From: a virus
Strand: one strand, 5' to 3'
IMG/VR virus record: IMGVR_UViG_3300025313_000023
Coordinates: 1 to 50,058 of that record
DNA: 50,058 nt
In this document: in pieces, positions 1-50,058 of the stretch
Layout of the letters: each line of letters begins with the position of its first letter
Numbering within the stretch: the stretch's first letter is position 1
Notes under the pieces: model-generated
The model's database searches: none
Seen by the model: only the letters and a program-made list of their open reading frames with translations
What the model was told of the DNA's origin: nothing
Position numbers and translations under genes: made by a program

Positions 1-397
1 CCCCCCCCTGCCACTCCTCCGCCGAGACGATCTCGGCCCCGAAGTTGGCGAGGTAGGCGAACTGATCATCAGTCATGTTCAGCAGGATCGTGGCCGCCTT
101 CTCGTCAATCTCATCGCTCCCCTGACCAAGCATGAGGGCGGCCGTCTGATAGCGGGCGATCAGCTCCTGCATGCCCTTCTCCCAGGCGGCCTGATCGATC
201 TCGCCCGTGCCGAGCCGTTGCGTCAACTTGGCCGCCTTCTTGCCCATGTCGTCCTGCAGGAACTGGAGGCCATCCAGCGACTGCTTCCGGCGCGGCAGGG
301 CGAGAAAGTAGCCAGCCTTCGTCGCCCGGGCGATCAGGCCACGATCTAGCCCGGGGGCCTCAGAGACGAGATCATCGATCAGTCGGTCAAGTTCCAT
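1..397 (-). CDS. Minor head (Mu F-like) protein, N-terminal part, cut by contig end
   Basis: The frame is open from ATG 397 to the window edge. Because bases 7-132 repeat at 49933-50058, it continues into the frame ending at 49658. Joined across the circle the protein is 221 aa. The N-terminal half is mostly helical and charged (motifs RATKAGYFLALPRRKQSLDG and GSDEIDEKAATILLNM). The C-terminal half carries the Cys-containing segment typical of Mu gpF/SPP1 gp7-like minor head proteins, which sit inside the portal vertex and help load the head. It overlaps the preceding 58-aa gene by 11 bp. The six C residues at 1-6 do not match the other end and are probably an assembly artefact. Family assignment is by resemblance of the C-terminus and by position in the head operon. 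Confidence 0.75.
   Translation of the reverse strand, partial: MELDRLIDDLVSEAPGLDRGLIARATKAGYFLALPRRKQSLDGLQFLQDDMGKKAAKLTQRLGTGEIDQAAWEKGMQELIARYQTAALMLGQGSDEIDEKAATILLNMTDDQFAYLANFGAEIVSAEEWQGG
7..132. repeat. Terminal direct repeat, left copy (circular contig overlap)
   Basis: Bases 7-132 are identical to 49933-50058 over 126 bp. The repeat lies inside one continuous reading frame, the expected outcome when an assembler closes a circular or circularly permuted molecule with a fixed-length overlap. It is not evidence for a physical terminal repeat. Confidence 0.95.
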
Positions 398-563
398 TGC
401 GCTTCTGCTTCGGCTTGCGATGCTGCTTGCGCTTGATCGGCGCCGTGTGGATCAGCCCGAACATAAAGCTCTGACCGACGAGGCCCGAGAACGTCATCGC
501 TCCACCGAAGCGACGGACAAGCCTCGTGAACGGCAGGAGCTGGATGCCGCGCATCAACCTCAT
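387..563 (-). CDS. Small basic protein, 58 aa
   Basis: ATG at 563 follows a good ribosome site (GGAGG, spacing 5). The frame gives 58 residues. There is a central moderately hydrophobic stretch (GAMTFSGLVGQSFMFGLI) followed by a strongly basic tail rich in Lys/Arg (KRKQHRKPKQKRNGT). The start overlaps the stop of the 73-aa gene as ATGA, and its stop lies 8 bp inside the minor head gene, so translation is probably coupled. The function is unknown. Its position in the head operon and its basic tail could fit a DNA- or membrane-associated virion component, but nothing specific shows this. Confidence 0.55.
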   Translation of the reverse strand: MRLMRGIQLLPFTRLVRRFGGAMTFSGLVGQSFMFGLIHTAPIKRKQHRKPKQKRNGT

Positions 564-781
564 CGTTTCCTCCGCGCCTGACGATACAGCCGCTTGGCAG
601 CGTCGAGCTCAGCATCCAGAGCGGCCGCCGCCTGCCGCTTATCCCGACGGTCGGGAGACTCGCTCTCGGGCTCGACGAGCTTCTGCTTCAAGGCGATGGC
701 CATGAAGATCCCAAGCTCATCGGCCGTGATTGCCCGTAGGCTAGCGGCCAACTGTCGGAGCGCGGCGGATCGTCGGCTCAT
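560..781 (-). CDS. Small helical protein, 73 aa, head operon
   Basis: 73 residues, highly charged and almost certainly helical (runs of Ala, Arg, Glu, Asp), with a C-terminal basic end (AKRLYRQARRKR). Start and stop both overlap neighbours by 4 bp (ATGA), the usual sign of translational coupling. No family is recognised. The palindrome TCCCGACGGTCGGGA, found elsewhere in the genome, lies inside this gene at 642-656. Confidence 0.6.
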   Translation of the reverse strand: MSRRSAALRQLAASLRAITADELGIFMAIALKQKLVEPESESPDRRDKRQAAAALDAELDAAKRLYRQARRKR

Positions 782-1359
782 AGCAGGCCTTTCCGGCGCG
801 CGATGGCCCTTCGATAGGATGCCAGCCTGTTGGCACGGTGACTTGCAGATTGCTTATGGCCTAAGGCATTCCTATTCCCGGTCATCCTTGTTCTCAGGAG
901 GGTTTTGTGGGCCTCCGAAAGAGGCACGCCCGCTTTGTACCTGTTGGAAAGGATGCGGCAGCGGCGTAATTCATTCGAGCCTTCCTCCGTCATTTGGTGT
1001 CGCCTGCCCGTGTTCGCTTCGCTCATTCTCCGTCGCTCTTCTTCCGTGTGCGGTCGACTTGGTCTTCCTATAGCGGCCGCTCTCATCTTCGCCTTTGCCG
1101 CATCCGAGTGAACGAAAGAAAATCCCGCTGCACCTCCAGGGCTACGATTCGTTAGAGGATGACCAATTGCCCTGAGTCGACCTATCCAATACTTTTCTCG
1201 TTCCAGCCCCAATCGGCGGGATAAATAGACACCCAAGACAATCCACTGCCACGTGGGATGAACCGTGCGATGCTTTTTGCGGCGGGCTGCTGCATCGACC
1301 GTGTAGCCGACATACCACACAGAGCTTCCCTCAACAAGGCCGTACACGAAGTGTCTCAT
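778..1359 (-). CDS. GIY-YIG homing endonuclease with NUMOD3 motifs
   Basis: 193 aa. The N-terminus has the GIY-YIG signature (FVYGLVEG then WYVGYT, residues 4-20) followed by a conserved Arg and an E-containing segment (EREKYWIGRL). The second half carries NUMOD3-type DNA-binding repeats (HTEEERRRMSEANTGR near 105-120 and LSEAHKTLLRTRMTGN near 147-162). Free-standing GIY-YIG/NUMOD3 nucleases nick or cut DNA and copy themselves into cognate phages. It sits between two head genes with ATGA-type joins to both, so it rides on the late head transcript. It is probably mobile cargo rather than a virion protein. Confidence 0.85.
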   Translation of the reverse strand: MRHFVYGLVEGSSVWYVGYTVDAAARRKKHRTVHPTWQWIVLGVYLSRRLGLEREKYWIGRLRAIGHPLTNRSPGGAAGFSFVHSDAAKAKMRAAAIGRPSRPHTEEERRRMSEANTGRRHQMTEEGSNELRRCRILSNRYKAGVPLSEAHKTLLRTRMTGNRNALGHKQSASHRANRLASYRRAIARRKGLL

Positions 1360-3971
1360 CAGAAAATGGATAACACCTCCAGATCGTCTTGCTCAATGGC
1401 GTCCAGTTCCTGTTGGAGCATAGCATGAAACGCCGCTTGCCTAAGTTCAAGCTGTTCTCGCAAGCGCTGCTCTTCCTCTTCGGATCGGCGTTGCCACAAC
1501 TTGCGGAAGTACTGCGCCGTCCCCGCGATCAACGTGATCGGCGGAGCGGGGGGACCCACAAGGCCAACCACGTCGGCCGTCAGCCCGATGAGGGCATCCT
1601 GCACTACCAGGACGCCATGTTGTACCAGCGCTACGTTGTCCACCGACAGCGCAATGGTCGCGTCCTGAACGGAGAGGATCCCAGGAACTTCCAGCACGAT
1701 GTTGTCGGCCGCTAGTGCCAAGGCCGCATCGGATACGGCAATGACGTTGTGCTGGGTCAGGACCACGCTATCCGCTGCCAAGGCAAGGAGGGCGTCGGCA
1801 ACGACGAGAAGATTGTGTTGCGTCAGGGAGGGGGCTTCGGCAGAAAGCGCCAGCAACGCGTCCGCGACAGCGAGCGCGTTGTGCTGGGTCAGGACAGGAG
1901 ATTCAGCAGCAACTGCGAATAGCGCATCGGCCACAACCAAGATGTTGTGTTGAGTAAGTGCCGGACTCTCGGCCGCCAACGCTACTAGTGCATCGGCAAC
2001 GACCAGCACGTTGTGCTGCGTAAGAACCGGGGAGTCTGCCGACAATCCGAGAGCGGCATCCTGAACAACGATGGACGCGCCTGGCTCGTGTGCTGTGAGC
2101 GTCGGGCTCTCTGCGGCAAGCGCAATCAGCGCATCCGCAACCGCCAAGATATTGTGCTGCGTTAGCGCGGGGCTTTCGGCGGCCAAGGACAGCAGCGCAT
2201 CCGCCACCGCCAGCGCGTTGTGCTGAGTGAGTGTGGGAGTCTCGGCAGCCAGTGCCAACAAGGCGTCGGCGACTACCAAGACGTTGTGCTGAACCAGATC
2301 GGGACTCTCGGATGCCAGCGCCAAGAGCGCATCTTGCAGAACGAGCCCGACCCCGAGCGTGGGACTGTCAGCGGCCAATGCCAGCAAGGCGTCTGCAATA
2401 GCCAGGAGGTTGTGCTGCGTGAGAGCCGGACTGTCCGCTCCTAGTGCGAGTAGCGCGTCAGCAAGAACTAGAAGATTGTGCTGAGTAAGGGCAGGACTCT
2501 CGACCGCCAGGCCGATTGCCGCGTCTTGGACAACTAGAGCGATCCCTGAGCTGTATTCGATGTGGAGCTTGGCGGCCCAAGTGGTATCGGTTTCATAGTT
2601 CTGCACTTGTAAATCTCGGGCGCTATCGGCGGTGTGCTGCTCATAAATCATCACAAGTGCATTGTTTGACGCCCAACCACCCTGGTCAACGATCTCTTGA
2701 ACTATAGAGGAGAGGTCCGCCCCGTTTCCGGCCCCAGCAATCGTTGCCCCCCATTCCCATAAGGAGCCATTTGCAGCTCCGAGATTAGTAGAGTTCCATT
2801 GCACCGATGCCGTTGTACGAGATCGGGCATCAATATTGTTGGTCCCTGTAGTAAAAGTTCCTGGATTTGCAGCAAGTTCACCACGAAGTCGGTGTTGCGG
2901 CTCATCGCCAGTAGTGGCGGCGATGACAATGCCGACCTGAGCCAGATCAATCGTGGCCCCAACCGGAATACCCACAGTCGTCCATCGATAGCCCCCATGC
3001 TCGGTAGTGGCGTCAATTAGCATCGAGCCGCCGGCCACCGTCACAGTATCGTCGGTTGCCTGAAACGCGTCATCCGATCCCGTGCCCACCTGCTCATCAA
3101 TCGTCACGTCGATCTCAATGGGATAGTCCGCAGCCTGGAGCCATGCAATCGGGATGCGGTGCTCCACGAACAGATTGGGACCAGTCCTGCGTAGTCTGAA
3201 CGTCCCCAGCAACTCATCCTGGGCTTGGTCCTCGACCGGCGCGCCATTGGAACGTGGTAGATTGAACGTCCACAGGACTTCGCCTGTCCCCTGGTGACGG
3301 AATTCAATATAGCCCTGTGTATCGACTGGATTGTTGACCGCCCGATTCCACAGGACGCCGTTTACAAAGACGTTCAGATTGTTTGAGACTTGGAAGATGA
3401 ACTGCAACCGAGCTACAGGATTTCCACCCGCGATGATTTGAGCAGTTGGAGCAGGCCACCGCGAAGCCTGATCTACGACGAGCCGCTTGTCAAGCCTGGC
3501 AGTCTGCGTCTGCCAGCGGATGTCCATACCCGGACCGAATGCGCCCTGCCAAAACAGGACATCCTCGTTCTGGACGACCGCGCTCACCGACTGCGGGTTG
3601 GCGATAGCCTGAATCTGGTCTAGGTCGTTGGTGTACTGGAGCTGTTGCGACTGGAAGGCGACGCTCTCGCCAGTTCCCGGATGGACGTACTTGACGATCT
3701 GGCCGGAGGAGAAGTTGGCCAACGCGAATGCGTTGTAGCCAGCCTGCACCATCTCGAAGTCCCACGGTGCAGTGCCCGGCTGCCAGGCGGTGTTGATCTC
3801 CTGGTCCTCGGCAGGCCCATAGTGCATCGGGCCGATACCGATGTCCAGCATGAACTTACTAGGAATCGTGGGGTGCTGATGCTTGATGGAGTTGCGGAGA
3901 CGCGCAACAACCGTGGCACCAGGCCACAGTAGTTGCGCTCTGTCTCGGGCTTCCTTTGCGGGATGGGCCAT
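1359..3971 (-). CDS. Large structural protein with about fifteen 22-residue tandem repeats
   Basis: 870 aa. Residues 1 to about 475 form a beta-rich virion-type region (MHYGPAEDQEINTAWQPG near 50-65; a late segment ending in KLHIEYSSG seen in many phage structural proteins). Residues from about 478 to 815 are around fifteen near-identical units of usually 22 residues with consensus VVADALLALAAESPALTQHN. A basic, helical tail of about 50 residues ends the protein. The gene lies between portal-linked and minor head genes, so it is likely a head fibre, decoration or surface-adhesion protein. The repeat region looks like an extended rod with variable copy number. Start ATG 3971 has no clear ribosome site. 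The structural role is inferred from position and composition, not from an identified family. Confidence 0.75.
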   Translation of the reverse strand: MAHPAKEARDRAQLLWPGATVVARLRNSIKHQHPTIPSKFMLDIGIGPMHYGPAEDQEINTAWQPGTAPWDFEMVQAGYNAFALANFSSGQIVKYVHPGTGESVAFQSQQLQYTNDLDQIQAIANPQSVSAVVQNEDVLFWQGAFGPGMDIRWQTQTARLDKRLVVDQASRWPAPTAQIIAGGNPVARLQFIFQVSNNLNVFVNGVLWNRAVNNPVDTQGYIEFRHQGTGEVLWTFNLPRSNGAPVEDQAQDELLGTFRLRRTGPNLFVEHRIPIAWLQAADYPIEIDVTIDEQVGTGSDDAFQATDDTVTVAGGSMLIDATTEHGGYRWTTVGIPVGATIDLAQVGIVIAATTGDEPQHRLRGELAANPGTFTTGTNNIDARSRTTASVQWNSTNLGAANGSLWEWGATIAGAGNGADLSSIVQEIVDQGGWASNNALVMIYEQHTADSARDLQVQNYETDTTWAAKLHIEYSSGIALVVQDAAIGLAVESPALTQHNLLVLADALLALGADSPALTQHNLLAIADALLALAADSPTLGVGLVLQDALLALASESPDLVQHNVLVVADALLALAAETPTLTQHNALAVADALLSLAAESPALTQHNILAVADALIALAAESPTLTAHEPGASIVVQDAALGLSADSPVLTQHNVLVVADALVALAAESPALTQHNILVVADALFAVAAESPVLTQHNALAVADALLALSAEAPSLTQHNLLVVADALLALAADSVVLTQHNVIAVSDAALALAADNIVLEVPGILSVQDATIALSVDNVALVQHGVLVVQDALIGLTADVVGLVGPPAPPITLIAGTAQYFRKLWQRRSEEEEQRLREQLELRQAAFHAMLQQELDAIEQDDLEVLSIF
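1480..2540 (-). repeat. Coding tandem repeat, 66-bp period
   Basis: About fifteen tandem units, mostly 66 bp (22 codons), encode the V/A-A-D-A-L-L-A-L-A-A-E/D-S-P-x-L-T-Q-H-N repeat of the 870-aa protein. Two units (around 2060-2100 and 2330-2360) are length variants with the TQHN end replaced. Codon usage varies between units, so the protein repeat is older or more strongly kept than the DNA repeat. Confidence 0.9.
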
Positions 3972-3990
3972 CTTTGTTGGGCCCGGACGA

Positions 3991-4362
3991 CTAGGTCGGG
4001 TCGGCTACTTCAACGTCCCACACCGGAACGTCCACCGTACCGCCGCTCGTCAGCGCCTGCGAGGTGCAGGTCGTGACGAAGAGAAGGGTGGAACTGCCCG
4101 AGATGGCCAATGCAACGTGAGTTGCCGTTCCGGTGGTGTCAATGGGAACGGCTGACTTGGCGGACATCCGAACCTTGCGGCCGTTCGTGTCTCCATTCGA
4201 GATGGTGAAGTCACCGCCCGCCATCACGACATCCGCCAACTTGAACGTGGCCGACATCTCAGTATAGGTCGTCGGCTCGGCATTGCAGACCGTCATCAGC
4301 GTGGAATCGTTGATGATCTCCAGTAGTCCATCCAACACCACATCAGCTGCTGACTTCGCCAT
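3991..4362 (-). CDS. Small virion structural protein (head decoration-like)
   Basis: 123 aa, beta-rich, beginning MAKSAADVVLDGLLEI and ending VPVWDVEVADPT. Similar short proteins with this start and end are frequent beside portal genes in tailed phages and are usually annotated as structural or head-decoration proteins. It begins 20 bp inside the preceding 65-aa frame. The spacing in the portal-to-minor-head block supports a virion role. No catalytic motif is visible. Confidence 0.65.
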   Translation of the reverse strand: MAKSAADVVLDGLLEIINDSTLMTVCNAEPTTYTEMSATFKLADVVMAGGDFTISNGDTNGRKVRMSAKSAVPIDTTGTATHVALAISGSSTLLFVTTCTSQALTSGGTVDVPVWDVEVADPT

Positions 4363-4540
4363 CGCTGTTCTCCTTGGCCTCTTCCTGGCCCTGTATCTCG
4401 GATCTTCCTCGGATGGTCACGCTCTGCACCTCCAGAACGTAGTGCATGTCCCCGGAGATGGACTCCAATACGGTGGTGCTACTGTCCGGCGACGTGCTCT
4501 CCGAATCTGGAGACTCCGTCTTGCTGTCGCTGTCGCTCAC
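4343..4540 (-). CDS. Acidic Ser/Asp-rich small protein, 65 aa
   Basis: 65 residues; the first third is almost only Ser, Asp, Glu, Pro and Thr (DSDSKTESPDSESTSPDSS). A short beta-like segment (MHYVLEVQSVTIRG) and an acidic tail follow. ATG 4540 overlaps the portal stop as ATGA, so translation is probably coupled to portal. The function is unknown. Confidence 0.6.
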   Translation of the reverse strand: MSDSDSKTESPDSESTSPDSSTTVLESISGDMHYVLEVQSVTIRGRSEIQGQEEAKENSDGEVSS

Positions 4541-6492
4541 GTCTGCTCCTTGCGCCTGATGCGCTTTGTGGCCTGCTTCACTCGGCCCTGTCCGTCCCGG
4601 GCCGTGACTTCCAACTCCTCGACCATCTCTGGGAATTCTACCTGGATTGCCGGGAGGTTGATAACCGGCACAGGGATCTCTCGCATGGCCGCGGTGCTGA
4701 GCGCCTCCGCCGCACCCGACAGGACCAGAGCAGCGGAGGCGATGCGATCCGCAGCCTCCTTCTGGTCCGCCATGAGCCCGAGCTGATCGTCCGACGGGCG
4801 AAGTTCAACCACGACCGGCCAGCCGGCGACCTCCATCATCGCCTTGCCGAGCCGACCCAGTTCGCCGAGGGCCTTCGCCTGCTCGGGTGCGAGCTGAACA
4901 ATCCTCGGCTCATCCTCAGCATCGGCCATCAGCTCAAGGTCCTCCGCCGCCTTCCTCATCGACGCCAGTGCGGAGGCTTGCCCGCTCGAAGCCTCGACGA
5001 ACGACAGGGCGCTGGTAATGGCCTCGTCCACGATGGTGTTCTTCACCTCTTCCTCGCTTTCCTTACCGATCATCTGGCGGACGATCTCCGGCGTGACGTC
5101 GGCGGCCGTCGCAGTTTCTGGAGCAGCCGGCCCCGGCGGTTCGGCGGCACCGGGCACGGTCTGAGCCTCGTCGGTCGGCTTCTCCTCGTCGGCCAGACTC
5201 TCGTCGACCGTGGTGTCCTCCTCAATGAACTCCCGAGGCAATTCGTCCTTGTCCACGAGAAGCTGGCGCCCCTGGTCCGGCTTGATCACGAGCCCATTGA
5301 CCAGAGCAACCGTAGCTGTCGCGTCGTTCAGGAACATCGTTGAGCGCCGCTCCATCTCGGTCAGGTCCTTCTCCTGGAAGGCGAACGTCGTCTTGTCGTC
5401 CAGCACCCATTCGTTGATCTCGTGCGTGAACTGCTTATCCCATGACGCGAGGCCGAGCGCCTCCGCCTTCTCTGCGATCACCCTCGACTGCGCCCCCGTC
5501 CCGAGGGCCCGCGTCGCGACAAGATCGGGGTCGAGAAGCTGTGGATCGATCCCGATGGCGTTGGCGTAGATCAGATAGGCGTTGCGGCGCTCCTTCTCGG
5601 CATCGAAGCCATCGGGGATCTCAGCGAAGGGGATCGATGCCACGCTCGGCGTTGATGTCGGATCGATGGCACCCATGACCACCGAACCCATGTAAGTGAC
5701 GTAGCCTTCATCGGCCCGCTGTTCCTTCGCCGAGGTGATGACCTCCTTGATCTGCTTCGTTGACACACCATTGACGATGTGCAGGCCGAGGACACGCGAG
5801 CCCGTAACCTTCTCCAGCAAATATCGCTCTATCGCCTCCATCTTGCAAATCGTCCTGTATGCGCGCGCGGAAGCGCTGTGGCCGACCCCGTTCCAGAGCT
5901 CGGCCTGATCTGGCATATCCGAGATGGCGATGATCTCTTCCGTCTTCAGGACATGCTCGACACCGCGCCTGTCACGGTAGATGGCAGGATAGTCGGGGTC
6001 GCCTGTGCGCACGACCCTAAAGGTGTCGAGGTGGACGAGCCCAATGATCCGGCCCTTCGCCCGGACGATCTCGATGAACGCTCCATTCTCGGTGAGCAAG
6101 AACGCCTGCAGGTGCTTCGCCAGGCCATGCACCCAGCCGCGGCCGGCGTCGAACTGCAGCAGAAGCTCCTGGGCCCTACGACTTCGGGCCGGGATCTCGC
6201 TGTCGATGTCCCAGCTCTTCGCCGCCATCTTCGTGATCGCCTTCGAGATGGCATTGGCCCACTGGCTCTCTCGGAAGAGCGTCTGCCAAAGCTGCCAGTC
6301 CCGCCCGGGTGTCCAGTACGGGAGGAGCGCCGGGCCCTCGCTGCCGGCGAGCGGGAAGTAGAAATGCAGGACCCCCGACTGGGCGGGCATGACATCGTGA
6401 GCTGTGACGCTGCGTTTGATAACTTCGGGGTCAGCCGCTTTGGCGGCCGCAACGCGGTCCGACTGCACTCTGCCCGATGCTGATCGAGACAT
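4537..6492 (-). CDS. Portal protein
   Basis: 651 aa from ATG 6492. That start is preferred over the in-frame GTG two codons upstream because AGGAG lies 5 nt before the ATG. Residues 50-420 look like a phage portal: W/Q-rich entry (YWTPGRDWQLWQTLFRESQW), a middle RDRRGVEHVLKTEEIIAISD segment, and a region with ANAIGIDPQLLDPD. The portal forms the ring through which DNA enters the head. The C-terminal 220 residues are an acidic Pro/Glu/Thr-rich, helical extension longer than in simple portals. It is placed directly after the large terminase, the canonical order. Confidence 0.85.
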   Translation of the reverse strand: MSRSASGRVQSDRVAAAKAADPEVIKRSVTAHDVMPAQSGVLHFYFPLAGSEGPALLPYWTPGRDWQLWQTLFRESQWANAISKAITKMAAKSWDIDSEIPARSRRAQELLLQFDAGRGWVHGLAKHLQAFLLTENGAFIEIVRAKGRIIGLVHLDTFRVVRTGDPDYPAIYRDRRGVEHVLKTEEIIAISDMPDQAELWNGVGHSASARAYRTICKMEAIERYLLEKVTGSRVLGLHIVNGVSTKQIKEVITSAKEQRADEGYVTYMGSVVMGAIDPTSTPSVASIPFAEIPDGFDAEKERRNAYLIYANAIGIDPQLLDPDLVATRALGTGAQSRVIAEKAEALGLASWDKQFTHEINEWVLDDKTTFAFQEKDLTEMERRSTMFLNDATATVALVNGLVIKPDQGRQLLVDKDELPREFIEEDTTVDESLADEEKPTDEAQTVPGAAEPPGPAAPETATAADVTPEIVRQMIGKESEEEVKNTIVDEAITSALSFVEASSGQASALASMRKAAEDLELMADAEDEPRIVQLAPEQAKALGELGRLGKAMMEVAGWPVVVELRPSDDQLGLMADQKEAADRIASAALVLSGAAEALSTAAMREIPVPVINLPAIQVEFPEMVEELEVTARDGQGRVKQATKRIRRKEQT

Positions 6493-6528
6493 CGCCACTC
6501 CTGGGAGGACCTGACCGCGTCTCCGCTA

Positions 6529-6558
6529 AGGATAGCACAATCGCGCGCTGCCGCGCAA
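6529..6558 (-). promoter_or_regulatory. Candidate sigma70-type promoter before portal
   Basis: On the minus strand there is a -35 TTGCGC (6553-6558), an 18-bp spacer and -10 TATCCT (6529-6534) with a TG extension. It lies in the 80-bp gap between terminase and portal, about 35 bp before the portal ATG. The 9-mer CGATTGTGC just upstream of the -10 also occurs at two other promoters. Confidence 0.5.
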
Positions 6559-6574
6559 CGTCAGGGAAGAGAAA

Positions 6575-8071
6575 TCACAGGGCGAGCCTCGCCGCGGTGT
6601 GGCAGGCCATGCTGAGGCACACTGCCAGGTCCACCTTCAGGTCCGGGTCGCGCTGCACGATCCGCATGCGCCGGCCGTCCGTGTCCAGCTTGCGGCCAGC
6701 GTTCTCGAGGTGCTGGCGCAGATCAGCATTGCCATCGTGCATGACGCCGCGCGCCAGGATGCGATCGAACAATGCACGATCGGCCTCAATCCGGTCGGCC
6801 CCTTGGCTGAACTCCATGAACCACGCCAGCCCTTCCTTGGCGAGCTGGGTGCAGTCCGAGTGGAGCTGGTAGGGATCGTAGGGCACGGCGGCCACAGCGT
6901 GAGTTTCGCACAGACGGCGGAGGGTTGGAATAGGACCATTGGCCGCGTGGAAGTCAAGCTTCTTGCCGGGCTCCGCCTGCCATTTCCGCACGATCCGGAC
7001 CATGACATCGTCCGGCCGCTGCGGCTGCATCGAGACACCCACCAGGCCGAAGCAGTCTGGCATCCCTGACGTGCGGCCGATGGCGGCGTCGAGAGCGATG
7101 ACGATCGGCGTCCGGTCGTCCAGCGGCGGCACGACGCCCCGGCACTCGTCCCACAGGCTGATCGTTGGCAGGAAGGCCTCGGTGTCCGCCACGTCTACCT
7201 GGACGCCTTCGAGTAGGAGCTGGATCTCCGACTCGCTCAGGACCTGCGATCGCTCCTCGATGAACCCAGCCGTCAGGTGGGCCAGGTTGTCTCGGGTCGG
7301 GAGGTTTACCATCCGGCGGTCGAGCTTGTAGCGGAGCCTCGGGTCCTGCAGGCGCTGCTCCTTATCCTCGGGGATCGGGCCAGTGTACTTGAACATCCAG
7401 CTGCCGCGGGGAAGCGGCGTCGTCGTGTACCATCGCTGCGGCTTCTCGCCATTCGGCCCGGGCACGCGCACCCGGCCATGAATGACCTTGAGCGCCGCGT
7501 CCGTCCTGTGCCGCCGGATCTCATCGAAGTGCCAGAAGTTCAGGTTCGGTCCCTCCCACGCCTGGACGTCCGATTCCTGCATCCCGCCGATGAAGACGGC
7601 CGCCCCTGTCAGGAAGACGAGCGTAAAGGGTTTCTGGGGCTCCCAGCTCGCAGAGGCCCGATAGCGGTGCCGCTGGATCACCAGGTCCCAGGGGATCCAC
7701 CTCCGGAGCTCGGGCCATAGACTGCGCTTTAGGTGCTCGAAGTCGGGGGAGGTCAGGGCACCATCGCAGCCAGCCTTGCAACGCTCAAGGTCACGGATGA
7801 TGCCTGAAACCGTTTTCCCCCCTCCTTCTCCCCCGAGTGCCCAGAGGTTCGTGACCGCCCCGTCCTGCACCCAGCCGAGCTCGGCCTCGGAGTGCGGCTC
7901 ATACGCGTAGCCCGTCTCGCTGTTGCGGTAGTCGCTGATCGTGGGCCAGGAGATGCCGTGCTCAGCCTTCTCCTTCGTCTCGCGGATGCGCTTCTTGGCC
8001 TCGACCCAAGCCTCCGCCATCATCTGCTCCCAGGCGTGAGGAGACAGGCCGAGGTTGATAGGGGCGGTCAC
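6575..8071 (-). CDS. terL: Large terminase subunit (ATPase/nuclease)
   Basis: 498 aa from GTG 8071, overlapping the small-subunit stop as GTGA. Walker A is GGEGGGKT (residues 80-87) and Walker B is LNFWHFDEI with D183/E184. The C-terminal half contains a nuclease-like strand with VIALDAAIGRTSG near 315-330, a second acidic site AVPYDPYQL and a final SMACHTA region, as in RNase H-fold terminase nucleases. The enzyme packages DNA through the portal and cuts it into unit lengths. Length and neighbours are typical. Confidence 0.92.
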   Translation of the reverse strand: MTAPINLGLSPHAWEQMMAEAWVEAKKRIRETKEKAEHGISWPTISDYRNSETGYAYEPHSEAELGWVQDGAVTNLWALGGEGGGKTVSGIIRDLERCKAGCDGALTSPDFEHLKRSLWPELRRWIPWDLVIQRHRYRASASWEPQKPFTLVFLTGAAVFIGGMQESDVQAWEGPNLNFWHFDEIRRHRTDAALKVIHGRVRVPGPNGEKPQRWYTTTPLPRGSWMFKYTGPIPEDKEQRLQDPRLRYKLDRRMVNLPTRDNLAHLTAGFIEERSQVLSESEIQLLLEGVQVDVADTEAFLPTISLWDECRGVVPPLDDRTPIVIALDAAIGRTSGMPDCFGLVGVSMQPQRPDDVMVRIVRKWQAEPGKKLDFHAANGPIPTLRRLCETHAVAAVPYDPYQLHSDCTQLAKEGLAWFMEFSQGADRIEADRALFDRILARGVMHDGNADLRQHLENAGRKLDTDGRRMRIVQRDPDLKVDLAVCLSMACHTAARLAL

Positions 8072-8571
8072 TTCTCCGCCGCCCGCTGCTGGTCATAGAA
8101 CATGCCGACCATCTGCTCGAACTGCTCGGTTGCCGGCAGACCCTTCTCCTTGGCCTCTCGGCGCCAGTCGAAGATCATCGGCGCATCCAGACCGAGCAGG
8201 CGGGCCCGGCGCTCCATGATCCGCAAGCAGCGGTCCATCGCCTGCATTCTGATCTTCTCATCCGGGGCGGGTTGCTTGAGAAGGGCGAGCGCCATGGGGT
8301 AGGCCACATCGAATAGAGCATCCAGGCGCTCGACCTCCAGGGTGCGGAGTTCCTTGGCCGGCTCCTGGATCGTCGCGGCGAGAAGGTCACTGACCGCCTT
8401 CCAAGACGCCTGCGGAGAGTTGTAGCCAAGTTCGTCCGCGATCGCCGCGTAAGACCGGCCCGACTTGCGCAGCTCGAGGGCCCGAGTCGCTCGCTCTTTG
8501 GCCGCCAATCGGCGGGGTGATGTCGGACCCTCCCCCCCGCGCCGGCGGCTCTTGCGCTTCAACTTAGCCAC
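8068..8571 (-). CDS. terS: Small terminase subunit-like protein
   Basis: 167 aa from GTG 8571. A basic N-terminus (KLKRKSRRRGGE) is followed by an HTH (ELRKSGRSYAAIADELGYNSPQASWKAVSDL, about 33-63) and a long helical region, the layout of small terminases that recognise packaging sites and oligomerise. It directly precedes the large subunit with a 4-bp overlap. The start overlaps the upstream gene's stop by 8 bp. Confidence 0.75.
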   Translation of the reverse strand: MAKLKRKSRRRGGEGPTSPRRLAAKERATRALELRKSGRSYAAIADELGYNSPQASWKAVSDLLAATIQEPAKELRTLEVERLDALFDVAYPMALALLKQPAPDEKIRMQAMDRCLRIMERRARLLGLDAPMIFDWRREAKEKGLPATEQFEQMVGMFYDQQRAAEK

Positions 8572-8923
8572 GGTTCAACCCGCCTTCAGGCGGTGGATTC
8601 CACTCCATCGCGCCGACGAGTTCGTCCAACGTCATGGGAACCTTCGCCGGCAGAGAGCGGATGATCTCTGCCATGCGGTCCGCCCCATATTGGCGGCATC
8701 GTTTGTGGAGCAGAAACCGCCGAGCCTCCTTGGCATCAGCCTGCTTGCCATTGTGACGAAGGCAGACCCACGCTAGGAGTTCTGGCCGTTCGGTTGCAAG
8801 GCGCAAGTCCTTGGAGCCCTGAGTTTTGGCGCGGTTGATGATGTGGTGAAGCGTGCTGCGCCCAACGCAATTGCCATAGAGCGGCTTGAGTTCGCATTCG
8901 GTCACGGGCGCTGGGAGGTTCAC
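8564..8923 (-). CDS. HNH-like zinc-binding protein beside terminase
   Basis: 119 aa from GTG 8923 (GTGA overlap). It has CELKPLYGNC then STLHHIINRAK (about 10-33) and WVCLRHN (about 53-59), a Cys/His layout like HNH nucleases, followed by a helical part with RRFLLHKRCRQYGADRM. HNH proteins beside terminases are known in many phages, where some stimulate terminase cleavage. The expected catalytic His is in the HH pair. The second Cys-x2-Cys knuckle is reduced, so activity is uncertain. Confidence 0.55.
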   Translation of the reverse strand: MNLPAPVTECELKPLYGNCVGRSTLHHIINRAKTQGSKDLRLATERPELLAWVCLRHNGKQADAKEARRFLLHKRCRQYGADRMAEIIRSLPAKVPMTLDELVGAMEWNPPPEGGLNRG

Positions 8924-9138
8924 TGATCAACCCACCTGATCGTCGTCCGTCCGCCGTGGCCATGCAGGGCTAGGAGGTCACGGATCGAGTCGTAGAGCGC
9001 CGTCGACTTGTGCGCCGTGTTCCAGCGAAGGACGACAAGGCCATCGACGAACTCGACACCCTCGGCCACCATCCCGACGCCGGAGAGGCCAGTCAGGTCC
9101 TCGGTGCGGATCAGCTCAAAACGCCGGCAGCGCTGCAT
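8920..9138 (-). CDS. Conserved small phage protein, 72 aa
   Basis: ATG 9138 is chosen because GAGG lies 6 nt upstream and the conserved part begins there (FELIRTEDLTGLSGVGMVA). The frame is open further upstream but those residues look non-conserved. Short proteins with the pattern EDxTGxSGxGxVAEGVEFxDGxVVLRW followed by HGHGGRT are common in actinobacterial-type phages and have no known function. It overlaps the upstream gene by 23 bp and is coupled to the HNH-like gene. Confidence 0.65.
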   Translation of the reverse strand: MQRCRRFELIRTEDLTGLSGVGMVAEGVEFVDGLVVLRWNTAHKSTALYDSIRDLLALHGHGGRTTIRWVDQ

Positions 9139-9910
9139 CGATAGCCTCGACTGGCAACAACACCGAAATCGCCGGCAGTTCATGGATTTCTGCGATTCGA
9201 CGGATCAGCGCCCCCACGAAGCCCCACGTCGGATCGCGCTTCGGCATCGATGACCGCTTGACCATACGGGTAGTGCCTTTCCGATTGACGTAGACCAGCC
9301 CATAGGGATCTGGGATCTCCGCCGCCTTGATCAGGCCGGCCTGGCAAGCGAAGAAGAAGTGCGAGCAGTACGCCGCAGTCCGCTTGGTCTTTTCTGGATT
9401 CCGCAATTCCCCCAGGAAATCGCTCCGACTCACCTTCACTTCATAACCCACGCACTTGTATTCGTTGCTCATCCAGGCGCTCACGGCTAGGGCGTCGACG
9501 CCACCGGGAGCCTCGGTCAGGAAGATCCAGCCATTCTCCGATTCATGCCGGCGCGCCAGTGCCCGGATGACCTTGGCAGCCTCGCCCTTCACGCTCGGCC
9601 CTGGCTCATGCTTTGGGCTGATGAAGTCCTGTGGCCTCAGGTTCATAATGCTCGCCTGGCCTTCGAGCGTGATACGGTAGTAGGACGGCCCGGCACCCCA
9701 GTCGCTGCTATCTGTGCCAGTTCGATCAAGCCATCCCAAACGGAGGCACGCCATCACGGTAGTACGGGACGTCTCAATATCTGGTCCGGACGTCCGCCAT
9801 CGATCGTTGTCCTCAGCGAGTCTGACGCGGCCGAACAGCACGCGCAGTTTCTTTGTCGGTTCATCCCGCAGGAGCTGAAGTAGGCGCGCCTGAGCCGGAG
9901 TCGGTTTCAT
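9116..9910 (-). CDS. PD-(D/E)XK nuclease-like (MmcB-type) protein
   Basis: 264 aa from ATG 9910, which overlaps the previous stop as ATGA; the longer in-frame extension is rejected. Residues 1-120 form a small helical/winged region (KPTPAQARLLQLLRDEP, SSDWGAGPSYYRITLEGQA). Residues 130-240 carry GGVDALAVSAW, YEVKVSRSDFLGELRNPEK and AAYCSHFFFACQAGLI. The D...E-x-K spacing and the flanking sequence match MmcB/DUF-type members of the PD-(D/E)XK superfamily, predicted DNA nucleases linked to repair. It sits between an NTP-transferase and packaging genes. Confidence 0.65.
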   Translation of the reverse strand: MKPTPAQARLLQLLRDEPTKKLRVLFGRVRLAEDNDRWRTSGPDIETSRTTVMACLRLGWLDRTGTDSSDWGAGPSYYRITLEGQASIMNLRPQDFISPKHEPGPSVKGEAAKVIRALARRHESENGWIFLTEAPGGVDALAVSAWMSNEYKCVGYEVKVSRSDFLGELRNPEKTKRTAAYCSHFFFACQAGLIKAAEIPDPYGLVYVNRKGTTRMVKRSSMPKRDPTWGFVGALIRRIAEIHELPAISVLLPVEAIDAALPAF

Positions 9911-10578
9911 CCGCCATCCAGCTTGCCGGCCGCCACGACGCGCCCGAGGAAAGTCTCGTACTGCCCCGGCGTGTCCACATCCGAGCTCCAGTCCGAGACA
10001 CGATGGAAGCCAACGCCGCCAACCTGCTGACTGCCGTACTCCAATCCCGACCATCGCCACCAGAGAGAGCGAAGTTTCCCGATCGCGCCAGCCTCGGCCT
10101 GCTCTACCTCGATCTTCAGCATCCGGCGGAGTTTGGCCTGCTGCGTCCCGACGAAGCTCAGGGCGAAAATCTCCTTCTCATGGCCGAAGAACACCATCGG
10201 CCCGCGATAAGCCATGATCCTGTCGATCACCGGCAGGCTGTAGACCGTGTCGCCCAGCAGGACCACCGTTTGCCCGGTGCGCCCGGACCCGGACCAGACC
10301 GGATCCGTCGACATCAGGGTCTCCACGATCCACCGATGACGGGCGGGCTCGAACAGCGAGCCTTCCAGCCAGGCGTCCGAGAGATCCGCCAGATGCGTCA
10401 CCAGAACCGCCGACGCCCGGGCGATCCCCCGGTCTGCAAGCTGGCGCCGGATGCGGGCCAGGATCGTTTCTCCACCCGGACGGTCGCCATTGAATGTCTC
10501 GATCGGCAGGAGCTGCTTCAGTCCGCCTTGGAAGCGGGTCGCCTCGCCAGCGGCCAGGACCAGCACGACGGGTGTCAT
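9907..10578 (-). CDS. Nucleotidyltransferase (MobA/GT-A-like NTP transferase)
   Basis: 223 aa. The N-terminus VVLVLAAGEATRFQGGLKQLLPI has the G-x3-RF...K nucleotide-binding signature of NTP-transferase_3/MobA-like enzymes, which join NTPs to sugar phosphates or cofactors. A later GDTVYSLPVIDRIM resembles the metal-binding GD region. It overlaps the upstream 40-aa gene as ATGA. The substrate cannot be told. One option is a nucleotide-activated sugar for the glycosyltransferases at 38-45 kb, but the two loci are far apart. Confidence 0.7.
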   Translation of the reverse strand: MTPVVLVLAAGEATRFQGGLKQLLPIETFNGDRPGGETILARIRRQLADRGIARASAVLVTHLADLSDAWLEGSLFEPARHRWIVETLMSTDPVWSGSGRTGQTVVLLGDTVYSLPVIDRIMAYRGPMVFFGHEKEIFALSFVGTQQAKLRRMLKIEVEQAEAGAIGKLRSLWWRWSGLEYGSQQVGGVGFHRVSDWSSDVDTPGQYETFLGRVVAAGKLDGG

Positions 10579-10697
10579 GGCAGGCGGAGCCCGAAATAGG
10601 CCAAAGCCGCGCAGAGCAGTAGCAAGGCGACCAAACCGGCCCCAAATGCCACCAAAGCCGTCTGAACGGACCGGGGGCCGAGAGGGCTAGGAGGCAT
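10575..10697 (-). CDS. Single-span membrane peptide, 40 aa
   Basis: ATG 10697 opens a 40-residue frame. A short Pro-rich N-terminus is followed by one hydrophobic helix (TALVAFGAGLVALLLLCAAL) and ends GLRLP. The stop overlaps the NTP-transferase ATG (ATGA) and the start lies 11 bp inside the GIY-YIG gene, giving a tightly packed operon. Predicted to sit in the cell membrane; function unknown. Confidence 0.6.
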   Translation of the reverse strand: MPPSPLGPRSVQTALVAFGAGLVALLLLCAALAYFGLRLP

Positions 10698-10971
10698 CGC
10701 GCAACCTCCATACAGGATAAGGGCCCCGTATTTTGTTGAGAGTCGGCGTGAGCGACGTAATCATTATCTGCTCAAGGTGGAGCAATTCCATGCCCTCGCA
10801 TTCCCAGGCGGCCACGAACACGCCCCGCTTGAAGATTTCTCTACGCAGTCCCTTCGGACCACTTGGCCATGGGCTGTTCTTCAGACTTTTCCATCGTTCA
10901 CAAAGATTCTTCGAGGCACCCACATATAGGCAACGACCTTCACAGTCGAATATGGCATAGACGGCCTTCAT
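10687..10971 (-). CDS. Small GIY-YIG nuclease
   Basis: 94 aa from ATG 10971. VYAIFDCEGRCLYVGASKNLCERW (start at residue 3) is a clear GIY-YIG core, followed by REIFKRGVF and a glutamate segment MELLHLEQIMI that would supply the metal-binding Glu. Only the catalytic domain is present. In-frame starts at 11049 and 11079 would add residues but overlap the HTH gene and lack conservation. Such single-domain proteins are homing-type or repair-type endonucleases. Confidence 0.75.
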   Translation of the reverse strand: MKAVYAIFDCEGRCLYVGASKNLCERWKSLKNSPWPSGPKGLRREIFKRGVFVAAWECEGMELLHLEQIMITSLTPTLNKIRGPYPVWRLRDAS

Positions 10972-11041
10972 GGTCGGAAGTTGCCGACAGCCTACGTGAC
11001 CCGGGAAGACCCTCGCGCCATGAAGATTAGCTACCGTACCG

Positions 11042-11230
11042 TCAGCGATCATCCTCGTCGCTCCATCCAGGATCCGCATCGAGAATCTGACGAACAGCCT
11101 CGTGGCTTATCCCTAGCCTCTCGCCGATCTGGCGCAAGCTCAGGTGTTCCGTCTCTTGCAGACGCTGGATCTGCCGGCGGCGTTCTATGCGCTCGCTCAG
11201 CGCCTTGGTCAACTCGGCTATGGTACGCAT
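11042..11230 (-). CDS. Small HTH regulator at divergent promoter
   Basis: 62 aa. An N-terminal helix rich in Glu/Arg (AELTKALSERIERRRQIQ) is followed by an HTH (LSLRQIGERLGISHEAVRQILD, residues 30-51), similar to sigma-region-4 or Cro-like folds, and an acidic tail. It is the first gene of the leftward arm, with its promoter facing the rightward early promoter 30 bp away. This arrangement suggests it controls the divergent switch. The regulatory role is inferred from context. Confidence 0.75.
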   Translation of the reverse strand: MRTIAELTKALSERIERRRQIQRLQETEHLSLRQIGERLGISHEAVRQILDADPGWSDEDDR

Positions 11231-11246
11231 GTCCTAGGCTGTCTCG

Positions 11247-11275
11247 ATCCTAGCATGGTACCCGTATACCGTCAA
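11247..11275 (-). promoter_or_regulatory. Leftward promoter of HTH gene
   Basis: Minus strand -35 TTGACG (11270-11275), 17-bp spacer, -10 TAGGAT (11247-11252). The predicted start of transcription is about 10 nt before the HTH ATG, so the leader is very short. Confidence 0.65.
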
Positions 11276-11287
11276 GAGGGTCTTGAC
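11271..11287. promoter_or_regulatory. Palindrome shared by both divergent -35 boxes
   Basis: GTCAAGA-GGG-TCTTGAC is a perfect inverted repeat with 7-bp arms. The left arm contains most of the leftward -35 and the right arm most of the rightward -35, so a dimeric regulator bound here would cover both promoters. Confidence 0.6.
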
Positions 11288-11311
11288 AGCCATCGAATTC
11301 TGTGGCACAAT
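11283..11311 (+). promoter_or_regulatory. Rightward early promoter
   Basis: -35 TTGACA (11283-11288, perfect), 17-bp spacer, -10 CACAAT (11306-11311). A second inverted repeat, GGCAC-AATC-GTGCC (11304-11317), covers the -10 and could be an operator. It drives the rightward arm beginning at 11337. Confidence 0.7.
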
Positions 11312-11336
11312 CGTGCCAGATCAGAGAGGCACCAGA

Positions 11337-11549
11337 ATGAGATTCGCTGTCAAAAGGACATCCTCGTCGGACGATGACAAGAGTCCATGTCCCGGAGCGT
11401 GGCAGGAGAGAGATGCCAAAGGCGCGCCTAAGGGATGGTTTCTGGAGATCGAGGATCTCGCATCCCTTTTGCGATTGGCCGAGGAGGAGGGCACGTTGGT
11501 TGTGAGCAAGAAGCCATCTATTGAGATATACGATGACTACAGAGAGTAG
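11337..11549 (+). CDS. Conserved small phage protein, 70 aa
   Basis: ATG 11337 is the first start after the early promoter, with a weak GAGAGGC upstream. The C-terminal half (FLEIEDLASLLRLAEEEGTLVV then IEIYDDYRE) resembles a short protein family often found in phages and mobile elements of high-GC bacteria. No catalytic residues are evident. As the first early gene it may act in takeover, but that is only inference from position. Confidence 0.65.
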   Translation: MRFAVKRTSSSDDDKSPCPGAWQERDAKGAPKGWFLEIEDLASLLRLAEEEGTLVVSKKPSIEIYDDYRE

Positions 11550-11585
11550 TTCGCCGACCGAACTCGAAGCAGGAGAAGGTGCCAG

Positions 11586-11771
11586 ATGAGACTACCGAAC
11601 CGGATCAGCGTCCCAGAACTCAGCCAAGCAGGATCGAGGCGTAGCCGGCGGCAGTTTGGCCGGGGGTCGCTCCTGCACGCCGTAGCATTCCAGATCGGCA
11701 AGGACGAGGGGCTGACGAAGCGGGAAGCCTACGCCCGGGCCGAAGCCTATCTGCGGGCGCGGGAGGCCTGA
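11586..11771 (+). CDS. Small basic protein, 61 aa
   Basis: ATG 11586 follows GGAGAAGG. Basic N-terminus with SRRSRRQFGRG, then an amphipathic helical part (GLTKREAYARAEAYLRAREA). The stop and next ATG are 1 bp apart. No family recognised; possibly nucleic-acid binding because of its charge. Confidence 0.55.
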   Translation: MRLPNRISVPELSQAGSRRSRRQFGRGSLLHAVAFQIGKDEGLTKREAYARAEAYLRAREA

Positions 11772-11772
11772 G

Positions 11773-11928
11773 ATGCCCGAGAGTCTGCCGCCCCTGAGCG
11801 AAGACGTCGGCGAGCCAGGAATCGACTACCGTGACATCGATCGAGAGATCGACGATGCCCAAGCCCTCCAGGCCGACCAGGACGAGCGCGACGGCTGGGC
11901 ATCCGACGACTGTGACTACGGAGACTAA
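11773..11928 (+). CDS. Small acidic protein, 51 aa
   Basis: 51 residues, very acidic (REIDDAQALQADQDERDG, ending SDDCDYGD). It lies snugly between its neighbours, 1 bp after the previous stop and 1 bp before the next ATG, which supports a real gene. The acidity would suit a DNA-mimic or inhibitor-type early protein, though nothing proves it. Confidence 0.5.
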   Translation: MPESLPPLSEDVGEPGIDYRDIDREIDDAQALQADQDERDGWASDDCDYGD

Positions 11929-11929
11929 G

Positions 11930-12250
11930 ATGAGAATCTTCTACGACCAATTCCCGGATCACGACGGAAAGGCTGTCTCTGTCATGAGCTCGTCCCTGGC
12001 ATTTGAGGGACCCCATTGCCGGATATACGTCGGCGATACCACCAATGCACACCTCAACCTAGACGGAGCGCGGCGAGTCATAGATGCCCTGACTGCCTTC
12101 ATCAGCGAGGCAGAATCGGGCGAGGCAGTGGAGGATCTGCTTCAACTGACAGCGAGCGTCGCACGGGCGTTCGATGTCCAGAGCAACATCGTGGAGCAGA
12201 ACCTCTTGGTCGAGGAGGCCAAGCGTCTGGCAAAGAAGTACGCCAACTGA
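11930..12250 (+). CDS. Hypothetical early protein, 106 aa
   Basis: ATG 11930 follows GGAGAC. The N-terminal half is beta-like (MRIFYDQFPDHDG, CRIYVGDTTNAHLNLDGARR). The C-terminal half is helical (AVEDLLQLTASVARAFDVQ, EEAKRLAKKYAN). No family is recognised. It is followed by an 80-bp gap holding the palindrome at 12272-12288. Confidence 0.6.
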   Translation: MRIFYDQFPDHDGKAVSVMSSSLAFEGPHCRIYVGDTTNAHLNLDGARRVIDALTAFISEAESGEAVEDLLQLTASVARAFDVQSNIVEQNLLVEEAKRLAKKYAN

Positions 12251-12271
12251 TGCCCTGACCACGCCGCTCGG

Positions 12272-12288
12272 TTCCCGACGGTCGGGAA
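12272..12288. repeat. Dispersed palindrome TTCCCGACGGTCGGGAA
   Basis: Perfect 7-bp arms around CGG. The same core TCCCGAC(N)GTCGGGA also lies at 642-656, 17451-17465 and, without the central base, at 40363-40376. This is the only copy in an intergenic gap. It could be a hairpin in RNA or a protein site. Confidence 0.6.
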
Positions 12289-12329
12289 TGGGGCGGCCGG
12301 CGAGCGCACCAGCTCGGAGGAGAGACGCG

Positions 12330-13130
12330 ATGGACGAGGGCAAAGAGATCATCCCGGCGGAGCAGGTCTACCTCGGAACGATTACAGTACCACCCGAGCA
12401 GGTCGTGGCTACCGCGACCCGCGTGGCGACGGCACTCAAGAAAGTCATCGACGACCGCAAACTCTTCAGCGTCATTCAGGGCGGCAAGCATGTGCATGTC
12501 GACGGATGGACCACCCTCGGCGCCATGCTCGGTGTCCTCCCTCGAGAGGTATCGGCCGAGAGGCAGGAGGATGGCGGCTATGTCGCCACGGTCGAGCTCG
12601 TGAGGGTCTCAGATGGGATGGTGATCGGACGGGCCTCGTCCCTCTGCGGCATGGACGAGGTGGATCGGAGCGGGAAGGCGTCATGGGGATCGAAGCCGGA
12701 GTATGCCCGCCGATCAATGGCCGTCACCCGCGCGACCGGCAAGGCCTACCGCCTCGGCTTCGCCTGGATCATGGAACTCGCCGGTTATAAGACCACGCCG
12801 GCTGAGGAGATGTCCTTCGTCGAGGCTCAGTTCCGGGATGAGACGCCGAAGCCCGCCGTGACGGAGGAGTCTGCGGCCGCACAGCCAGGTTGGCTCGAGG
12901 TCCTGACCGCCAAGGACGAGGCCTGGCTGATCGAGAAGAAGATCATCCCGCCAGGCCAGAAGCGCCAGCATGTCGCATCGCTCCTCGACCTGCTCTTCAA
13001 GCCAGGTGAGGATTTCAAGAACGAGCGCGGCCTTCTGAAACTCAAGGCCTACCGCGGCGCCCGTGATAGCGGCCTCAAGTCCTTCGAAGCCGCCGCCAAT
13101 GCCAACGCTGCGCTGAAGGATCAGCCGTGA
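12330..13130 (+). CDS. Possible recombination / ssDNA-associated phage protein
   Basis: 266 aa from ATG 12330 after GGAGGAGA. Residues 10-150 contain VHVDGWTTLGAMLGVLP, GMVIGRASSLCGMDE, WGSKPEYARRSMAVTRATGKAYRL and MELAGYKTTPAEEM. This motif string recurs in phage proteins placed near recombination or replication genes, some of which have been related to Rad52-like annealing proteins. The link is tentative. The C-terminal third is helical. Its stop overlaps the next GTG (GTGA). Confidence 0.5.
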   Translation: MDEGKEIIPAEQVYLGTITVPPEQVVATATRVATALKKVIDDRKLFSVIQGGKHVHVDGWTTLGAMLGVLPREVSAERQEDGGYVATVELVRVSDGMVIGRASSLCGMDEVDRSGKASWGSKPEYARRSMAVTRATGKAYRLGFAWIMELAGYKTTPAEEMSFVEAQFRDETPKPAVTEESAAAQPGWLEVLTAKDEAWLIEKKIIPPGQKRQHVASLLDLLFKPGEDFKNERGLLKLKAYRGARDSGLKSFEAAANANAALKDQP

Positions 13131-13402
13131 CCACCACGCTCCGAGAACGCATCCGAGCCATCTTGGACGATCCCTTCCCGTTCGTCGACCTGAATGAGCG
13201 GGAGCGGCTCGCTCTCAGTTTGGCAGTGCGCGGCCAGCCCGTGTCGCAGATCGCCGGCGCCACGAAGCGGCCGAACCGGACGGCCTACCGCATCCTCGAG
13301 GGTGCGTTGGCGAAGCTGGCTTTTCACTACCACTGGCAGGTGACGCGCACGGACCTCCCGGGCCTCGTGCTCGATCGCATCATCGAGGAGTTGGAGAGAT
13401 AA
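13127..13402 (+). CDS. HTH protein, sigma-region-4/LuxR-like
   Basis: 91 aa from GTG 13127. LNERERLALSLAVRGQPVSQIAGATKRPNRTAYRILEGALAKL (about 22-65) has the ERE...I...T..T.Y..L.GAL.KL layout of sigma region 4 or LuxR-type HTH domains. It is probably a DNA-binding regulator of later transcription. The start is coupled to the upstream gene. Confidence 0.6.
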   Translation: MTTTLRERIRAILDDPFPFVDLNERERLALSLAVRGQPVSQIAGATKRPNRTAYRILEGALAKLAFHYHWQVTRTDLPGLVLDRIIEELER

Positions 13403-13404
13403 GA

Positions 13405-13572
13405 ATGACCCCCAGCGCCATATCGGACCTCGTTGAAGTCATAGCCATGCTTTTCGCCTTCTGGGCCGGTGCCGTTGCCATGTACTCAATCCATCACAAC
13501 CACACGGGATATTTCTGGCTTTCGATGGTCCTCTTGGCATTTGGCATAGCCGTACTAGCGTTGGTTCCATGA
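13405..13572 (+). CDS. Two-span membrane protein, 55 aa
   Basis: ATG 13405. Two hydrophobic helices (VIAMLFAFWAGAVAMYSI and FWLSMVLLAFGIAVLALV) are joined by a short HHNHTGY loop. The stop overlaps the next ATG as ATGA. Predicted inner-membrane protein of unknown role; an early-expressed membrane protein could affect superinfection or host membrane state. Confidence 0.6.
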   Translation: MTPSAISDLVEVIAMLFAFWAGAVAMYSIHHNHTGYFWLSMVLLAFGIAVLALVP

Positions 13573-13874
13573 AGCGCACGCGTGAGCAACTGCTTCGGAT
13601 CGTGGCCATCCAGGCCGAGCTCGCCCGGCACGACCACACGCTCTATCAGCCCTTCGGCGGCCCGGCAGCCCATCGATCGTTCGTGGTGGCCGGCCGCTAT
13701 GAGCGCCTGCTCTGGGATCTGGCGACGAACGGCGGCCGAGAGACGAGAGAGGACATCGACACGAGGCAGGCCAAGGGCGGCGTCGAAACCGGCGGGCGCG
13801 CACTGCGCGGTGCCGCGTCCGGCGGGCAGGCCGGCGCCGTCCTTGAGCTTCCTCGTGGAGATCTCCATGCCTGA
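13569..13874 (+). CDS. Hypothetical protein, 101 aa
   Basis: ATGA-coupled start. The N-terminal 50 residues are helical and well formed (TREQLLRIVAIQAELARHDH, AGRYERLLWDLATNGG). The remainder is Gly/Ala/Arg rich and may be a poorly structured tail. The next gene starts 8 bp before its end. No function recognised. Confidence 0.5.
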   Translation: MKRTREQLLRIVAIQAELARHDHTLYQPFGGPAAHRSFVVAGRYERLLWDLATNGGRETREDIDTRQAKGGVETGGRALRGAASGGQAGAVLELPRGDLHA

Positions 13875-14241
13875 GCCAGACACTCTCGCCAGCGCCGAAG
13901 ACCTGCGCCAGAGCATCGTCCCACTGGACAACTCCTGGGCGGAGCCGTCGCCTCTAACCTACGGCCGCCGGGCGAGCCTTGGAGCCCTGCTGGATACGAT
14001 CAGCGAGGAGGACGCCCTGCTCATGTCGGATGCCGACCTCCAGGCCGTCCGGGCGGATGCCATCGCCCGCTGGGCTCAGAAGGCGGACATTCCCTACCTC
14101 CAGCGGTCCCTGGCCGAGGTGGCACGGCAGCTCGATTGGATGGAGCGCGAGGAGCGCCGCCGGCGTCGGCTTTGGATCAAGGCGGCCATCGGCCTCGGCC
14201 TAGTTTGGGCCTGGATCATCCTGCTTCTGCACTGCAACTAG
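13867..14241 (+). CDS. Helical protein with C-terminal membrane anchor, 124 aa
   Basis: ATG 13867 is preferred over the longer frame because GGAG lies 6 nt upstream. The protein is helical and acidic, then has a basic EEERRRRR-like cluster and a final hydrophobic span (AAIGLGLVWAWIILLLHCN). This is a tail-anchored topology with the bulk in the cytoplasm. Function unknown. Confidence 0.6.
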   Translation: MPEPDTLASAEDLRQSIVPLDNSWAEPSPLTYGRRASLGALLDTISEEDALLMSDADLQAVRADAIARWAQKADIPYLQRSLAEVARQLDWMEREERRRRRLWIKAAIGLGLVWAWIILLLHCN

Positions 14242-14278
14242 CCGCAGCCCGGCGGCAGTCTCGAGAAGGAGAATGGAC

Positions 14279-14863
14279 ATGAACCGCACCACGATCTTCG
14301 TTCTGCTCGGTCTATCGCTCGCCCTGAGCGGCTGCATCGTCGCCGCCCCCACACCGCAGATCATCGTCGTCACGGCCACCGCGGCACCATCCGCAACGAA
14401 GGCCCCGACAGCTGTCCCTCCAACCGCGACGCCCCGGCCGCTGCACCAAAGCCGGGCCACGTTCGATCCCGGATCGTCTTGGGAGCGGAGTTCTTGGCTC
14501 GATTCGACGTGCGCGAGCAATCAGAATGAATGCGCCGCCTGGGTGTTCGAGGACCAGGAGCTCGTCGGCGCCGTCTACGATGACGGCATAGGCTTCACCA
14601 TAACGCTACAGGGAACAGGGGACATCGACAAAGAGAGCTACGCTCTCCAAGCCGCCGCGAGTCGCTACGGCGTCTCAGATAAGGCCATTTTGGCGGCCGT
14701 CGACAGCGCCGCGAATTACAGCCAAGACACCCAGTTCGTCGGCGACTGGGGCTGGTCGGTGACCATCAGCGACGAATACCTGACCATTGTGTTCATCTTC
14801 GGACTCGATGTCATCGACAGTGGCAGCAGTGGCGGCGCGCCTGCCGACCAAGTCCAGGGCTAG
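14279..14863 (+). CDS. Secreted lipoprotein with Thr/Pro linker
   Basis: 194 aa from the second ATG (14279), which has GGAG at ideal spacing. Signal peptide 1-18 ends in a lipobox LSG-C19, so the mature protein should be lipid-anchored outside the membrane. Residues 24-60 are a Thr/Ala/Pro linker (TATAAPSATKAPTAVPPTAT), a style seen in many Chloroflexota exported proteins. The globular part has two Cys (SWLDSTCASNQNECAAW) that could form a disulfide. Phage lipoproteins often block superinfection, which is a reasonable but unproven idea here. Confidence 0.7.
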   Translation: MNRTTIFVLLGLSLALSGCIVAAPTPQIIVVTATAAPSATKAPTAVPPTATPRPLHQSRATFDPGSSWERSSWLDSTCASNQNECAAWVFEDQELVGAVYDDGIGFTITLQGTGDIDKESYALQAAASRYGVSDKAILAAVDSAANYSQDTQFVGDWGWSVTISDEYLTIVFIFGLDVIDSGSSGGAPADQVQG

Positions 14864-14866
14864 GAC

Positions 14867-14895
14867 TTGTACAGGACCGCCAAGCATGCTACTAT
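14867..14895 (+). promoter_or_regulatory. Promoter for structured RNA
   Basis: TTGTAC (14867-14872), 17-bp spacer and TACTAT (14890-14895). The predicted transcript begins around 14901-14903, just where the 5' strand of the structured RNA starts. It lies directly after the lipoprotein stop. Confidence 0.5.
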
Positions 14896-14901
14896 GAACG
14901 T

Positions 14902-15027
14902 GCCAGTTGTCTCCCCACCCCAAGGGCAAGGCGCATTGGCGAGCCGGGAATCAGGGGCGCGAGCCCCGACCTCCCTGCACAGACGACTGGCACCGACTGG
15001 CCATGCGCCTTGGCCTCGAGGTGGGGA
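14902..15027 (+). ncRNA. Candidate structured, pseudoknotted RNA or 5' leader
   Basis: This 180-bp gap carries extensive complementarity. Bases 14912-14919 pair with 15020-15027 (8 bp). Bases 14925-14940 pair with 15000-15015 (15 bp, two single-base bulges). Between them is GGGGC-GCGA-GCCCC (14954-14967), a GNRA-tetraloop hairpin. The 5' end 14902-14911 can pair with 14982-14991 (10 bp, one G-U), which crosses the long stem as a pseudoknot; a second ACTGGC at 14996 offers an alternative. Transcription should begin at the 5' edge and the next gene's RBS lies 10 nt after the 3' edge. It could be an independent sRNA or a regulatory leader of the gene at 15048. No known RNA family was recognised. 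Confidence 0.65.
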
Positions 15028-15047
15028 GAGACAGGGAGGCGAGCTCG

Positions 15048-15404
15048 ATGTCACCAGCAGCATCCACATCACGAGAGGCCTACCGAGATCATGCAGTCTC
15101 CGGCAGGGCCACCACCCAGCGGGAGCGGATCTTGGCTTTCGTCCGCCGGGCAGGCCAGCCAGTCTCCAGGGCCACGATTGCTCACGCCTTCTCGTTCAGC
15201 TACCGAAACGGGATGTGCTTCGACGCCGGCTTGGACATTCCCCTCGCCTCGGTCTGTGGCCGAGTGAACGCCATGATCGAGGACAAGAGCCTGCGAGTGC
15301 TATCCGAGCCAGCCCGGGACCCATCCACTGGCCATCTCGTCGAGCTGCTCGAGGCGGTCTGGCCGGCGCCCAAGCAGCGGACCTTCGAGGACTTCATGCG
15401 ATAG
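15048..15404 (+). CDS. Winged-helix-like regulatory protein
   Basis: 118 aa from ATG 15048 (GGAGGCGAGCTCG upstream); longer in-frame starts would run through the structured RNA and are rejected. ATTQRERILAFVRRAGQPVSR, IAHAFSF and VCGRVNAMIEDKSLRVLSE (about 22-85) form a winged-helix pattern of the kind that closes with a GRV/NxL recognition helix, common in phage replication-region regulators. Likely DNA-binding. It directly follows the RNA element. Confidence 0.6.
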   Translation: MSPAASTSREAYRDHAVSGRATTQRERILAFVRRAGQPVSRATIAHAFSFSYRNGMCFDAGLDIPLASVCGRVNAMIEDKSLRVLSEPARDPSTGHLVELLEAVWPAPKQRTFEDFMR

Positions 15405-15413
15405 GGGCCACTG

Positions 15414-15758
15414 ATGACAACAAGAACCGCCCTTCGTTCCATCACGTCTTGTTTCTACTGCGGAGTTCCTATCTCGCCAACTCCGGTTGTCCAGGAAACA
15501 GAAAGACTCGAACTGGATCATTTCTCGCCGCTTTCATGTGGTGGCCCAGATGTCGTCACGAATCTCGTTCCAGCGTGTCAACGTTGCAACCGGGCCAAGA
15601 AGGCTATGCAGCCACAAGAATGGGCCAACGAATGCTTCGATGCCTCCTACGATGCGATTCGTCGCCTACGATGGCTGATAGGCGATTCCGCCTATTGGCA
15701 ACTCATAAATCAACTCAATTTCGTTCAGGCGAACGCCAGTCTAATCGAGCAATCATGA
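15414..15758 (+). CDS. HNH endonuclease
   Basis: 114 aa. FYCGVPI (one Cys, lacking a full CxxC), then LDHFSPLSCGG, NLVPACQRCNRAKKAM: the D-H pair, the Asn and the CxxC-N-x-x-K end are classic for a small HNH nuclease. It binds one divalent metal and cuts DNA. Its stop overlaps the initiator ATG (ATGA), so it is embedded in the replication operon and may be a homing element or a replication/recombination nuclease. Confidence 0.85.
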   Translation: MTTRTALRSITSCFYCGVPISPTPVVQETERLELDHFSPLSCGGPDVVTNLVPACQRCNRAKKAMQPQEWANECFDASYDAIRRLRWLIGDSAYWQLINQLNFVQANASLIEQS

Positions 15759-16603
15759 GCATCGAGGCCTGGAAGGCCGTCTTGCACGCGACTGGATTCA
15801 CGCCTACGGAGAAGCTCGTCCTACTGGCTCTCGCCAATCATGCCGACCCCCTCGGAAGACAGATCCGTCCCGGTGTTCCACGTTTGATGGTCTATACCTC
15901 GCTAGCAGAGCGGACCGTTCGCCGCACAATCTCTGATCTTGTCGTTGCCAGCATCTTGCGGCCGGTCGGAGAGAGAAGCCGATATGGATTCGTAGAGTAC
16001 GAGATGGATCTTGGCCAACTGTCAGATGTGGCGTCTCAAGACCTGCAGGACATGCACCTCTCAAAGAGCAACGGGGTGCCAGTCCGTCCCTCCAGGGGTG
16101 CACCTGAGTCCGCCAGGGGTGCACGTGAATCCCGATCTTCCATTAAGGAACCATCAATTAACCATCATCAGGAACCATCATATCCATCCACTCCAGCCGA
16201 GGCCTATTCGGCACGACCAGATGGCAAGCATCAGAAGGCCATTCTGAGAACTGCTCAATTGACATTCCAGGAATGCACGAAAATCACGGAACCATCAATC
16301 GGGACAGATAGCGAACGGAAGGCAGCTGGCCGACGTTGGTGGATTCCACTCCGCCGAATCTGCGAACTCGCCAAATGGGACGGAGAACGAGTCTGTTGGA
16401 TCATCACTGAGGCTGTAAAGCGACTTGATGGAAGGGTGACAATCGCCGCTCCGGGATCGATCCTGGCCACTTGCGAAGGAATTATCGGGGAATCCAACCG
16501 CGGCACGCTGCCCACGGGCACCATGACAAAGGCAGATCGGGACGCCAAAATGCTGTCGGAGCAGGAGCGGTTCCGGCGCCTGAAGAACGGGGAGCGAAAG
16601 TGA
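15755..16603 (+). CDS. Replication initiator (DnaD/O-like) with N-terminal winged helix
   Basis: 282 aa from ATG 15755, coupled to the HNH stop. Residues 14-75 (TPTEKLVLLALANHADPLGR, LMVYTSLAERTVRRTISDL) are the winged HTH typical of phage replisome organisers. A linker with many Ser/Pro/His follows (about 105-150), then a basic helical C-terminus (WWIPLRRICELAKWDGERVC). The downstream gene is a DnaC-like loader, the O/P arrangement. The linker is encoded by the iteron-like repeats described separately, so the gene may contain its own origin as in lambda. Confidence 0.75.
   Translation: MSIEAWKAVLHATGFTPTEKLVLLALANHADPLGRQIRPGVPRLMVYTSLAERTVRRTISDLVVASILRPVGERSRYGFVEYEMDLGQLSDVASQDLQDMHLSKSNGVPVRPSRGAPESARGARESRSSIKEPSINHHQEPSYPSTPAEAYSARPDGKHQKAILRTAQLTFQECTKITEPSIGTDSERKAAGRRWWIPLRRICELAKWDGERVCWIITEAVKRLDGRVTIAAPGSILATCEGIIGESNRGTLPTGTMTKADRDAKMLSEQERFRRLKNGERK
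16070..16187 (+). other. Candidate replication origin: iteron-like repeats plus AT-rich patch
   Basis: CCAGGGGTGCAC occurs at 16092-16103 and 16113-16124, 21 bp apart, with a degenerate copy near 16071. An AT-rich stretch follows, containing GGAACCATCA at 16147-16156 and 16171-16180 and TTAACCATCA at 16158-16167; a further GGAACCATCA lies at 16288-16297. Iterons followed by an AT-rich region inside an initiator gene is the lambda-type origin layout. The call rests on pattern only. Confidence 0.55.
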
Positions 16604-17484
16604 CAACTTGGCCCTGGAACATCGCCGCCATCGCCGACGGGAATCTGATCGGCGCAGAGCTTAGAGCGATTGAAGTGGGAGCTATGGTCGGCTGCCAGCC
16701 GGAGATGGTGCCCGGCGCGTGCACGAACTGCGGCGGACGCGAATTCATGGCGGCCTGGCGGATCGAGATAAATGGCAATCGTCACTATTTCGGTCCAGGA
16801 TGGGGTGACTGGCGACCGGCCAGCTTGCAGACACAGCCATGCCCCGTATGCCAAGGCTCGGTCCGGATGGAGGCGCTCCAAGACATTTCTGGCTTGGGTG
16901 GCCTCGTCCTTGACGGCAAAGCCGCTGGCAGTCTGCGCCTTGATGCTTTCCGCCCAGAGACCGGCCAAGTTGACGCGCTGGAAGCATGCCGACGGCTACT
17001 CGTTGAGCTCCCCAGTCCGCGCACCTGGGCTCTGTTCTTCGGTGGGTACGGAACGGGAAAGACGCATCTGCTATGTTGCTTGGTGAACGCCTGCCTGCTG
17101 ATGGACGTCGCGGCCCGATACACCACCGCAGAGGGCATCCTGCGTAGCCTTCGGGCCACGTTCGATGGGCGGCACGGCACAGAGGCAATTCGCCAGGAAC
17201 TCGAGAACATCCGCGTGCTCGTCGTCGACGAGATCGATCGCGTGAAGCTCAGCGATTGGGCTGGCGAGACCTTATTCGGCATCCTGAATGCACGATACAC
17301 GCACGGCCTCGCGACTTGGTGCGCGACCAACAAGGCACCCAATGAGCTGGAGGCCTCCGAGGTCTATGGAGCCTTGGTAAGCCGTCTCTCCTCTGGCGAG
17401 ATGGTCGCTATCACAGGGGACGACATGCGGCCAATGGCCCAGACACAGCTTCCCGACCGTCGGGATGGAACGGCGGCGGGGTGA
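16600..17484 (+). CDS. DnaC-like helicase loader (AAA+ ATPase)
   Basis: 294 aa from GTG 16600 (GGGGAGCG upstream, GTGA overlap). Two CxxC pairs (41-44 and 81-84) form a zinc-binding N-terminal region. Walker A is GGYGTGKT (148-155), Walker B VLVVDEIDR (D210/E211), and a sensor region ATWCATNKAP follows. This matches DnaC/DnaI-type loaders that deliver host DnaB helicase to the origin. The palindrome TCCCGACCGTCGGGA lies at the very end of the gene (17451-17465). Confidence 0.85.
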   Translation: MTTWPWNIAAIADGNLIGAELRAIEVGAMVGCQPEMVPGACTNCGGREFMAAWRIEINGNRHYFGPGWGDWRPASLQTQPCPVCQGSVRMEALQDISGLGGLVLDGKAAGSLRLDAFRPETGQVDALEACRRLLVELPSPRTWALFFGGYGTGKTHLLCCLVNACLLMDVAARYTTAEGILRSLRATFDGRHGTEAIRQELENIRVLVVDEIDRVKLSDWAGETLFGILNARYTHGLATWCATNKAPNELEASEVYGALVSRLSSGEMVAITGDDMRPMAQTQLPDRRDGTAAG

Positions 17485-17936
17485 TCTTCAGAAACGCACT
17501 CGCCCAGGCGATCCTGGCCGGCCGCAAGAGCCAGACGAGACGCATCGCCCGCAAAGGTGAGCTCCTCTCCAGGAATGGTCACGGCCATCCAGCGGTCGTC
17601 GTTCCCGGGCCCAACGGATCCCGCATCCGATACCAAGTCGGCAATGTCTACGCCGTCCAGAACGGGCGCGGACTGAAGGCGATCGGCCGCATACGTCTGA
17701 TGTCGATCTCGTCGGAGCACCTGCAGGAGATCAGCCCGATTGAGGCGGCGATGGAAGGGGTGGAGCCAGACTACATGCCGAGCCCGTGGGGCTTGCAACC
17801 TGCGTATCTACCGCCGTTCCGCCGACTCTGGGATCGTATCCATCCGAAGCGGCCCGAGCGATGGGAGGACGATCCCCTCGTCTGGGCACTCACATTCAAA
17901 CTTGAAGGAGAAAATGATGCCCGACATGAAACCTAA
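17481..17936 (+). CDS. ASCH-domain protein
   Basis: 151 aa from GTG 17481 (GTGA overlap). MIFRNALAQAILAGRKSQTRR, the VGNVYAVQNGRGLKAIGRIRL core and PFRRLWDRIHP...WEDDPLVWALTFKL are characteristic of phage ASCH proteins, which have a PUA-like RNA-binding fold. They are thought to act on RNA or modified nucleotides. Exact role unknown. Confidence 0.75.
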   Translation: MIFRNALAQAILAGRKSQTRRIARKGELLSRNGHGHPAVVVPGPNGSRIRYQVGNVYAVQNGRGLKAIGRIRLMSISSEHLQEISPIEAAMEGVEPDYMPSPWGLQPAYLPPFRRLWDRIHPKRPERWEDDPLVWALTFKLEGENDARHET

Positions 17937-18186
17937 GACACCGGCTGAGGAGTGGCGAATGGGCCGTCAGGAATTCTACGGTGAGGATTCGATGTATGCC
18001 ATCGGTGATAGATTGGCAACCGCCCTCTCGGCCTCGCAGGAGCGGGTGCGGGAGCTGGAGGGAAGAATCGACGCGGCAGTCGCATACATCTATGGGGAAG
18101 ACGATCCAGATATGCCGGGTATGCCCTGGGCCATTCAGCATATCGTCCGCATTCTTGACGAGGCAGAGCGAGGAGGCCAGGGATGA
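17914..18186 (+). CDS. Small coiled-coil protein, 90 aa
   Basis: ATGATG start at 17914 after AAGGAG. A coiled-coil segment ALSASQERVRELEGRIDAAV (about 37-57) shares an almost identical DNA stretch with the next gene. The end ERGGQG is produced by the recurrent junction sequence at 18166. Function unknown. Confidence 0.6.
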   Translation: MMPDMKPKTPAEEWRMGRQEFYGEDSMYAIGDRLATALSASQERVRELEGRIDAAVAYIYGEDDPDMPGMPWAIQHIVRILDEAERGGQG

Positions 18187-18506
18187 GTGACACCAAGACG
18201 GTTCTACTGAGCGAGATGATGCACGCAGCGGAGAAGTCGGATGAGTGGCACTTCCCGATGAGCTGGACCGATAAAGTCGCGGAGCTAGAGATCACCCTCG
18301 CGGCCTCGCAGGAGCGGGTGCGGGAGCTGGTGGAAGGGAGAGCCCTGGCGGAGGCTTTGGTTTTGTCCCACGAGGGACACATCGCTACCCTAGAGAAGCA
18401 GATGCGTGAGCTGGAGGGGAAGTTGATTTTGATGACCGCCGAGCGGGATGCTGTTTGGTCGGAGCTGCACGGCCTACTCGGGCAGTTCGACAATACTGAC
18501 GCGTAG
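18183..18506 (+). CDS. Coiled-coil protein, 107 aa
   Basis: ATGA-coupled start inside a repeated junction. Long heptad-like region (VAELEITLAASQERVRELVEGRALAEAL then LEKQMRELEGKLILMTAERDAVW). The ASQERVREL segment is shared with the upstream gene and echoed at 21331, suggesting local duplication. No enzymatic motif. Confidence 0.6.
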   Translation: MSDTKTVLLSEMMHAAEKSDEWHFPMSWTDKVAELEITLAASQERVRELVEGRALAEALVLSHEGHIATLEKQMRELEGKLILMTAERDAVWSELHGLLGQFDNTDA

Positions 18507-18522
18507 AGCGAGGAGACCAGGG

Positions 18523-18690
18523 ATGAAACGTAAGCATGTGACACACTACTCCACGCTGGGCCTTGTCATCTGCACCAATCGCGAGCCCGGCCCGCGCCAA
18601 CATGCCGTTTGGGGAAACATGAGAGTGACCTGCAAGAAATGCCGTGACATCCTAGGATTGCCCCAGCGGAGCAAGGAGGCCGGGGGATGA
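18523..18690 (+). CDS. Small CxxC protein, 55 aa
   Basis: ATG 18523 in a repeated junction (GGAGACCAGGG upstream). HVTHYSTLGLVICTNREPG and VTCKKCRDILG give one CxxC plus upstream Cys and His residues, compatible with a zinc knuckle. Its stop overlaps the next start as ATGA. Function unknown. Confidence 0.55.
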   Translation: MKRKHVTHYSTLGLVICTNREPGPRQHAVWGNMRVTCKKCRDILGLPQRSKEAGG

Positions 18691-18872
18691 AACCTGACTG
18701 GCCAGAAATCGTACGCAATCTATTGACCGCCCTTCCTGACAGTCGTGGTCTGGGCGGGACCGACAACCGATGGTGGAGAAGTCTCACTCTTGAGAATCGG
18801 CGCTATGTAAAACGAATGCGGCGCGAAGCCGAGGCCGCTATCCGCAAGGCAGAGCGAGGAGGCCAGAGATGA
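18687..18872 (+). CDS. Small basic protein, 61 aa
   Basis: ATGA-coupled. Contains LGGTDNRWWRSLTLENRRYVKRMRREAEAAI, a basic helical C-terminus ending KAERGGQR from the recurrent junction. Possibly nucleic-acid binding; no family recognised. Confidence 0.55.
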   Translation: MKPDWPEIVRNLLTALPDSRGLGGTDNRWWRSLTLENRRYVKRMRREAEAAIRKAERGGQR

Positions 18873-19285
18873 GTGACTTGAACGAACGTAGAGCCGGGTT
18901 CGTGTACGATGCCGCTCGGCTTGCGGCGGCTGCTGCAGGCGCTCCTATCGTCCCAGTTGCATGGGCCGAGCGGGAGGATGCCTTTCGCAGTCAGTTTCTC
19001 CAGGTGATTGAGCGACAGTGTGGAGAGCAGCGTTCGAGATCGACGGAGGAATTGCACGGCTCCTGGATGCAGGCGTACTTCGCAATGGGATGGACTTATG
19101 GCCTTATCTACGACCGCGAGTCATTGACCCATCCCGACCTTGTGCCCTATGCCGAGCTTGGCCAACTCGAACAAGATAAGGATGCCGTCTTTATCGCCTT
19201 GTGTGAGATTGCGCGCCAATGGATACGAGGGAGCGAGGAGGCCAGGGATGAGCATCATGCCGGGCGTGATGATAGATCTCCATGA
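18869..19285 (+). CDS. RyR-domain-like protein
   Basis: 138 aa, ATGA-coupled. The stretch WMQAYFAMGWTYGLIYDRES then THPDLVPYAELGQLEQDKDAVF (about 66-105) matches the RyR domain seen in ryanodine receptors and in phage and bacterial proteins of unknown role. Its last 13 codons run past the next gene's start (38-bp overlap), probably because the repeated junction was inserted in another phase. Confidence 0.65.
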   Translation: MSDLNERRAGFVYDAARLAAAAAGAPIVPVAWAEREDAFRSQFLQVIERQCGEQRSRSTEELHGSWMQAYFAMGWTYGLIYDRESLTHPDLVPYAELGQLEQDKDAVFIALCEIARQWIRGSEEARDEHHAGRDDRSP

Positions 19286-19463
19286 GTATGAGCACGCGCT
19301 AATCAGGGCGGTTCTGAATGGCCAGGTATTTCCGCCGGTCAGCGCGCTACCAGCATCGCTCGGATACGATCCGTCTGAGTGGCTGGCCATCATCGCAAAC
19401 AGGGCGAAGGCCCAATCCATCTATGACCAATTCGCCCTCAAGAACCGAAAGGAGGGCGGATAG
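19248..19463 (+). CDS. Small hypothetical protein, 71 aa
   Basis: ATG 19248 in a repeated junction (GGAGGCCAGGG upstream). Helical, with MIDLHEYEHALIRAVLNGQVFPPVSALPASLGYDPSEWLAI. It overlaps the RyR gene by 38 bp. No recognised family. Confidence 0.55.
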   Translation: MSIMPGVMIDLHEYEHALIRAVLNGQVFPPVSALPASLGYDPSEWLAIIANRAKAQSIYDQFALKNRKEGG

Positions 19464-19524
19464 GCAAAAGTCATCAGCACGCGCATCAATCCGCCGAACC
19501 ATTGAGAAGCAAGGGAGAGACAGA

Positions 19525-20232
19525 ATGCGAAAGATGATTATCGTACTCAGCCTGACGTTGGCGCTCCTCAGCTTGTTTGGCCTGACGGCGGCCGTCATGG
19601 CCGATCCGCCTCCGAGCTGCCCAGATGGCCAGCATTATGACCAGCAGTCGCAGCAATGCGTGGACAACGGTCCGCCGGAGGAGCCCACGGCCGAGCCGAC
19701 CACAGAACCGACGGCCGAGCAACCGACAGCCACGGCAGTAGTCGATCCGACCGCCACTGACCAGGGGCCGGAGAGCCGTGCATACTGCCACGCCACTAGT
19801 GACCCAAGCGGGACGCACTACCAGTATCTTTTCAACCCGGCCTGGGTGCAGCACTTCGAGAACAACGGTACCCCGAAGGATGGCCACGAATTGGACTTCT
19901 TCACGTTCGAGGGCAATACCGACTGTGTGCGGGACGAGCCCACGGACGATCCGACCGCCACTGAGATCGTTGAGGCGACTGCCACGGATGTCATCGAACC
20001 TACGGCGACCGAAGAGGGCCAGCCAACGGCCACTGAGGAAGGCCGACCAACACCAACGGATGATTGCATCCCTGGAGGCGGCACAGAGTTCGCCCCGTGC
20101 GCAACCGTGACGCCCAAGCCTCCGTCTCATCCTGGGACGGGCCCGGAGGAGTCGTCCGCCGTCCTGGGATGGCTGACGACGATGGGAATCGGACTGGCCT
20201 CCGCCGGCATCGCTGGGATGCGCAGGCGCTAG
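19525..20232 (+). CDS. Exported Thr/Pro-rich protein with HPGTG sortase sorting signal
   Basis: 235 aa from ATG 19525 (GGGAGAGAC upstream). Signal peptide 1-26 ends AVMA. Two Thr/Glu/Pro linkers (PTAEPTTEPTAEQPTATAV and the PTATEEGQ/PTATEEGR repeats) flank a Cys-containing domain with YCHATSDPSGTHYQY and DGHELDFFTFEGNTDC. The C-terminus carries HPGTG (202-206), a hydrophobic span (about 212-231) and a final MRRR: the full cell-wall sorting signal layout, with His replacing Leu of LPxTG. A sortase-like gene lies two genes downstream. It is predicted to be covalently displayed on the host surface during infection. Linkers of this style are frequent in Chloroflexota. Confidence 0.75.
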   Translation: MRKMIIVLSLTLALLSLFGLTAAVMADPPPSCPDGQHYDQQSQQCVDNGPPEEPTAEPTTEPTAEQPTATAVVDPTATDQGPESRAYCHATSDPSGTHYQYLFNPAWVQHFENNGTPKDGHELDFFTFEGNTDCVRDEPTDDPTATEIVEATATDVIEPTATEEGQPTATEEGRPTPTDDCIPGGGTEFAPCATVTPKPPSHPGTGPEESSAVLGWLTTMGIGLASAGIAGMRRR

Positions 20233-20234
20233 CC

Positions 20235-20501
20235 ATGTTCAAGTTCGATCAGCACGAGAAGGTGAAGGACATCATCTCCGGCTTCACTGGGTTGGTGGTA
20301 GGACGCACCGAATGGGACAACGGCTGCATCAGATACACCGTCGCATCCCAGAAGCTCGACAAGGACGGGAAGGTGATCGCGAGCGAGGCATTCGATGAGT
20401 CTAATCTCGTGAGCCTTCACAAGCCCAACCTCGTCGATCCTGACGAGGGCAGGGCGCGCCCGGGTGGGCCTCCAGTGTACGGAGATCCGAGGCCTCGGTG
20501 A
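20235..20501 (+). CDS. Conserved phage protein (FKFDxxVKDxxSGFxG family)
   Basis: 88 aa from ATG 20235. MFKFDQHEKVKDIISGFTG, VGRTEWDNGCIRYTV and EAFDESNLV match a short SH3-like family widespread in phages and plasmids with no assigned role. It lies between the sortase substrate and the sortase and overlaps the latter as GTGA. Confidence 0.65.
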   Translation: MFKFDQHEKVKDIISGFTGLVVGRTEWDNGCIRYTVASQKLDKDGKVIASEAFDESNLVSLHKPNLVDPDEGRARPGGPPVYGDPRPR

Positions 20502-21334
20502 AACCGATCTGGCCGCCGTACTTCCTGGCGGTAGGCCTGCTGATGATCCTCAGCGGGGCGGGCCTCTATCTGCAGCGATACATGCCGCAGAAGCCGAGGG
20601 CCCGACACGGCATGGCGGCGGTAGTGCCCAAGGCTACCGTCGCCGTGCCAGTGTCCATCCTGGCCATCGAGGCGGCCGGGATGCCTACGCCTCTCCCGAC
20701 GGTCTGGATTGAGCCAACGCCCAACCAGCACGCCGCCTGGACCTACGACGGAGTGGACCTTGCCTCCAGCCAGGTGACGTTCGTGACGGTTGGAGGCATC
20801 GCCCTCAATCCAGTCACGCCCTACCCTTGGACACCGGACTCCCTCGGCTCCGGCATCTTCGACTGGGGCCATCGGACCGGGCTCGCCTGGGCTGACGATC
20901 ATGGGCGGGTCGGATTCTGGATCCACTCGGGCGAGGACGAGACCGCCTATCCCCTCCAACTCGTCCTTGAGCGGACGCCACAGGGATACCTCGTCTCCGC
21001 TGACGAAGGCGAGGCCCGGTTGGCGGCGCTCATCGGAGCACCCGTTACCATCGATCAGGCGGGGTGGGCGGAGAACTCCATCGTGGTGGCCGCCGTGCGC
21101 GTCCCACCGCTTGAGGTTCCGAGCCTCGATGGCCACGTCGAGGACCTAGCCGAGTACCTGGCTGAGCACTATCCCGGTCAGGGATGGGAGCAGATCGTCG
21201 CTCGGGACGATGCGCTGATGCTCTTCTTCTGCGGCCTCCGTCTCGCTGGCGAGGAGAAGAATCCGAGAGAGAACTTCTATCGCCAGGCAAGGTTCATCAT
21301 CGGACTTCTACCAGAGCGAGGAGGCCAGGGATGA
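20498..21334 (+). CDS. Membrane-anchored sortase-like transpeptidase
   Basis: 278 aa from GTG 20498. An N-terminal membrane span (YFLAVGLLMILSGAGLYL) is followed by a linker and a catalytic region with the sortase triad order: His143 in GFWIHSG, Cys245 in MLFFCG and Arg265 in RQARFIIGL. Sortases cut a sorting signal between Thr and Gly and link the protein to the wall or to another protein. The HPGTG protein at 19525 is the obvious candidate substrate. The fold assignment is from motif order and context, and sequence identity to classical sortases looks low. Confidence 0.65.
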   Translation: MKPIWPPYFLAVGLLMILSGAGLYLQRYMPQKPRARHGMAAVVPKATVAVPVSILAIEAAGMPTPLPTVWIEPTPNQHAAWTYDGVDLASSQVTFVTVGGIALNPVTPYPWTPDSLGSGIFDWGHRTGLAWADDHGRVGFWIHSGEDETAYPLQLVLERTPQGYLVSADEGEARLAALIGAPVTIDQAGWAENSIVVAAVRVPPLEVPSLDGHVEDLAEYLAEHYPGQGWEQIVARDDALMLFFCGLRLAGEEKNPRENFYRQARFIIGLLPERGGQG

Positions 21335-21642
21335 GTGACATGACAGAGAAGGAGCGCGCCGACCGCCTGGAGGCTATGGTAGATCGCCTGTTGGGGACGA
21401 TTGTCGAGTTGAAGTCCGAACTCTCCGCCTCGCAGGCTGAGCTTGCTGTAGCCAACATGCGACTGCAAGCGTCTGAGGAGCGGGTGCAGGATCCGGCGGG
21501 CAAATTAGCGGTATGGCAAGACATTCATACGCCAGGGCAGACAGCCGAACCATACACGGTCACATGGACGAGTAGCGATGGGACGAGGGGCGAGTTCATC
21601 GTGGGTGGCCGGTCGCAGAGCGAGGAGGCCAGGGATGAGTGA
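21331..21642 (+). CDS. Coiled-coil protein, 103 aa
   Basis: ATG 21331 inside a repeated junction. Residues 1-60 form a coiled coil (RADRLEAMVDRLLGTIVELK, SASQAELAVANMRLQASEERV), then a beta-like end (PYTVTWTSSDGTRGEFIVGG). It resembles the coiled-coil genes at 17914 and 18183. The end SEEARDE is produced by the next junction copy. Function unknown. Confidence 0.55.
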   Translation: MSDMTEKERADRLEAMVDRLLGTIVELKSELSASQAELAVANMRLQASEERVQDPAGKLAVWQDIHTPGQTAEPYTVTWTSSDGTRGEFIVGGRSQSEEARDE

Positions 21643-21892
21643 CATTCGATGGACGAATGAATTTTGCCCACCGGCTACGAAGATTGCCCGCGTTGCCTGT
21701 AGACTTTTCGGCCATTCGATCTTCCGTGAAACAAGCGAGATGATCTACTGCCTGCGATGCTGGCGGATCGGATGGGTCATAGAACGCCCACGCAAATTGA
21801 TGGGCTACCCTCGCCGATTCGTGAACGAGCGTCCAGATCCAACGAGCGACCCACCGACCCACCGGTCATTGAGAGAGGAGACCAAGCAATGA
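21635..21892 (+). CDS. Small zinc-ribbon-like protein, 85 aa
   Basis: ATG 21635 in a repeated junction. VACRLFGHSIFRETSEMIYCLRCWRIG (about 20-46) has a Cys/His...CxxC layout fitting a zinc site. Pro/Arg-rich tail. Function unknown. Confidence 0.55.
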   Translation: MSDIRWTNEFCPPATKIARVACRLFGHSIFRETSEMIYCLRCWRIGWVIERPRKLMGYPRRFVNERPDPTSDPPTHRSLREETKQ

Positions 21893-22518
21893 TCGGCACA
21901 GCCACATGGTTCGATTTGGATGATCGTGGTCTCAGCATTGAGGCCGCGCCTGACAAGCCGCCTGACTTCGAGGACGTCGGCCTTCTCTTCATCGAGATCC
22001 TCCGCATGGGAGAGAGCTACCATTGGTCGCTCGGTGATCTCTATATCTACGCTGAAGAGCGGTTCGGAGAGCAGGCGGCGCAGCTCGTCGATGCCGCCCA
22101 CGTCCGCCCTAAGACGCTGCAGAACATCCTCTACGTCTGCCGGCGCTTCCCGAAACTCAATCGGGTCCAGGGACTTCGGTTCTCCCACCACGCGGCGGCC
22201 GCCTCGCTCTTCGGCGTGGCGGAGCATCCTGAGTGGGAGGAGGCCGGCTGGCTCCTCCTGCAGGACGCAGTTCACCAGGGCCTGACCGAGGATGATGTCA
22301 CAGAACGATCGAAGCTCATCCGTGGTGTCGAACCGAGAGGCGAGTCAGTGTCCTTCGAGAAGCGGCCGCTCCCCGACAGGATTTCGATCCTCATCAAGAA
22401 GGTCGAGGGCGTCATCGCCGACCTTCCAGATGACTGGGATGCCGAGCTGGAGCTCCTCAACGACGCACTGGACAGCCTCACGAAGTGCGCTACGGCAGCC
22501 AAGGACCATCCCGCATGA
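21889..22518 (+). CDS. KorB/ParB-like HTH DNA-binding protein
   Basis: 209 aa, ATGA-coupled. FIEILRMGESYHWSLGDLYI, YAEERFGEQAAQLVDAAHVRPKTLQNILYVCRRFP and LRFSHHAAAASL (about 33-115) match a phage/plasmid family of KorB/ParB-type HTH proteins that recognise DNA through the S/P-xx-TLxN helix. The C-terminal half is helical and acidic. It could be a transcription regulator or partition-like factor. Confidence 0.6.
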   Translation: MIGTATWFDLDDRGLSIEAAPDKPPDFEDVGLLFIEILRMGESYHWSLGDLYIYAEERFGEQAAQLVDAAHVRPKTLQNILYVCRRFPKLNRVQGLRFSHHAAAASLFGVAEHPEWEEAGWLLLQDAVHQGLTEDDVTERSKLIRGVEPRGESVSFEKRPLPDRISILIKKVEGVIADLPDDWDAELELLNDALDSLTKCATAAKDHPA

Positions 22519-22730
22519 ACGAGCTGGCCGCCTCCGCCATGAAGGCCCAGGTCCTGCATGCGCTCTCCATCCTGGACCGCGTCGAGGTCAAGCTCCTCCG
22601 CCTCGGCCGCTTCGATGCCGAGAGCCTGAAGCGGACACAGGCCCTCGAGCGGGCGACGATGACATGCCCTTCGTGCGGCTCGATTCTCCGCTGTGGTTTA
22701 TGCGGACATTCTTCAAAGGTGAAGACGTGA
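22515..22730 (+). CDS. Small zinc-finger protein, 71 aa
   Basis: ATGA-coupled. An N-terminal helix (KAQVLHALSILDRVEVKLLRL) is followed by TCPSCGSILRCGLCGHS, two CxxC pairs forming a compact zinc ribbon. It likely binds nucleic acid or protein; role unknown. Confidence 0.6.
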   Translation: MNELAASAMKAQVLHALSILDRVEVKLLRLGRFDAESLKRTQALERATMTCPSCGSILRCGLCGHSSKVKT

Positions 22731-22831
22731 CAAACTGGCGGGTCTTATCCATGCTCTTCGGTTGGGGTCTCTTCTCAATTGTGATGACCATGCTCATCGT
22801 CTTCGCTGCCTGGGCCCTCGGAGCGAAGTGA
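22727..22831 (+). CDS. Single-span membrane peptide, 34 aa
   Basis: GTG 22727 overlaps the upstream stop (GTGA) and its TGA overlaps the next ATG. One hydrophobic span (GWGLFSIVMTMLIVFAAWAL) fills most of it. The tight coupling on both sides argues that it is real. Function unknown. Confidence 0.5.
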   Translation: MTNWRVLSMLFGWGLFSIVMTMLIVFAAWALGAK

Positions 22832-23019
22832 TGGCATCCAAGAGAGCGGTCAGGCGAAAAGCGTGTCGAGGCAAGGTCGCATATACCGATCTCGATGGCG
22901 CCAAGCACGCGGCCAGCCGGACGAGTAAGAGACTCGACACCCCGATGTGGGCGTATGCCTGTAAACATTGTGGAAAATGGCACATCGGGCATCCCGGCCG
23001 GCGGAGGGGCGAGACATGA
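22831..23019 (+). CDS. Small Cys/His zinc-binding protein, 62 aa
   Basis: ATG 22831. KACRGKVAYTDLDGAKHAA and MWAYACKHCGKWHIGHP resemble a short phage protein in which Cys and His residues form one zinc site. Basic overall. It is coupled to RusA, so it may assist DNA processing. Confidence 0.6.
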   Translation: MASKRAVRRKACRGKVAYTDLDGAKHAASRTSKRLDTPMWAYACKHCGKWHIGHPGRRRGET

Positions 23020-23447
23020 CCGATCCAATCCTCTACTTCTCCGTCAAGGGAACGCCGGTCCCCAAGCCCAGGATGAGTCAGCGTGATCGCTGGCAACATC
23101 GTCCAGCGGTCGCGCGCTATCGTGAGTATGTGGATGAGATCCGGGCTGGTGGGGTCGATGCCAAGCGCGCCGCGCACCTAGGGGACTTCTTTCACCTCGC
23201 TGGCCCGCTACGCGTGTCAATGACCTTCACGTCGACGGAGACCTACCTGACTGTCGCTCGGGCGGAACTCCCCTATCGTCGTCCGCCCGGCTTGCGGTTC
23301 GATCTGGATAACGGTGTCAAGGCAGTGCTTGAGGCACTGCAGCCGCAACATGGCATCCTGTCCGCGTCCATCCTGAAGGACGACAACCAGGTGGTGGCCC
23401 TGGAGGCCGCCTTCCTGGATCCCGATCACATGCAGGCAGTGCTATAA
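23016..23447 (+). CDS. rusA: RusA-type Holliday junction resolvase
   Basis: 143 aa, ATGA-coupled. FSVKGTPVPKPRMSQRDRW at the N-terminus, FDLDNGVKAVLEAL (D96, D98) and LKDDNQVV (D122, D123) give the acidic cluster of RusA dimeric resolvases, which cut four-way DNA junctions before packaging. Its stop codon lies within the -10 of the following promoter. Confidence 0.88.
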   Translation: MTDPILYFSVKGTPVPKPRMSQRDRWQHRPAVARYREYVDEIRAGGVDAKRAAHLGDFFHLAGPLRVSMTFTSTETYLTVARAELPYRRPPGLRFDLDNGVKAVLEALQPQHGILSASILKDDNQVVALEAAFLDPDHMQAVL

Positions 23448-23462
23448 TCGGCATGTAATGCC
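23440..23462 (+). promoter_or_regulatory. Extended -10 promoter with start-site palindrome
   Basis: TGCTATAAT (23440-23448) is a perfect extended -10; no clear -35. GGCAT-GTA-ATGCC (23450-23462) is a perfect inverted repeat over the expected start site and could be the operator of the downstream XRE protein. Confidence 0.6.
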
Positions 23463-23502
23463 TACACAGGACAGATGCTATCGGCTCGGTGGGTTGCTTT
23501 AG

Positions 23503-23874
23503 ATGGCCGTGACGTCTGACGCCGCAAACCAGCCATTTCTTCCCGACTTCGATGTCACGGGGGCAGAGCGCATTCTGACGTTCAGACGTAAGCTGGGATG
23601 GAGCCGGACGCGCCTAGCAGTCGCCCTCGGATACAGCTACTCCTATATCGCCAACATCGAGAAGCAACTCCAGCCGATGAGCGACCGATTCCTCATCCGG
23701 CTCGCGGCAATCGAGCGCAGACATGACGGCAAGCATTTCGTGGACTTCTATCCGACGCACCAGGCCGCAACGTCATCGGCCAGGGAGTGCATTGAGTGTG
23801 GCAGCCCGTTCCTGGCGAACACCCCGACCCGCCGCCTCTGTCTGATCTGTTCGCCCCCTAGACTCAAAGCATGA
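23503..23874 (+). CDS. XRE-family regulator with C-terminal zinc ribbon
   Basis: 123 aa from ATG 23503. LTFRRKLGWSRTRLAVALGYSYSYIANIEKQLQPMSDRFLIRLA (about 25-70) is a complete XRE/Cro HTH. ECIECGSPFL and RLCLICS (about 97-118) form a CxxC...CxxC zinc ribbon. It is the last gene of the rightward arm and has its own promoter and a likely operator, suggesting self-control and perhaps control of late genes. Confidence 0.75.
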   Translation: MAVTSDAANQPFLPDFDVTGAERILTFRRKLGWSRTRLAVALGYSYSYIANIEKQLQPMSDRFLIRLAAIERRHDGKHFVDFYPTHQAATSSARECIECGSPFLANTPTRRLCLICSPPRLKA

Positions 23875-23878
23875 ATCG

Positions 23879-23908
23879 GACGGGCCCGACCGTGAGGCCG
23901 AGCCCGTC
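23879..23908. terminator. Hairpin between convergent transcripts
   Basis: GACGGGC (23879-23885) and GCCCGTC (23902-23908) form a 7-bp stem, extended inside around a GTGA loop. It lies just after the XRE stop and 55 bp before the holin-like stop, where the two arms converge. No T-run follows on either strand, so termination may need Rho or be weak. Confidence 0.5.
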
Positions 23909-23963
23909 ACCCTGAAGGAGTGTGCCCGCAACGGGAGGCGTGGACTCCCGATGGGACCTTGGG

Positions 23964-24347
23964 TTATGGCGACTGCGGCCTCGGATTGAGAGCCTTGTAG
24001 ACGTAGGTCACAGTCGCCAGGAAGATGAAGGAGGCGGCCAGGATGTTCTCGGCGGTGGCCTGGAAGCCCAGGAAGTAGCCCCCAATCAGCATCGCTACGC
24101 CCGCCACGATCACCGAGATCAGAAGCACAACACGGAATGCGGCGAGGCCTTCGACGCCCAGCACTTTCTTGATCCAGTCGATCAGGCCTGGGGCGACGAG
24201 GCCGAGCACCAGCGTCACGAGAAGCGTGGCCGCTGACAGGACGGCCTCCGGGATCTCCTGCAGCAGCACGGCCGCGATCAAGAGCGGCACCAGCAGAAGG
24301 ACGAGAGCGGTCAACGCGAGCCGACGGTACAGAGAGCTTTTGTTCAT
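23964..24347 (-). CDS. Holin-like membrane protein
   Basis: 127 aa from ATG 24347 (GGAGGAACACAGC upstream). Four hydrophobic spans (LALTALVLLLVPLLIAAVLL; VLSAATLLVTLVLGLVAPGL; VVLLISVIVAGVAMLIGG; ILAASFIFLATVTYVYKAL), basic N-terminus. It ends the late operon beside the lysis genes, so holin is the most likely role, though multi-span phage membrane proteins are hard to separate by sequence alone. Confidence 0.6.
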   Translation of the reverse strand: MNKSSLYRRLALTALVLLLVPLLIAAVLLQEIPEAVLSAATLLVTLVLGLVAPGLIDWIKKVLGVEGLAAFRVVLLISVIVAGVAMLIGGYFLGFQATAENILAASFIFLATVTYVYKALNPRPQSP

Positions 24348-24371
24348 TTTGCTGTGTTCCTCCTGGGGAGA

Positions 24372-24399
24372 ATAATACACCCCGAGGCCTATTGGTCAA
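24372..24399 (-). promoter_or_regulatory. Promoter of holin-like gene
   Basis: Minus strand -35 TTGACC (24394-24399), 16-bp spacer, -10 TATTAT (24372-24377), about 25 bp before the ATG. One of the best promoter matches in the window; it allows holin expression independent of the long late transcript. Confidence 0.65.
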
Positions 24400-24409
24400 G
24401 CCCCGTCGG

Positions 24410-25645
24410 TCACGAATCAATCAAGCGGAAGTCAATCCTCGGATTCTCAAGGAGCCTGAGTAGGGCGTCCTCATCGGCCTGCCGAAAGTGTAGGAGTACG
24501 ATGTCTCCCTCAGAAACGGGTGCGCCCGCATTTAGGTCGGATGTATCGATGTCCCAGAGATACGGCGTCAGACCATCCTCGCGCGCGAACGTCTCGAATG
24601 CGCGGGTGTCAAGGCCGTAAGGCGGTCGGGCAGCGAAGATGAGACCATCATCAAGCGGGCCCGCCAACTCGATCATCGTTCCGTTCCAGCTTGAAAAATC
24701 ACGACGCCAATCCCCGGCGATCCATAGGCCAATCTCGCCCATGTCTGGGTGATGCATCGTGTGGTAGGCAATCTGATTGCCCTGGCTAATCGCCATCTGA
24801 ATTCGATCTGGCCCCAGAGATTTTGCCGCATCGCCGATGAGGAAGAAGGTCGCGACCGCATTGTGATCTCGGAGCATGGCGAGCATCCGGTCAAAGCTAA
24901 CCACACTCCATCCGTCGTCGATCGTCAGATAGACGGACACGGTTCGTGACGAGATCTTGAAGTCTTGAATGACCCCATCGATTCGCCACCGAGAATTTCC
25001 TAGATAGAGAGGCGCTCGCTCGTAGTGATCCGTGAAATGGACTTGGGAAAGCCACCAGTCTGGATAGTCAACCACCTCGACGGGGCCCTCCTCGCGGAAG
25101 CGAGCTGGGTTCATCTTTGAGATTGTCACGCCATCGATAGGATCATCCATGCTCCAGCGTTCCTTAGTCTCCCAGCTGACCTCGACGACCTCCCGGCGGT
25201 ATTTGACAATGGCATAGATGTCATCGCCCTGCGCGCAATCGACGGTGAGGAATGGCCCTTCCCAGGCCTGTCGGGGACGGAGGATCCAGACTGGCTTTCC
25301 GAGATCCGCGCAGGACATCATGGCCACGCCTCCAACGTAGCCGGGCGTCGCGGGCATCATTCCTGGGGCATACCATACGGCCCGGCCGATACTAACGGGC
25401 GGCGCCGGCGTCATCCAGCTATCGACGGATACCATGCCCGGCACCCAGCCGCCCCACCACCAGTACCCATCGAACTTGTTCTCGTTGTTGCAGATGACGG
25501 CCGCCTGTTCGTAGGGGCATTCATCGCCAGCCGAACCGGGCGTGGTGACGGCCAACATCCAGATGGCGATGCTGATCCCGACCGCAGCTGACATAGCAGA
25601 GCCGAGGGGTCGTTTCGTTTTGTCCTCCCTATGACGGGCTGGCAT
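24410..25645 (-). CDS. Secreted polysaccharide deacetylase (NodB/CE4)
   Basis: 411 aa from ATG 25645 (an in-frame TTG lies 6 bp upstream). Signal/anchor about residues 18-40. Residues 42-235 are a Trp- and Cys-containing region of unknown fold. The NodB domain shows the standard motifs: TIDDG (241-245), HTMHHPD (295-301, the H-x3-H metal site) and RPPYG (340-344). CE4 enzymes remove acetyl groups from peptidoglycan or other glycans. Beside an endolysin it may prepare the wall for lysis or alter the surface. Its promoter lies so close that the mRNA may be leaderless. Confidence 0.8.
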   Translation of the reverse strand: MPARHREDKTKRPLGSAMSAAVGISIAIWMLAVTTPGSAGDECPYEQAAVICNNENKFDGYWWWGGWVPGMVSVDSWMTPAPPVSIGRAVWYAPGMMPATPGYVGGVAMMSCADLGKPVWILRPRQAWEGPFLTVDCAQGDDIYAIVKYRREVVEVSWETKERWSMDDPIDGVTISKMNPARFREEGPVEVVDYPDWWLSQVHFTDHYERAPLYLGNSRWRIDGVIQDFKISSRTVSVYLTIDDGWSVVSFDRMLAMLRDHNAVATFFLIGDAAKSLGPDRIQMAISQGNQIAYHTMHHPDMGEIGLWIAGDWRRDFSSWNGTMIELAGPLDDGLIFAARPPYGLDTRAFETFAREDGLTPYLWDIDTSDLNAGAPVSEGDIVLLHFRQADEDALLRLLENPRIDFRLIDS

Positions 25646-25652
25646 CCTCAAT

Positions 25653-25681
25653 ATTATGGCCTAACCCTGCCACATGCGCAA
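25653..25681 (-). promoter_or_regulatory. Promoter of deacetylase, likely leaderless
   Basis: Minus strand -35 TTGCGC (25676-25681), 17-bp spacer, -10 CATAAT (25653-25658). The -10 ends 8 bp before the ATG, so transcription would begin at or next to the start codon. Confidence 0.5.
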
Positions 25682-25731
25682 GGCGTAAGGTGGCCTGATT
25701 TGGGATGGCTTGGGGCGTACTTTAGACCTAT

Positions 25732-26109
25732 TCAAGCGGCCCGCTTGCGGCGGTCCGGACCTACCCGGATGGCCTCTAGGGTACGCCCGTGCCGCTTCTC
25801 GGCCAGGGCCTCGTGGCGAGCTATGGCCTCCGTCAGGCCGGCCATGGCATCGGTGAGGCTAGCGAGGCTGGCCTCCCCGTGCTCCATGCCCTCCCTGCGC
25901 TGGGAGCGGTCGAGGGCGAGGGCCTCCTTCATGGCCGCGTCCCGGTTATCCATCGATTTGGCGAAGGCTTCGGTCAAGTCCTTGATGGTCCTATGGAAAA
26001 GGATGTCCCTGGCCTCACGCTCCTTGCTGTCCAGGCGGCGCCACACGATCGCGAAGATGATGAACGCGCCGACTGCGCCGGCCTGAAAGAGGATCTGCTC
26101 GATCGTCAT
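25732..26109 (-). CDS. Membrane-anchored coiled-coil protein of lysis cassette
   Basis: 125 aa from ATG 26109, coupled to the endolysin stop (ATGA). One N-terminal span (ILFQAGAVGAFIIFAIVWRRL) then a long charged helix (residues 30-105) with a basic end. This N-anchored helical layout recalls spanin-like or holin-accessory proteins, but no spanin motif is visible. The stop codon sits in a GC-rich palindrome (CAAGCGG-C-CCGCTTG) that could act as a weak terminator. Confidence 0.55.
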   Translation of the reverse strand: MTIEQILFQAGAVGAFIIFAIVWRRLDSKEREARDILFHRTIKDLTEAFAKSMDNRDAAMKEALALDRSQRREGMEHGEASLASLTDAMAGLTEAIARHEALAEKRHGRTLEAIRVGPDRRKRAA

Positions 26110-27140
26110 GGGATGTCGTGGACCTTGTAGGCGGGCGCCCACATCCAGCCGACTTCGACGCCCATGCCCACGCGCCACCAGTCGCCGCCAATGCCGCCGC
26201 CCGTCTCGAGCCGTTCGAAGACCGTGCCTGCCGGAAGCAGCCGGATCACCGGGTAGGAAACGCCCGGCCCGGTCCGCAGGTTGGCCTGCAGCACGAGCGA
26301 CCAGTAGTCATGGCCAGAAGGCGGGATGGGAAGATCGCCCCAGGTGAAGTTGGCGATCGCCGACTTCTGCTCATCGGTCGCCAGGTCCAGCGCCCACACG
26401 CTCGCCCCCGCCAGCCCCAACTCCACGGAGCGGCGGAAGAACGCCGTCAACTGCGCTGGCGTGGCCCGCCAGGGGCCGGCCGCTAGGTAGGTGGGGGCGA
26501 CCCCGATGTAGGGCAGCAGCCGTACCTGGGCGTATTGCTTGACGCTCATCTCAAGCTGGATCCCCCCGCCGTTGATCCGGTTGTCGCCCAGGAAATAGAC
26601 CTGCGGGGACCACCCGTCCATGGCGGGGGCGAAGATCCGCACCGGGAAGTCTGGCTGGTGGGTCAGCGGCCAGCGATAGGAGCACAGCGTCAAGAACAGA
26701 CCCGGCCCGATCCGGTTAGCCTCTCGAGCGTACTCGTCCGCCCATCCGGGCTTGTTACGGTATTGCGCTTCGGCGTCGACCTGGTAGTGCTCCATGCCGT
26801 GCTTCCGCGCGACCTGGATAGCCTTGACAGCTTCCTTGGCCGGCGTGCAGGAAATCGGCACGGGGATGCTGGGGACGTAATCCCAAATGATCCGGCGCCC
26901 CCACAACCATCCCCAGCCATCGACTGCGATGCCGGCTTCCTTCAGTGCGCCGACCGTCGCCGGAAGCAGTTCGTAATTGGTCCGGCTGCCCCCCTCCCAC
27001 TTCTCGCGGTTGCCGTCAACGATCTTGATGGACACCCGGCTGAGGCCGAGCCGCTTGGCTTCGGCGACCTGCCAGCGCGGATCCCCGCCCTGCCAGTTCC
27101 GCAGCTTCCACACCATCGCCTGCTTGCCAGTTGGGATCAT
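26106..27140 (-). CDS. Endolysin: TIM-barrel glycosidase-like plus SH3 domain
   Basis: 344 aa from ATG 27140 (GAGGAAAGC upstream). Residues 8-250 resemble a glycoside-hydrolase barrel of the GH25-like kind (WQVAEAKRLGLSRVSIKIVDG; MEHYQVDAEAQYR with a likely acidic pair; MDGWSPQVYFLGD; GLAGASVWALDL). Residues about 275-344 are a bacterial SH3 domain (LVLQANLRTGPGVSYPVIRL, DWWRVGMGVEVGWMWAPAY). It would cut peptidoglycan, with the SH3 domain holding the wall. No signal peptide, so export through a holin is expected. Confidence 0.8.
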   Translation of the reverse strand: MIPTGKQAMVWKLRNWQGGDPRWQVAEAKRLGLSRVSIKIVDGNREKWEGGSRTNYELLPATVGALKEAGIAVDGWGWLWGRRIIWDYVPSIPVPISCTPAKEAVKAIQVARKHGMEHYQVDAEAQYRNKPGWADEYAREANRIGPGLFLTLCSYRWPLTHQPDFPVRIFAPAMDGWSPQVYFLGDNRINGGGIQLEMSVKQYAQVRLLPYIGVAPTYLAAGPWRATPAQLTAFFRRSVELGLAGASVWALDLATDEQKSAIANFTWGDLPIPPSGHDYWSLVLQANLRTGPGVSYPVIRLLPAGTVFERLETGGGIGGDWWRVGMGVEVGWMWAPAYKVHDIP

Positions 27141-27147
27141 GCTTTCC

Positions 27148-27375
27148 TCACAAGGCCTCGGCCAATAGTACCATCAGCTCCGGATCGTAGACAAATACAT
27201 GACCGCCGATGTTCTGTGTCCCCCGTTGAGCGCTGATGGAGGTCGCACGCTTTCCCTGGTAACGCTTGGCTACAGCGCCCTGGCCGCTTCCTGTGGGCGT
27301 GGGTGTCGAAGTGACCGCTTCGTAATACTCCTCCCACTGCTTCTCAGTCAAGCTGGTTCCCGGTTCGACCATCAT
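27148..27375 (-). CDS. Small protein before endolysin, 75 aa
   Basis: ATGATG start at 27375 with GGAGGATAG upstream. It begins MMVEPGTSLTEKQWEEYYEAV, then a Thr/Pro and Lys/Arg-rich middle and a hydrophobic end (HVFVYDPELMVLLAEAL). It sits 4 bp after the tail protein stop and 8 bp before the endolysin. Could be a short tail-tip or lysis accessory protein; no family recognised. Confidence 0.5.
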   Translation of the reverse strand: MMVEPGTSLTEKQWEEYYEAVTSTPTPTGSGQGAVAKRYQGKRATSISAQRGTQNIGGHVFVYDPELMVLLAEAL

Positions 27376-27379
27376 GCGC

Positions 27380-28894
27380 CTATCCTCCGCCTAGCCTCTT
27401 CATGACGCTGCTGAACAGACTCTCCCGCTCAACGGTGACGGCCAGCCGACCGCCCCGAACCGCCAGGGTCTCAATGTAGTGCAGGTGATTCTCCTCGATG
27501 TTGCTGTGGCGCTTGACTGGCGTCGGTAACATGAAGGCCGCCGAGAAGAGATAGTTATCCACCTGGATTTCCTCCATGGGAAGCTCCCGCCCCTGGGCCT
27601 CATGAATGACCGTCCGGCCTTCGGCCCGATCGACATAGGTGTTGTGATGATACTTCACCAACCGCTGCCGGGCCTTGATGACCGGAGGCCCGTGGACGAT
27701 CAGGAAAAAATAGAACTGGGACGGATCGGCGTCGTCATGGACGAGCGTCACAGTGTCGGCTGTGAACGCCACGCTGACATCGATCAGACCAAGCTGAAGC
27801 GGAGGAGCCGCGCCGCTGATCGATGCGTAGACCTCATCGAACTCATGCTGGTAGACTTCCCGGCTGGCACCCGCGTTGCCATCGAAGTTGAAGCGGGTGG
27901 CGATGACAGCCCGCTCCGTCGGCCCCGTCGCAAATCCGTCCGAGAACCCGAAGCCTTGAGTGTTGCCCACGTCAGTAGAGACAACGTCCTGTGTGCTCTC
28001 TGTCAGGGCAGCCGAGACCATCTCAATCGCCTCCGGGGTCCAGGTCATCCCGGTCAATGTGAAGGGATTGAGATTCGTCTGCGTCAGGCCGTGAGCGATG
28101 AAGTGTCGGCCCGTCATCACGATGAGCACGAACTTCCGGCTCCCGTTCCGCTCCAGCCAGTTGAGCTCGACGTCCATGTCGTTGAAGGCTTCGACCCGGG
28201 CACGGACGAGGGCCGCCGTGTCGCTGATGATCGCCAAGCACTCCGTCCGGCGACAGTACATGGCGGCATTCGATGTTCCCGCAGCGCTGTCCTCGAAGTT
28301 GGCCCATACGGCATTCTGGTCGGCGGCCGCCCCATAGGAGGCACCGAGACAGACCTCGACGTCCGCGCTCGTCGTCTCGAATGCCGTCTTGCCTGATCCG
28401 AGGACCTCGACGAAGGTTGGCCTGAATGGCGTGGTGTAGGTCTGGACACCCGTCGCTCCGGGCTCTGTGATTTCGATGGCGTCGACCTCAACCCCGGAAA
28501 TGGCCTCGACGATCACGGCCATGTCGGCCGTGAACTGCTGCAGAATCTCATATTCGAATCCGTCGTCCAACATCCGCACGATGGCCAGCTTGCCCGTGGT
28601 GGTTGTCGGGCCGCTCTGGCGCACAACGCACGACGTATTCCAGAGGGCCGAACCAGTGTTATAGGGATCGGCGGCGTCGGTCCGGTGGGCGCTCCAGCAG
28701 TAGTTCTTCCCATTGTCGAGCGCGACGCCGCGGCCCTCCATGAGGGTCGTGCGGGTCGGGCCAGCATCCACAATGAAGTTGGCGACGGACCATCGAGTCT
28801 TGACGATGGTGGGGCGGAAGCCAATGGTGTTGACCTGGACGAGTGTCCCGACTACCGCTGTTCCTGGCTGGAAGACCGTTACCTTTGTCGCCAT
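27380..28894 (-). CDS. Tail structural protein, distal (fibre-like)
   Basis: 504 aa, beta-rich throughout with no catalytic motif. Segments such as WSAHRTDAADPYNTGSALW, VEAFNDMDVELNWLERNGSR and FNFDGNAGASREVYQHEFDEV suggest a multi-domain virion protein. It is the last large gene of the tail block before lysis genes, where fibres and receptor-binding proteins usually lie. It could therefore contact the host, but this is inference from order. Confidence 0.55.
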   Translation of the reverse strand: MATKVTVFQPGTAVVGTLVQVNTIGFRPTIVKTRWSVANFIVDAGPTRTTLMEGRGVALDNGKNYCWSAHRTDAADPYNTGSALWNTSCVVRQSGPTTTTGKLAIVRMLDDGFEYEILQQFTADMAVIVEAISGVEVDAIEITEPGATGVQTYTTPFRPTFVEVLGSGKTAFETTSADVEVCLGASYGAAADQNAVWANFEDSAAGTSNAAMYCRRTECLAIISDTAALVRARVEAFNDMDVELNWLERNGSRKFVLIVMTGRHFIAHGLTQTNLNPFTLTGMTWTPEAIEMVSAALTESTQDVVSTDVGNTQGFGFSDGFATGPTERAVIATRFNFDGNAGASREVYQHEFDEVYASISGAAPPLQLGLIDVSVAFTADTVTLVHDDADPSQFYFFLIVHGPPVIKARQRLVKYHHNTYVDRAEGRTVIHEAQGRELPMEEIQVDNYLFSAAFMLPTPVKRHSNIEENHLHYIETLAVRGGRLAVTVERESLFSSVMKRLGGG

Positions 28895-28895
28895 T

Positions 28896-30518
28896 TCAGA
28901 CCGTCGGCGGTATCACGGGCGGAGCCGCCTGCTTCAGGAAGAAGGCCCGACCGACAGCCGTGGTGCAGCGCCTCCCATATATCTGCGGCAGCCATCGGAA
29001 GCTCTGGGCGTCCCCAAGTTTCGTCATGTCCACAATGAGGTCCCACGGCCGGCGATCAGCGTCCAGTACCCGGGCGACGACGGTCGTGTTGGCATCCCGC
29101 TTCTGGCTTCCGACGTACTCACCCTGGTCATCAAGAATGTCGCGCACTTCGGCGGTCATCGATTGCGTGCCAGTCACGGCCGTCTGATTGTAGATCGAGC
29201 GCGAGAGCGTCCACACGAACCCTCGGACGAAGACCTCCAGGTATTCATCCCCGCTGCCGCCGCCGAGCGTCATGCTTGGCCGCGGAAATGCTCGCAGGTC
29301 GAGGTACTGCTGGACCGTCTGGTCGGCCACCGGATTTCCCTGCACCTCGCCCCCGCCAAGAACGAGCTGCGAGATCGGATATTGTTCTTGGCTCGGGACA
29401 TTCTGCAGAAGGGTCGATCGATCAACAGTGCCATCCCCGTCCACATCGGCCCGCATGATCCCCTTATTGACGACCGGCTCCAGGCTGATCGTGAATCGGT
29501 CTGGGGGAAGGTTGTAGGTCATCTCGACAATCATGCCTTCGAACTCAGGTTCCAGCCCATATCCCCATGCTTCGATCCACCGCCCTAGACCGCGCTCAAA
29601 CATCTCCTTCAACACGGTCTCGCGGCTTCGGATCTTGAAGCGGCAGCTGTAGTATCCGCCCTCGGCATGCTCCTCGGGAGCGAACTCCGAGAACACAGCA
29701 TCGATGAAGCCCGGCTGGTTCTCTTCGACGAGGTTGAGCAGGAACTTGTAGCCGGTCTCCTCTGTAGCCACCTCGTTCGTTGCAACTGTGCCAGAGTCGT
29801 CGTCGAGCATCCAGTAGGCGATTGGACCCAAGGACATGATGGCCTTCCTCATGTCAAGGTTTCTAGCGTTGAAAACGCCGAGTAGATCCGAGGCCGACAA
29901 TACCTCATCAAAAACTGCGGCATGGGCGAGGAAGCCGCTGTGGGGGATAATCGGCGTTGTGTTGTAGGCTCCGAGCGTCGTTAGTGTGCTGGTCAGCGGG
30001 TTAGCAACCGCCCCGAGCGCGGTCTGGGTTGCCCCTACCTGGGCGCCATTCAGGTATGCTTTGAATTGATCGGCTGCCTCATCCCACGTCATGGCCATGA
30101 GAAACCAGTCCGTCGTTGCTCCAAGACTGGTATCGATCACCAAATCGGTGATCCCACTACCAACATGTAAGAATCTCAACTGATTGGCGACGCTTGTTTT
30201 CTCAAGGCTCATCCCGTCGGCGGCTGCATTTCGGAGGTTTATGAACATTCTCTCCGTTGCATCGGCCCAGACTGCAGCGCTGGCCATCTTGACCCAGATA
30301 AGAGCAGAGCCTTTCGCAAGGTTCAATTCCGAGGCGAGCTTCGTTGTGTAGATGGTGACATAGTCACCGCCGTCGAAGGAGAACGCGCTCCGCCCGTCTC
30401 CGATGCCAGCCGCGCCGAGCGTCGGTGCGGCAGCCCCAGCACCTAGCGCGCCATCAAATGCACCGGTGATCAACCTAGTTTTGACCTTGTCGTTCCGGAG
30501 CGTGATTGAATGGATCAT
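28896..30518 (-). CDS. Tail protein with N-terminal LamG-like domain
   Basis: 540 aa. Residues about 20-225 look like a concanavalin/LamG sandwich (RSAFSFDGGDYVTIYTTKLA, ALIWVKMASAAVW, FKAYLNGAQVGA, LAHAAVFDEVLSASD LL pattern), a carbohydrate-binding fold. The rest (from about 240) is a tail-tip type region (YYSCRFKIRSRETVLKEMF, GVDGDGTVD-like ADVDGDGTVDRS, PWDLIVDMTKLGD). The sugar-binding domain points to host or matrix attachment. Confidence 0.6.
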   Translation of the reverse strand: MIHSITLRNDKVKTRLITGAFDGALGAGAAAPTLGAAGIGDGRSAFSFDGGDYVTIYTTKLASELNLAKGSALIWVKMASAAVWADATERMFINLRNAAADGMSLEKTSVANQLRFLHVGSGITDLVIDTSLGATTDWFLMAMTWDEAADQFKAYLNGAQVGATQTALGAVANPLTSTLTTLGAYNTTPIIPHSGFLAHAAVFDEVLSASDLLGVFNARNLDMRKAIMSLGPIAYWMLDDDSGTVATNEVATEETGYKFLLNLVEENQPGFIDAVFSEFAPEEHAEGGYYSCRFKIRSRETVLKEMFERGLGRWIEAWGYGLEPEFEGMIVEMTYNLPPDRFTISLEPVVNKGIMRADVDGDGTVDRSTLLQNVPSQEQYPISQLVLGGGEVQGNPVADQTVQQYLDLRAFPRPSMTLGGGSGDEYLEVFVRGFVWTLSRSIYNQTAVTGTQSMTAEVRDILDDQGEYVGSQKRDANTTVVARVLDADRRPWDLIVDMTKLGDAQSFRWLPQIYGRRCTTAVGRAFFLKQAAPPVIPPTV

Positions 30519-30808
30519 GGGAATGTCTTAGAGACATCCGCCAAGTTGGCAGCTATCGCGGCGCACCGGGCCAGCAAGTCAAGTTGTTGCTGCTCATCAT
30601 AGTCATCCCCAGCGACATCGCGGACCTGCTGGATGAGATCGGAGCGGATCTCGGCGTTGGTCTTCGTGACGCCGTATCGTTGGCTGATGCTCTTGACGAG
30701 CGCCCCATTCCGCATGACATCGAACGTGATCTGGATGAGCTGACCTTCATCGGGATCACGAAGGAGAGGCTCGACGACGACGTTGGCAAGCGCGTAGACC
30801 GTGCTCAT
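30515..30808 (-). CDS. Small tail protein, 97 aa
   Basis: 97 aa, coupled on both sides by 4-bp overlaps. Contains LIQITFDVMRNGALVKSISQRYGVTKTNAEIRSDL, a pattern like short tail-tip proteins found beside distal tail genes, then a helical end. No enzymatic motif. Confidence 0.55.
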   Translation of the reverse strand: MSTVYALANVVVEPLLRDPDEGQLIQITFDVMRNGALVKSISQRYGVTKTNAEIRSDLIQQVRDVAGDDYDEQQQLDLLARCAAIAANLADVSKTFP

Positions 30809-32853
30809 GCCGCACCCCTCAAAAACAAGAAGCGATAGTGCATGAAGACCTCGACGGCCATTGCTTCGCCCAAACTAGCGACCAAAGGCTCAATGGCCCA
30901 TCCTTCCGTGGAGAAGTGCTCCATCAGGAAGTAGAGCCGAGTGCGCTTGCCCAGGTTGCGGAACTCGATCGGCTTATTGAAGCGCGGCCACTCCTCGGAG
31001 GGCGAGATCGTGCTATCGGCATGGTACTGGAACTTCACGGTCCGATTGGCGATGCAGCCGTTGTCGAGTTCCAGGTAGCTCCCGCCACGCAGGGCCGAGC
31101 TACCTCGACTGGAGTCCGTGACCGGATCGTCGACCCCGACGCTACCCTCCTGCACCGGAAAGAGGTACAGCCAAGCCCAGTCAAGGACGGCTGCCGATCC
31201 GCCGGCGCGCTCGGCCAGAAGATGAATGGCGACATTCAATGGCTCGAGCGGATCGTTGGCGTAGACCCGGGAGCGCGGAATCTGGATCAGCCCAAGGTCG
31301 GCGACCTCCAAGCCAAGATCGGCCGACAGGCTGCTGAACTCAAGGATGTCCGTGTGGGGATCGAAGTCCAGTTCCTCTCCGACGAAGACCCTTGCCGTCA
31401 TTGTGACATCGCCAGCCACGCCCCCGACCTGCTGGAAGGCGACGAGGACTCGATACTCGCCGCGGTAGGCCTGGACGACGTCGGTGCCAGTGAACATGAC
31501 CCTCGTTGTCAGGGTGCCGTCCGTGGCGAACGTGGTGCGGGCCTTGGCGCCGCCGGGATAGCCGATGTCCGAGACAGCCGAAGTGTCCGTGCCGTAGGTG
31601 ACGGCCCACGCGCCCGGGTTGTCCTGGTTCCCGGCATTCAGCATCGGCTCGAAGTCGTCGAGATCGACGACACCATCCTCTGAGTCTGACTTGGCCCCGA
31701 TGAGGATCCTCGAGATGTTCGGCTTGTCGGGAGTCTCATCACCCCCGCTCGGCGCCCACATACGGATGCAAGTCAGAGGATAGGTGTCTCCCTCGAGCGA
31801 AGCCGCAGGAACCTCGACGTAGGGCGTCCGCTGGGCATAGATCGTCGCTCCGTTCTTCTGGGGCAGGGTGGTCGTCGAAGTCACGGAGACAATGATGATC
31901 CGGATCCAATAGGCGTTCACGCCGTTGATGACCGTCTTGGCCCAGCCCGTCAGACGGTCGGGGAATAGATTGATGGCGAAGTCTCCGCCGTCCTGACTGG
32001 CGAAGAAGTCATCGTCGTCGATTGCCTCGCCGCCCTCAATGCGGTTGATCGTGTATTCGGTTCCGAGCGTCAGGTCCGTCCAGGCGGCACCGCTCCAATA
32101 CTGGAGCTTGGTGTCCCAGTTCGTCACTGCCCCGATCTTGAGGCCGTAGCAGACGTGCTTGAAGGCGATGTCCGTCGATCCGGCGTAGTGCAGATCACTC
32201 GCCGCCGGCGCGGCGGGCCACAGAGCGGTGCCATCTGCGGCGCTGATCAGGTTGGCGCTGAAGGTCCCTGCGCTATCGTCGAAGGCGAAGACGTGGGTGA
32301 CGTCGCCATCGTCACGGAAGTTGGCGACCCAGACGATCTGAGGTGAGGCGGGGCCGTTGCTCGGACCGAGCGTGATCGCCGGCCGGCCGAGGACGGTCGT
32401 GTCGGTGCTCCCGAGCTGTCCAGGTGGCTTGGTCCGCCAGGGATGCTCACGGACGAGCGTCATTTGAACTGGCGTCAACACATGGCCAGCCCGGGCGGGC
32501 TGATCAAAGACGCTCGGGAAGTCGAGCTGGGATACCTCGCGGACGAACGCATATCGTTCATTGCTCTCGCAGTCGCCTTGCTGGTGGATGTAGACGTGCC
32601 GTGTCCACATCCCAGTCTGCGAGAACTCGTTTGCGCGATTGATGAGTCTCTTGAGACGCTGGATTTTCACTGCCAGCCCATCGGGCGATTGCGCCGCCAG
32701 CGAGAAGCGCCACTGCTCCGTGATGGCAGGCTCGTCCCCAAGCGGGAGCGCGGTGCTCTTCGAGCCGTCTGGCAGGATGCAAAGCGATCGAGGATCGAAC
32801 AGGTCGATTTCCTCGTTGCCGTCGCTCAGGACGAAGACGGGGATCTGGCTCAT
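30805..32853 (-). CDS. Distal tail / tail-tip protein, 682 aa
   Basis: 682 aa. Residues 1-150 (DGNEEIDLFDPRSLCILPDG, PSVFDQPARAGHVLTPVQMTL) resemble a siphovirus distal-tail start. The centre (about 160-370) has a long beta-rich insert with YWSGAAWTDLTLGTEY and a metal-like GGDETPD. A C-terminal part has FNKPIEFRNLGKRTRLYF. It follows the tape measure, the expected place for Dit/tail-tip proteins. Confidence 0.65.
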   Translation of the reverse strand: MSQIPVFVLSDGNEEIDLFDPRSLCILPDGSKSTALPLGDEPAITEQWRFSLAAQSPDGLAVKIQRLKRLINRANEFSQTGMWTRHVYIHQQGDCESNERYAFVREVSQLDFPSVFDQPARAGHVLTPVQMTLVREHPWRTKPPGQLGSTDTTVLGRPAITLGPSNGPASPQIVWVANFRDDGDVTHVFAFDDSAGTFSANLISAADGTALWPAAPAASDLHYAGSTDIAFKHVCYGLKIGAVTNWDTKLQYWSGAAWTDLTLGTEYTINRIEGGEAIDDDDFFASQDGGDFAINLFPDRLTGWAKTVINGVNAYWIRIIIVSVTSTTTLPQKNGATIYAQRTPYVEVPAASLEGDTYPLTCIRMWAPSGGDETPDKPNISRILIGAKSDSEDGVVDLDDFEPMLNAGNQDNPGAWAVTYGTDTSAVSDIGYPGGAKARTTFATDGTLTTRVMFTGTDVVQAYRGEYRVLVAFQQVGGVAGDVTMTARVFVGEELDFDPHTDILEFSSLSADLGLEVADLGLIQIPRSRVYANDPLEPLNVAIHLLAERAGGSAAVLDWAWLYLFPVQEGSVGVDDPVTDSSRGSSALRGGSYLELDNGCIANRTVKFQYHADSTISPSEEWPRFNKPIEFRNLGKRTRLYFLMEHFSTEGWAIEPLVASLGEAMAVEVFMHYRFLFLRGAA

Positions 32854-34403
32854 TGTCTCTGCACTTCTTGTCTCATGGATTCGAGCATGGCGATCCCGTC
32901 AACGTCCCTCGTGATCGTCGGCTGGAAGATGATCGTCTTCGTCTGATAGCTCTGGTTGGCGTTGTTCGTGATGCCAGGACTACCGATCTGCGGCACCATC
33001 TGCTGTGCTGGCGTCTGAATGATCACGCGCTCTCCAGAGGAGGCCCCGAACGTAAATCGGTCGTTGGGATAACCCGGCGGCACCCTCACGTCCAGGCCGT
33101 GCTGGCCCGTCAGCGCGACGAGCGGCGCCCCGATTGTCATCCCCTCCAACTTGCGGGCAAGTTCGATCGCCTTCTTGAGCCTGCCGATGATGTCATCGAT
33201 GTCGCCCCCATACTGCTGGACGAGCTTTCGAGCCGTGCCCCACAGTGGCTTGTCGCCAGCCGCCACTGGTACGGCGGCCGCGGCGATGACCGTATTGTCG
33301 AACTCCTGCCTGAGTTTGCCAGCCTCTTCGGTGACCGGCGTCAGAGCGTCCCGGGCAGCAGTGAAGCTGGCAGGCGCGCCCTCAAGCGGAACACGGCCGA
33401 CGATCTCTCCCGGCTGGGGGCCCTGGATGCTCCCTGCCTGAAGGAGCTTTAGACCCTCTATGCTGGCCACCTGTGATTTGTAGTAATTGTCGCTGGCAGC
33501 CTGAAGGTCGCCAAGGCTTCTCTTGGCTTCGTCAAGCCCCTCAGAGATGTCTCCTCCAGCTGTCTTTACGGTGCCTCCCAATGATCTCATCTGGTCTTCC
33601 CAGGATCCTGTGGGCGCTTCCAGATCGAGGAGGCTAATTCTCAATGCTTCTAATCTGTCCGCTGCGTCTGTCAGGCCCTTCCCCTCTGCGAGATCAAGGG
33701 CCGCCTCGGCTAGGAAGTTAAGGAACATGGCCCCTTGACTGAGTGCCGGGACGGCCTCCAAGCCGACCGTATTCTTCAGGACCGTCCATGAGTCGTTGAG
33801 AGTGTCGAGCTGCAGCCGGAGCGTCTCCGTCTTTTGAATCTCCTCCTCGGTCACGACAAGACCATCACGGACAGCTGCGGCGTTGGCCCTGATCGCGTCT
33901 CCGCCCTCCTGAAGTAGCGGATCGAGGGCGGCCCAGTTGCGTCCGAATATCTTGGCCGCCTGAGCCGCTCTCTCGGTCGGATCCTGTATGGCATTCAGGC
34001 GATCAGCAAGGTCCGCGATGCTATCAACGGATGGGGCAAATCCATTCTTCGTCGCCAGCGCAAGCGCGGTCTCGACGGATCCCATGCTGATGCCGAAGTC
34101 GTCGGCGATCTGGACGATGCGACTGAAGTCTTCAGCCGTCGTTCCAGTGGCCCGGGAGGCATCAAGAATGGACTTGTTGTAGGCGATGAGGGAGCCGACC
34201 GTCTCATCGAAAATCCCTTTGGCTGTCCTGAATGCCTGGCCGACGATTTGCATGGCCGCATTGAAGCCGGTGAAGGCCAGCGCGACCTTCGTTCCAGTGT
34301 CGCCGAAGCCGCTGAGTGCCTTCTTGCTCTTGGCTATGTCGCTCTGGAACTTGGCTGAATCCTTCGCGACCAACTTAACGCCGGTCTCTTTCAGCTCTGC
34401 CAT
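32850..34403 (-). CDS. Tape measure protein
   Basis: 517 aa, Ala-rich and helical at the N-terminus (VAKDSAKFQSDIAKSKKALSG, ALAFTGFNAAMQIVGQAF with a hydrophobic patch), with the ASRATGTTAEDFSRIVQIADDFG motif common in tape measures. It follows the chaperone genes directly. At about 1.5 angstrom per residue it predicts a tail near 75-80 nm, fairly short for a siphovirus. Start overlaps none of its neighbours except the downstream tail gene. Confidence 0.8.
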   Translation of the reverse strand: MAELKETGVKLVAKDSAKFQSDIAKSKKALSGFGDTGTKVALAFTGFNAAMQIVGQAFRTAKGIFDETVGSLIAYNKSILDASRATGTTAEDFSRIVQIADDFGISMGSVETALALATKNGFAPSVDSIADLADRLNAIQDPTERAAQAAKIFGRNWAALDPLLQEGGDAIRANAAAVRDGLVVTEEEIQKTETLRLQLDTLNDSWTVLKNTVGLEAVPALSQGAMFLNFLAEAALDLAEGKGLTDAADRLEALRISLLDLEAPTGSWEDQMRSLGGTVKTAGGDISEGLDEAKRSLGDLQAASDNYYKSQVASIEGLKLLQAGSIQGPQPGEIVGRVPLEGAPASFTAARDALTPVTEEAGKLRQEFDNTVIAAAAVPVAAGDKPLWGTARKLVQQYGGDIDDIIGRLKKAIELARKLEGMTIGAPLVALTGQHGLDVRVPPGYPNDRFTFGASSGERVIIQTPAQQMVPQIGSPGITNNANQSYQTKTIIFQPTITRDVDGIAMLESMRQEVQRQ

Positions 34404-34404
34404 C

Positions 34405-34569
34405 TCACTTCACCCTATCGTGGCGCGCGGCGACGGCCTGCGCGTACATCTGGATGCGGTACGCGGCGATGGTCACGGCCTGATCGCTTCCCTCAAGGTC
34501 CAGGAAAGTATGGAGCGGATAGCCCGCCCATCTTGCAGCGAGCATCCGCTCCATTTCCATCGAGAACAT
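34405..34569 (-). CDS. Second tail-assembly chaperone (possible frameshift product)
   Basis: The clearly protein-like stretch in this frame is the C-terminal 54-75 residues (AFRPLYRGRDLFSWPVPKSG then ERMLAARWAGYPLHTFLDLE, helical, ending VAARHDRVK). The frame has an ATG at 34569 but no good RBS, and the protein-like signal begins before it, near 34640. In lambda-type tails the second chaperone is made by programmed frameshift from the first. Here a +1 (or -2) shift near the end of the 167-aa gene would be needed. Confidence 0.5.
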   Translation of the reverse strand: MFSMEMERMLAARWAGYPLHTFLDLEGSDQAVTIAAYRIQMYAQAVAARHDRVK

Positions 34570-34603
34570 CACGCCCGACTTCGGGACCGGCCAGGAGAAA
34601 AGA

Positions 34604-35107
34604 TCACGGCCTCGGTAGAGTGGCCGGAAAGCGCTCCACCGCGGATGCGATGGATTCCTCCGAGGGCTCGACGCGCTCGAACACCGCCCGCCTGAGCAGG
34701 AGAAGGTCCTCGAGGTCGGGGAGCAGGATCCGGCTGACGTAGACGACCTTGTCCTCCGCCGGCAGAATGACGGGCGGCGTCTGCCTTCCGGCCCATTCTC
34801 GCAGCTCCTCGACCTGGCGGATCCACATCTCGTCTGGGGGAAGCACGACTCCTCGGTCGATGGCGAAGTCGATCGCCAGGAGGCCGATCCGGTAGTCGTA
34901 GTCGAGCATCTCGGCCTGGTAGGCCGGATGCGCGGGATTCGATTCCATGCGCTTCTGGCCGCCATAGTCGATCTCCTGAGTCGGAGGCAGGGGTGCCTTC
35001 GGATGCGTGGCCCGCCAGTCCTGGACGAGGAGAGTCGGGATCCGCCTCACCTGGAGCGTCAGCCCCAGGTGAGGGAACTCTACAGGCCGCAGGTCACTCG
35101 CGCTCAC
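34604..35107 (-). CDS. Tail-assembly chaperone
   Basis: 167 aa, coupled to the tail-tube stop (ATGA). VEFPHLGLTLQVRRIPTLLVQDW and the acidic, helical middle (YDYRIGLLAIDFAIDRGVVL, EMWIRQVEELREWA) fit G-type chaperones, which coat the tape measure during tail assembly. Position between tail tube and tape measure is canonical. Confidence 0.65.
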   Translation of the reverse strand: MSASDLRPVEFPHLGLTLQVRRIPTLLVQDWRATHPKAPLPPTQEIDYGGQKRMESNPAHPAYQAEMLDYDYRIGLLAIDFAIDRGVVLPPDEMWIRQVEELREWAGRQTPPVILPAEDKVVYVSRILLPDLEDLLLLRRAVFERVEPSEESIASAVERFPATLPRP

Positions 35108-36663
35108 AGAACTCCAGCCTTGCCCAGCAGGACCACACCGTCCGTCCCGTTGGCGGCTAGGCCGACGCAGAGGATGTTGTTGGCATCGATCGCCGCTCCG
35201 GCGTGCGGGACGGCGATGCGATTGATGCGGTCCACGACAGGCCAGTTGATGATCCGGCGGCCGCCGCTGTCCTGGCGGGCCCAGTCTGCTCCACCGTTCC
35301 AGGTGCAGAAGATGCGACCGGTCGGGGTCGCATCGTCGTGGACGAAGAAACCGACCTCTTCCGTGGCGAACACGATGTCCCTAACCTGACCGGCGCCTTC
35401 GCCCGAGAAGTGCTTTTCAGTCCAGCTCGCTCCGCCGTTCAGGGTGTAGTAGACCCGGCCGCATCCCACGCCGCATCCGACCCAGATCTCGTCCTTGCTC
35501 TTGACGGCATGCGAGATGATGTCGACAGCTAGGCCGACGGGCGAATCTGTGGTCGTTCCCCAACTCACACCCCGATCAAGGCTGCGGATCACAGTGTCGC
35601 TGGCGCCGACCGAGACGATGACCTCATCCTTGTCGCCGTCGATCCGGAAGAGATTGGATGTGGTCGCGTCGCCGGCGTCCATGACGCTGACGCCCGCCGT
35701 GATGTCCGTCGATCGGTAGATGTATCCGCCCTCGCCGCAGAAAAAGACCTCACGCGGCGAGAGAACGTACATATCAAGCGGGTCCTTGTTGGCGACGAAG
35801 CCAGTCGTGACCTTGGTGAACGTGCCGGGGATGCCAGTGTCGGCGTCGATCACCGCCCAGTAGTAGGCTCCATCGCCGAGGACCACGACCTTGTCGCCCA
35901 CGATGCCGATGGCCAGCGGATCTTCGGTTGCCCCAAGGCCGCTGATATTGACCTGCGACCAGTTCAGGCCGCTGTCCAGCGTGTAGATCAGTTCGGCTGG
36001 AAGACCGGGCGATCCGCCGCCGCTGGACTTCACGATGACATATGCCTTCTGGGTCCCATCGTCGGCCGGGCCGCAGTTGCCGCATTCAACCTCGGAACCG
36101 AAGACGCCGTCGACCGCTTCGTTGTCGACCTGCGTTGAGGCTTCCTCGGAGATGTTGATCGGACCGACGGGATAGATCTTATCCAGCGTGATGGAGATCG
36201 CGTCCTCGACCTGATTGTCATCCGCCCAGGCCGTGCGCGCTCCCATATCGACCTCGGTCGCCTCGGCCAGGCTGTAGATCTCGACCCAGTCGCCCCAGCC
36301 GTTGAGGAAGTCCGATAGGTCTTGGCATTGACCGCTCAGAAGGTAGACGTTGAACGGACATGGAATCTCGCCGAGTTGCCAGGGCAGGGGCCCGTGCTTC
36401 TCGAGGGCATGGAGCGTGGCTGTCGGGAGAGCCGGTGCCGTGACCTTGCGGCCTACGCTACGGAAGGCCTTGATGCGGAATGGATCCGGAACCTGGATGC
36501 TCTCGATGCCGCCCGAGATCGGACGGGTCACGCCATCGAGCATGAGGTACTGCGCATCTAGGCCTGCATATCGAACTGGATTGTTGGGCGCTGGCCCGCC
36601 CGGCTGCAGGAAGAGACGGCGCGCTTGCTGGGTACTGATCACATCGCCTGAAATCTTGGGCAT
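35104..36663 (-). CDS. Tail tube protein fused to Asp-box (BNR-like) propeller
   Basis: 519 aa. Residues 1-180 have the size and place of a major tail tube subunit (LQPGGPAPNNPVRYAGLDAQ, NGWGDWVEIYSLAEATEVDMGAR). The remaining 330 residues contain Asp-box-type motifs S/T-x-D/N-x-G-x-x-W: TLDSGLNW (228-235), SLDRGVSW (361-368), TLNGGASW (407-414), TWNGGADW (454-461), as in sialidase or Ycf48-like beta-propellers. Such a fold would project from the tail. It has a promoter just upstream. That this is the main tube protein is inferred from gene order. Confidence 0.65.
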   Translation of the reverse strand: MPKISGDVISTQQARRLFLQPGGPAPNNPVRYAGLDAQYLMLDGVTRPISGGIESIQVPDPFRIKAFRSVGRKVTAPALPTATLHALEKHGPLPWQLGEIPCPFNVYLLSGQCQDLSDFLNGWGDWVEIYSLAEATEVDMGARTAWADDNQVEDAISITLDKIYPVGPINISEEASTQVDNEAVDGVFGSEVECGNCGPADDGTQKAYVIVKSSGGGSPGLPAELIYTLDSGLNWSQVNISGLGATEDPLAIGIVGDKVVVLGDGAYYWAVIDADTGIPGTFTKVTTGFVANKDPLDMYVLSPREVFFCGEGGYIYRSTDITAGVSVMDAGDATTSNLFRIDGDKDEVIVSVGASDTVIRSLDRGVSWGTTTDSPVGLAVDIISHAVKSKDEIWVGCGVGCGRVYYTLNGGASWTEKHFSGEGAGQVRDIVFATEEVGFFVHDDATPTGRIFCTWNGGADWARQDSGGRRIINWPVVDRINRIAVPHAGAAIDANNILCVGLAANGTDGVVLLGKAGVL

Positions 36664-36696
36664 GATGCCATCCTCCGATGAATGCTGTCAGCGGCG

Positions 36697-36706
36697 ATTA
36701 TACAGC
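36697..36706 (-). promoter_or_regulatory. Promoter element upstream of tail tube gene
   Basis: The 11-mer GCTGTATAATC occurs here (36696-36706, minus strand) and upstream of the major capsid gene (47023-47033). The perfect -10 TATAAT contains the stop codon of the connector gene. No clear -35 is visible. Confidence 0.5.
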
Positions 36707-37990
36707 AACGCCTTCTGCAAGGCGCGTCTGTTTCACGAATTTCCAGGCCATCATCTGCCCTCGCTTCGTTCCGAACGGGCTCAGGAGATCCTCCCTCGCC
36801 ACCAATCCGTAGCTCTCATCATTCGCACCGGCGGTCCTGGCCAGGTCGAACTGCCAATGAGCGATCTGGTGCCGGGCCTGCTCACATGCTGGGAGAATGC
36901 GGCCGAGCTCGGCCGCGGCCAGCCGGGCGACAAGCTGCTTCATCGTCGGACTGACCTGCCCGCCCGACAAGGGATAGCCGCTCAGAACCCGGACCGTCAC
37001 ACGGTCCGGCTCCTTGATGGCGCTCCAGCTCGTCGACTCGGACCAGATGCCAGTCGTCGTGTCAAGGATGGCTTCCCCTGGCGTGACGATTCCAAGCCGG
37101 GAGTCTCGGATGCCGACGCGGGCGACGGCCCGGGCCTCGGCTCCAGGATCGGCGAAGCTATTGGGCGGCGTCGTGACAGCGCAGGTGTTGCAGCAGCACC
37201 ACGTCCCATGCTTGGGGAGCGTCTCCCACAGCAGCGCCGCCTGCGATGTATCGGAGACCACGCCGTCCGGATCGATCCAGAGGCGATAGATGTCCAGCAG
37301 CGTCGGAAACTTCGTCGTGTCGGCCGGATCGATGTCCCCAAGATTCGCTGGCTCATAGAGGACAGGCCGGACGAGGAGCCAGCGTTTTCCCCTGATTGTC
37401 GCCGTCCCGCCGCTAATCGTTACCTTCACTGGTCGGATGCGCCAGCGCTCATCCTCAATGCTCGAGCCGTCGAAGCGTTCGGTCGATGTGAAGTAGACGG
37501 CAATCTCGTCCGGGTCCGTGACAGTCGTGGCCACCGAGACCGTGAAGGTGTCATTGAGACTGTCGCCATCCTCGTCGGAGTAGGTGATGGCCGCGCCGAC
37601 GCTGAGAGCCGTGCGCCGCTGATAGCCGAGTTTCTGGATGTAGCCCTTGCCTAGCTGCAGGCCGATCCGGTGCCAAGGAGCGCGGATGTTCGCCACTCGG
37701 ACATCCGAGAGATCGAAGAAGCGCTGCCAACGCTGAGTGATGACCTCATAGCGGGGGGCGACGTTGTAGCCCAGCCACTCCGCAAGTAGTGCCTCGGCCC
37801 GATCGATGGCCTGCTGGATCTCATCGCGCCCGACCGCATCCACGCCCTGCCATGTGTAGCGGCGAAGTATGTCGTTGCAGCTCGATGTGACTGGCAGGTT
37901 CCCGTTCACAAGGCCGTTAAAGTGCCATGGGTGAAGGCCCATGAGCGCGCGAAAGTCGTCGATCGGGAGAAGTGTCTCTGGGCTGTTCAT
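36698..37990 (-). CDS. Head-tail connector-like protein, 430 aa
   Basis: 430 aa. Opening LLPIDDFRALMGLHPWHFNG with NDILRRYTWQGVDAVGRDEI and a helical AIDRAEALLAEWLGYNVAPRY suits adaptor/neck proteins. The centre is beta-rich and includes a Cys cluster (GTWCCCNTCAV near 265). The C-terminal part (SPTMKQLVARLAAAELGRIL) is helical. It lies between head and tail genes. The precise connector type is not clear. Confidence 0.6.
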   Translation of the reverse strand: MNSPETLLPIDDFRALMGLHPWHFNGLVNGNLPVTSSCNDILRRYTWQGVDAVGRDEIQQAIDRAEALLAEWLGYNVAPRYEVITQRWQRFFDLSDVRVANIRAPWHRIGLQLGKGYIQKLGYQRRTALSVGAAITYSDEDGDSLNDTFTVSVATTVTDPDEIAVYFTSTERFDGSSIEDERWRIRPVKVTISGGTATIRGKRWLLVRPVLYEPANLGDIDPADTTKFPTLLDIYRLWIDPDGVVSDTSQAALLWETLPKHGTWCCCNTCAVTTPPNSFADPGAEARAVARVGIRDSRLGIVTPGEAILDTTTGIWSESTSWSAIKEPDRVTVRVLSGYPLSGGQVSPTMKQLVARLAAAELGRILPACEQARHQIAHWQFDLARTAGANDESYGLVAREDLLSPFGTKRGQMMAWKFVKQTRLAEGVAV

Positions 37991-38232
37991 CTGGCCTTCT
38001 TGTTGTCATGTGATGCACGTCTGGCCGGGGACCATTCGTGCTTCGTCATATCATAGGCGGCACGTCTCTCGTCTGACCATCGATGGGCCGCCTTATCGTA
38101 TGCGATCCGTCGCTTGGATGTCCATTTGTGGTCACTCCCCTCATAGGTGGCCCACCTCTTGACTGACCAAGGTTTGCCCTTTCGGTCCACTAGCGCATAG
38201 ACGATGGATCGCCTTTGGGGTCCGCTAGCCAT
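37987..38232 (-). CDS. Small protein with four WSxxRRxAYD-type repeats
   Basis: 81 aa from ATG 38232. After VYALVDRKGK there are four tandem units of about 16 residues: WSVKRWATYEGSDH, WTSKRRIAYDKAAH, WSDERRAAYDMTKH, WSPARRASHD. Trp and the Arg pair are invariant. Very basic, so probably nucleic-acid binding. The N-terminal VYALVD resembles a GIY start, so it could be a trimmed homing endonuclease that kept only its DNA-binding repeats. Coupled to the connector gene by ATGA. Confidence 0.6.
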   Translation of the reverse strand: MASGPQRRSIVYALVDRKGKPWSVKRWATYEGSDHKWTSKRRIAYDKAAHRWSDERRAAYDMTKHEWSPARRASHDNKKAR

Positions 38233-38518
38233 TGCCAGCTCTATGCGCGACGAGGATCCCGCCGGCGATGCCGCCCCAGACAAGCAGGAAGTCAATCAGC
38301 GGCGGCGCGGCGGATAGGGCGACGATGGCGGCTGGCAACGAGATCCAGAACGAGAGGCATAGCACGCACCGAAGGCCCCGGCCGACCCAGCTATTCTGGT
38401 CGACGCGCTCACGGAGGTTGGCCAGAACATCGAAAGGTCCATCCTCTCTGGCGATGGCGAACGCAAGACGATAGGAGGCGAGCCCAGCGAGGATCAGCCG
38501 CAGTGTCTCAGTCAACAT
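38225..38518 (-). CDS. DUF1360-like membrane protein
   Basis: 97 aa. RLILAGLASYRLAFAIAREDGPFDVLANLRERV followed by GLRCVLCLSFWISLPAAI and a second hydrophobic part is the DUF1360 pattern (CxxC next to SFW). Two membrane spans. It overlaps the repeat protein by 8 bp. Common in phage head-tail regions; function unknown. Confidence 0.65.
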   Translation of the reverse strand: MLTETLRLILAGLASYRLAFAIAREDGPFDVLANLRERVDQNSWVGRGLRCVLCLSFWISLPAAIVALSAAPPLIDFLLVWGGIAGGILVAHRAGNG

Positions 38519-38684
38519 CTGCCTCCTGCCCCCACTCTATCACGACCGGGATCCTGATCTTAGACTGCTCGTAGTCTGAACTGGCATGGAATGGCCAAGT
38601 CGTTAAGAGCCACGTCCGAGTCCTTTCGCTGAACCTCTCTACGCACAGGCCAGCGACATAGAGATGCGGCACCGGCCCGAGCAT
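38508..38684 (-). CDS. Small hypothetical protein, 58 aa
   Basis: ATG 38684 has AGGAG four bases upstream and begins MLGPVPHLYVAGLCVERFSER; an alternative ATG at 38717 directly after the GT stop has no RBS. It ends in IRIPVVIEWGQEADVD, overlapping the DUF1360 start by 11 bp. Function unknown. Confidence 0.5.
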   Translation of the reverse strand: MLGPVPHLYVAGLCVERFSERTRTWLLTTWPFHASSDYEQSKIRIPVVIEWGQEADVD

Positions 38685-38717
38685 AGCGCTCCTATGTGGC
38701 CGATAACAGGGCGGCAT

Positions 38718-41153
38718 CTACGCTGCGACCGCCTTGCGCCGCTTGCGGGCCGCCTTCCGTTTGACGGGCGCCTTCGCCTCCGCCTTCGGCTTCTGGCCAT
38801 TGTTCAAGACGCCTTCAAGGACGATGGACAGCCCGACGGCCTCAGCCTCGGGCGGGATCGTCTCGATCTTGGGCACGATCGGCGCTGGCGGCATCGGCCG
38901 GACGGGAACTGCTTCTACGACCCTCCAAAGGCCAAGCCGGACGAGTCTCGTGACGTCGTCCGGATGGACGCTGGCGAACTTGTGAACTGGGTTGTTGCCG
39001 CCCCGATACATCCGGCCTTCGGCCCCGTGGTAGGTGACGGCGCCGCTCCGTGTGCCGACGAACTCCATCCTCACCCAGCCAGTCGATCCCTCGCGCACGG
39101 CCGTGGCCGGCAGGGGGAGATCAGTCCCTTCGACGGCCTGGCGTGCGACGTTCTGGTCCCCCTTACCGTCTCCGCAGCCTCCACCACATCCCATCGGATT
39201 CTCCTTCAGTTTGGACTTCGGACCCAGCCTGCCTTCGGCCAGGATACGGAGTTCGCTCTCAAGCATGTCGGGCAGGAGCGCCTCGCCTGCCTTGACATCG
39301 ACCGTGAAGCGGCCACGCGCTTCCGTTGGTTCCTTCGGCGCGACCTGTCGCACGAAAGGATACACCCGAAGGACCTCGGCGGAAAGTGCTGGCGTGACCG
39401 CGATAGCCTCCCATGCCCTCACTGTCTGGCCCAGGATGTCCTCGAGCGTCTCCTTCCAGTCGCTCTCGATGCGTCCGTGAATGAGGAGCGACACGACTGG
39501 ATCAGCGTAGCTCATCACGTCCGGCATGTCGCTCGCCGGCGCTCCCATTGGATAGCGGTCGTCTCGCATCCAGGGGTGATGCTCGTCCGTGGCAACATAC
39601 TTCTTCATGCGGGAGGCCGATTTGCTGTGCGCCCGGTAGAGGAAGAGCCTGTGGTCGCTGGCGCGTTTGGCCCGGAAGCCAACCGAGAGGCCGCGCGTCC
39701 AGAACTCAGCATCCTCACCCGGGGCGTAGTGCTGCTCGTAGCCGCCAGCGCGCTCCCACATCGATCGACGGAACATAGCCGCGGAGGGAACGCAGTTGGA
39801 GGGCGGGACAGTCGCTTTGGACTGGATCTTCCAGTCGAATGGCGGCGGCCAGTTGTACCACTCGACCCGCTGGTTCTCCTCGTAGTGGACCTCGAGGCCC
39901 GTGTAGACGATCCCGAGCCCTCGGTCCCGCTGCATCTCCTTCGTGCAGGCCTCGAGATAGCGGGAGGCAAGGCGGTCGTCTGCGTCGAGGCAGACGATCA
40001 GGGGGGACTTGGCTTCGGCGATGCCATTGTTCCTGGCAGCTGCCACGCCCTGATTGGCCTGCCAGATGTAACGGACCTTGGAATGATGCTCCGCCAGTCG
40101 GCGCCCGACCGCCTCGCTATCGTCCGTGGATCCATCGTCAACGATGATGATCTCAGACGCCGGCACTGTCTGGGCCAGGACGCTCTCGACGCATTCGATC
40201 AGATAACGGCCGTAGTTGAAGCACGGGATGATGACCGCGACGGCCTCGCCCTTCTCGAAGGCCAGGCGAGCGGCATACGCCGCCCGATAGATTTCGGCAT
40301 AGCGCGCGGCGACCCGATCCCAGGTGAATTCCCTCGCCCTCTCCCGAGCGTTGTGGCCCAAATCCCGACGTCGGGAAGCGACCCAGTCCACCGCGGCGTT
40401 CAGGCCCTCGATGTCCCCCGGCTGGACAAGGAAGCCGTCGATCTCATGGCGCACGATGTCGGCCGTCCCGCCCCAGCGATAGCCGAGCACAGGCACGCCA
40501 GCCGCCATCGCCTCAAGCGTCCCGAGCCCAAAGGTCTCCCGTGTCGTCGCCAAGTAGATGTCGGCCTTGGCGACCATGCTCATCATCTCGTTCCACGGTA
40601 TGGAACCCGTCACCCACATATTTCCCGGGATGTCGGCCGCGCTGTGCGGAGCGAAGGTCGAGATCACCTGCCGACCGCGGCGGGCCAGCTCGAGCGCCGG
40701 TGTCGGATCGCAGACATCCTGCGCCCGGTTCTTGTTCCAGAGGATGTAGCCTCCGTTCACGTCCTCGACGAAGCGCTCGGCTTCGATCCCGTGGGGAACG
40801 ACATCTGGGCTGATACGCATGTCCCGCTTGAAGGGCTCGGCGACCCATTCGCTCGGGACCGTCACCCTGAAGGCCTGTCGGGTGGCCTCGATGATGGAGG
40901 CGTTAGCCTGCTGGTGCCAGCTGGCATATTGAGCATGATGAATATCCTGGAAATATAAGCCGTGGCACCCGAGGACGTCCACCCTCGGCATGTTGCCCTG
41001 CTGCGTATGGCAGAAGATCAAATCGGCCTCGTCTGGATTGTCAGTTACCTCAATGCCGACCTGCGGGAGATACCGATACTGTGCATGGACAACCCGCCCG
41101 ATGCCGCTCGACAACTGGCTCCCACTCGGCGATGGCCAGATGCAAACCCTCAC
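38718..41153 (-). CDS. Dual glycosyltransferase (GT4-like plus GT2)
   Basis: 811 aa from GTG 41153. Residues 1-300 form a GT4/GT1-type transferase (SSGIGRVVHAQYRYLPQVGI, VPSEWVAEPFKR, TRETFGLGTLEAMAAGVPVL with its conserved E-x7-E). Residues about 312-540 form a GT2 domain (AVIIPCFNYGRYLIECVESV, IIIVDDGSTDDSE, VCLDADDR). Later parts include a Cys-rich GCGGGCGDG loop, a module with RMYRGGNNPVHKFASVHPDD and a very basic C-terminus (KRKAARKRRKAVAA). Two GTs in one chain could build a disaccharide on a virion protein. Confidence 0.8.
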   Translation of the reverse strand: MRVCIWPSPSGSQLSSGIGRVVHAQYRYLPQVGIEVTDNPDEADLIFCHTQQGNMPRVDVLGCHGLYFQDIHHAQYASWHQQANASIIEATRQAFRVTVPSEWVAEPFKRDMRISPDVVPHGIEAERFVEDVNGGYILWNKNRAQDVCDPTPALELARRGRQVISTFAPHSAADIPGNMWVTGSIPWNEMMSMVAKADIYLATTRETFGLGTLEAMAAGVPVLGYRWGGTADIVRHEIDGFLVQPGDIEGLNAAVDWVASRRRDLGHNARERAREFTWDRVAARYAEIYRAAYAARLAFEKGEAVAVIIPCFNYGRYLIECVESVLAQTVPASEIIIVDDGSTDDSEAVGRRLAEHHSKVRYIWQANQGVAAARNNGIAEAKSPLIVCLDADDRLASRYLEACTKEMQRDRGLGIVYTGLEVHYEENQRVEWYNWPPPFDWKIQSKATVPPSNCVPSAAMFRRSMWERAGGYEQHYAPGEDAEFWTRGLSVGFRAKRASDHRLFLYRAHSKSASRMKKYVATDEHHPWMRDDRYPMGAPASDMPDVMSYADPVVSLLIHGRIESDWKETLEDILGQTVRAWEAIAVTPALSAEVLRVYPFVRQVAPKEPTEARGRFTVDVKAGEALLPDMLESELRILAEGRLGPKSKLKENPMGCGGGCGDGKGDQNVARQAVEGTDLPLPATAVREGSTGWVRMEFVGTRSGAVTYHGAEGRMYRGGNNPVHKFASVHPDDVTRLVRLGLWRVVEAVPVRPMPPAPIVPKIETIPPEAEAVGLSIVLEGVLNNGQKPKAEAKAPVKRKAARKRRKAVAA

Positions 41154-41163
41154 GCTTCACCAG

Positions 41164-41178
41164 CGATTGTGCTATATT
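41164..41178 (+). promoter_or_regulatory. Extended -10 promoter of antisense HNH gene
   Basis: CGATTGTGC-TATATT: TG-C plus -10 TATATT at 41173-41178, start expected near 41185, only about 10 nt before the ATG. No -35. Shares CGATTGTGC with the portal promoter and the early promoter. Confidence 0.5.
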
Positions 41179-41194
41179 TACATGGGCGATAGAC

Positions 41195-41884
41195 ATGAGA
41201 CGGGGAAGGATCGTCGAGTGTGCAAGGTGTCGAAGAGTGCGTCGGAATAATGGCCACGGACTGTGTTCCTCCTGTTTCGCGGCTTGGAATCGAAAACGGA
41301 CGACGCCGGGCTTCGTCTGTGGGCGATGCCATAGGGCGGGCCACCATGAAGCCAGAGGCCTTTGTGTCTCCTGCTACCGATCTGTTTATCAGACCGCTCA
41401 TCTTGCGCAGCATGCGAGCTATGAGCGCCAACGAAGGCGCGAGCAGAGTGCCCATATCAGGGAGCTTGAGAAGCGCCGGGCCAGAACCGATAGCCGCCGC
41501 GCCTGGAAGAAGGCTTACGGTCGCGCGTATTACGTGATCAACAAGACGCGGCTTCAGGCCTACAATCGTGCCTGGCTCCGCGCGCATCGTGAACAGATGA
41601 ACCACTACTCCGCGGTATATAGCACGCGAAAGCTCGGCTTGCCTCATACCCTTTCCATCTCTGAATGGAATGCCATCCTCGATCACTTTGATCACCGTTG
41701 CGCCTACTGTGGCAGGAAGGCTCGCAGGCTCTGTCGCGAGCACGCAATCCCAGTCAGCCGAGGTGGCGGCTATACGGCCGATAACATCGTGCCCGCGTGC
41801 GGATCCTGCAATTCGAGGAAGCATAACAAGACGCCAGAAGAGTTCGCCGCGTATCTCAAACTCCATCCTGAACCATTTGGCTAG
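41195..41884 (+). CDS. HNH homing endonuclease with zinc fingers, antisense to operon
   Basis: 229 aa from ATG 41195. Two zinc fingers (CARCRRVRRNNGHGLCSSC and CGRCHRAGHHEARGLCVSC, residues 9-60), a basic helical linker, and an HNH domain (CAYCG, EHAIPVSRGGGY, NIVPACGSCNSRK, about 177-215). It is the only rightward gene in a 22-kb leftward block and has its own promoter, as expected for a mobile endonuclease inserted between two operon genes. Confidence 0.85.
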   Translation: MRRGRIVECARCRRVRRNNGHGLCSSCFAAWNRKRTTPGFVCGRCHRAGHHEARGLCVSCYRSVYQTAHLAQHASYERQRRREQSAHIRELEKRRARTDSRRAWKKAYGRAYYVINKTRLQAYNRAWLRAHREQMNHYSAVYSTRKLGLPHTLSISEWNAILDHFDHRCAYCGRKARRLCREHAIPVSRGGGYTADNIVPACGSCNSRKHNKTPEEFAAYLKLHPEPFG

Positions 41885-41889
41885 CTTGC

Positions 41890-42474
41890 TCACAGGAAGA
41901 GTCCCGATCCAGCGGGGCCAGCGCCGCGCTTGAAGGCCGCCGTGATGGATACGATGCCGACAGCCTCCCAGTCGGGGTCGGTCTCAATCAGGTCTCGGAC
42001 AACACCCTTCACGTCGCCCCAGGGAGCGTTGTCATAGTCATGGAAAACGAGGAAGCCGCCCGTCCGGATGTGCTGGCCCCACGCCCGCACGTCGCCCGAG
42101 CAGCCTTCGTAGGAGTGATCCCCGTCGATGAAAACGAGGTCGACTGGCCCGCCTTCCCATGTGCGCCCGACCTCCTTCGAGTCTCCGTGGATCTGGATGT
42201 GCCGCCCGAGGCCCCACAGCCCGGCGGCCTCAAGGGCATTTCGCTCGCTCTGGAGACCCCCTAGCGGGGACGCATCGGCCTGTATATCTACTGTAATCAC
42301 GTTCAGATCGTCCCGGGCTTCTAGGAATGCTAGGCAGGAGGTTCCCGCCCCCGCCCCGATGTTCACGATCTTGGCCCGCGGCGGCAGTTGGCGGGCCAAG
42401 TCCTGCAGGAACTCGACCTCTCCGTCCAGCAGATAATGGAACGCTGCCCGAACGTCCTGGGCGGCATGGCTCAT
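41890..42474 (-). CDS. SAM methyltransferase (Methyltransf_24 type)
   Basis: 194 aa from ATG 42474 (ATGA overlap). KIVNIGAGAGTSCLAFLE is the SAM site, VITVDIQADA the acidic strand end, VDLVFIDGDHSYEG the family-typical motif. Such enzymes often methylate sugars. It is coupled to the FkbM gene. Confidence 0.8.
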   Translation of the reverse strand: MSHAAQDVRAAFHYLLDGEVEFLQDLARQLPPRAKIVNIGAGAGTSCLAFLEARDDLNVITVDIQADASPLGGLQSERNALEAAGLWGLGRHIQIHGDSKEVGRTWEGGPVDLVFIDGDHSYEGCSGDVRAWGQHIRTGGFLVFHDYDNAPWGDVKGVVRDLIETDPDWEAVGIVSITAAFKRGAGPAGSGLFL

Positions 42475-43184
42475 GGATTTCTCTCCTTCGGGAAGAGTAG
42501 CCAATTGTTCGGGTTGCCACCGTCGAGAACCAGATGATCATAGCCCCAGACCTCGATCAGGTCGGCCACGTCCTGCATGGAGTGGGCACGCCAGGCAAGC
42601 GCGTGATTGACCTCCGAGATGATGAACGGCCTATGTTCCTTCACGATCTCTGCCGCGCCCACCAGCGCCTCCAGGTCCCAGCCGTCCACGTCCGTCTTGA
42701 TCAGATCGACGCGCGGCCAATGCTGGCAGATGGCGTCGATCGTCGTGAAAGTGTAGCGCCCTGGCGTCCGGCCTTGGTCAGCGCCCCTGCCCGTTAGCCA
42801 GAGCGTCTCATCGGCCACTCCCTGAACTGCTCCGACCGCCATCTGCAGGACCGTCGGCTCTATCATCTTCCATCCGCCAGCGACCGCCATGATGTTGTGC
42901 CAGATGTTCACCCGCAGCTTGGCCGCCGTATGCACCGATGCCTCGACGCCGACGACATGGCCATCATGGGCCAGCCGCGAGAGGAGGATCGTGTAGTAGC
43001 CGACGTGGGCACCGACATCGAGGCACCACCAATCAGGCTTGACGTGATCGGCCATCCAACGCTCGGTCTCGCGCTCGGCCGTCTGGTAGGTCCCGTTCTC
43101 AGCGTATTCCGGATAGAAGTCGATCAGTTCCGTCATGCGTCCGTCGGCTGCCATCCGTTGAATGATCAGCGCGGGGAGCGTCAT
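42471..43184 (-). CDS. FkbM-family methyltransferase
   Basis: 237 aa from ATG 43184 (ATGA overlap). WWCLDVGAHVGYYTILLSRL (SAM motif I), VVGVEASVHTAAKLRVNI, and DLIKTDVDGWDLEALVGA near 185-200 are FkbM hallmarks. The family O-methylates hydroxyls of sugars or small molecules. Confidence 0.85.
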   Translation of the reverse strand: MTLPALIIQRMAADGRMTELIDFYPEYAENGTYQTAERETERWMADHVKPDWWCLDVGAHVGYYTILLSRLAHDGHVVGVEASVHTAAKLRVNIWHNIMAVAGGWKMIEPTVLQMAVGAVQGVADETLWLTGRGADQGRTPGRYTFTTIDAICQHWPRVDLIKTDVDGWDLEALVGAAEIVKEHRPFIISEVNHALAWRAHSMQDVADLIEVWGYDHLVLDGGNPNNWLLFPKERNP

Positions 43185-43723
43185 GCCCACGGTTCCTTCC
43201 CGGGCGGGCACTGGTAGCCACGGACGAGAACCATCTTCATCTGCTCATCCTTCTTGTCATGCCATCGGAAGTCGAATGGCTCGAAATCCCCGCGGCACCA
43301 GGCGCTTCGATGGATCTCGGTCTCATAGCCGCCAACGGCGAACTGGGGCACCCCCACGGGAAACACCGCCATCAGGACGTGACAGCGATGGACGGCCTCA
43401 TGCAGGAGATCAAGGCCATCGCTCTTGGTGAGGTGTTCTAGGAAATCGCCGAAGATCACCACGTCGGTCAGATAATCTCTCGACCTGGCAAAGAATCCCT
43501 GCGCCCACTCCTGAAAGACATGGTCGTAGATGCTGCGGAGATTGAACTGCTCGACGTAGTCGGGCTCGACCTCGACGGCGCTGACGACGGCCCCGGGCTT
43601 GACCGCCTTGATCATCCGCCCGTACTTCCCAGATCCGGCGCCGAAGTCAAGGAACCGGAGGTAGGGCCAAGAGGCGATCATGTCAGCGATCTCGGCATCG
43701 AAGGCAGTGGAACTGCTCGGCAT
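43181..43723 (-). CDS. SAM methyltransferase, 180 aa
   Basis: RFLDFGAGSGKYGRMIKAV (motif I), VSAVEVEPDYVEQF (motif II) and DVVIFGDFLEHLTKSDGLDLL are class I methyltransferase motifs. Short and compact. 1-bp overlap upstream, 4-bp downstream. Confidence 0.8.
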   Translation of the reverse strand: MPSSSTAFDAEIADMIASWPYLRFLDFGAGSGKYGRMIKAVKPGAVVSAVEVEPDYVEQFNLRSIYDHVFQEWAQGFFARSRDYLTDVVIFGDFLEHLTKSDGLDLLHEAVHRCHVLMAVFPVGVPQFAVGGYETEIHRSAWCRGDFEPFDFRWHDKKDEQMKMVLVRGYQCPPGKEPWA

Positions 43724-44595
43724 CAGAGGACCACCACGCCCGCCATCATCTTGGCGATGATCTCATCCCAGTCAGGCGGCCCGAGACCTTCGAAGATCAG
43801 ATGCTGGTTCGCTCGGTCGCCGGCGGCCCGCACCGTCTCAAGCAGGGCGGGATAATTGTTGGCATCCCCGACCCCGATGTCATGCACGCCATACTTCTCC
43901 CGCCAGAAGGTCGCCGCCGCCTCTATTGCGTGACCTGCCCGGTCCGCTCGCTCATTCGTGACCGGGTCGCTGGCCGGCCGGAAGCCGTGCCGATAGTACG
44001 CCTGCTTCCCTATGATGGCAACGCTCGGCCTCTTGAGCAGGACCCGGACGCGGTGCTGATACTCCACCTCTGTGAAGTAGGTCAGCGGTGCCGTCGGAAG
44101 GCTGTCCGGAAGGCCAGCGTCCAGAACGACATCCCACGGAATGAACAGCGAATTCCCGTCTAGCCAGCCCATCTCAAGCGTGTCGCCCACGCGCTCCTGG
44201 ATCTGGCCCGGCATGTCCTCATAGTTGTGGGAGCTGCTGTTGAAGGTGGCGACCCCAAAGCCGGTCTCGAGCTGGGCCCGGTCAAGTTCGCCAAGAAGGT
44301 CGGCGCTCTCGGCCGTGAATTCCAGGTCGTCATCGCAGGAGCAGAGATAGGCAGGCTCCATGCCCTCCCGCATTGCGTAGAGCGCGGCGATCGCCCGACA
44401 TGCATAGCTGTTGTTGATCGGCGAGACGAGAGAGGCGAACTCGCTCATGGACGATAGATCCTCGATCTCGCTCCTGATCGGACCACACAGGACGAGCTCA
44501 CAGCGGCCGCGGATGCGCCCGATGCTGTTGGCCATCGTCCGGGCGTGCTCGACGGAGCGATATGTGGAGGCCGTGAAGAGGATGTCGAGGCTCAT
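43723..44595 (-). CDS. GT-A glycosyltransferase-like protein
   Basis: 290 aa. DILFTASTYRSVEHARTMANS at the start, LVSPINNSYACRAIAALYAMREG and a metal-site triad YLCSCDDDLEF (about 83-93) suit GT2-type glycosyltransferases. ATGA-coupled to the gene upstream. Donor and acceptor unknown. Confidence 0.7.
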   Translation of the reverse strand: MSLDILFTASTYRSVEHARTMANSIGRIRGRCELVLCGPIRSEIEDLSSMSEFASLVSPINNSYACRAIAALYAMREGMEPAYLCSCDDDLEFTAESADLLGELDRAQLETGFGVATFNSSSHNYEDMPGQIQERVGDTLEMGWLDGNSLFIPWDVVLDAGLPDSLPTAPLTYFTEVEYQHRVRVLLKRPSVAIIGKQAYYRHGFRPASDPVTNERADRAGHAIEAAATFWREKYGVHDIGVGDANNYPALLETVRAAGDRANQHLIFEGLGPPDWDEIIAKMMAGVVVL

Positions 44596-45332
44596 GCCGG
44601 TTCGACCATGCTAGGTTCGATCAGCCCGAGCTTGAGGAGTTCAGCGGTATCGGCCGCCGTGAGCTGGACTGGCGGATACTGCCAAAGGCCCTTCACGCTC
44701 GCCCGGCCCTGGCGGATCCCGATGACGTAGCGCACCGGGGCCTGGCGCGTTCCGAGGACTTCGAAGCGATCATCATTGGCAATCTCTGCGCTTCCTCGCC
44801 CTTCGAACATCCACGGAGACTCGCCCGGCCGCAGGACTTCCAACAGGATGTCGCGCTTCCAGATCGCCGCTTGCAGGCTCACCTTGTAGGGTGCCGTCGC
44901 CGGTGCCTTGATGATGTCCAGGAAGGCGAGGTACGCAACGTCCACAGCCCCCCGCTCGTTCGCTCGGTCGAGCGTCAGGTCAAGGCGCAGAAGACGCGGC
45001 CGCTTCATCGCCCAGTCCGCCAGGACGTCGACGATCGGCCACGAAGCCTGGCGCATCAGCCAGTAATCCGAGAGCAGGAGAGCGAAGACATCGGCTGGCC
45101 TGTGCCCGCCCTTCAGCCATCCGATGAGAGCGTCCGACCAGCGATCAATGGGATAGTCGGCCTGCTCCCCAATGCTTAGGAAGGTCCACAGCGGCGGCAG
45201 GTCGAAGTCCGGTGGACTGAACCCCAGGACGGTGACCGGACGGTCCTGGCCGCCATGCTTACGGAAGAGATGCGCGCAGACCCGGACCGTCCATAGGTCC
45301 CGATCGCTCGTGAGCACGAAGGTTTCAAGCAT
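44592..45332 (-). CDS. Glycosyltransferase-like protein, 246 aa
   Basis: FVLTSDRDLWTVRVCAHLFRKH at the start, FALLLSDYWLMRQASWPIVDVLADWA, and KVSLQAAIWKRDILLEVLRPGESPWMFEGRG resemble a GT-A-like family found with glycan genes in phages and bacteria; the C-terminal 60 residues are a separate small domain. First full gene after the capsid gene, starting inside the 26-aa frame. Confidence 0.6.
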   Translation of the reverse strand: MLETFVLTSDRDLWTVRVCAHLFRKHGGQDRPVTVLGFSPPDFDLPPLWTFLSIGEQADYPIDRWSDALIGWLKGGHRPADVFALLLSDYWLMRQASWPIVDVLADWAMKRPRLLRLDLTLDRANERGAVDVAYLAFLDIIKAPATAPYKVSLQAAIWKRDILLEVLRPGESPWMFEGRGSAEIANDDRFEVLGTRQAPVRYVIGIRQGRASVKGLWQYPPVQLTAADTAELLKLGLIEPSMVEPA

Positions 45333-45405
45333 CGGGGAAGTTCAGCACGCCATCCGTCGACTCGTCGATGATGGCGTGCTTTCCGCGTGGGAGTTCGATT
45401 TCCAT
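45325..45405 (-). CDS. 26-residue leader-like peptide
   Basis: ATG 45405 follows AGGAGGA at correct spacing and encodes MEIELPRGKHAIIDESTDGV plus FPDA-type end, 26 residues; its stop overlaps the next gene's start. The N-terminal motif resembles the opening of AP2/HNH endonucleases, so it may be a remnant, or a coupling peptide for the glycan operon. Confidence 0.45.
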   Translation of the reverse strand: MEIELPRGKHAIIDESTDGVLNFPDA

Positions 45406-45408
45406 GGT

Positions 45409-45425
45409 GTCACTCCTCCTGTGAC
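45409..45425 (-). promoter_or_regulatory. Hairpin with the RBS in its loop
   Basis: On the minus strand GTCAC-AGGAGGA-GTGAC: a 5-bp stem whose 7-base loop is the ribosome site of the 26-aa ORF. Confidence 0.55.
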
Positions 45426-45436
45426 CCTCTGAAGTA

Positions 45437-45492
45437 GCTCGGGCAGGCGGGAGAGGTATCCCCGCTTTTCGGGTGCGACCCTAGCCCGAGCT
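45437..45492 (-). promoter_or_regulatory. Structured intergenic element after capsid gene
   Basis: AGCTCGGGC (45437-45445) and GCCCGAGCT (45484-45492) form a perfect 9-bp stem enclosing two smaller hairpins. Lies between capsid stop and the glycan genes; could attenuate read-through or stabilise capsid mRNA. Confidence 0.5.
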
Positions 45493-45516
45493 TGTTTCTC
45501 CGTCACGCCGATCCGA

Positions 45517-46980
45517 TCAGGCCGTCGGCGAGTAGTACGAAAGATCAAGCGCGTCTCGGTTGGTGCCTCCACCGTCGACGTAGTAGCTGTTGTCGGTGAA
45601 CGGGCTCCGCTCATGGCCGACGCTGCAGAACTTCACGTCGTCGATGCGCGCCGCGAGGTGCGGCGTCTCAAGGATGGTCCGCCACTCAGTCTTGGCGAGC
45701 AGCTGGACGCAGAAGTTCGTGGGCGGCTTGGCGTGCCAGAGGTAGCGCCCACCGTTGGTGGTGAAGTACGAGCCGGTGGGGGCGAGTACCTTGGCGGCAT
45801 CCATCGCCGCGCCGGGCCCGTCGTAGTTGAAGTATTCGAGGAAGCTGACGGGCCGGCCGCCGAGGACGGTCAGAGGGACGAAGTAGATGTCGCTCTGCTG
45901 GCAGGAGCCGACCAGCTCGGTCTCGGGGATCCCGTCGTCCAGCACGACCGGGAACTTCACACCGTCGACGAGCAGGTACTGGTTCGCCCGCATGTCGTCG
46001 CGCATCTCGTTCATGCGCCCGACATCGATATTACCCTGGACGTTCGTTCCGGCCACCGAGCATCGGTAGCTCTCATAGCTGCAGGGCCAGAACTCGGTGA
46101 TCTCCCAGAAGAGACCCCAGGTCATGGCGAAGACCCAGTTGACTGGCGAGAGGCCAGCGCGGTCGGCGATGTAACGGCGGTTGCGGACCACGTTCGTGAT
46201 CAGCCGCAGGAACTCGGTCTCGTTGCCGCTCAGGAACTTGTTGAAGGTCCGGACATCCGAATCGGCGGCCGGGCAGGCAACGCCGGTCTCGGCGTCACGA
46301 TAGCCGTCGTTGATCAGGATGTCGAGGCCGTAGGGCTCCTTGTAGCCCTGGTCGAGGTTGTTGGTCGGGTTGCCGGTGTAGAGCTGGTCGGCGAAGTCAC
46401 GACCCCACGCCACGGCCATCTCGAAGAGCGCCTTGGCGAGCTCGTTCCGGAGAGCTGCGTCCGGGCTTGCTCCGCCCGGCATCGTCGGGATCCAGAAGTT
46501 CATCCCGGCCGCCAGGGGATCGCCGATCAACTGCAGATCAGTGAAATCCGAGCGGTCACGGACGCGGCCGAAGCGGTCGAGTTCGAAGACCCGGCTCATG
46601 CGGCTGAAGCGGCCCCAGACGAAAGCATGCGTACACATCTTCATCAGGCCAGCGACGGGCGGGTCGATGCAGGGCCCGGTCGGCTCTTCTCCCGAGGAGG
46701 CCGTCACGCCCGTCATCAGGCCGTAGAGCGGATTGTCTGTGTTGGCCGTGCGGCTCGGCAGGAGGTCGAGCAGGCCGAGCTTCGGCATGACCATCGCGTT
46801 GATCACGTCGCGTTCGAGGCCGGGGAAGGAGAAGGCTCCCGCCTGTCCGTAGATCCCGCCGTGACCGTACACGGTCGTCGGTGTCGAGCTAACAGCCTTG
46901 TGACGCGCTCCGCCGGCCTGCGCGCCGATCTGGCCAATCAACTGTGCGGCGAGCTTCTGATAATCAATCGTTGCTTCCAC
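45517..46980 (-). CDS. Major capsid protein
   Basis: 487 aa from GTG 46980 (GGGAGGA upstream). Beta/alpha mix with VINAMVMPKLGLLDLLPSRT early and a C-terminal NFCVQLLAKTEWRTILETPHLAARI, as in large HK97-fold capsids. Directly after protease/scaffold gene and with its own promoter motif. Longer than the usual 300-400 aa, so it may have an inserted domain. Confidence 0.8.
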   Translation of the reverse strand: MEATIDYQKLAAQLIGQIGAQAGGARHKAVSSTPTTVYGHGGIYGQAGAFSFPGLERDVINAMVMPKLGLLDLLPSRTANTDNPLYGLMTGVTASSGEEPTGPCIDPPVAGLMKMCTHAFVWGRFSRMSRVFELDRFGRVRDRSDFTDLQLIGDPLAAGMNFWIPTMPGGASPDAALRNELAKALFEMAVAWGRDFADQLYTGNPTNNLDQGYKEPYGLDILINDGYRDAETGVACPAADSDVRTFNKFLSGNETEFLRLITNVVRNRRYIADRAGLSPVNWVFAMTWGLFWEITEFWPCSYESYRCSVAGTNVQGNIDVGRMNEMRDDMRANQYLLVDGVKFPVVLDDGIPETELVGSCQQSDIYFVPLTVLGGRPVSFLEYFNYDGPGAAMDAAKVLAPTGSYFTTNGGRYLWHAKPPTNFCVQLLAKTEWRTILETPHLAARIDDVKFCSVGHERSPFTDNSYYVDGGGTNRDALDLSYYSPTA

Positions 46981-47022
46981 GTTTCAGTCCTCCCAAAGCT
47001 GGGAATGAGTCCGGTTCGTCGG

Positions 47023-47033
47023 GATTATACAGC
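47023..47033 (-). promoter_or_regulatory. Late promoter element upstream of capsid gene
   Basis: GCTGTATAATC on the minus strand, identical to the element before the tail tube gene; perfect -10 TATAAT at 47024-47029, weak -35. Confidence 0.55.
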
Positions 47034-47038
47034 GATTC

Positions 47039-48928
47039 TCAGGACTGCTTCGGTCCACCTCCGAGGACGAGCGTCTCAACGCCCGCGCCGCTGGACGACT
47101 TGATGGCGCCCAGGAACTTGTCGGTGAAGTGCGCGTCGACGGTCGGCATGGCCGCCTTCAGCTCCTCTTGCTTCTCGGCCGGGAGATTGTCGATCTTCGA
47201 CTTGTCCTGCTCCGTGACGCGCTCGCCGCGCTTGATTGCCCGCGGCGTCAAATCTCCAAGGTCGGCCACCTGCGCCTTCACAGTATCGAAGGATGCGGCC
47301 AGGTCCTTGACGGTCGCGGCGACGGCCTCGATGCTCGTCTTGGTCTCCTTGGAGGCCGAGCCCATCATGTCGCTCACGACGGCCGACATCAGCTTCGTCA
47401 GCTCGCCCAGCGTCATGTCGCCGATCTTCGTGTTCTCATCCGGCTGGGCTGGGGCGGCGTCCGCGGCCGGCTCGGCGGGTGCGTCCTGCTTCGTGGCTTC
47501 GTCGAGCAGGTTCTGCGCGTGAGCCTGAACCTCGTCCTTGTTCAGCCCGGCAGCGGTCGACTGCGGGATCCGACCGATGGCGTTGCGGAGGTGCGGCAGG
47601 TCGACTGCGCCCTCCGAGTTCTTGTAGGGGAAGTGGCGTAGGCTGCGGGGAACCGTCTTGCCTGCCTCGTCCTTCTCGCCGCCAGCCTCGATGAAGAGGA
47701 ACGATTCGTCAGCGAGATCATTGATATAGCTGACATCCCATTCGGCGCGGGTCGTGGCGGCCACGGCGTCATCCTTCGCTTCCGCCATCGTTGCCTCTGG
47801 AGCCGGCGCTGCGGCCGCCGCTGGGGCTGCCTCGGGGGCTGGGGCCGCTGCGGCTGGCACCCACTCCTGCTTGACCTCGATCCAGGTCGAGATGTCGCCG
47901 ATCATCGCCGCCTCGCCGTCGTCGGTGTATGGCGCGCTGTAGGTCTTGCCGTCCAGCGAGATGATGACGTGATCATCGAAGATGACACTCGCCCACATTT
48001 CCGATGACATCGGCCCATAGGCAGGATAGAGCTTATGGACAGCGGTCCGCACACGACCGGGCTTCGCCTCGAGGTCCTCTTCCTGCTTCGTCTCGGCTGT
48101 GCCCGGCGGGTGATCGAGCGCCACCGGCGCAGGGGATACTCCTTCCTTGTGCCGAACGCCGGCATCCAGGGCGCGCTGCTCGATGCCGGAGACGTCGGTC
48201 AGATAGTCCTTGACCGCCTCAGGATCCCCGATGAGTTCGCCCAGCTTTTTCACTTTGGATTCGTCCATGCCCTGCTCCTCCTTGGAGACCAAGAGCGTGA
48301 TCCAGGGGTTCGAGGCCTTGTCCTTCGGCAGCAAGGACCGCTCGAACCGCTCAACCGAATTGTACACCCCATCCTGATCCGGGTCGCGCACCGGATGGAA
48401 GAAGCCAAGTGATCCGGACAGATCTCCGATGTGCGCCTCGACAGCCTCGGCGATCCTGGCATCCTTGAAGGTCCCGCTCTCGATGAGCATCTTGCCGTGC
48501 ATGGCGTTGAAGTCGCAATCGCCAATGTGCGTCTCTTCGACGTGCCACCAGCGGAGCGGGCCATATGTCCCGAGCGCGTCCGCCCGGGCAACGTCGGCAG
48601 TCAGCGCCTTCTCCGACAGGATCTCACCGTCCCGATCTTCGAAGGCGTTGGAGGTGGACATCACCCAACGATAGGAGCCGTCCGCCTGCTTGATGACCGA
48701 TAGCCGAGTGGCGTTGGCCTTCGAGGCAAGGATCCACTGATCGCCCTTCGCCTGGCGCAGGATGGCAGCCGACGCCTTGGCGACCGCGGTCTCGTCCGCC
48801 TTCACGACGCTCTCATGGCAGATGGCGATGGCGGACTCCTTGTCGAGGCTCGAATCGCCCGCCATCACCTTCTCAACGCAGGAATCCATCTTGGGCCACA
48901 GCGCCTCGTCAACGTTGGGATAGGGCAT
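47039..48928 (-). CDS. Prohead protease fused to scaffold
   Basis: 629 aa from ATG 48928 (GAGG upstream; 1-bp overlap with previous stop). Residues 1-40 form a small helical cap. The protease region (about 75-230) has MSTSNAFEDRDGEILSEKAL, WWHVEETHIGD (likely catalytic His) and LSGSLGFFHP (likely Ser). A beta module (MWASVIFDDHVIISLDGKTY) and an Ala/Pro linker follow, then a domain with WDVSYINDLADESFLFIEAG and LRNAIGRI. The C-terminal 150 residues are a helical scaffold. The enzyme would cut scaffold and capsid during maturation. Confidence 0.8.
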   Translation of the reverse strand: MPYPNVDEALWPKMDSCVEKVMAGDSSLDKESAIAICHESVVKADETAVAKASAAILRQAKGDQWILASKANATRLSVIKQADGSYRWVMSTSNAFEDRDGEILSEKALTADVARADALGTYGPLRWWHVEETHIGDCDFNAMHGKMLIESGTFKDARIAEAVEAHIGDLSGSLGFFHPVRDPDQDGVYNSVERFERSLLPKDKASNPWITLLVSKEEQGMDESKVKKLGELIGDPEAVKDYLTDVSGIEQRALDAGVRHKEGVSPAPVALDHPPGTAETKQEEDLEAKPGRVRTAVHKLYPAYGPMSSEMWASVIFDDHVIISLDGKTYSAPYTDDGEAAMIGDISTWIEVKQEWVPAAAAPAPEAAPAAAAAPAPEATMAEAKDDAVAATTRAEWDVSYINDLADESFLFIEAGGEKDEAGKTVPRSLRHFPYKNSEGAVDLPHLRNAIGRIPQSTAAGLNKDEVQAHAQNLLDEATKQDAPAEPAADAAPAQPDENTKIGDMTLGELTKLMSAVVSDMMGSASKETKTSIEAVAATVKDLAASFDTVKAQVADLGDLTPRAIKRGERVTEQDKSKIDNLPAEKQEELKAAMPTVDAHFTDKFLGAIKSSSGAGVETLVLGGGPKQS

Positions 48929-49392
48929 CAGGACCTCGCTTGCCGCGCGGCTTCGCTGTCGATCGCTCTCTGCAGTTGCCTCGGGAACTCGTCGTGCCAC
49001 TTGGCTCGGATGGCCTCGTCGAATTCCCGGGCCTCGATGCCCGGCCGGACGATCTTCTTGCTGACGATCACGACGCCGCCTTGCCCTTTGTTGGCGCCGA
49101 TGTAGCGCCGGCGACTCTTGGGGCGGAAGCCAGGTTCCATGAGCGCGTGTCTGACCGCAGTGCCTCGGTTGACGTAGCCGTAGATCTCATTGTCCGTGAA
49201 CACCTTGCGCTCGCCCGTATGGCTCTCAATCGTGAAGTCCGGCCGGTCCGCCCAGCTGCTCGTCGTCGTGTCGAAGTCGACCTTGATGGCGCGGGCCGTC
49301 TCGGTGAGAGAGTTCTCCACGACACGCAGGTAGCGGCGGGGATCAAGCAGGTCCTTCGGGGGCAGGATGACCTTGATGAACTCATCGGCCAT
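48928..49392 (-). CDS. HK97 gp10-like structural protein
   Basis: 154 aa. LTETARAIKVDFDTTTSSWADRP, then YGYVNRGTAVRHALMEPGFRP and ARKWHD-like AIRAKWHDEFPRQLQRAI fit gp10-type head-tail proteins. Between small head gene and protease. Confidence 0.65.
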   Translation of the reverse strand: MADEFIKVILPPKDLLDPRRYLRVVENSLTETARAIKVDFDTTTSSWADRPDFTIESHTGERKVFTDNEIYGYVNRGTAVRHALMEPGFRPKSRRRYIGANKGQGGVVIVSKKIVRPGIEAREFDEAIRAKWHDEFPRQLQRAIDSEAARQARS

Positions 49393-49401
49393 GTCGAGGG
49401 A

Positions 49402-49430
49402 AGTGTAGCACAGGTGGGAGCCTCACTCAA
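49402..49430 (-). promoter_or_regulatory. Promoter before gp10-like gene
   Basis: Minus strand -35 TTGAGT (49425-49430), 17-bp spacer, -10 TACACT (49402-49407) with TGC extension; start expected a few bases before the ATG. Confidence 0.5.
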
Positions 49431-49665
49431 CAAGCGCACTAGCCTTGGCGACAACCTGAATATCCCATCCGTCGACGATAACCTCCAACGTCAGGCGGCC
49501 AAATGGATCTAAGCTCTGCCTATCGATGTTGTCGGCGATCTCCCGAAGCAGATCAATCTCGGCCTGACGCATCTGTGAGGCTGGATCCTCGGCAGGGCTG
49601 AGATCGAATGAGCGAGATCGCCAACTCCAAGGCACAGACCAGGGTGTTTCAGCATCATCACTCAA
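49423..49665 (-). CDS. Small head-operon protein, 80 aa
   Basis: MSDDAETPWSVPWSWRSRSF then a helical AEIDLLREIADNIDRQ and beta end (LTLEVIVDGWDIQVVAKA). Starts 8 bp inside the minor head gene. Function unknown. Confidence 0.6.
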   Translation of the reverse strand: MSDDAETPWSVPWSWRSRSFDLSPAEDPASQMRQAEIDLLREIADNIDRQSLDPFGRLTLEVIVDGWDIQVVAKASALVE

Positions 49666-50058
49666 GTAGACCTCCCCTGATTTTCACCGGCGACCACTGC
49701 GCCTCCCTTTCCAAACATGTATCGCACGAGTCATCCTTCGAGCGCTCCCAGTAGCAGTCGTAGTCTCCCTCGGCATCGTCGATGACTTCGATCCGCCAGG
49801 AACAACCGCAGTTCGTTCGGCACTGTGTCCCCTGCGCTGGCATCGCCGGCAGCGGGAGGAAGTCAACCTCGCCAGTCCAATACGGTTCCTTGATGGCGCC
49901 GGCGTAGCCCTCAGCCCGGGCCTCATAGCCCGCCTGCCACTCCTCCGCCGAGACGATCTCGGCCCCGAAGTTGGCGAGGTAGGCGAACTGATCATCAGTC
50001 ATGTTCAGCAGGATCGTGGCCGCCTTCTCGTCAATCTCATCGCTCCCCTGACCAAGCA
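49658..50058 (-). CDS. Minor head (Mu F-like) protein, C-terminal part
   Basis: Continuation of the frame at 1-397 across the circular join. It contains WQAGYEARAEGYAGAI, IKEPYWTGEVDFLPLPAMP and the Cys segment GTQCRTNCGCSWRIEVID, the common ending of phage minor head proteins, plus a C-terminal CDTCLEREAQW. The Cys pairs may bind zinc. Confidence 0.8.
   Translation of the reverse strand, partial: LGQGSDEIDEKAATILLNMTDDQFAYLANFGAEIVSAEEWQAGYEARAEGYAGAIKEPYWTGEVDFLPLPAMPAQGTQCRTNCGCSWRIEVIDDAEGDYDCYWERSKDDSCDTCLEREAQWSPVKIRGGLLE
49933..50058. repeat. Terminal direct repeat, right copy
   Basis: Identical to 7-132; marks circular closure of the contig. Confidence 0.95.

Follow-up and report, generated by a model that had tools for sequence, protein, structure and literature searches.

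In the window (the whole stretch of 50,058 bases that was analysed, a virus record), the segment from position 14900 to ~15047 on the + strand is tentatively read as a structured 5′ leader of the early operon, one that would work as a cis-acting folding switch. The helices, their significance, their position, their energetics and a complementarity to the Shine-Dalgarno (SD) sequence were established in this analysis; the switch would operate as follows. Transcription would start near 14900, and the 5′-terminal strand would pair first with 14981-14993, forming helix a. Once 15003-15029 had been made, a long hairpin composed of stems b and c would form, either displacing helix a or trapping it as a pseudoknot. 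Such a refolding, on which a protein or the timing of the ribosome or polymerase may exert a bias, would set how strongly the downstream gene is expressed, most simply via access to the AGGGAGG motif and the start codon.

The non-coding gap that contains this RNA spans 184 bp (14864-15047), as defined by the end of the upstream ORF at 14863 and, on the other side, the next start supported by homology, at 15048, a start codon backed by alignment with six homologues. The first-pass annotation, made from the sequence alone, had described a gap of about 180 bp in the early region, and both the size and the placement hold, with replication genes lying downstream. The first gene of the early operon (15048..15404, +) encodes a 118-aa protein assigned to PHROG 1123 (phrog_1123, E 6.9e-9), a family of unknown function, and is read here as a small winged-helix-like regulator. 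The search for this family in the window's own record gave nothing at first look, and the assignment relies on hmmscan of the protein. Genes for an HNH endonuclease (15414-15758), an O-like replication initiation protein (15755-16603) and a DnaC-like helicase loader (16471-17484) follow on the + strand, and the replication genes begin 0.7 kb downstream. On its minus strand the record carries a terminase and a weak match to a portal; it is without a close cultivated relative, its terminase finding one phage at 26% identity.

Helices between the candidate promoter and the start codon

A candidate promoter, TTGTAC-17 nt-TACTAT with an extended -10 element (TG at 14887-14888), was read from the sequence at 14867..14895 (+). 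It matches 7 of 12 consensus bases and is absent from the consensus-scan list; the sigma70-like promoter proposed at first pass is thus plausible, with its extended -10 present, but weak. Its credibility is somewhat raised by the occurrence of TGNTATGAT in related loci, at the matching place relative to their leader. Transcription is predicted to start at ~14900-14903, in which case helix a would use the extreme 5′ end of the transcript.

Helix a, the crossing helix, pairs 14900..14912 with 14981..14993 (+) over 13 bp, including one G-U pair. The 10-bp version described earlier (14902-14911 with 14982-14991) is contained within it, the helix being correctly recognised and its length underestimated. 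An 8-nt partial second copy of the core of its 3′ strand (CGACTGGC) occupies 14994-15001. Outer stem b pairs 14910..14919 with 15020..15029 (+), and is likewise present but 10 bp long instead of the 8 bp first reported. Inner long stem c pairs 14927..14936 with 15003..15012 (+) over 10 continuous bp, to which the minimum free energy (MFE) fold adds 5 more across two bulges, in agreement with the 15-bp stem noted initially; the GCGA (GNRA-type) tetraloop hairpin was also recovered at 14954-14967 (+), with 5 bp (14954-14958/14963-14967) and the loop at 14959-14962.

The 8-nt loop sequence CCTCCCTG at 14970..14977 (+) is perfectly complementary to CAGGGAGG at 15032-15039, in the ribosome-binding region of the 15048 gene, and is a possible anti-SD sequence. 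The likely SD of this gene is AGGGAGG at 15033..15039 (+). After the long hairpin come GAGACAGGGAGG and the start codon. An intrinsic-terminator attenuator, consisting of a hairpin and a U-tract, was not found, there being no U-tract after 15029 and none listed by the scan.

The MFE of the gap RNA is -85.6 kcal/mol, compared with -63.2 ± 3.8 kcal/mol for shuffled sequences (z -5.85; 0 of 200 shuffles), and the 150-nt segment at 14901 has the lowest z among 500 such segments along the + strand of the record. For the three best strand-disjoint helices the sum is 84.5 versus 55.7 ± 5.1 in shuffles, a value reached by 0 of 4000, which together with the z-scores bears out the initial impression of more pairing than expected by chance. 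A comparable fold was seen at a single further site, which lies within an ORF near 20.6 kb, and the structure is therefore rare but not unique in the record. This second site is a hairpin of ~22 bp at 20603-20654 (+), within the ORF 20498-21334, with a fold z of -6.0 for 20490-20690.

The reverse complement of the gap is as strongly folded (z -6.9 versus -6.5), so folding does not distinguish an RNA from a DNA-level inverted repeat, nor one strand from the other, and strandedness depends on the weak promoter. Given this equal folding of the opposite strand, and the database and copy searches described below, we infer an RNA function from position.

Competing folds and access to the Shine-Dalgarno region

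All energies refer to nested folds at 37 °C, which may not be the temperature of the host. In isolation, helices a, b and c have energies of -22.2, -19.8 and -16.2 kcal/mol, respectively, and helix a and the combined stems b+c constitute two strong, nearly strand-disjoint systems that compete. In the nested MFE of the growing transcript, helix a is held from ~14991 to 15019, and b+c is formed by ~15023. The nested-fold energies predict sequential, mutually exclusive states, helix a and then b+c.

Helix a crosses the pairing of the long hairpin; an H-type pseudoknot would need both to coexist. On one side it abuts outer stem b without a linker, with 3 nt common to both, and on the other side a connector of 5-9 nt leads from helix a to stem c. 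By a distance estimate, a side-by-side packing of the helices would be needed for this connector to span the full long hairpin, and the linker lengths make the coexistence of helix a with the full long hairpin doubtful. The energies do not decide for or against the pseudoknot called probable at first pass, as a pseudoknot with a 10-bp helix a on the long hairpin comes to ~-88 kcal/mol after a penalty of 9.6 kcal/mol, which is a rough constant, versus -87.8 kcal/mol for the hairpin alone.

The SD region and the start codon are mostly paired in the predicted ensembles of both modelled states, and a simple on/off switch through SD release is therefore not predicted. Leaders that sequester the ribosome-binding site, either riboswitches or protein-autoregulated leaders, likewise place alternative helices and an anti-SD complement before the start codon; the window RNA differs from them in being without a known aptamer or ligand and in having predicted states that do not clearly free the SD.

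Searches for a known class or for copies of the window RNA returned none. Rfam 15 has no family at gathering score in the region, in line with the first-pass statement that no known RNA class was recognised, and a permissive Rfam search gave only a chance match to mir-3622 (15.6 of 78 bits). An HDV-like ribozyme, considered by hand, was dropped since inner stem c crosses where the HDV-like fold has no crossing. Searching phage records with the region by megablast and distant blastn gave no matches or 36-nt chance pieces, an exact 19-mer from stem c had no match among all viral contigs, and the window itself contains a single copy.

Another structured RNA at the matching site of related phages

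The O-like and DnaC-like proteins used as bait found no relatives, and the regulator gave no alignments in genome contigs; regulator and terminase baits reached related viral contigs. Among those found with the terminase, L006-L008 stop short of the RNA position and L009 has a different structured RNA instead, referred to here as RNA-B. RNA-B was located at L009:3391-3505 (-), L011:2554-2668 (+) and L002:4735-4841 (+), in each case preceded by an extended -10 promoter, with PHROG 1123 genes downstream. These are three distinct sequences (within the compared region L003 does not differ from L002), among which a block of ~36 nt is nearly invariant. The PHROG 1123 homologue follows RNA-B at once in L009, after a 49-aa gene in L002, and after a further intervening gene in L011, and these differing genes do not suggest a gene-specific translational switch.

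RNAalifold analysis of the three RNA-B sequences gave two consecutive stem-loops and 4 pairs changed on both sides. The same 4 compensatory pairs were obtained when the main helix was evaluated as a named structure, compared with 0-1 in slid controls, and 4 of 500 column shuffles reached this value. In an alignment of three sequences, this covariation is modest evidence. The second helix, which crosses with the 5′ end, is 97% paired and has no two-sided change. RNA-B has no match in Rfam at gathering score, and a search of viral contigs with its pattern returned only the known contigs and chance coding matches.

The window RNA, like RNA-B, lies between a promoter and a PHROG 1123 gene; in both, an extended -10 promoter (in the window a candidate one) is followed by a leader of similar length, and the 5′-terminal strand is able to form a crossing helix. 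They differ in helix order, spacing and loops. Against the RNA-B covariance model R1 the window RNA has a best + strand score of 0.4 bits with filters off, versus 100-141 bits for the three members used to build the model, and the two have no sequence similarity; RNA-B is thus a positional counterpart of the window RNA and not a homologue. The compensatory changes in RNA-B at the same position indirectly support reading the window RNA as a leader.

Overall, a cis-acting leader switch is favoured by a structure that is extreme for this genome and has two competing helix systems, by its location in the gap that separates a possible promoter from a start codon, with an 8-bp SD complement inside the structure, and by RNA-B, which is promoter-proximal, precedes the same regulator family and has 4 compensatory pairs in three relatives. 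It is weakened by the single sequence, the folding of the reverse strand and the pairing of the SD in both states, and by RNA-B being non-homologous and preceding differing genes. Structured leader RNAs from uncultured phages are, to our knowledge, still few. It is rather improbable, although conceivable, that the window RNA belongs to a novel class of phage leader in which the metastable 5′-terminal helix would time the early operon co-transcriptionally, with RNA-B as its functional counterpart at the same position. If the leader is real, then together with RNA-B it would point to leader RNAs as a routine means of controlling an early regulator in phages of this group, with unrelated RNAs having come to fill one and the same role.

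Antitermination, DNA-level and other readings of the gap

A put-like element, or another cis-acting antitermination or anti-pausing element that would act on RNA polymerase independently of the next gene, is an unlikely explanation. The put RNA of phage HK022 is ~70 nt long, has two stem-loops and is present in two copies per genome (PMC9378689). The window RNA resembles HK022 putL (PMC9378689) in that both are structured and come straight after an early phage promoter, and RNA-B fits such an element both in preceding three different gene arrangements, as would be the case if the next gene did not matter, and in its two consecutive stem-loops from RNAalifold. However, the window RNA is around twice the length of put at ~130 nt, is predicted to fold into a single long hairpin, with which a 13-bp helix competes, and not into two consecutive stem-loops of ~70 nt in total, and occurs in single copy, whereas HK022 has two. 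Downstream terminator-like sites are no commoner than chance.

A DNA-level feature, comprising operator sites or an origin, is given about the same low likelihood. The core GTGCCAGTYG occurs at 14900, inverted at 14984, and as an 8-nt partial third copy at 14994, with one core copy at the predicted start site, and inverted repeats look alike on either strand, which is consistent with the equally strong reverse strand. There are 20 core matches in the window (≤1 mismatch), but 15% of real window 10-mers reach that number and the other matches are imperfect; an enrichment of the operator motif was dropped after this control. Operator sites would account neither for the nested 27-nt repeat b+c nor for the GNRA hairpin and the anti-SD complement. 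The sole basis for an origin is the nearness of the replication genes 0.7 kb downstream, and no iterons were seen.

A discrete trans-acting small RNA of ~130 nt, transcribed from its own promoter in the gap, has a lower probability again. The fold is compact and independent, and occupies a non-coding gap that has a possible promoter before it; against this, the 3′ end has no U-tract terminator, the hairpin running instead into GAGACAGGGAGG and the start codon, and there is no Rfam match. Least probable is that these are strong inverted repeats without function, arisen by chance or left as a relic. In its favour, the fold inside the ORF at 20.6 kb indicates that strong hairpins arise here without an evident regulatory role, and the structure is kept in no homologue; against it, none of the 4000 shuffles reaches the helix set and the structure fills exactly the one gap from possible promoter to start codon.

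Elsewhere in the window, another RNA does match a known family: the int-alpA RNA (RF02996) at 45425-45491 (-) scores 58.7 bits against a gathering score of 35.8 and immediately precedes a small ORF whose start is at 45404; a scan of the two neighbouring ORFs found no integrase or AlpA family. At 18869-19285 (+) a small protein is encoded that matches the RyR domain (PF02026, E 2.7e-8). Glycan-related genes are distributed across 24410-43211 (-) of this phage record, and include a polysaccharide deacetylase (24410-25651, -), a glycosyltransferase (38718-41153, -) and an FkbM-type methyltransferase (42471-43211, -).

Follow-up and report, generated by a model that had tools for sequence, protein, structure and literature searches.

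The sortases (PF04203), and especially class F and other types with a single transmembrane (TM) helix and LPxTG substrates, are the closest described counterparts of two genes that we analysed in an IMG/VR virus record (IMGVR_UViG_3300025313_000023, 50,058 bp; this whole stretch is hereafter the window). As in these enzymes, the 278-aa product of one gene has an N-terminal TM anchor followed by a linker, a predicted extracellular domain that ends just past the strand bearing the Arg, and one active-site-like Cys with a His before it and an Arg after it. Furthermore, the window resembles sortase loci in having, nearby, a gene for an exported substrate-like protein ending in PxTG, a hydrophobic span and a basic tail. 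The spacing from His to Cys is nevertheless 102 residues, against 65–67 in the consensus of our control sortase alignment, and the sorting motif opens with a His (HPxTG) where that of sortase substrates has a Leu (LPxTG). The exosortase/PEP-CTERM and rhombosortase/GlyGly-CTERM systems also devote an enzyme to a C-terminal sorting tail, as we propose here. Exosortases and rhombosortases are multi-pass membrane proteins, whereas the 278-aa protein combines a single TM helix with a soluble domain and would act on a PxTG substrate. The features on which the comparison is built are the following.

19525–20232, plus strand: exported HPxTG surface protein of 235 aa, recognised from its translation, the tail test and comparison with the second locus
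20128–20229, plus strand: C-terminal sorting signal HPGTG...MRRR of this protein, residues 202–235, with the same tail layout in the second locus (L043/L057)
20235–20501, plus strand: small cytoplasmic-type protein of 88 aa (phrog_16275), between the cargo and enzyme genes
20498–21334, plus strand: membrane-anchored sortase-like protein of 278 aa, with a domain of ~195 aa that a linker joins to an N-terminal TM helix
20924–20926, plus strand: codon of His143 (FWIHSG), conserved in the relative
21230–21232, plus strand: codon of Cys245 (LMLFFCG), the sole Cys of the 278-aa protein, invariant in both members
21290–21292, plus strand: codon of Arg265 (RQARFII), invariant in both members
21309–21339, plus strand: copy of a 31-nt repeat where the enzyme gene stops and the following gene starts; with the copy at 19226–19256, it bounds the segment in which the pair lies

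The cargo protein and its phage

The window appears to come from a soil or groundwater phage, and its tailed-phage genes include portal-like, terminase, tape-measure, replication initiator, DnaC-like loader and RusA-like resolvase genes. A near-identical contig, G001, runs from position 38777 of the window through its end to position 10582, bridging positions 1 and 50058 at 99.98% identity. The record, although listed as linear, is thus circular or circularly permuted, and the genome is probably complete. The gene pair lies in a plus-strand region 3′ of the replication genes, apart from the minus-strand structural genes. A search for the host through TerL in genome contigs gave no match; Pro/Thr-rich stalks like those of the cargo would suit Chloroflexota or Actinomycetota.

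The 235-aa protein begins with a signal peptide, MRKMIIVLSLTLALLSLFGLTAAVMA, continues with Cys-containing segments on Pro/Thr-rich stalks, and finishes with TPKPPSHPGTGP, a hydrophobic span and MRRR. HPGTG occupies residues 202–206, and the full tail reads TPKPPSHPGTGPEESSAVLGWLTTMGIGLASAGIAGMRRR. We searched for the combination of P-x-T-G, hydrophobic span and basic tail in all six-frame ORFs of 100 aa or more from the window and five related contigs, and a single ORF among 867 had it, the 235-aa protein itself. Shuffling the sequence of this protein 20,000 times did not once reproduce the tail, which is far beyond chance. The export, the motif, the hydrophobic span and the MRRR end, all noted in the initial annotation of this DNA, are therefore borne out by the translation and by the tail test. 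The layout of LPxTG-type signals (signal peptide, xPxTG, hydrophobic span, positive C-terminus) is present here as HPGTG...MRRR and in the second locus as HPPTG...RKRN; the curated anchor models (Pfam Gram_pos_anchor and the NCBIfam sorting domains) match neither cargo protein.

The candidate enzyme and a second locus

The gene of the 278-aa protein starts with a GTG that overlaps the stop of the preceding gene. AlphaFold places the TM helix at residues 5–28 (pLDDT about 72–89), followed by the linker and then the domain, an arrangement that, as modelled, gives the protein the membrane anchor and extracellular domain of a sortase. The translation agrees with the earlier description of a membrane-anchored protein with His143, Cys245 and Arg265, two genes after the cargo. 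The H-C-R order alone is weak evidence for a sortase; among 283 six-frame ORFs with 180 aa or more, 12 (~4%) show it, as do 1% of shuffles.

No relative of the enzyme emerged from peptide seeds run on viral and genome contigs or from tblastn against phages and plasmids. Two hits of a C-terminal seed (L027 and L028) were set aside: they are antisense to another long ORF, share a short segment and are devoid of the Cys and Arg motifs. A DNA pattern of two motifs (WIHSG, about 98 residues, FCG) scanned over IMG/VR returned 15 loci, one of which, L043, is a true relative, with 42% identity to the 278-aa protein (E=2.2e-53). It lies on the 18.8-kb contig IMGVR_UViG_3300025325_000176, hereafter G009. 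The L043 enzyme keeps H143, C245 (the sole Cys of its domain) and R265, as well as H78, H213, R248 and R262, and conservation between the two proteins is densest around WIHSG and LMLFFCG...RQxRxII. H125, absent from L043, was rejected as the catalytic His. According to the initial annotation, relatives having lost His143 or Cys245 would have spoken against a sortase; both residues are retained at 42% identity. As the search pattern contains the H143 and C245 motifs, their presence in L043 partly reflects selection, which did not bear on R265, on the overall identity or on the neighbouring gene. The enzyme is known from two loci, and the conservation of H, C and R rests on this one relative.

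The gene adjoining the L043 enzyme upstream, on the same strand, codes for a protein of 193 aa that is exported and likewise carries Pro/Thr-rich stalks; its ectodomain differs from that of the window cargo, and its tail reads TPEPPEHPPTGPGDFLPLAVPITAVLGSLGAFALALRKRN. A gap of 12 nt separates the stop of this gene from the GTG start of the enzyme. The tail of G009 consists of TPEPPEHPPTGP, a hydrophobic span and RKRN, that of the window of TPKPPSHPGTGP, a hydrophobic span and RRR, and the context TPxPPxHPxTGP is common to both. The two cargo proteins (235 and 193 aa) align in low-complexity stretches only, with a best E of about 0.03. As they are unalignable beyond these linkers, the recognition tail is conserved and the cargo is not. 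An enzyme and an HPxTG tail that are both conserved, while the cargo attached to the tail is not, form the pattern expected where a sortase-like enzyme has its own dedicated substrate. Since the pairing recurs in another mobile DNA that is otherwise different, the link between the two genes looks real, and no other observation supports the pairing as strongly as this neighbouring gene.

The second locus also bears on the gene at 20235, which the initial annotation had tentatively counted in the module. Its product belongs to phrog_16275, an unrelated phage family, and has relatives in phages of Microcystis and Brevundimonas. No gene of this type stands between cargo and enzyme in L043/L057; the gene at 20235 is probably external to the module. 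Its position in the window could be taken in favour of another explanation, namely that a host sortase anchors the phage cargo, the 278-aa protein being an unrelated membrane protein that lies nearby by accident. Bacterial sortases can indeed anchor foreign LPxTG proteins, and an H-C-R order found in 4% of ORFs is common. But elsewhere, at a locus that is otherwise different, the two genes adjoin, with a common HPxTG tail and invariant H, C and R, and we regard this explanation as quite improbable. That the tail and the enzyme motif are both non-functional, as the lack of a family match for either protein might suggest, is at odds with the 20,000 shuffles that failed to give the tail and with the joint recurrence of tail and enzyme in L057. 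Given the second locus, chance is close to refuted and we accord it practically no weight.

Contig G009 is viral according to IMG/VR; it has phage-type genes (HNH/AP2-like and Lar-like) and has a further gene in common with the window (17346–17933 of the latter, 40% identity). It also carries Flp pilin, TadE-like and Tad genes, a thermonuclease and radical SAM proteins, and may be a phage, a plasmid or a chromosomal element. Considering this mixed gene content, we call the enzyme family mobile-element-borne and not strictly phage-borne. The Flp pilin, TadE-like and Tad genes are found around the second enzyme-cargo pair (L057:1–6300).

Sortase profiles, alignments and fold

The 278-aa protein does not match PF04203, the Pfam Sortase model, at E≤10, nor the NCBIfam sortase models or PHROGs, and the G009 enzyme is likewise unmatched by the Pfam and NCBIfam sortase models. 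As controls we used seven plasmid sortases representing classes A, C, F and GN, and all seven match PF04203 at E≤3e-9; since the four classes are recovered, the profile test has power. The controls also match phrog_23668 and phrog_22228, two families of sortase-type proteins among reference phage genomes, neither of which the 278-aa protein matches. Sortases in phage sequence are thus not unprecedented and are known as unannotated families. The phage records with sortase-like sequences are mostly unannotated contigs (e.g. OR849934 and OR844999), one or two being 99% identical to a staphylococcal, that is host, sortase, and such matches are probably host DNA contamination. We found no published phage sortase-substrate pair in the open literature, most subscription journals being outside this coverage.

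Alignments of the 278-aa protein to 12 sortases (hhalign, local-profile and anchored-profile) were not significant, a short Cys-to-Arg segment excepted. An alignment with class F sortases that looked attractive by eye was dropped since it failed shuffling. The residue before Cys245 is a Phe, both members having LMLFFC where the sortase signature is TLxTC; accepted sortases also depart from this signature, for instance with ILLSC (PMC13257024).

The fold sought was an eight-stranded beta-barrel in which the His ends strand 4, the Cys ends strand 7 and the Arg starts strand 8. AlphaFold run without relatives, on the full length and on the domain only, reached pLDDT values of 39.5 and 40.9, and Foldseek searches of the predicted models against the PDB and BFVD gave nothing significant. 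In the full-length model, of low confidence (pLDDT ~40), a strand ends at H143, C245 lies close to the end of one, and another begins at R265, in agreement with the positions reported for these residues in sortases (PMC13257024). At this confidence, the apparent fit is only a hint. As PF04203 and TLxTC are both unmatched and the model stays at a pLDDT of ~40, the 278-aa protein cannot be filed in the sortase family; a sortase call from its sequence only would be weak, and its membership in the fold is not established. The sortase and substrate proposed initially therefore stand as a pairing, with H143, C245, R265 and the adjoining HPxTG protein conserved, and not as a sortase fold, for which there is neither a profile match nor a model above a pLDDT of about 40.

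These results leave room for a membrane-anchored cysteine enzyme of unrelated fold that would process the HPxTG tail differently, for example a protease releasing the cargo rather than linking it to the wall. The undetectable similarity to any sortase profile and the unusual LMLFFC in place of TLxTC are in line with such an enzyme, and the extra invariant H213, R248 and R262 could belong to another active site; the P-x-T-G, hydrophobic span and basic tail are however a recognised hallmark of sortase substrates, and the low-confidence model puts H, C and R at strand positions that fit sortases. We hold the unrelated fold to be rather unlikely, and think that the pair is probably a divergent sortase-like transpeptidase with its dedicated HPxTG cargo.

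Proposed surface display and the surrounding genome

On this reading, the 235-aa cargo would be exported by Sec through its signal peptide and would stay in the membrane by means of the hydrophobic span and RRR tail at its C-terminus. The membrane-anchored 278-aa enzyme would recognise HPxTG and cut it via Cys245, helped by His143 and Arg265, presumably between the Thr and the Gly. The freed carboxyl end of the cargo would then be joined to a cell-envelope amine, so that the Pro/Thr-rich stalk would present the Cys-containing head on the outside of the infected or lysogenic cell. The sequences show the gene anatomy, the sorting-type tail, and the conservation of H, C and R and of the pairing at another locus; the cleavage, the wall attachment, a sortase fold and any part played in surface change, receptor masking or phage exclusion are inferred. 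The blocking of superinfection, put forward in the initial annotation, is speculation, and what the phage would gain, whether exclusion, receptor masking or adhesion, is guesswork.

We would give even chances to a broader proposal, that of a family of HPxTG-specific sorting enzymes outside current profiles, borne on mobile elements and each accompanied by an interchangeable cargo, by which a phage or another mobile element, while infecting its host or persisting as a lysogen, displays a protein of its own, covalently anchored, on the host surface. If the pairing is as we propose, the phage would equip itself, with enzyme and cargo alike, to remodel the host surface independently of host sortases. 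Its enzyme, falling outside every sortase model tested, would possibly be a sortase with a new specificity (HPxTG), and the locus would allow phage-driven surface display to be tested directly, be it for receptor masking, adhesion or exclusion.

Five related phage contigs (G004–G008; one of 52.7 kb, one of 46.3 kb and three partial) have a TerL 50–57% identical to that of the window. They contain no HPxTG protein and no convincing relative of the enzyme, a 37-residue weak match in G007/G008 being rejected as linker similarity; the pair thus looks like accessory cargo. In the comparable region of G004, an exported Pro/Thr-rich protein without a sorting tail (L008:1202–1513) is followed by a protein that is papain-like by eye (L008:1731–2429).

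The 31-nt repeat, AGGCAGAGCGAGGAGGCCAGGGATGAGTGAC, occurs in the window at 18161–18191, 18501–18531, 18847–18877, 19226–19256, 21309–21339 and 21613–21643. It straddles successive gene junctions: one ORF terminates within it and the following one begins there, the two overlapping at ATGA. We take it to resemble the start-associated sequences of some actinophages. These repeats may mark exchangeable gene cassettes.

Elsewhere in the window, the minus strand encodes, at 38718–43723, a large double glycosyltransferase-like protein, an FkbM-type methyltransferase and a second methyltransferase-like protein, a set that suggests glycan modification. An int-alpA RNA (Rfam RF02996, 58.7 bits, E=1e-9) lies at 45425–45491, minus strand, among minus-strand genes otherwise without assigned function.

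Follow-up and report, generated by a model that had tools for sequence, protein, structure and literature searches.

Freeman et al. reportedly described, in 2023, the glycosylation of the virions of mycobacteriophages Che8, Corndog and Myrna. The sections of the literature that bear on these phages describe capsid and tail-tube proteins decorated by phage-encoded glycosyltransferases (GTs) (PMC12363180, PMC11256854), and phage virion glycosylation is also touched on in sections of two further papers (PMC10568470, PMC13313380). The GTs of an F1-cluster phage are placed near the 3' end of the genome in the relevant section of PMC11256854. Phage virion glycosylation has been shown in few cases, and the route by which the enzyme reaches the particle is not explained in these sections.

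In phage lambda, an internal start within the gene of the protease C yields Nu3, a separate copy of the C-terminal part of the enzyme, and it is by this Nu3 domain that the protease is directed to the prohead. C, Nu3 and the portal form an initiator, according to the pertinent section of PMC3224144. In the pelagimyophages, a hypervariable island that lies in the structural region and carries GTs has been read as a means of host-surface modification in the part of PMC7029224 that treats it. These phages are T4-like, and the same part of the paper places the island between VrlC and gp14, together with tail fibres, and describes no fusion of a GT to a head protein (PMC7029224).

The stretch of DNA analysed here (the window) is the IMG/VR record IMGVR_UViG_3300025313_000023, which is 50,058 nt long and has a direct terminal repeat of ~130 nt. 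Since, in addition, its ends are joined within one near-identical contig, the window is in all likelihood the complete genome of an uncultivated phage. On the minus strand, the structural genes follow the order terminase, portal, a 653-aa protein, capsid, island and tail genes, and the island, a sugar-gene cassette behind the capsid gene, is real. Queries with the capsid and connector-region proteins found no match in 50,697 phage records when relatives were sought among cultured phages; two scans of genome contigs for a host yielded no confirmed relative, and a search for tRNA genes as host clues found none. The clade of the window is a poorly known group of uncultivated tailed phages. The features of the region are:

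45517..46980, minus strand: major capsid protein, HK97 fold predicted; borders the cassette on the left (AlphaFold model and Foldseek against the PDB, E 9e-9)
45325..45405, minus strand: 26-codon ORF with a strong Shine-Dalgarno (SD) site, sharing 8 nt with the beginning of the GT-like gene (sequence)
44592..45332, minus strand: predicted GT-A-fold glycosyltransferase, the GT-like gene (AlphaFold and Foldseek)
43723..44595, minus strand: 290-aa protein, called "GT-A" in the earlier note (DDD motif only)
43181..43723, minus strand: class I methyltransferase, weak (PF08242, E 9e-5, below the Pfam cut-off)
42471..43184, minus strand: FkbM-type methyltransferase, ATG start with SD site at 43184 (PF05050, E 6e-11)
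41890..42474, minus strand: methyltransferase, ATG start with SD site at 42474 (PF13578, E 3e-17)
41195..41884, plus strand: HNH endonuclease (PF01844, E 1e-10)
38718..41153, minus strand: terminal glycosyltransferase, 811 aa, comprising GT4, GT2, a degenerate second GT2 and the short protein in frame (PF00534, E 5e-18; PF00535, E 1e-33)
38718..39194, minus strand: short Cys-motif protein of 158 aa, nested within the terminal gene (internal ATG)
38225..38518, minus strand: small protein with two transmembrane (TM)-like segments (weakly DUF1360/phrog_781-like)
36698..37990, minus strand: conserved structural-region protein, right border of the cassette (connector-like by position only)

Like Che8, Corndog and Myrna, the phage encodes its GTs itself, as recognised by Pfam and by AlphaFold/Foldseek. 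As for differences from the clade of the window, the sections cited mention neither a set location of the mycobacteriophage GT genes behind the capsid gene nor a GT joined to a head-region protein. A tblastn search with the 811-aa protein matched 118 phage records, none of them covering 80% of it, with no mycobacteriophage among the names listed. The window resembles lambda C/Nu3, at the level of its genes, in that the C-terminal part of an enzyme has an internal start from which it can be read separately. In the window, however, the enzyme is a GT rather than a protease, the short protein is encoded behind the capsid gene, and we claim no sequence relation. The likeness to the pelagimyophages, as these appear in the part of their description cited, lies in a variable island with GTs among structural genes. 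The Gtr modules of O-antigen conversion resemble the window in their GT2 domain, but their membrane-bound GtrA/GtrB/Gtr set was not encountered in the island, whose enzymes have no TM-like segment and in which neither Pfam nor PHROGs recognised a flippase-like gene. The combined arrangement, in which a GT is fused to a head protein, with an internal start and a fixed position of the cassette, had no description in the open-licence literature searched. We hold it to be somewhat probable (roughly 0.55) that the glycan cassette modifies the phage's own particle and that its last GT is tethered to a head protein.

The capsid protein had no match in Pfam, PHROGs (a scan that took in 15 relatives) or PDB sequences. 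With its AlphaFold model (mean pLDDT 65.5), Foldseek found 237 matches at E ≤ 0.001, headed mostly by phage major capsid proteins of the HK97 fold, and it is from this model that we predict an HK97 fold for the capsid. The 36698–37990 protein found no match in phage records. According to the earlier note, the island starts directly after the capsid gene, which is not the case: after the capsid stop at 45517 come 111 nt and then the 26-codon ORF, so that position 45405, from which the island had been counted, is the start of this small ORF and not of the GT-like gene (45332). The close packing of the genes was confirmed, with overlaps of 4, 1, 4 and 4 nt at the four junctions before the HNH gene when the SD-bearing ATG starts are used.

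The note's list of six genes could be upheld in part. The FkbM protein belongs to its family (PF05050 score of 43.3 bits against a cut-off of 22.7), and the PF13578 methyltransferase and the GT4-GT2 protein are likewise well above the Pfam cut-off, while the PF08242 methyltransferase stays below it. The GT-like gene product had no match in Pfam or PHROGs, and a PDB sequence search with its profile was also empty, but its model (pLDDT 86) found CHSY3-CHPF1, POMGNT1 and GT6 enzymes as best Foldseek matches (E 2e-6 to 6e-5; TM-score to the query mostly 0.4–0.5), and on this model the product is predicted to fold as a GT-A glycosyltransferase. Its homologue lies directly behind the capsid gene in several relatives, for example in loci L004, L006, L031 and L041. 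The label "GT-A" found no support for the 290-aa protein, for which Pfam, PHROGs, PDB glycosyltransferase sequences and phage records gave no match; a match of this protein to a tape measure was at chance level (E 0.32) and was rejected.

Two features of the island had been missed, namely the HNH gene and the fact that the last gene is composite. The former, recognised by its HNH domain, lies in the 736 nt between the methyltransferases and the GT4-GT2 gene; a 247-aa ORF on the minus strand at 41150–41893 was rejected as a shadow of it. The operon of the window is interrupted by the HNH gene, a point on the side against the virion reading.

Phage GTs can act on DNA, and the PHROG name for a relative of the PF13578 methyltransferase is "DNA methyltransferase"; both would fit a cassette that places sugars on the bases of the phage DNA. 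We consider this highly improbable: the scanned proteins of the window, a subset of its ORFs, include no base-modifying enzyme, and the cassette is located among structural genes and contains NDP-sugar genes in relatives.

To compare relatives, loci L003–L108 were collected with the capsid or the 36698–37990 connector-region protein as the only bait, and L002 by way of the 290-aa protein. The capsid loci were reduced to 83 at 95% identity, and 47 of these contained both borders of the cassette. A homologue of the terminal GT was found between the borders in 46 of these 47 non-redundant loci, with no GT used as bait; the 36 of the 83 loci without a recognised right border were left out of this count. 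That the cassette should turn up so often in this position is far beyond chance. The interval between capsid and connector-region genes has a median of 6,358 nt and measures 682 nt at its shortest and 9,560 nt at its longest. The island is a swappable cassette, variable in content but fixed in its location. PF00535 was present in 28 of the 30 records first examined; of 60 domain matches outside the window, 38 lay between both anchors and 15 in loci missing one anchor. The other functions are more scattered: GT4 occurs in 12/30 records, PF13578 in 8/30 and FkbM in the near-copy of the window plus two of 29 other records. Sugar epimerases (20/50 records) and DegT aminotransferases (14/50) occur in relatives and not in the window; of 28 epimerase matches, 25 fell inside the interval, as did 12 of the 15 DegT matches, the remainder being located elsewhere or in a locus without the capsid anchor. 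The smallest GT-bearing cassette consists of a GT2 with the short protein and one more conserved protein (alignment A8), which in L005 had no family match. The homologue of the small 38225..38518 protein comes after the terminal GT in many relatives.

Phage GTs often modify host surface glycans, which counts against a virion target. Here, the enzymes would alter the O-antigen or capsule of the host and block superinfection, and their location among structural genes would be incidental. This is the main rival to modification of the particle; structural-region GTs are read in this way in the part of PMC7029224 that argues the case for the pelagimyophage island. The GT2 part of the terminal protein indeed matches PHROG models named "GtrB-like O-antigen conversion" (E 2e-11). 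Nevertheless, we regard host-surface modification as rather unlikely for the window: a TM-like segment was found in none of the six island proteins and in only nine of 220 interval proteins, and neither Pfam nor PHROGs recognised a flippase-like gene.

The last 158 codons of the GT4-GT2 gene are the short gene, in the same frame, and AAGGAG stands 6 nt before the internal ATG at 39194. The two form a nested in-frame pair, with a second start and a ribosome-binding site in frame and a short product that can stand alone. The second GT2 domain of the window no longer has the DxD and acidic-pair motifs, both of which are still recognisable in the 11 aligned relatives. Among relatives, the terminal GT ranges from ~300 to 1,040 aa, and its C-terminal part is the short protein, in which a start codon and the Cys motif precede a conserved domain of small size, with a tail at the end. 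The tails are basic, helix-hairpin-helix (PF14520) or E3-binding (PF02817), and some are Thr-rich (L007, L017 and L018); that of the window is rich in Lys, Arg and Ala.

The conservation of the internal start was analysed in 63 fused ORFs, thinned to 50 by removing those with over 90% identity in the short part. The starts were picked without use of SD sites, and consisted of 44 ATG, three GTG and three TTG codons. An SD core of at least 4 nt preceded 48 of the 50 starts, and one of at least 5 nt preceded 38; in one locus (L009), the start was moved by hand to Met797 from another Met picked automatically, and without this move the counts are 47/50 and 37/50. Elsewhere in these genes, in-frame ATGs were preceded by cores of these lengths in 92/742 and 20/742 cases. 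Because Lys, Glu, Gly and Arg abound in the peptides upstream of the start, we compared the counts with synonymous codon shuffling, which gave an expectation of 30.6 at ≥4 nt and 12.0 ± 2.4 at ≥5 nt; the observed counts were attained in none of 1,000 shuffles. Windows matched for Lys, Glu, Gly and Arg had a 5-nt core in 4.7% of 4,435 cases. The SD core was seen in all three codon phases, so it is the nucleotides that are kept and not the peptide. The internal start site is under selection, and both the long and the short product are probably made. An earlier synonymous test of duplex energy on the first 23 loci was not significant (Fisher p 0.059).

The identity of the short protein can be given as a hint only. 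The short domain matches phrog_748 ("head-tail connector") and DUF7302 below threshold (E 0.061 in PHROGs and 0.0095 in Pfam), and the family threshold was not reached by the short protein in any of the 33 whole records scanned. Three of these records had one weak phrog_748 match each, which by coordinates fell in the short domain of the window, L043 and L088. DUF7302 matched in four records, with the match in the short domain of the window, L026 and L043; the fourth, of 18 positions, lay elsewhere in the L010 record. A PDB sequence search with the short-protein profile found no match. These matches hint at a connector-type protein, short of membership in either family, and the short protein is probably located in the head.

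The comparison of relatives for joint loss of the island, which the earlier note had proposed, yielded one locus, L097, from which the whole cassette is absent. Here, the gene order is capsid, short protein, the homologue of the 38225..38518 protein and connector. The short protein starts with a Met 58 nt behind the capsid stop and has retained both its Cys motif and an SD site, and the 48.6-kb record contains no PF00535, epimerase or DegT match. The short protein thus persists without the GT. In the capsid tree, which was rooted at its midpoint and in which a long-branch warning applies elsewhere, L097 is the sister of the fused locus L015 (support 100/99), so that the simplest history is one in which the GT was lost and the short protein was kept. 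Host-surface modification leaves unexplained why the GT should be fused in frame to a short protein that persists after its loss.

The GT is unfused in five non-redundant loci, L030, L069, L081, L084 and L089 (L090 being a near-copy of L089), and in L030, L069, L081 and L089 a separate short ORF comes after it. Altogether, 26 GT-homologous ORFs lacked the motif: besides these six full-length unfused GTs, they were small GTs standing separately or ORFs truncated at the end of a contig. Since the GT and the short gene can stand apart, the fusion is not essential, and it might be a passive relic of a lost stop codon or a form of translational coupling, for which an in-frame overlap is a cheap device, with an internal start of use to the short gene alone and the GT gaining nothing from its tail. 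We think this doubtful, since the fused state is found in 50 non-redundant loci over a deep capsid tree with only three state changes. The unfused loci, the sub-threshold head-protein label and the p value of the first energy test do count against the virion reading.

The fused GT might instead glycosylate its own C-terminal partner, at the Cys motif or at a Thr/Pro-rich linker, before the partner is mounted on the head. The position of the Cys motif at the start of the short protein and the Thr-rich tails noted above are in keeping with such an acceptor. The motif, however, is kept in L097, which has no GT, and is missing in L069 and L089, which have one, while the tail of the window is of a different composition; we judge this explanation improbable.

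Modification of the phage's own particle is the best-supported target because of the fixed position between capsid and connector-region genes, the sugar-nucleotide genes, the lack of membrane segments and the fusion of the GT to a short protein that persists without it. That the last enzyme is an extension of a head-region protein with its own start suggests that the virus sugar-coats its own particle. The cassette would sit as an insertion between the capsid gene and the gene of a small head-region protein. Transcription would run from the capsid gene into the cassette, and expression may be late, as envisaged in the earlier note. The enzymes would synthesize a sugar and transfer it; in the window, where the methyltransferases may act on the glycan and give the O-methylated sugars proposed in that note, this sugar would probably be methylated, and in relatives it would be a deoxy or amino sugar. 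The terminal gene would give a long product, with GT and short protein, as well as the short protein alone from the internal start, the latter accounting for most copies. As a component of the head region, the short protein would bring a few GT-tagged copies to the assembling head, where the capsid or neighbouring proteins would be glycosylated in place. The target and the tethering are thus both presumptive, with a virion protein as the probable acceptor. Of the two acceptors named in the note, the capsid and a propeller-bearing tail protein, either may serve, and nothing singles out the latter.

A more specific form of the model, in which the GT is a minority, N-terminally extended head component that is carried into the procapsid and sugar-codes the shell with interchangeable cassettes, leading to virion serotype switching, is tentative and on balance we do not favour it. 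In this uncultivated clade, swappable cassettes at one place and the in-frame tie between an enzyme and a head-region protein amount to a concrete, testable targeting mechanism, for which L097 provides a natural case of loss. They also give a reason to look for sugar on the heads of phages from the environment, for which escape from animal antibodies is an unlikely purpose.

A hairpin behind the capsid stop of the window was not significant (z −1.1) and was therefore not used for the window. Across relatives, a strong hairpin 3' of the capsid stop (z below −2) was present in 57 of 80 loci, compared to 10 of 80 in the control.

Strong hairpins (z < -2) were found in the first 100 nt 3' of the capsid stop in 57 of the 80 capsid loci analyzed, and some of these hairpins are accompanied by terminator-like U-runs, as if expression were lowered downstream of the capsid gene. 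In the window, a small ORF with a very strong Shine-Dalgarno site lies between the capsid and the first glycosyltransferase (GT); the same junction in relatives was inspected by eye only.

45325-45405, minus strand, 26-codon ORF

Within the glycosyltransferase/methyltransferase island, an HNH endonuclease gene (41195-41884, plus strand), possibly a homing element, is flanked by two island genes on the opposite strand. The short Cys-motif protein is present twice in the relative L011, once fused to the GT and once free-standing immediately behind it (12196-12510 and 12510-12995).

Two further genes were noted, the second of them in the tail region:

35104-36663, minus strand, propeller-like protein (PF14870 match slightly below cut-off)
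24410-25651, minus strand, polysaccharide deacetylase (PF01522, E 8e-15)

In most relatives with both capsid and connector (border protein) recognized, a homologue of the propeller-like protein follows the connector. The deacetylase may have a role in host-glycan contact.

On the plus strand, an HTH protein gene is followed by an ATPase gene, and the two are likely to constitute a replication module.

16471-17484, plus strand, DnaA/IstB-type ATPase (PF00308, PF01695)
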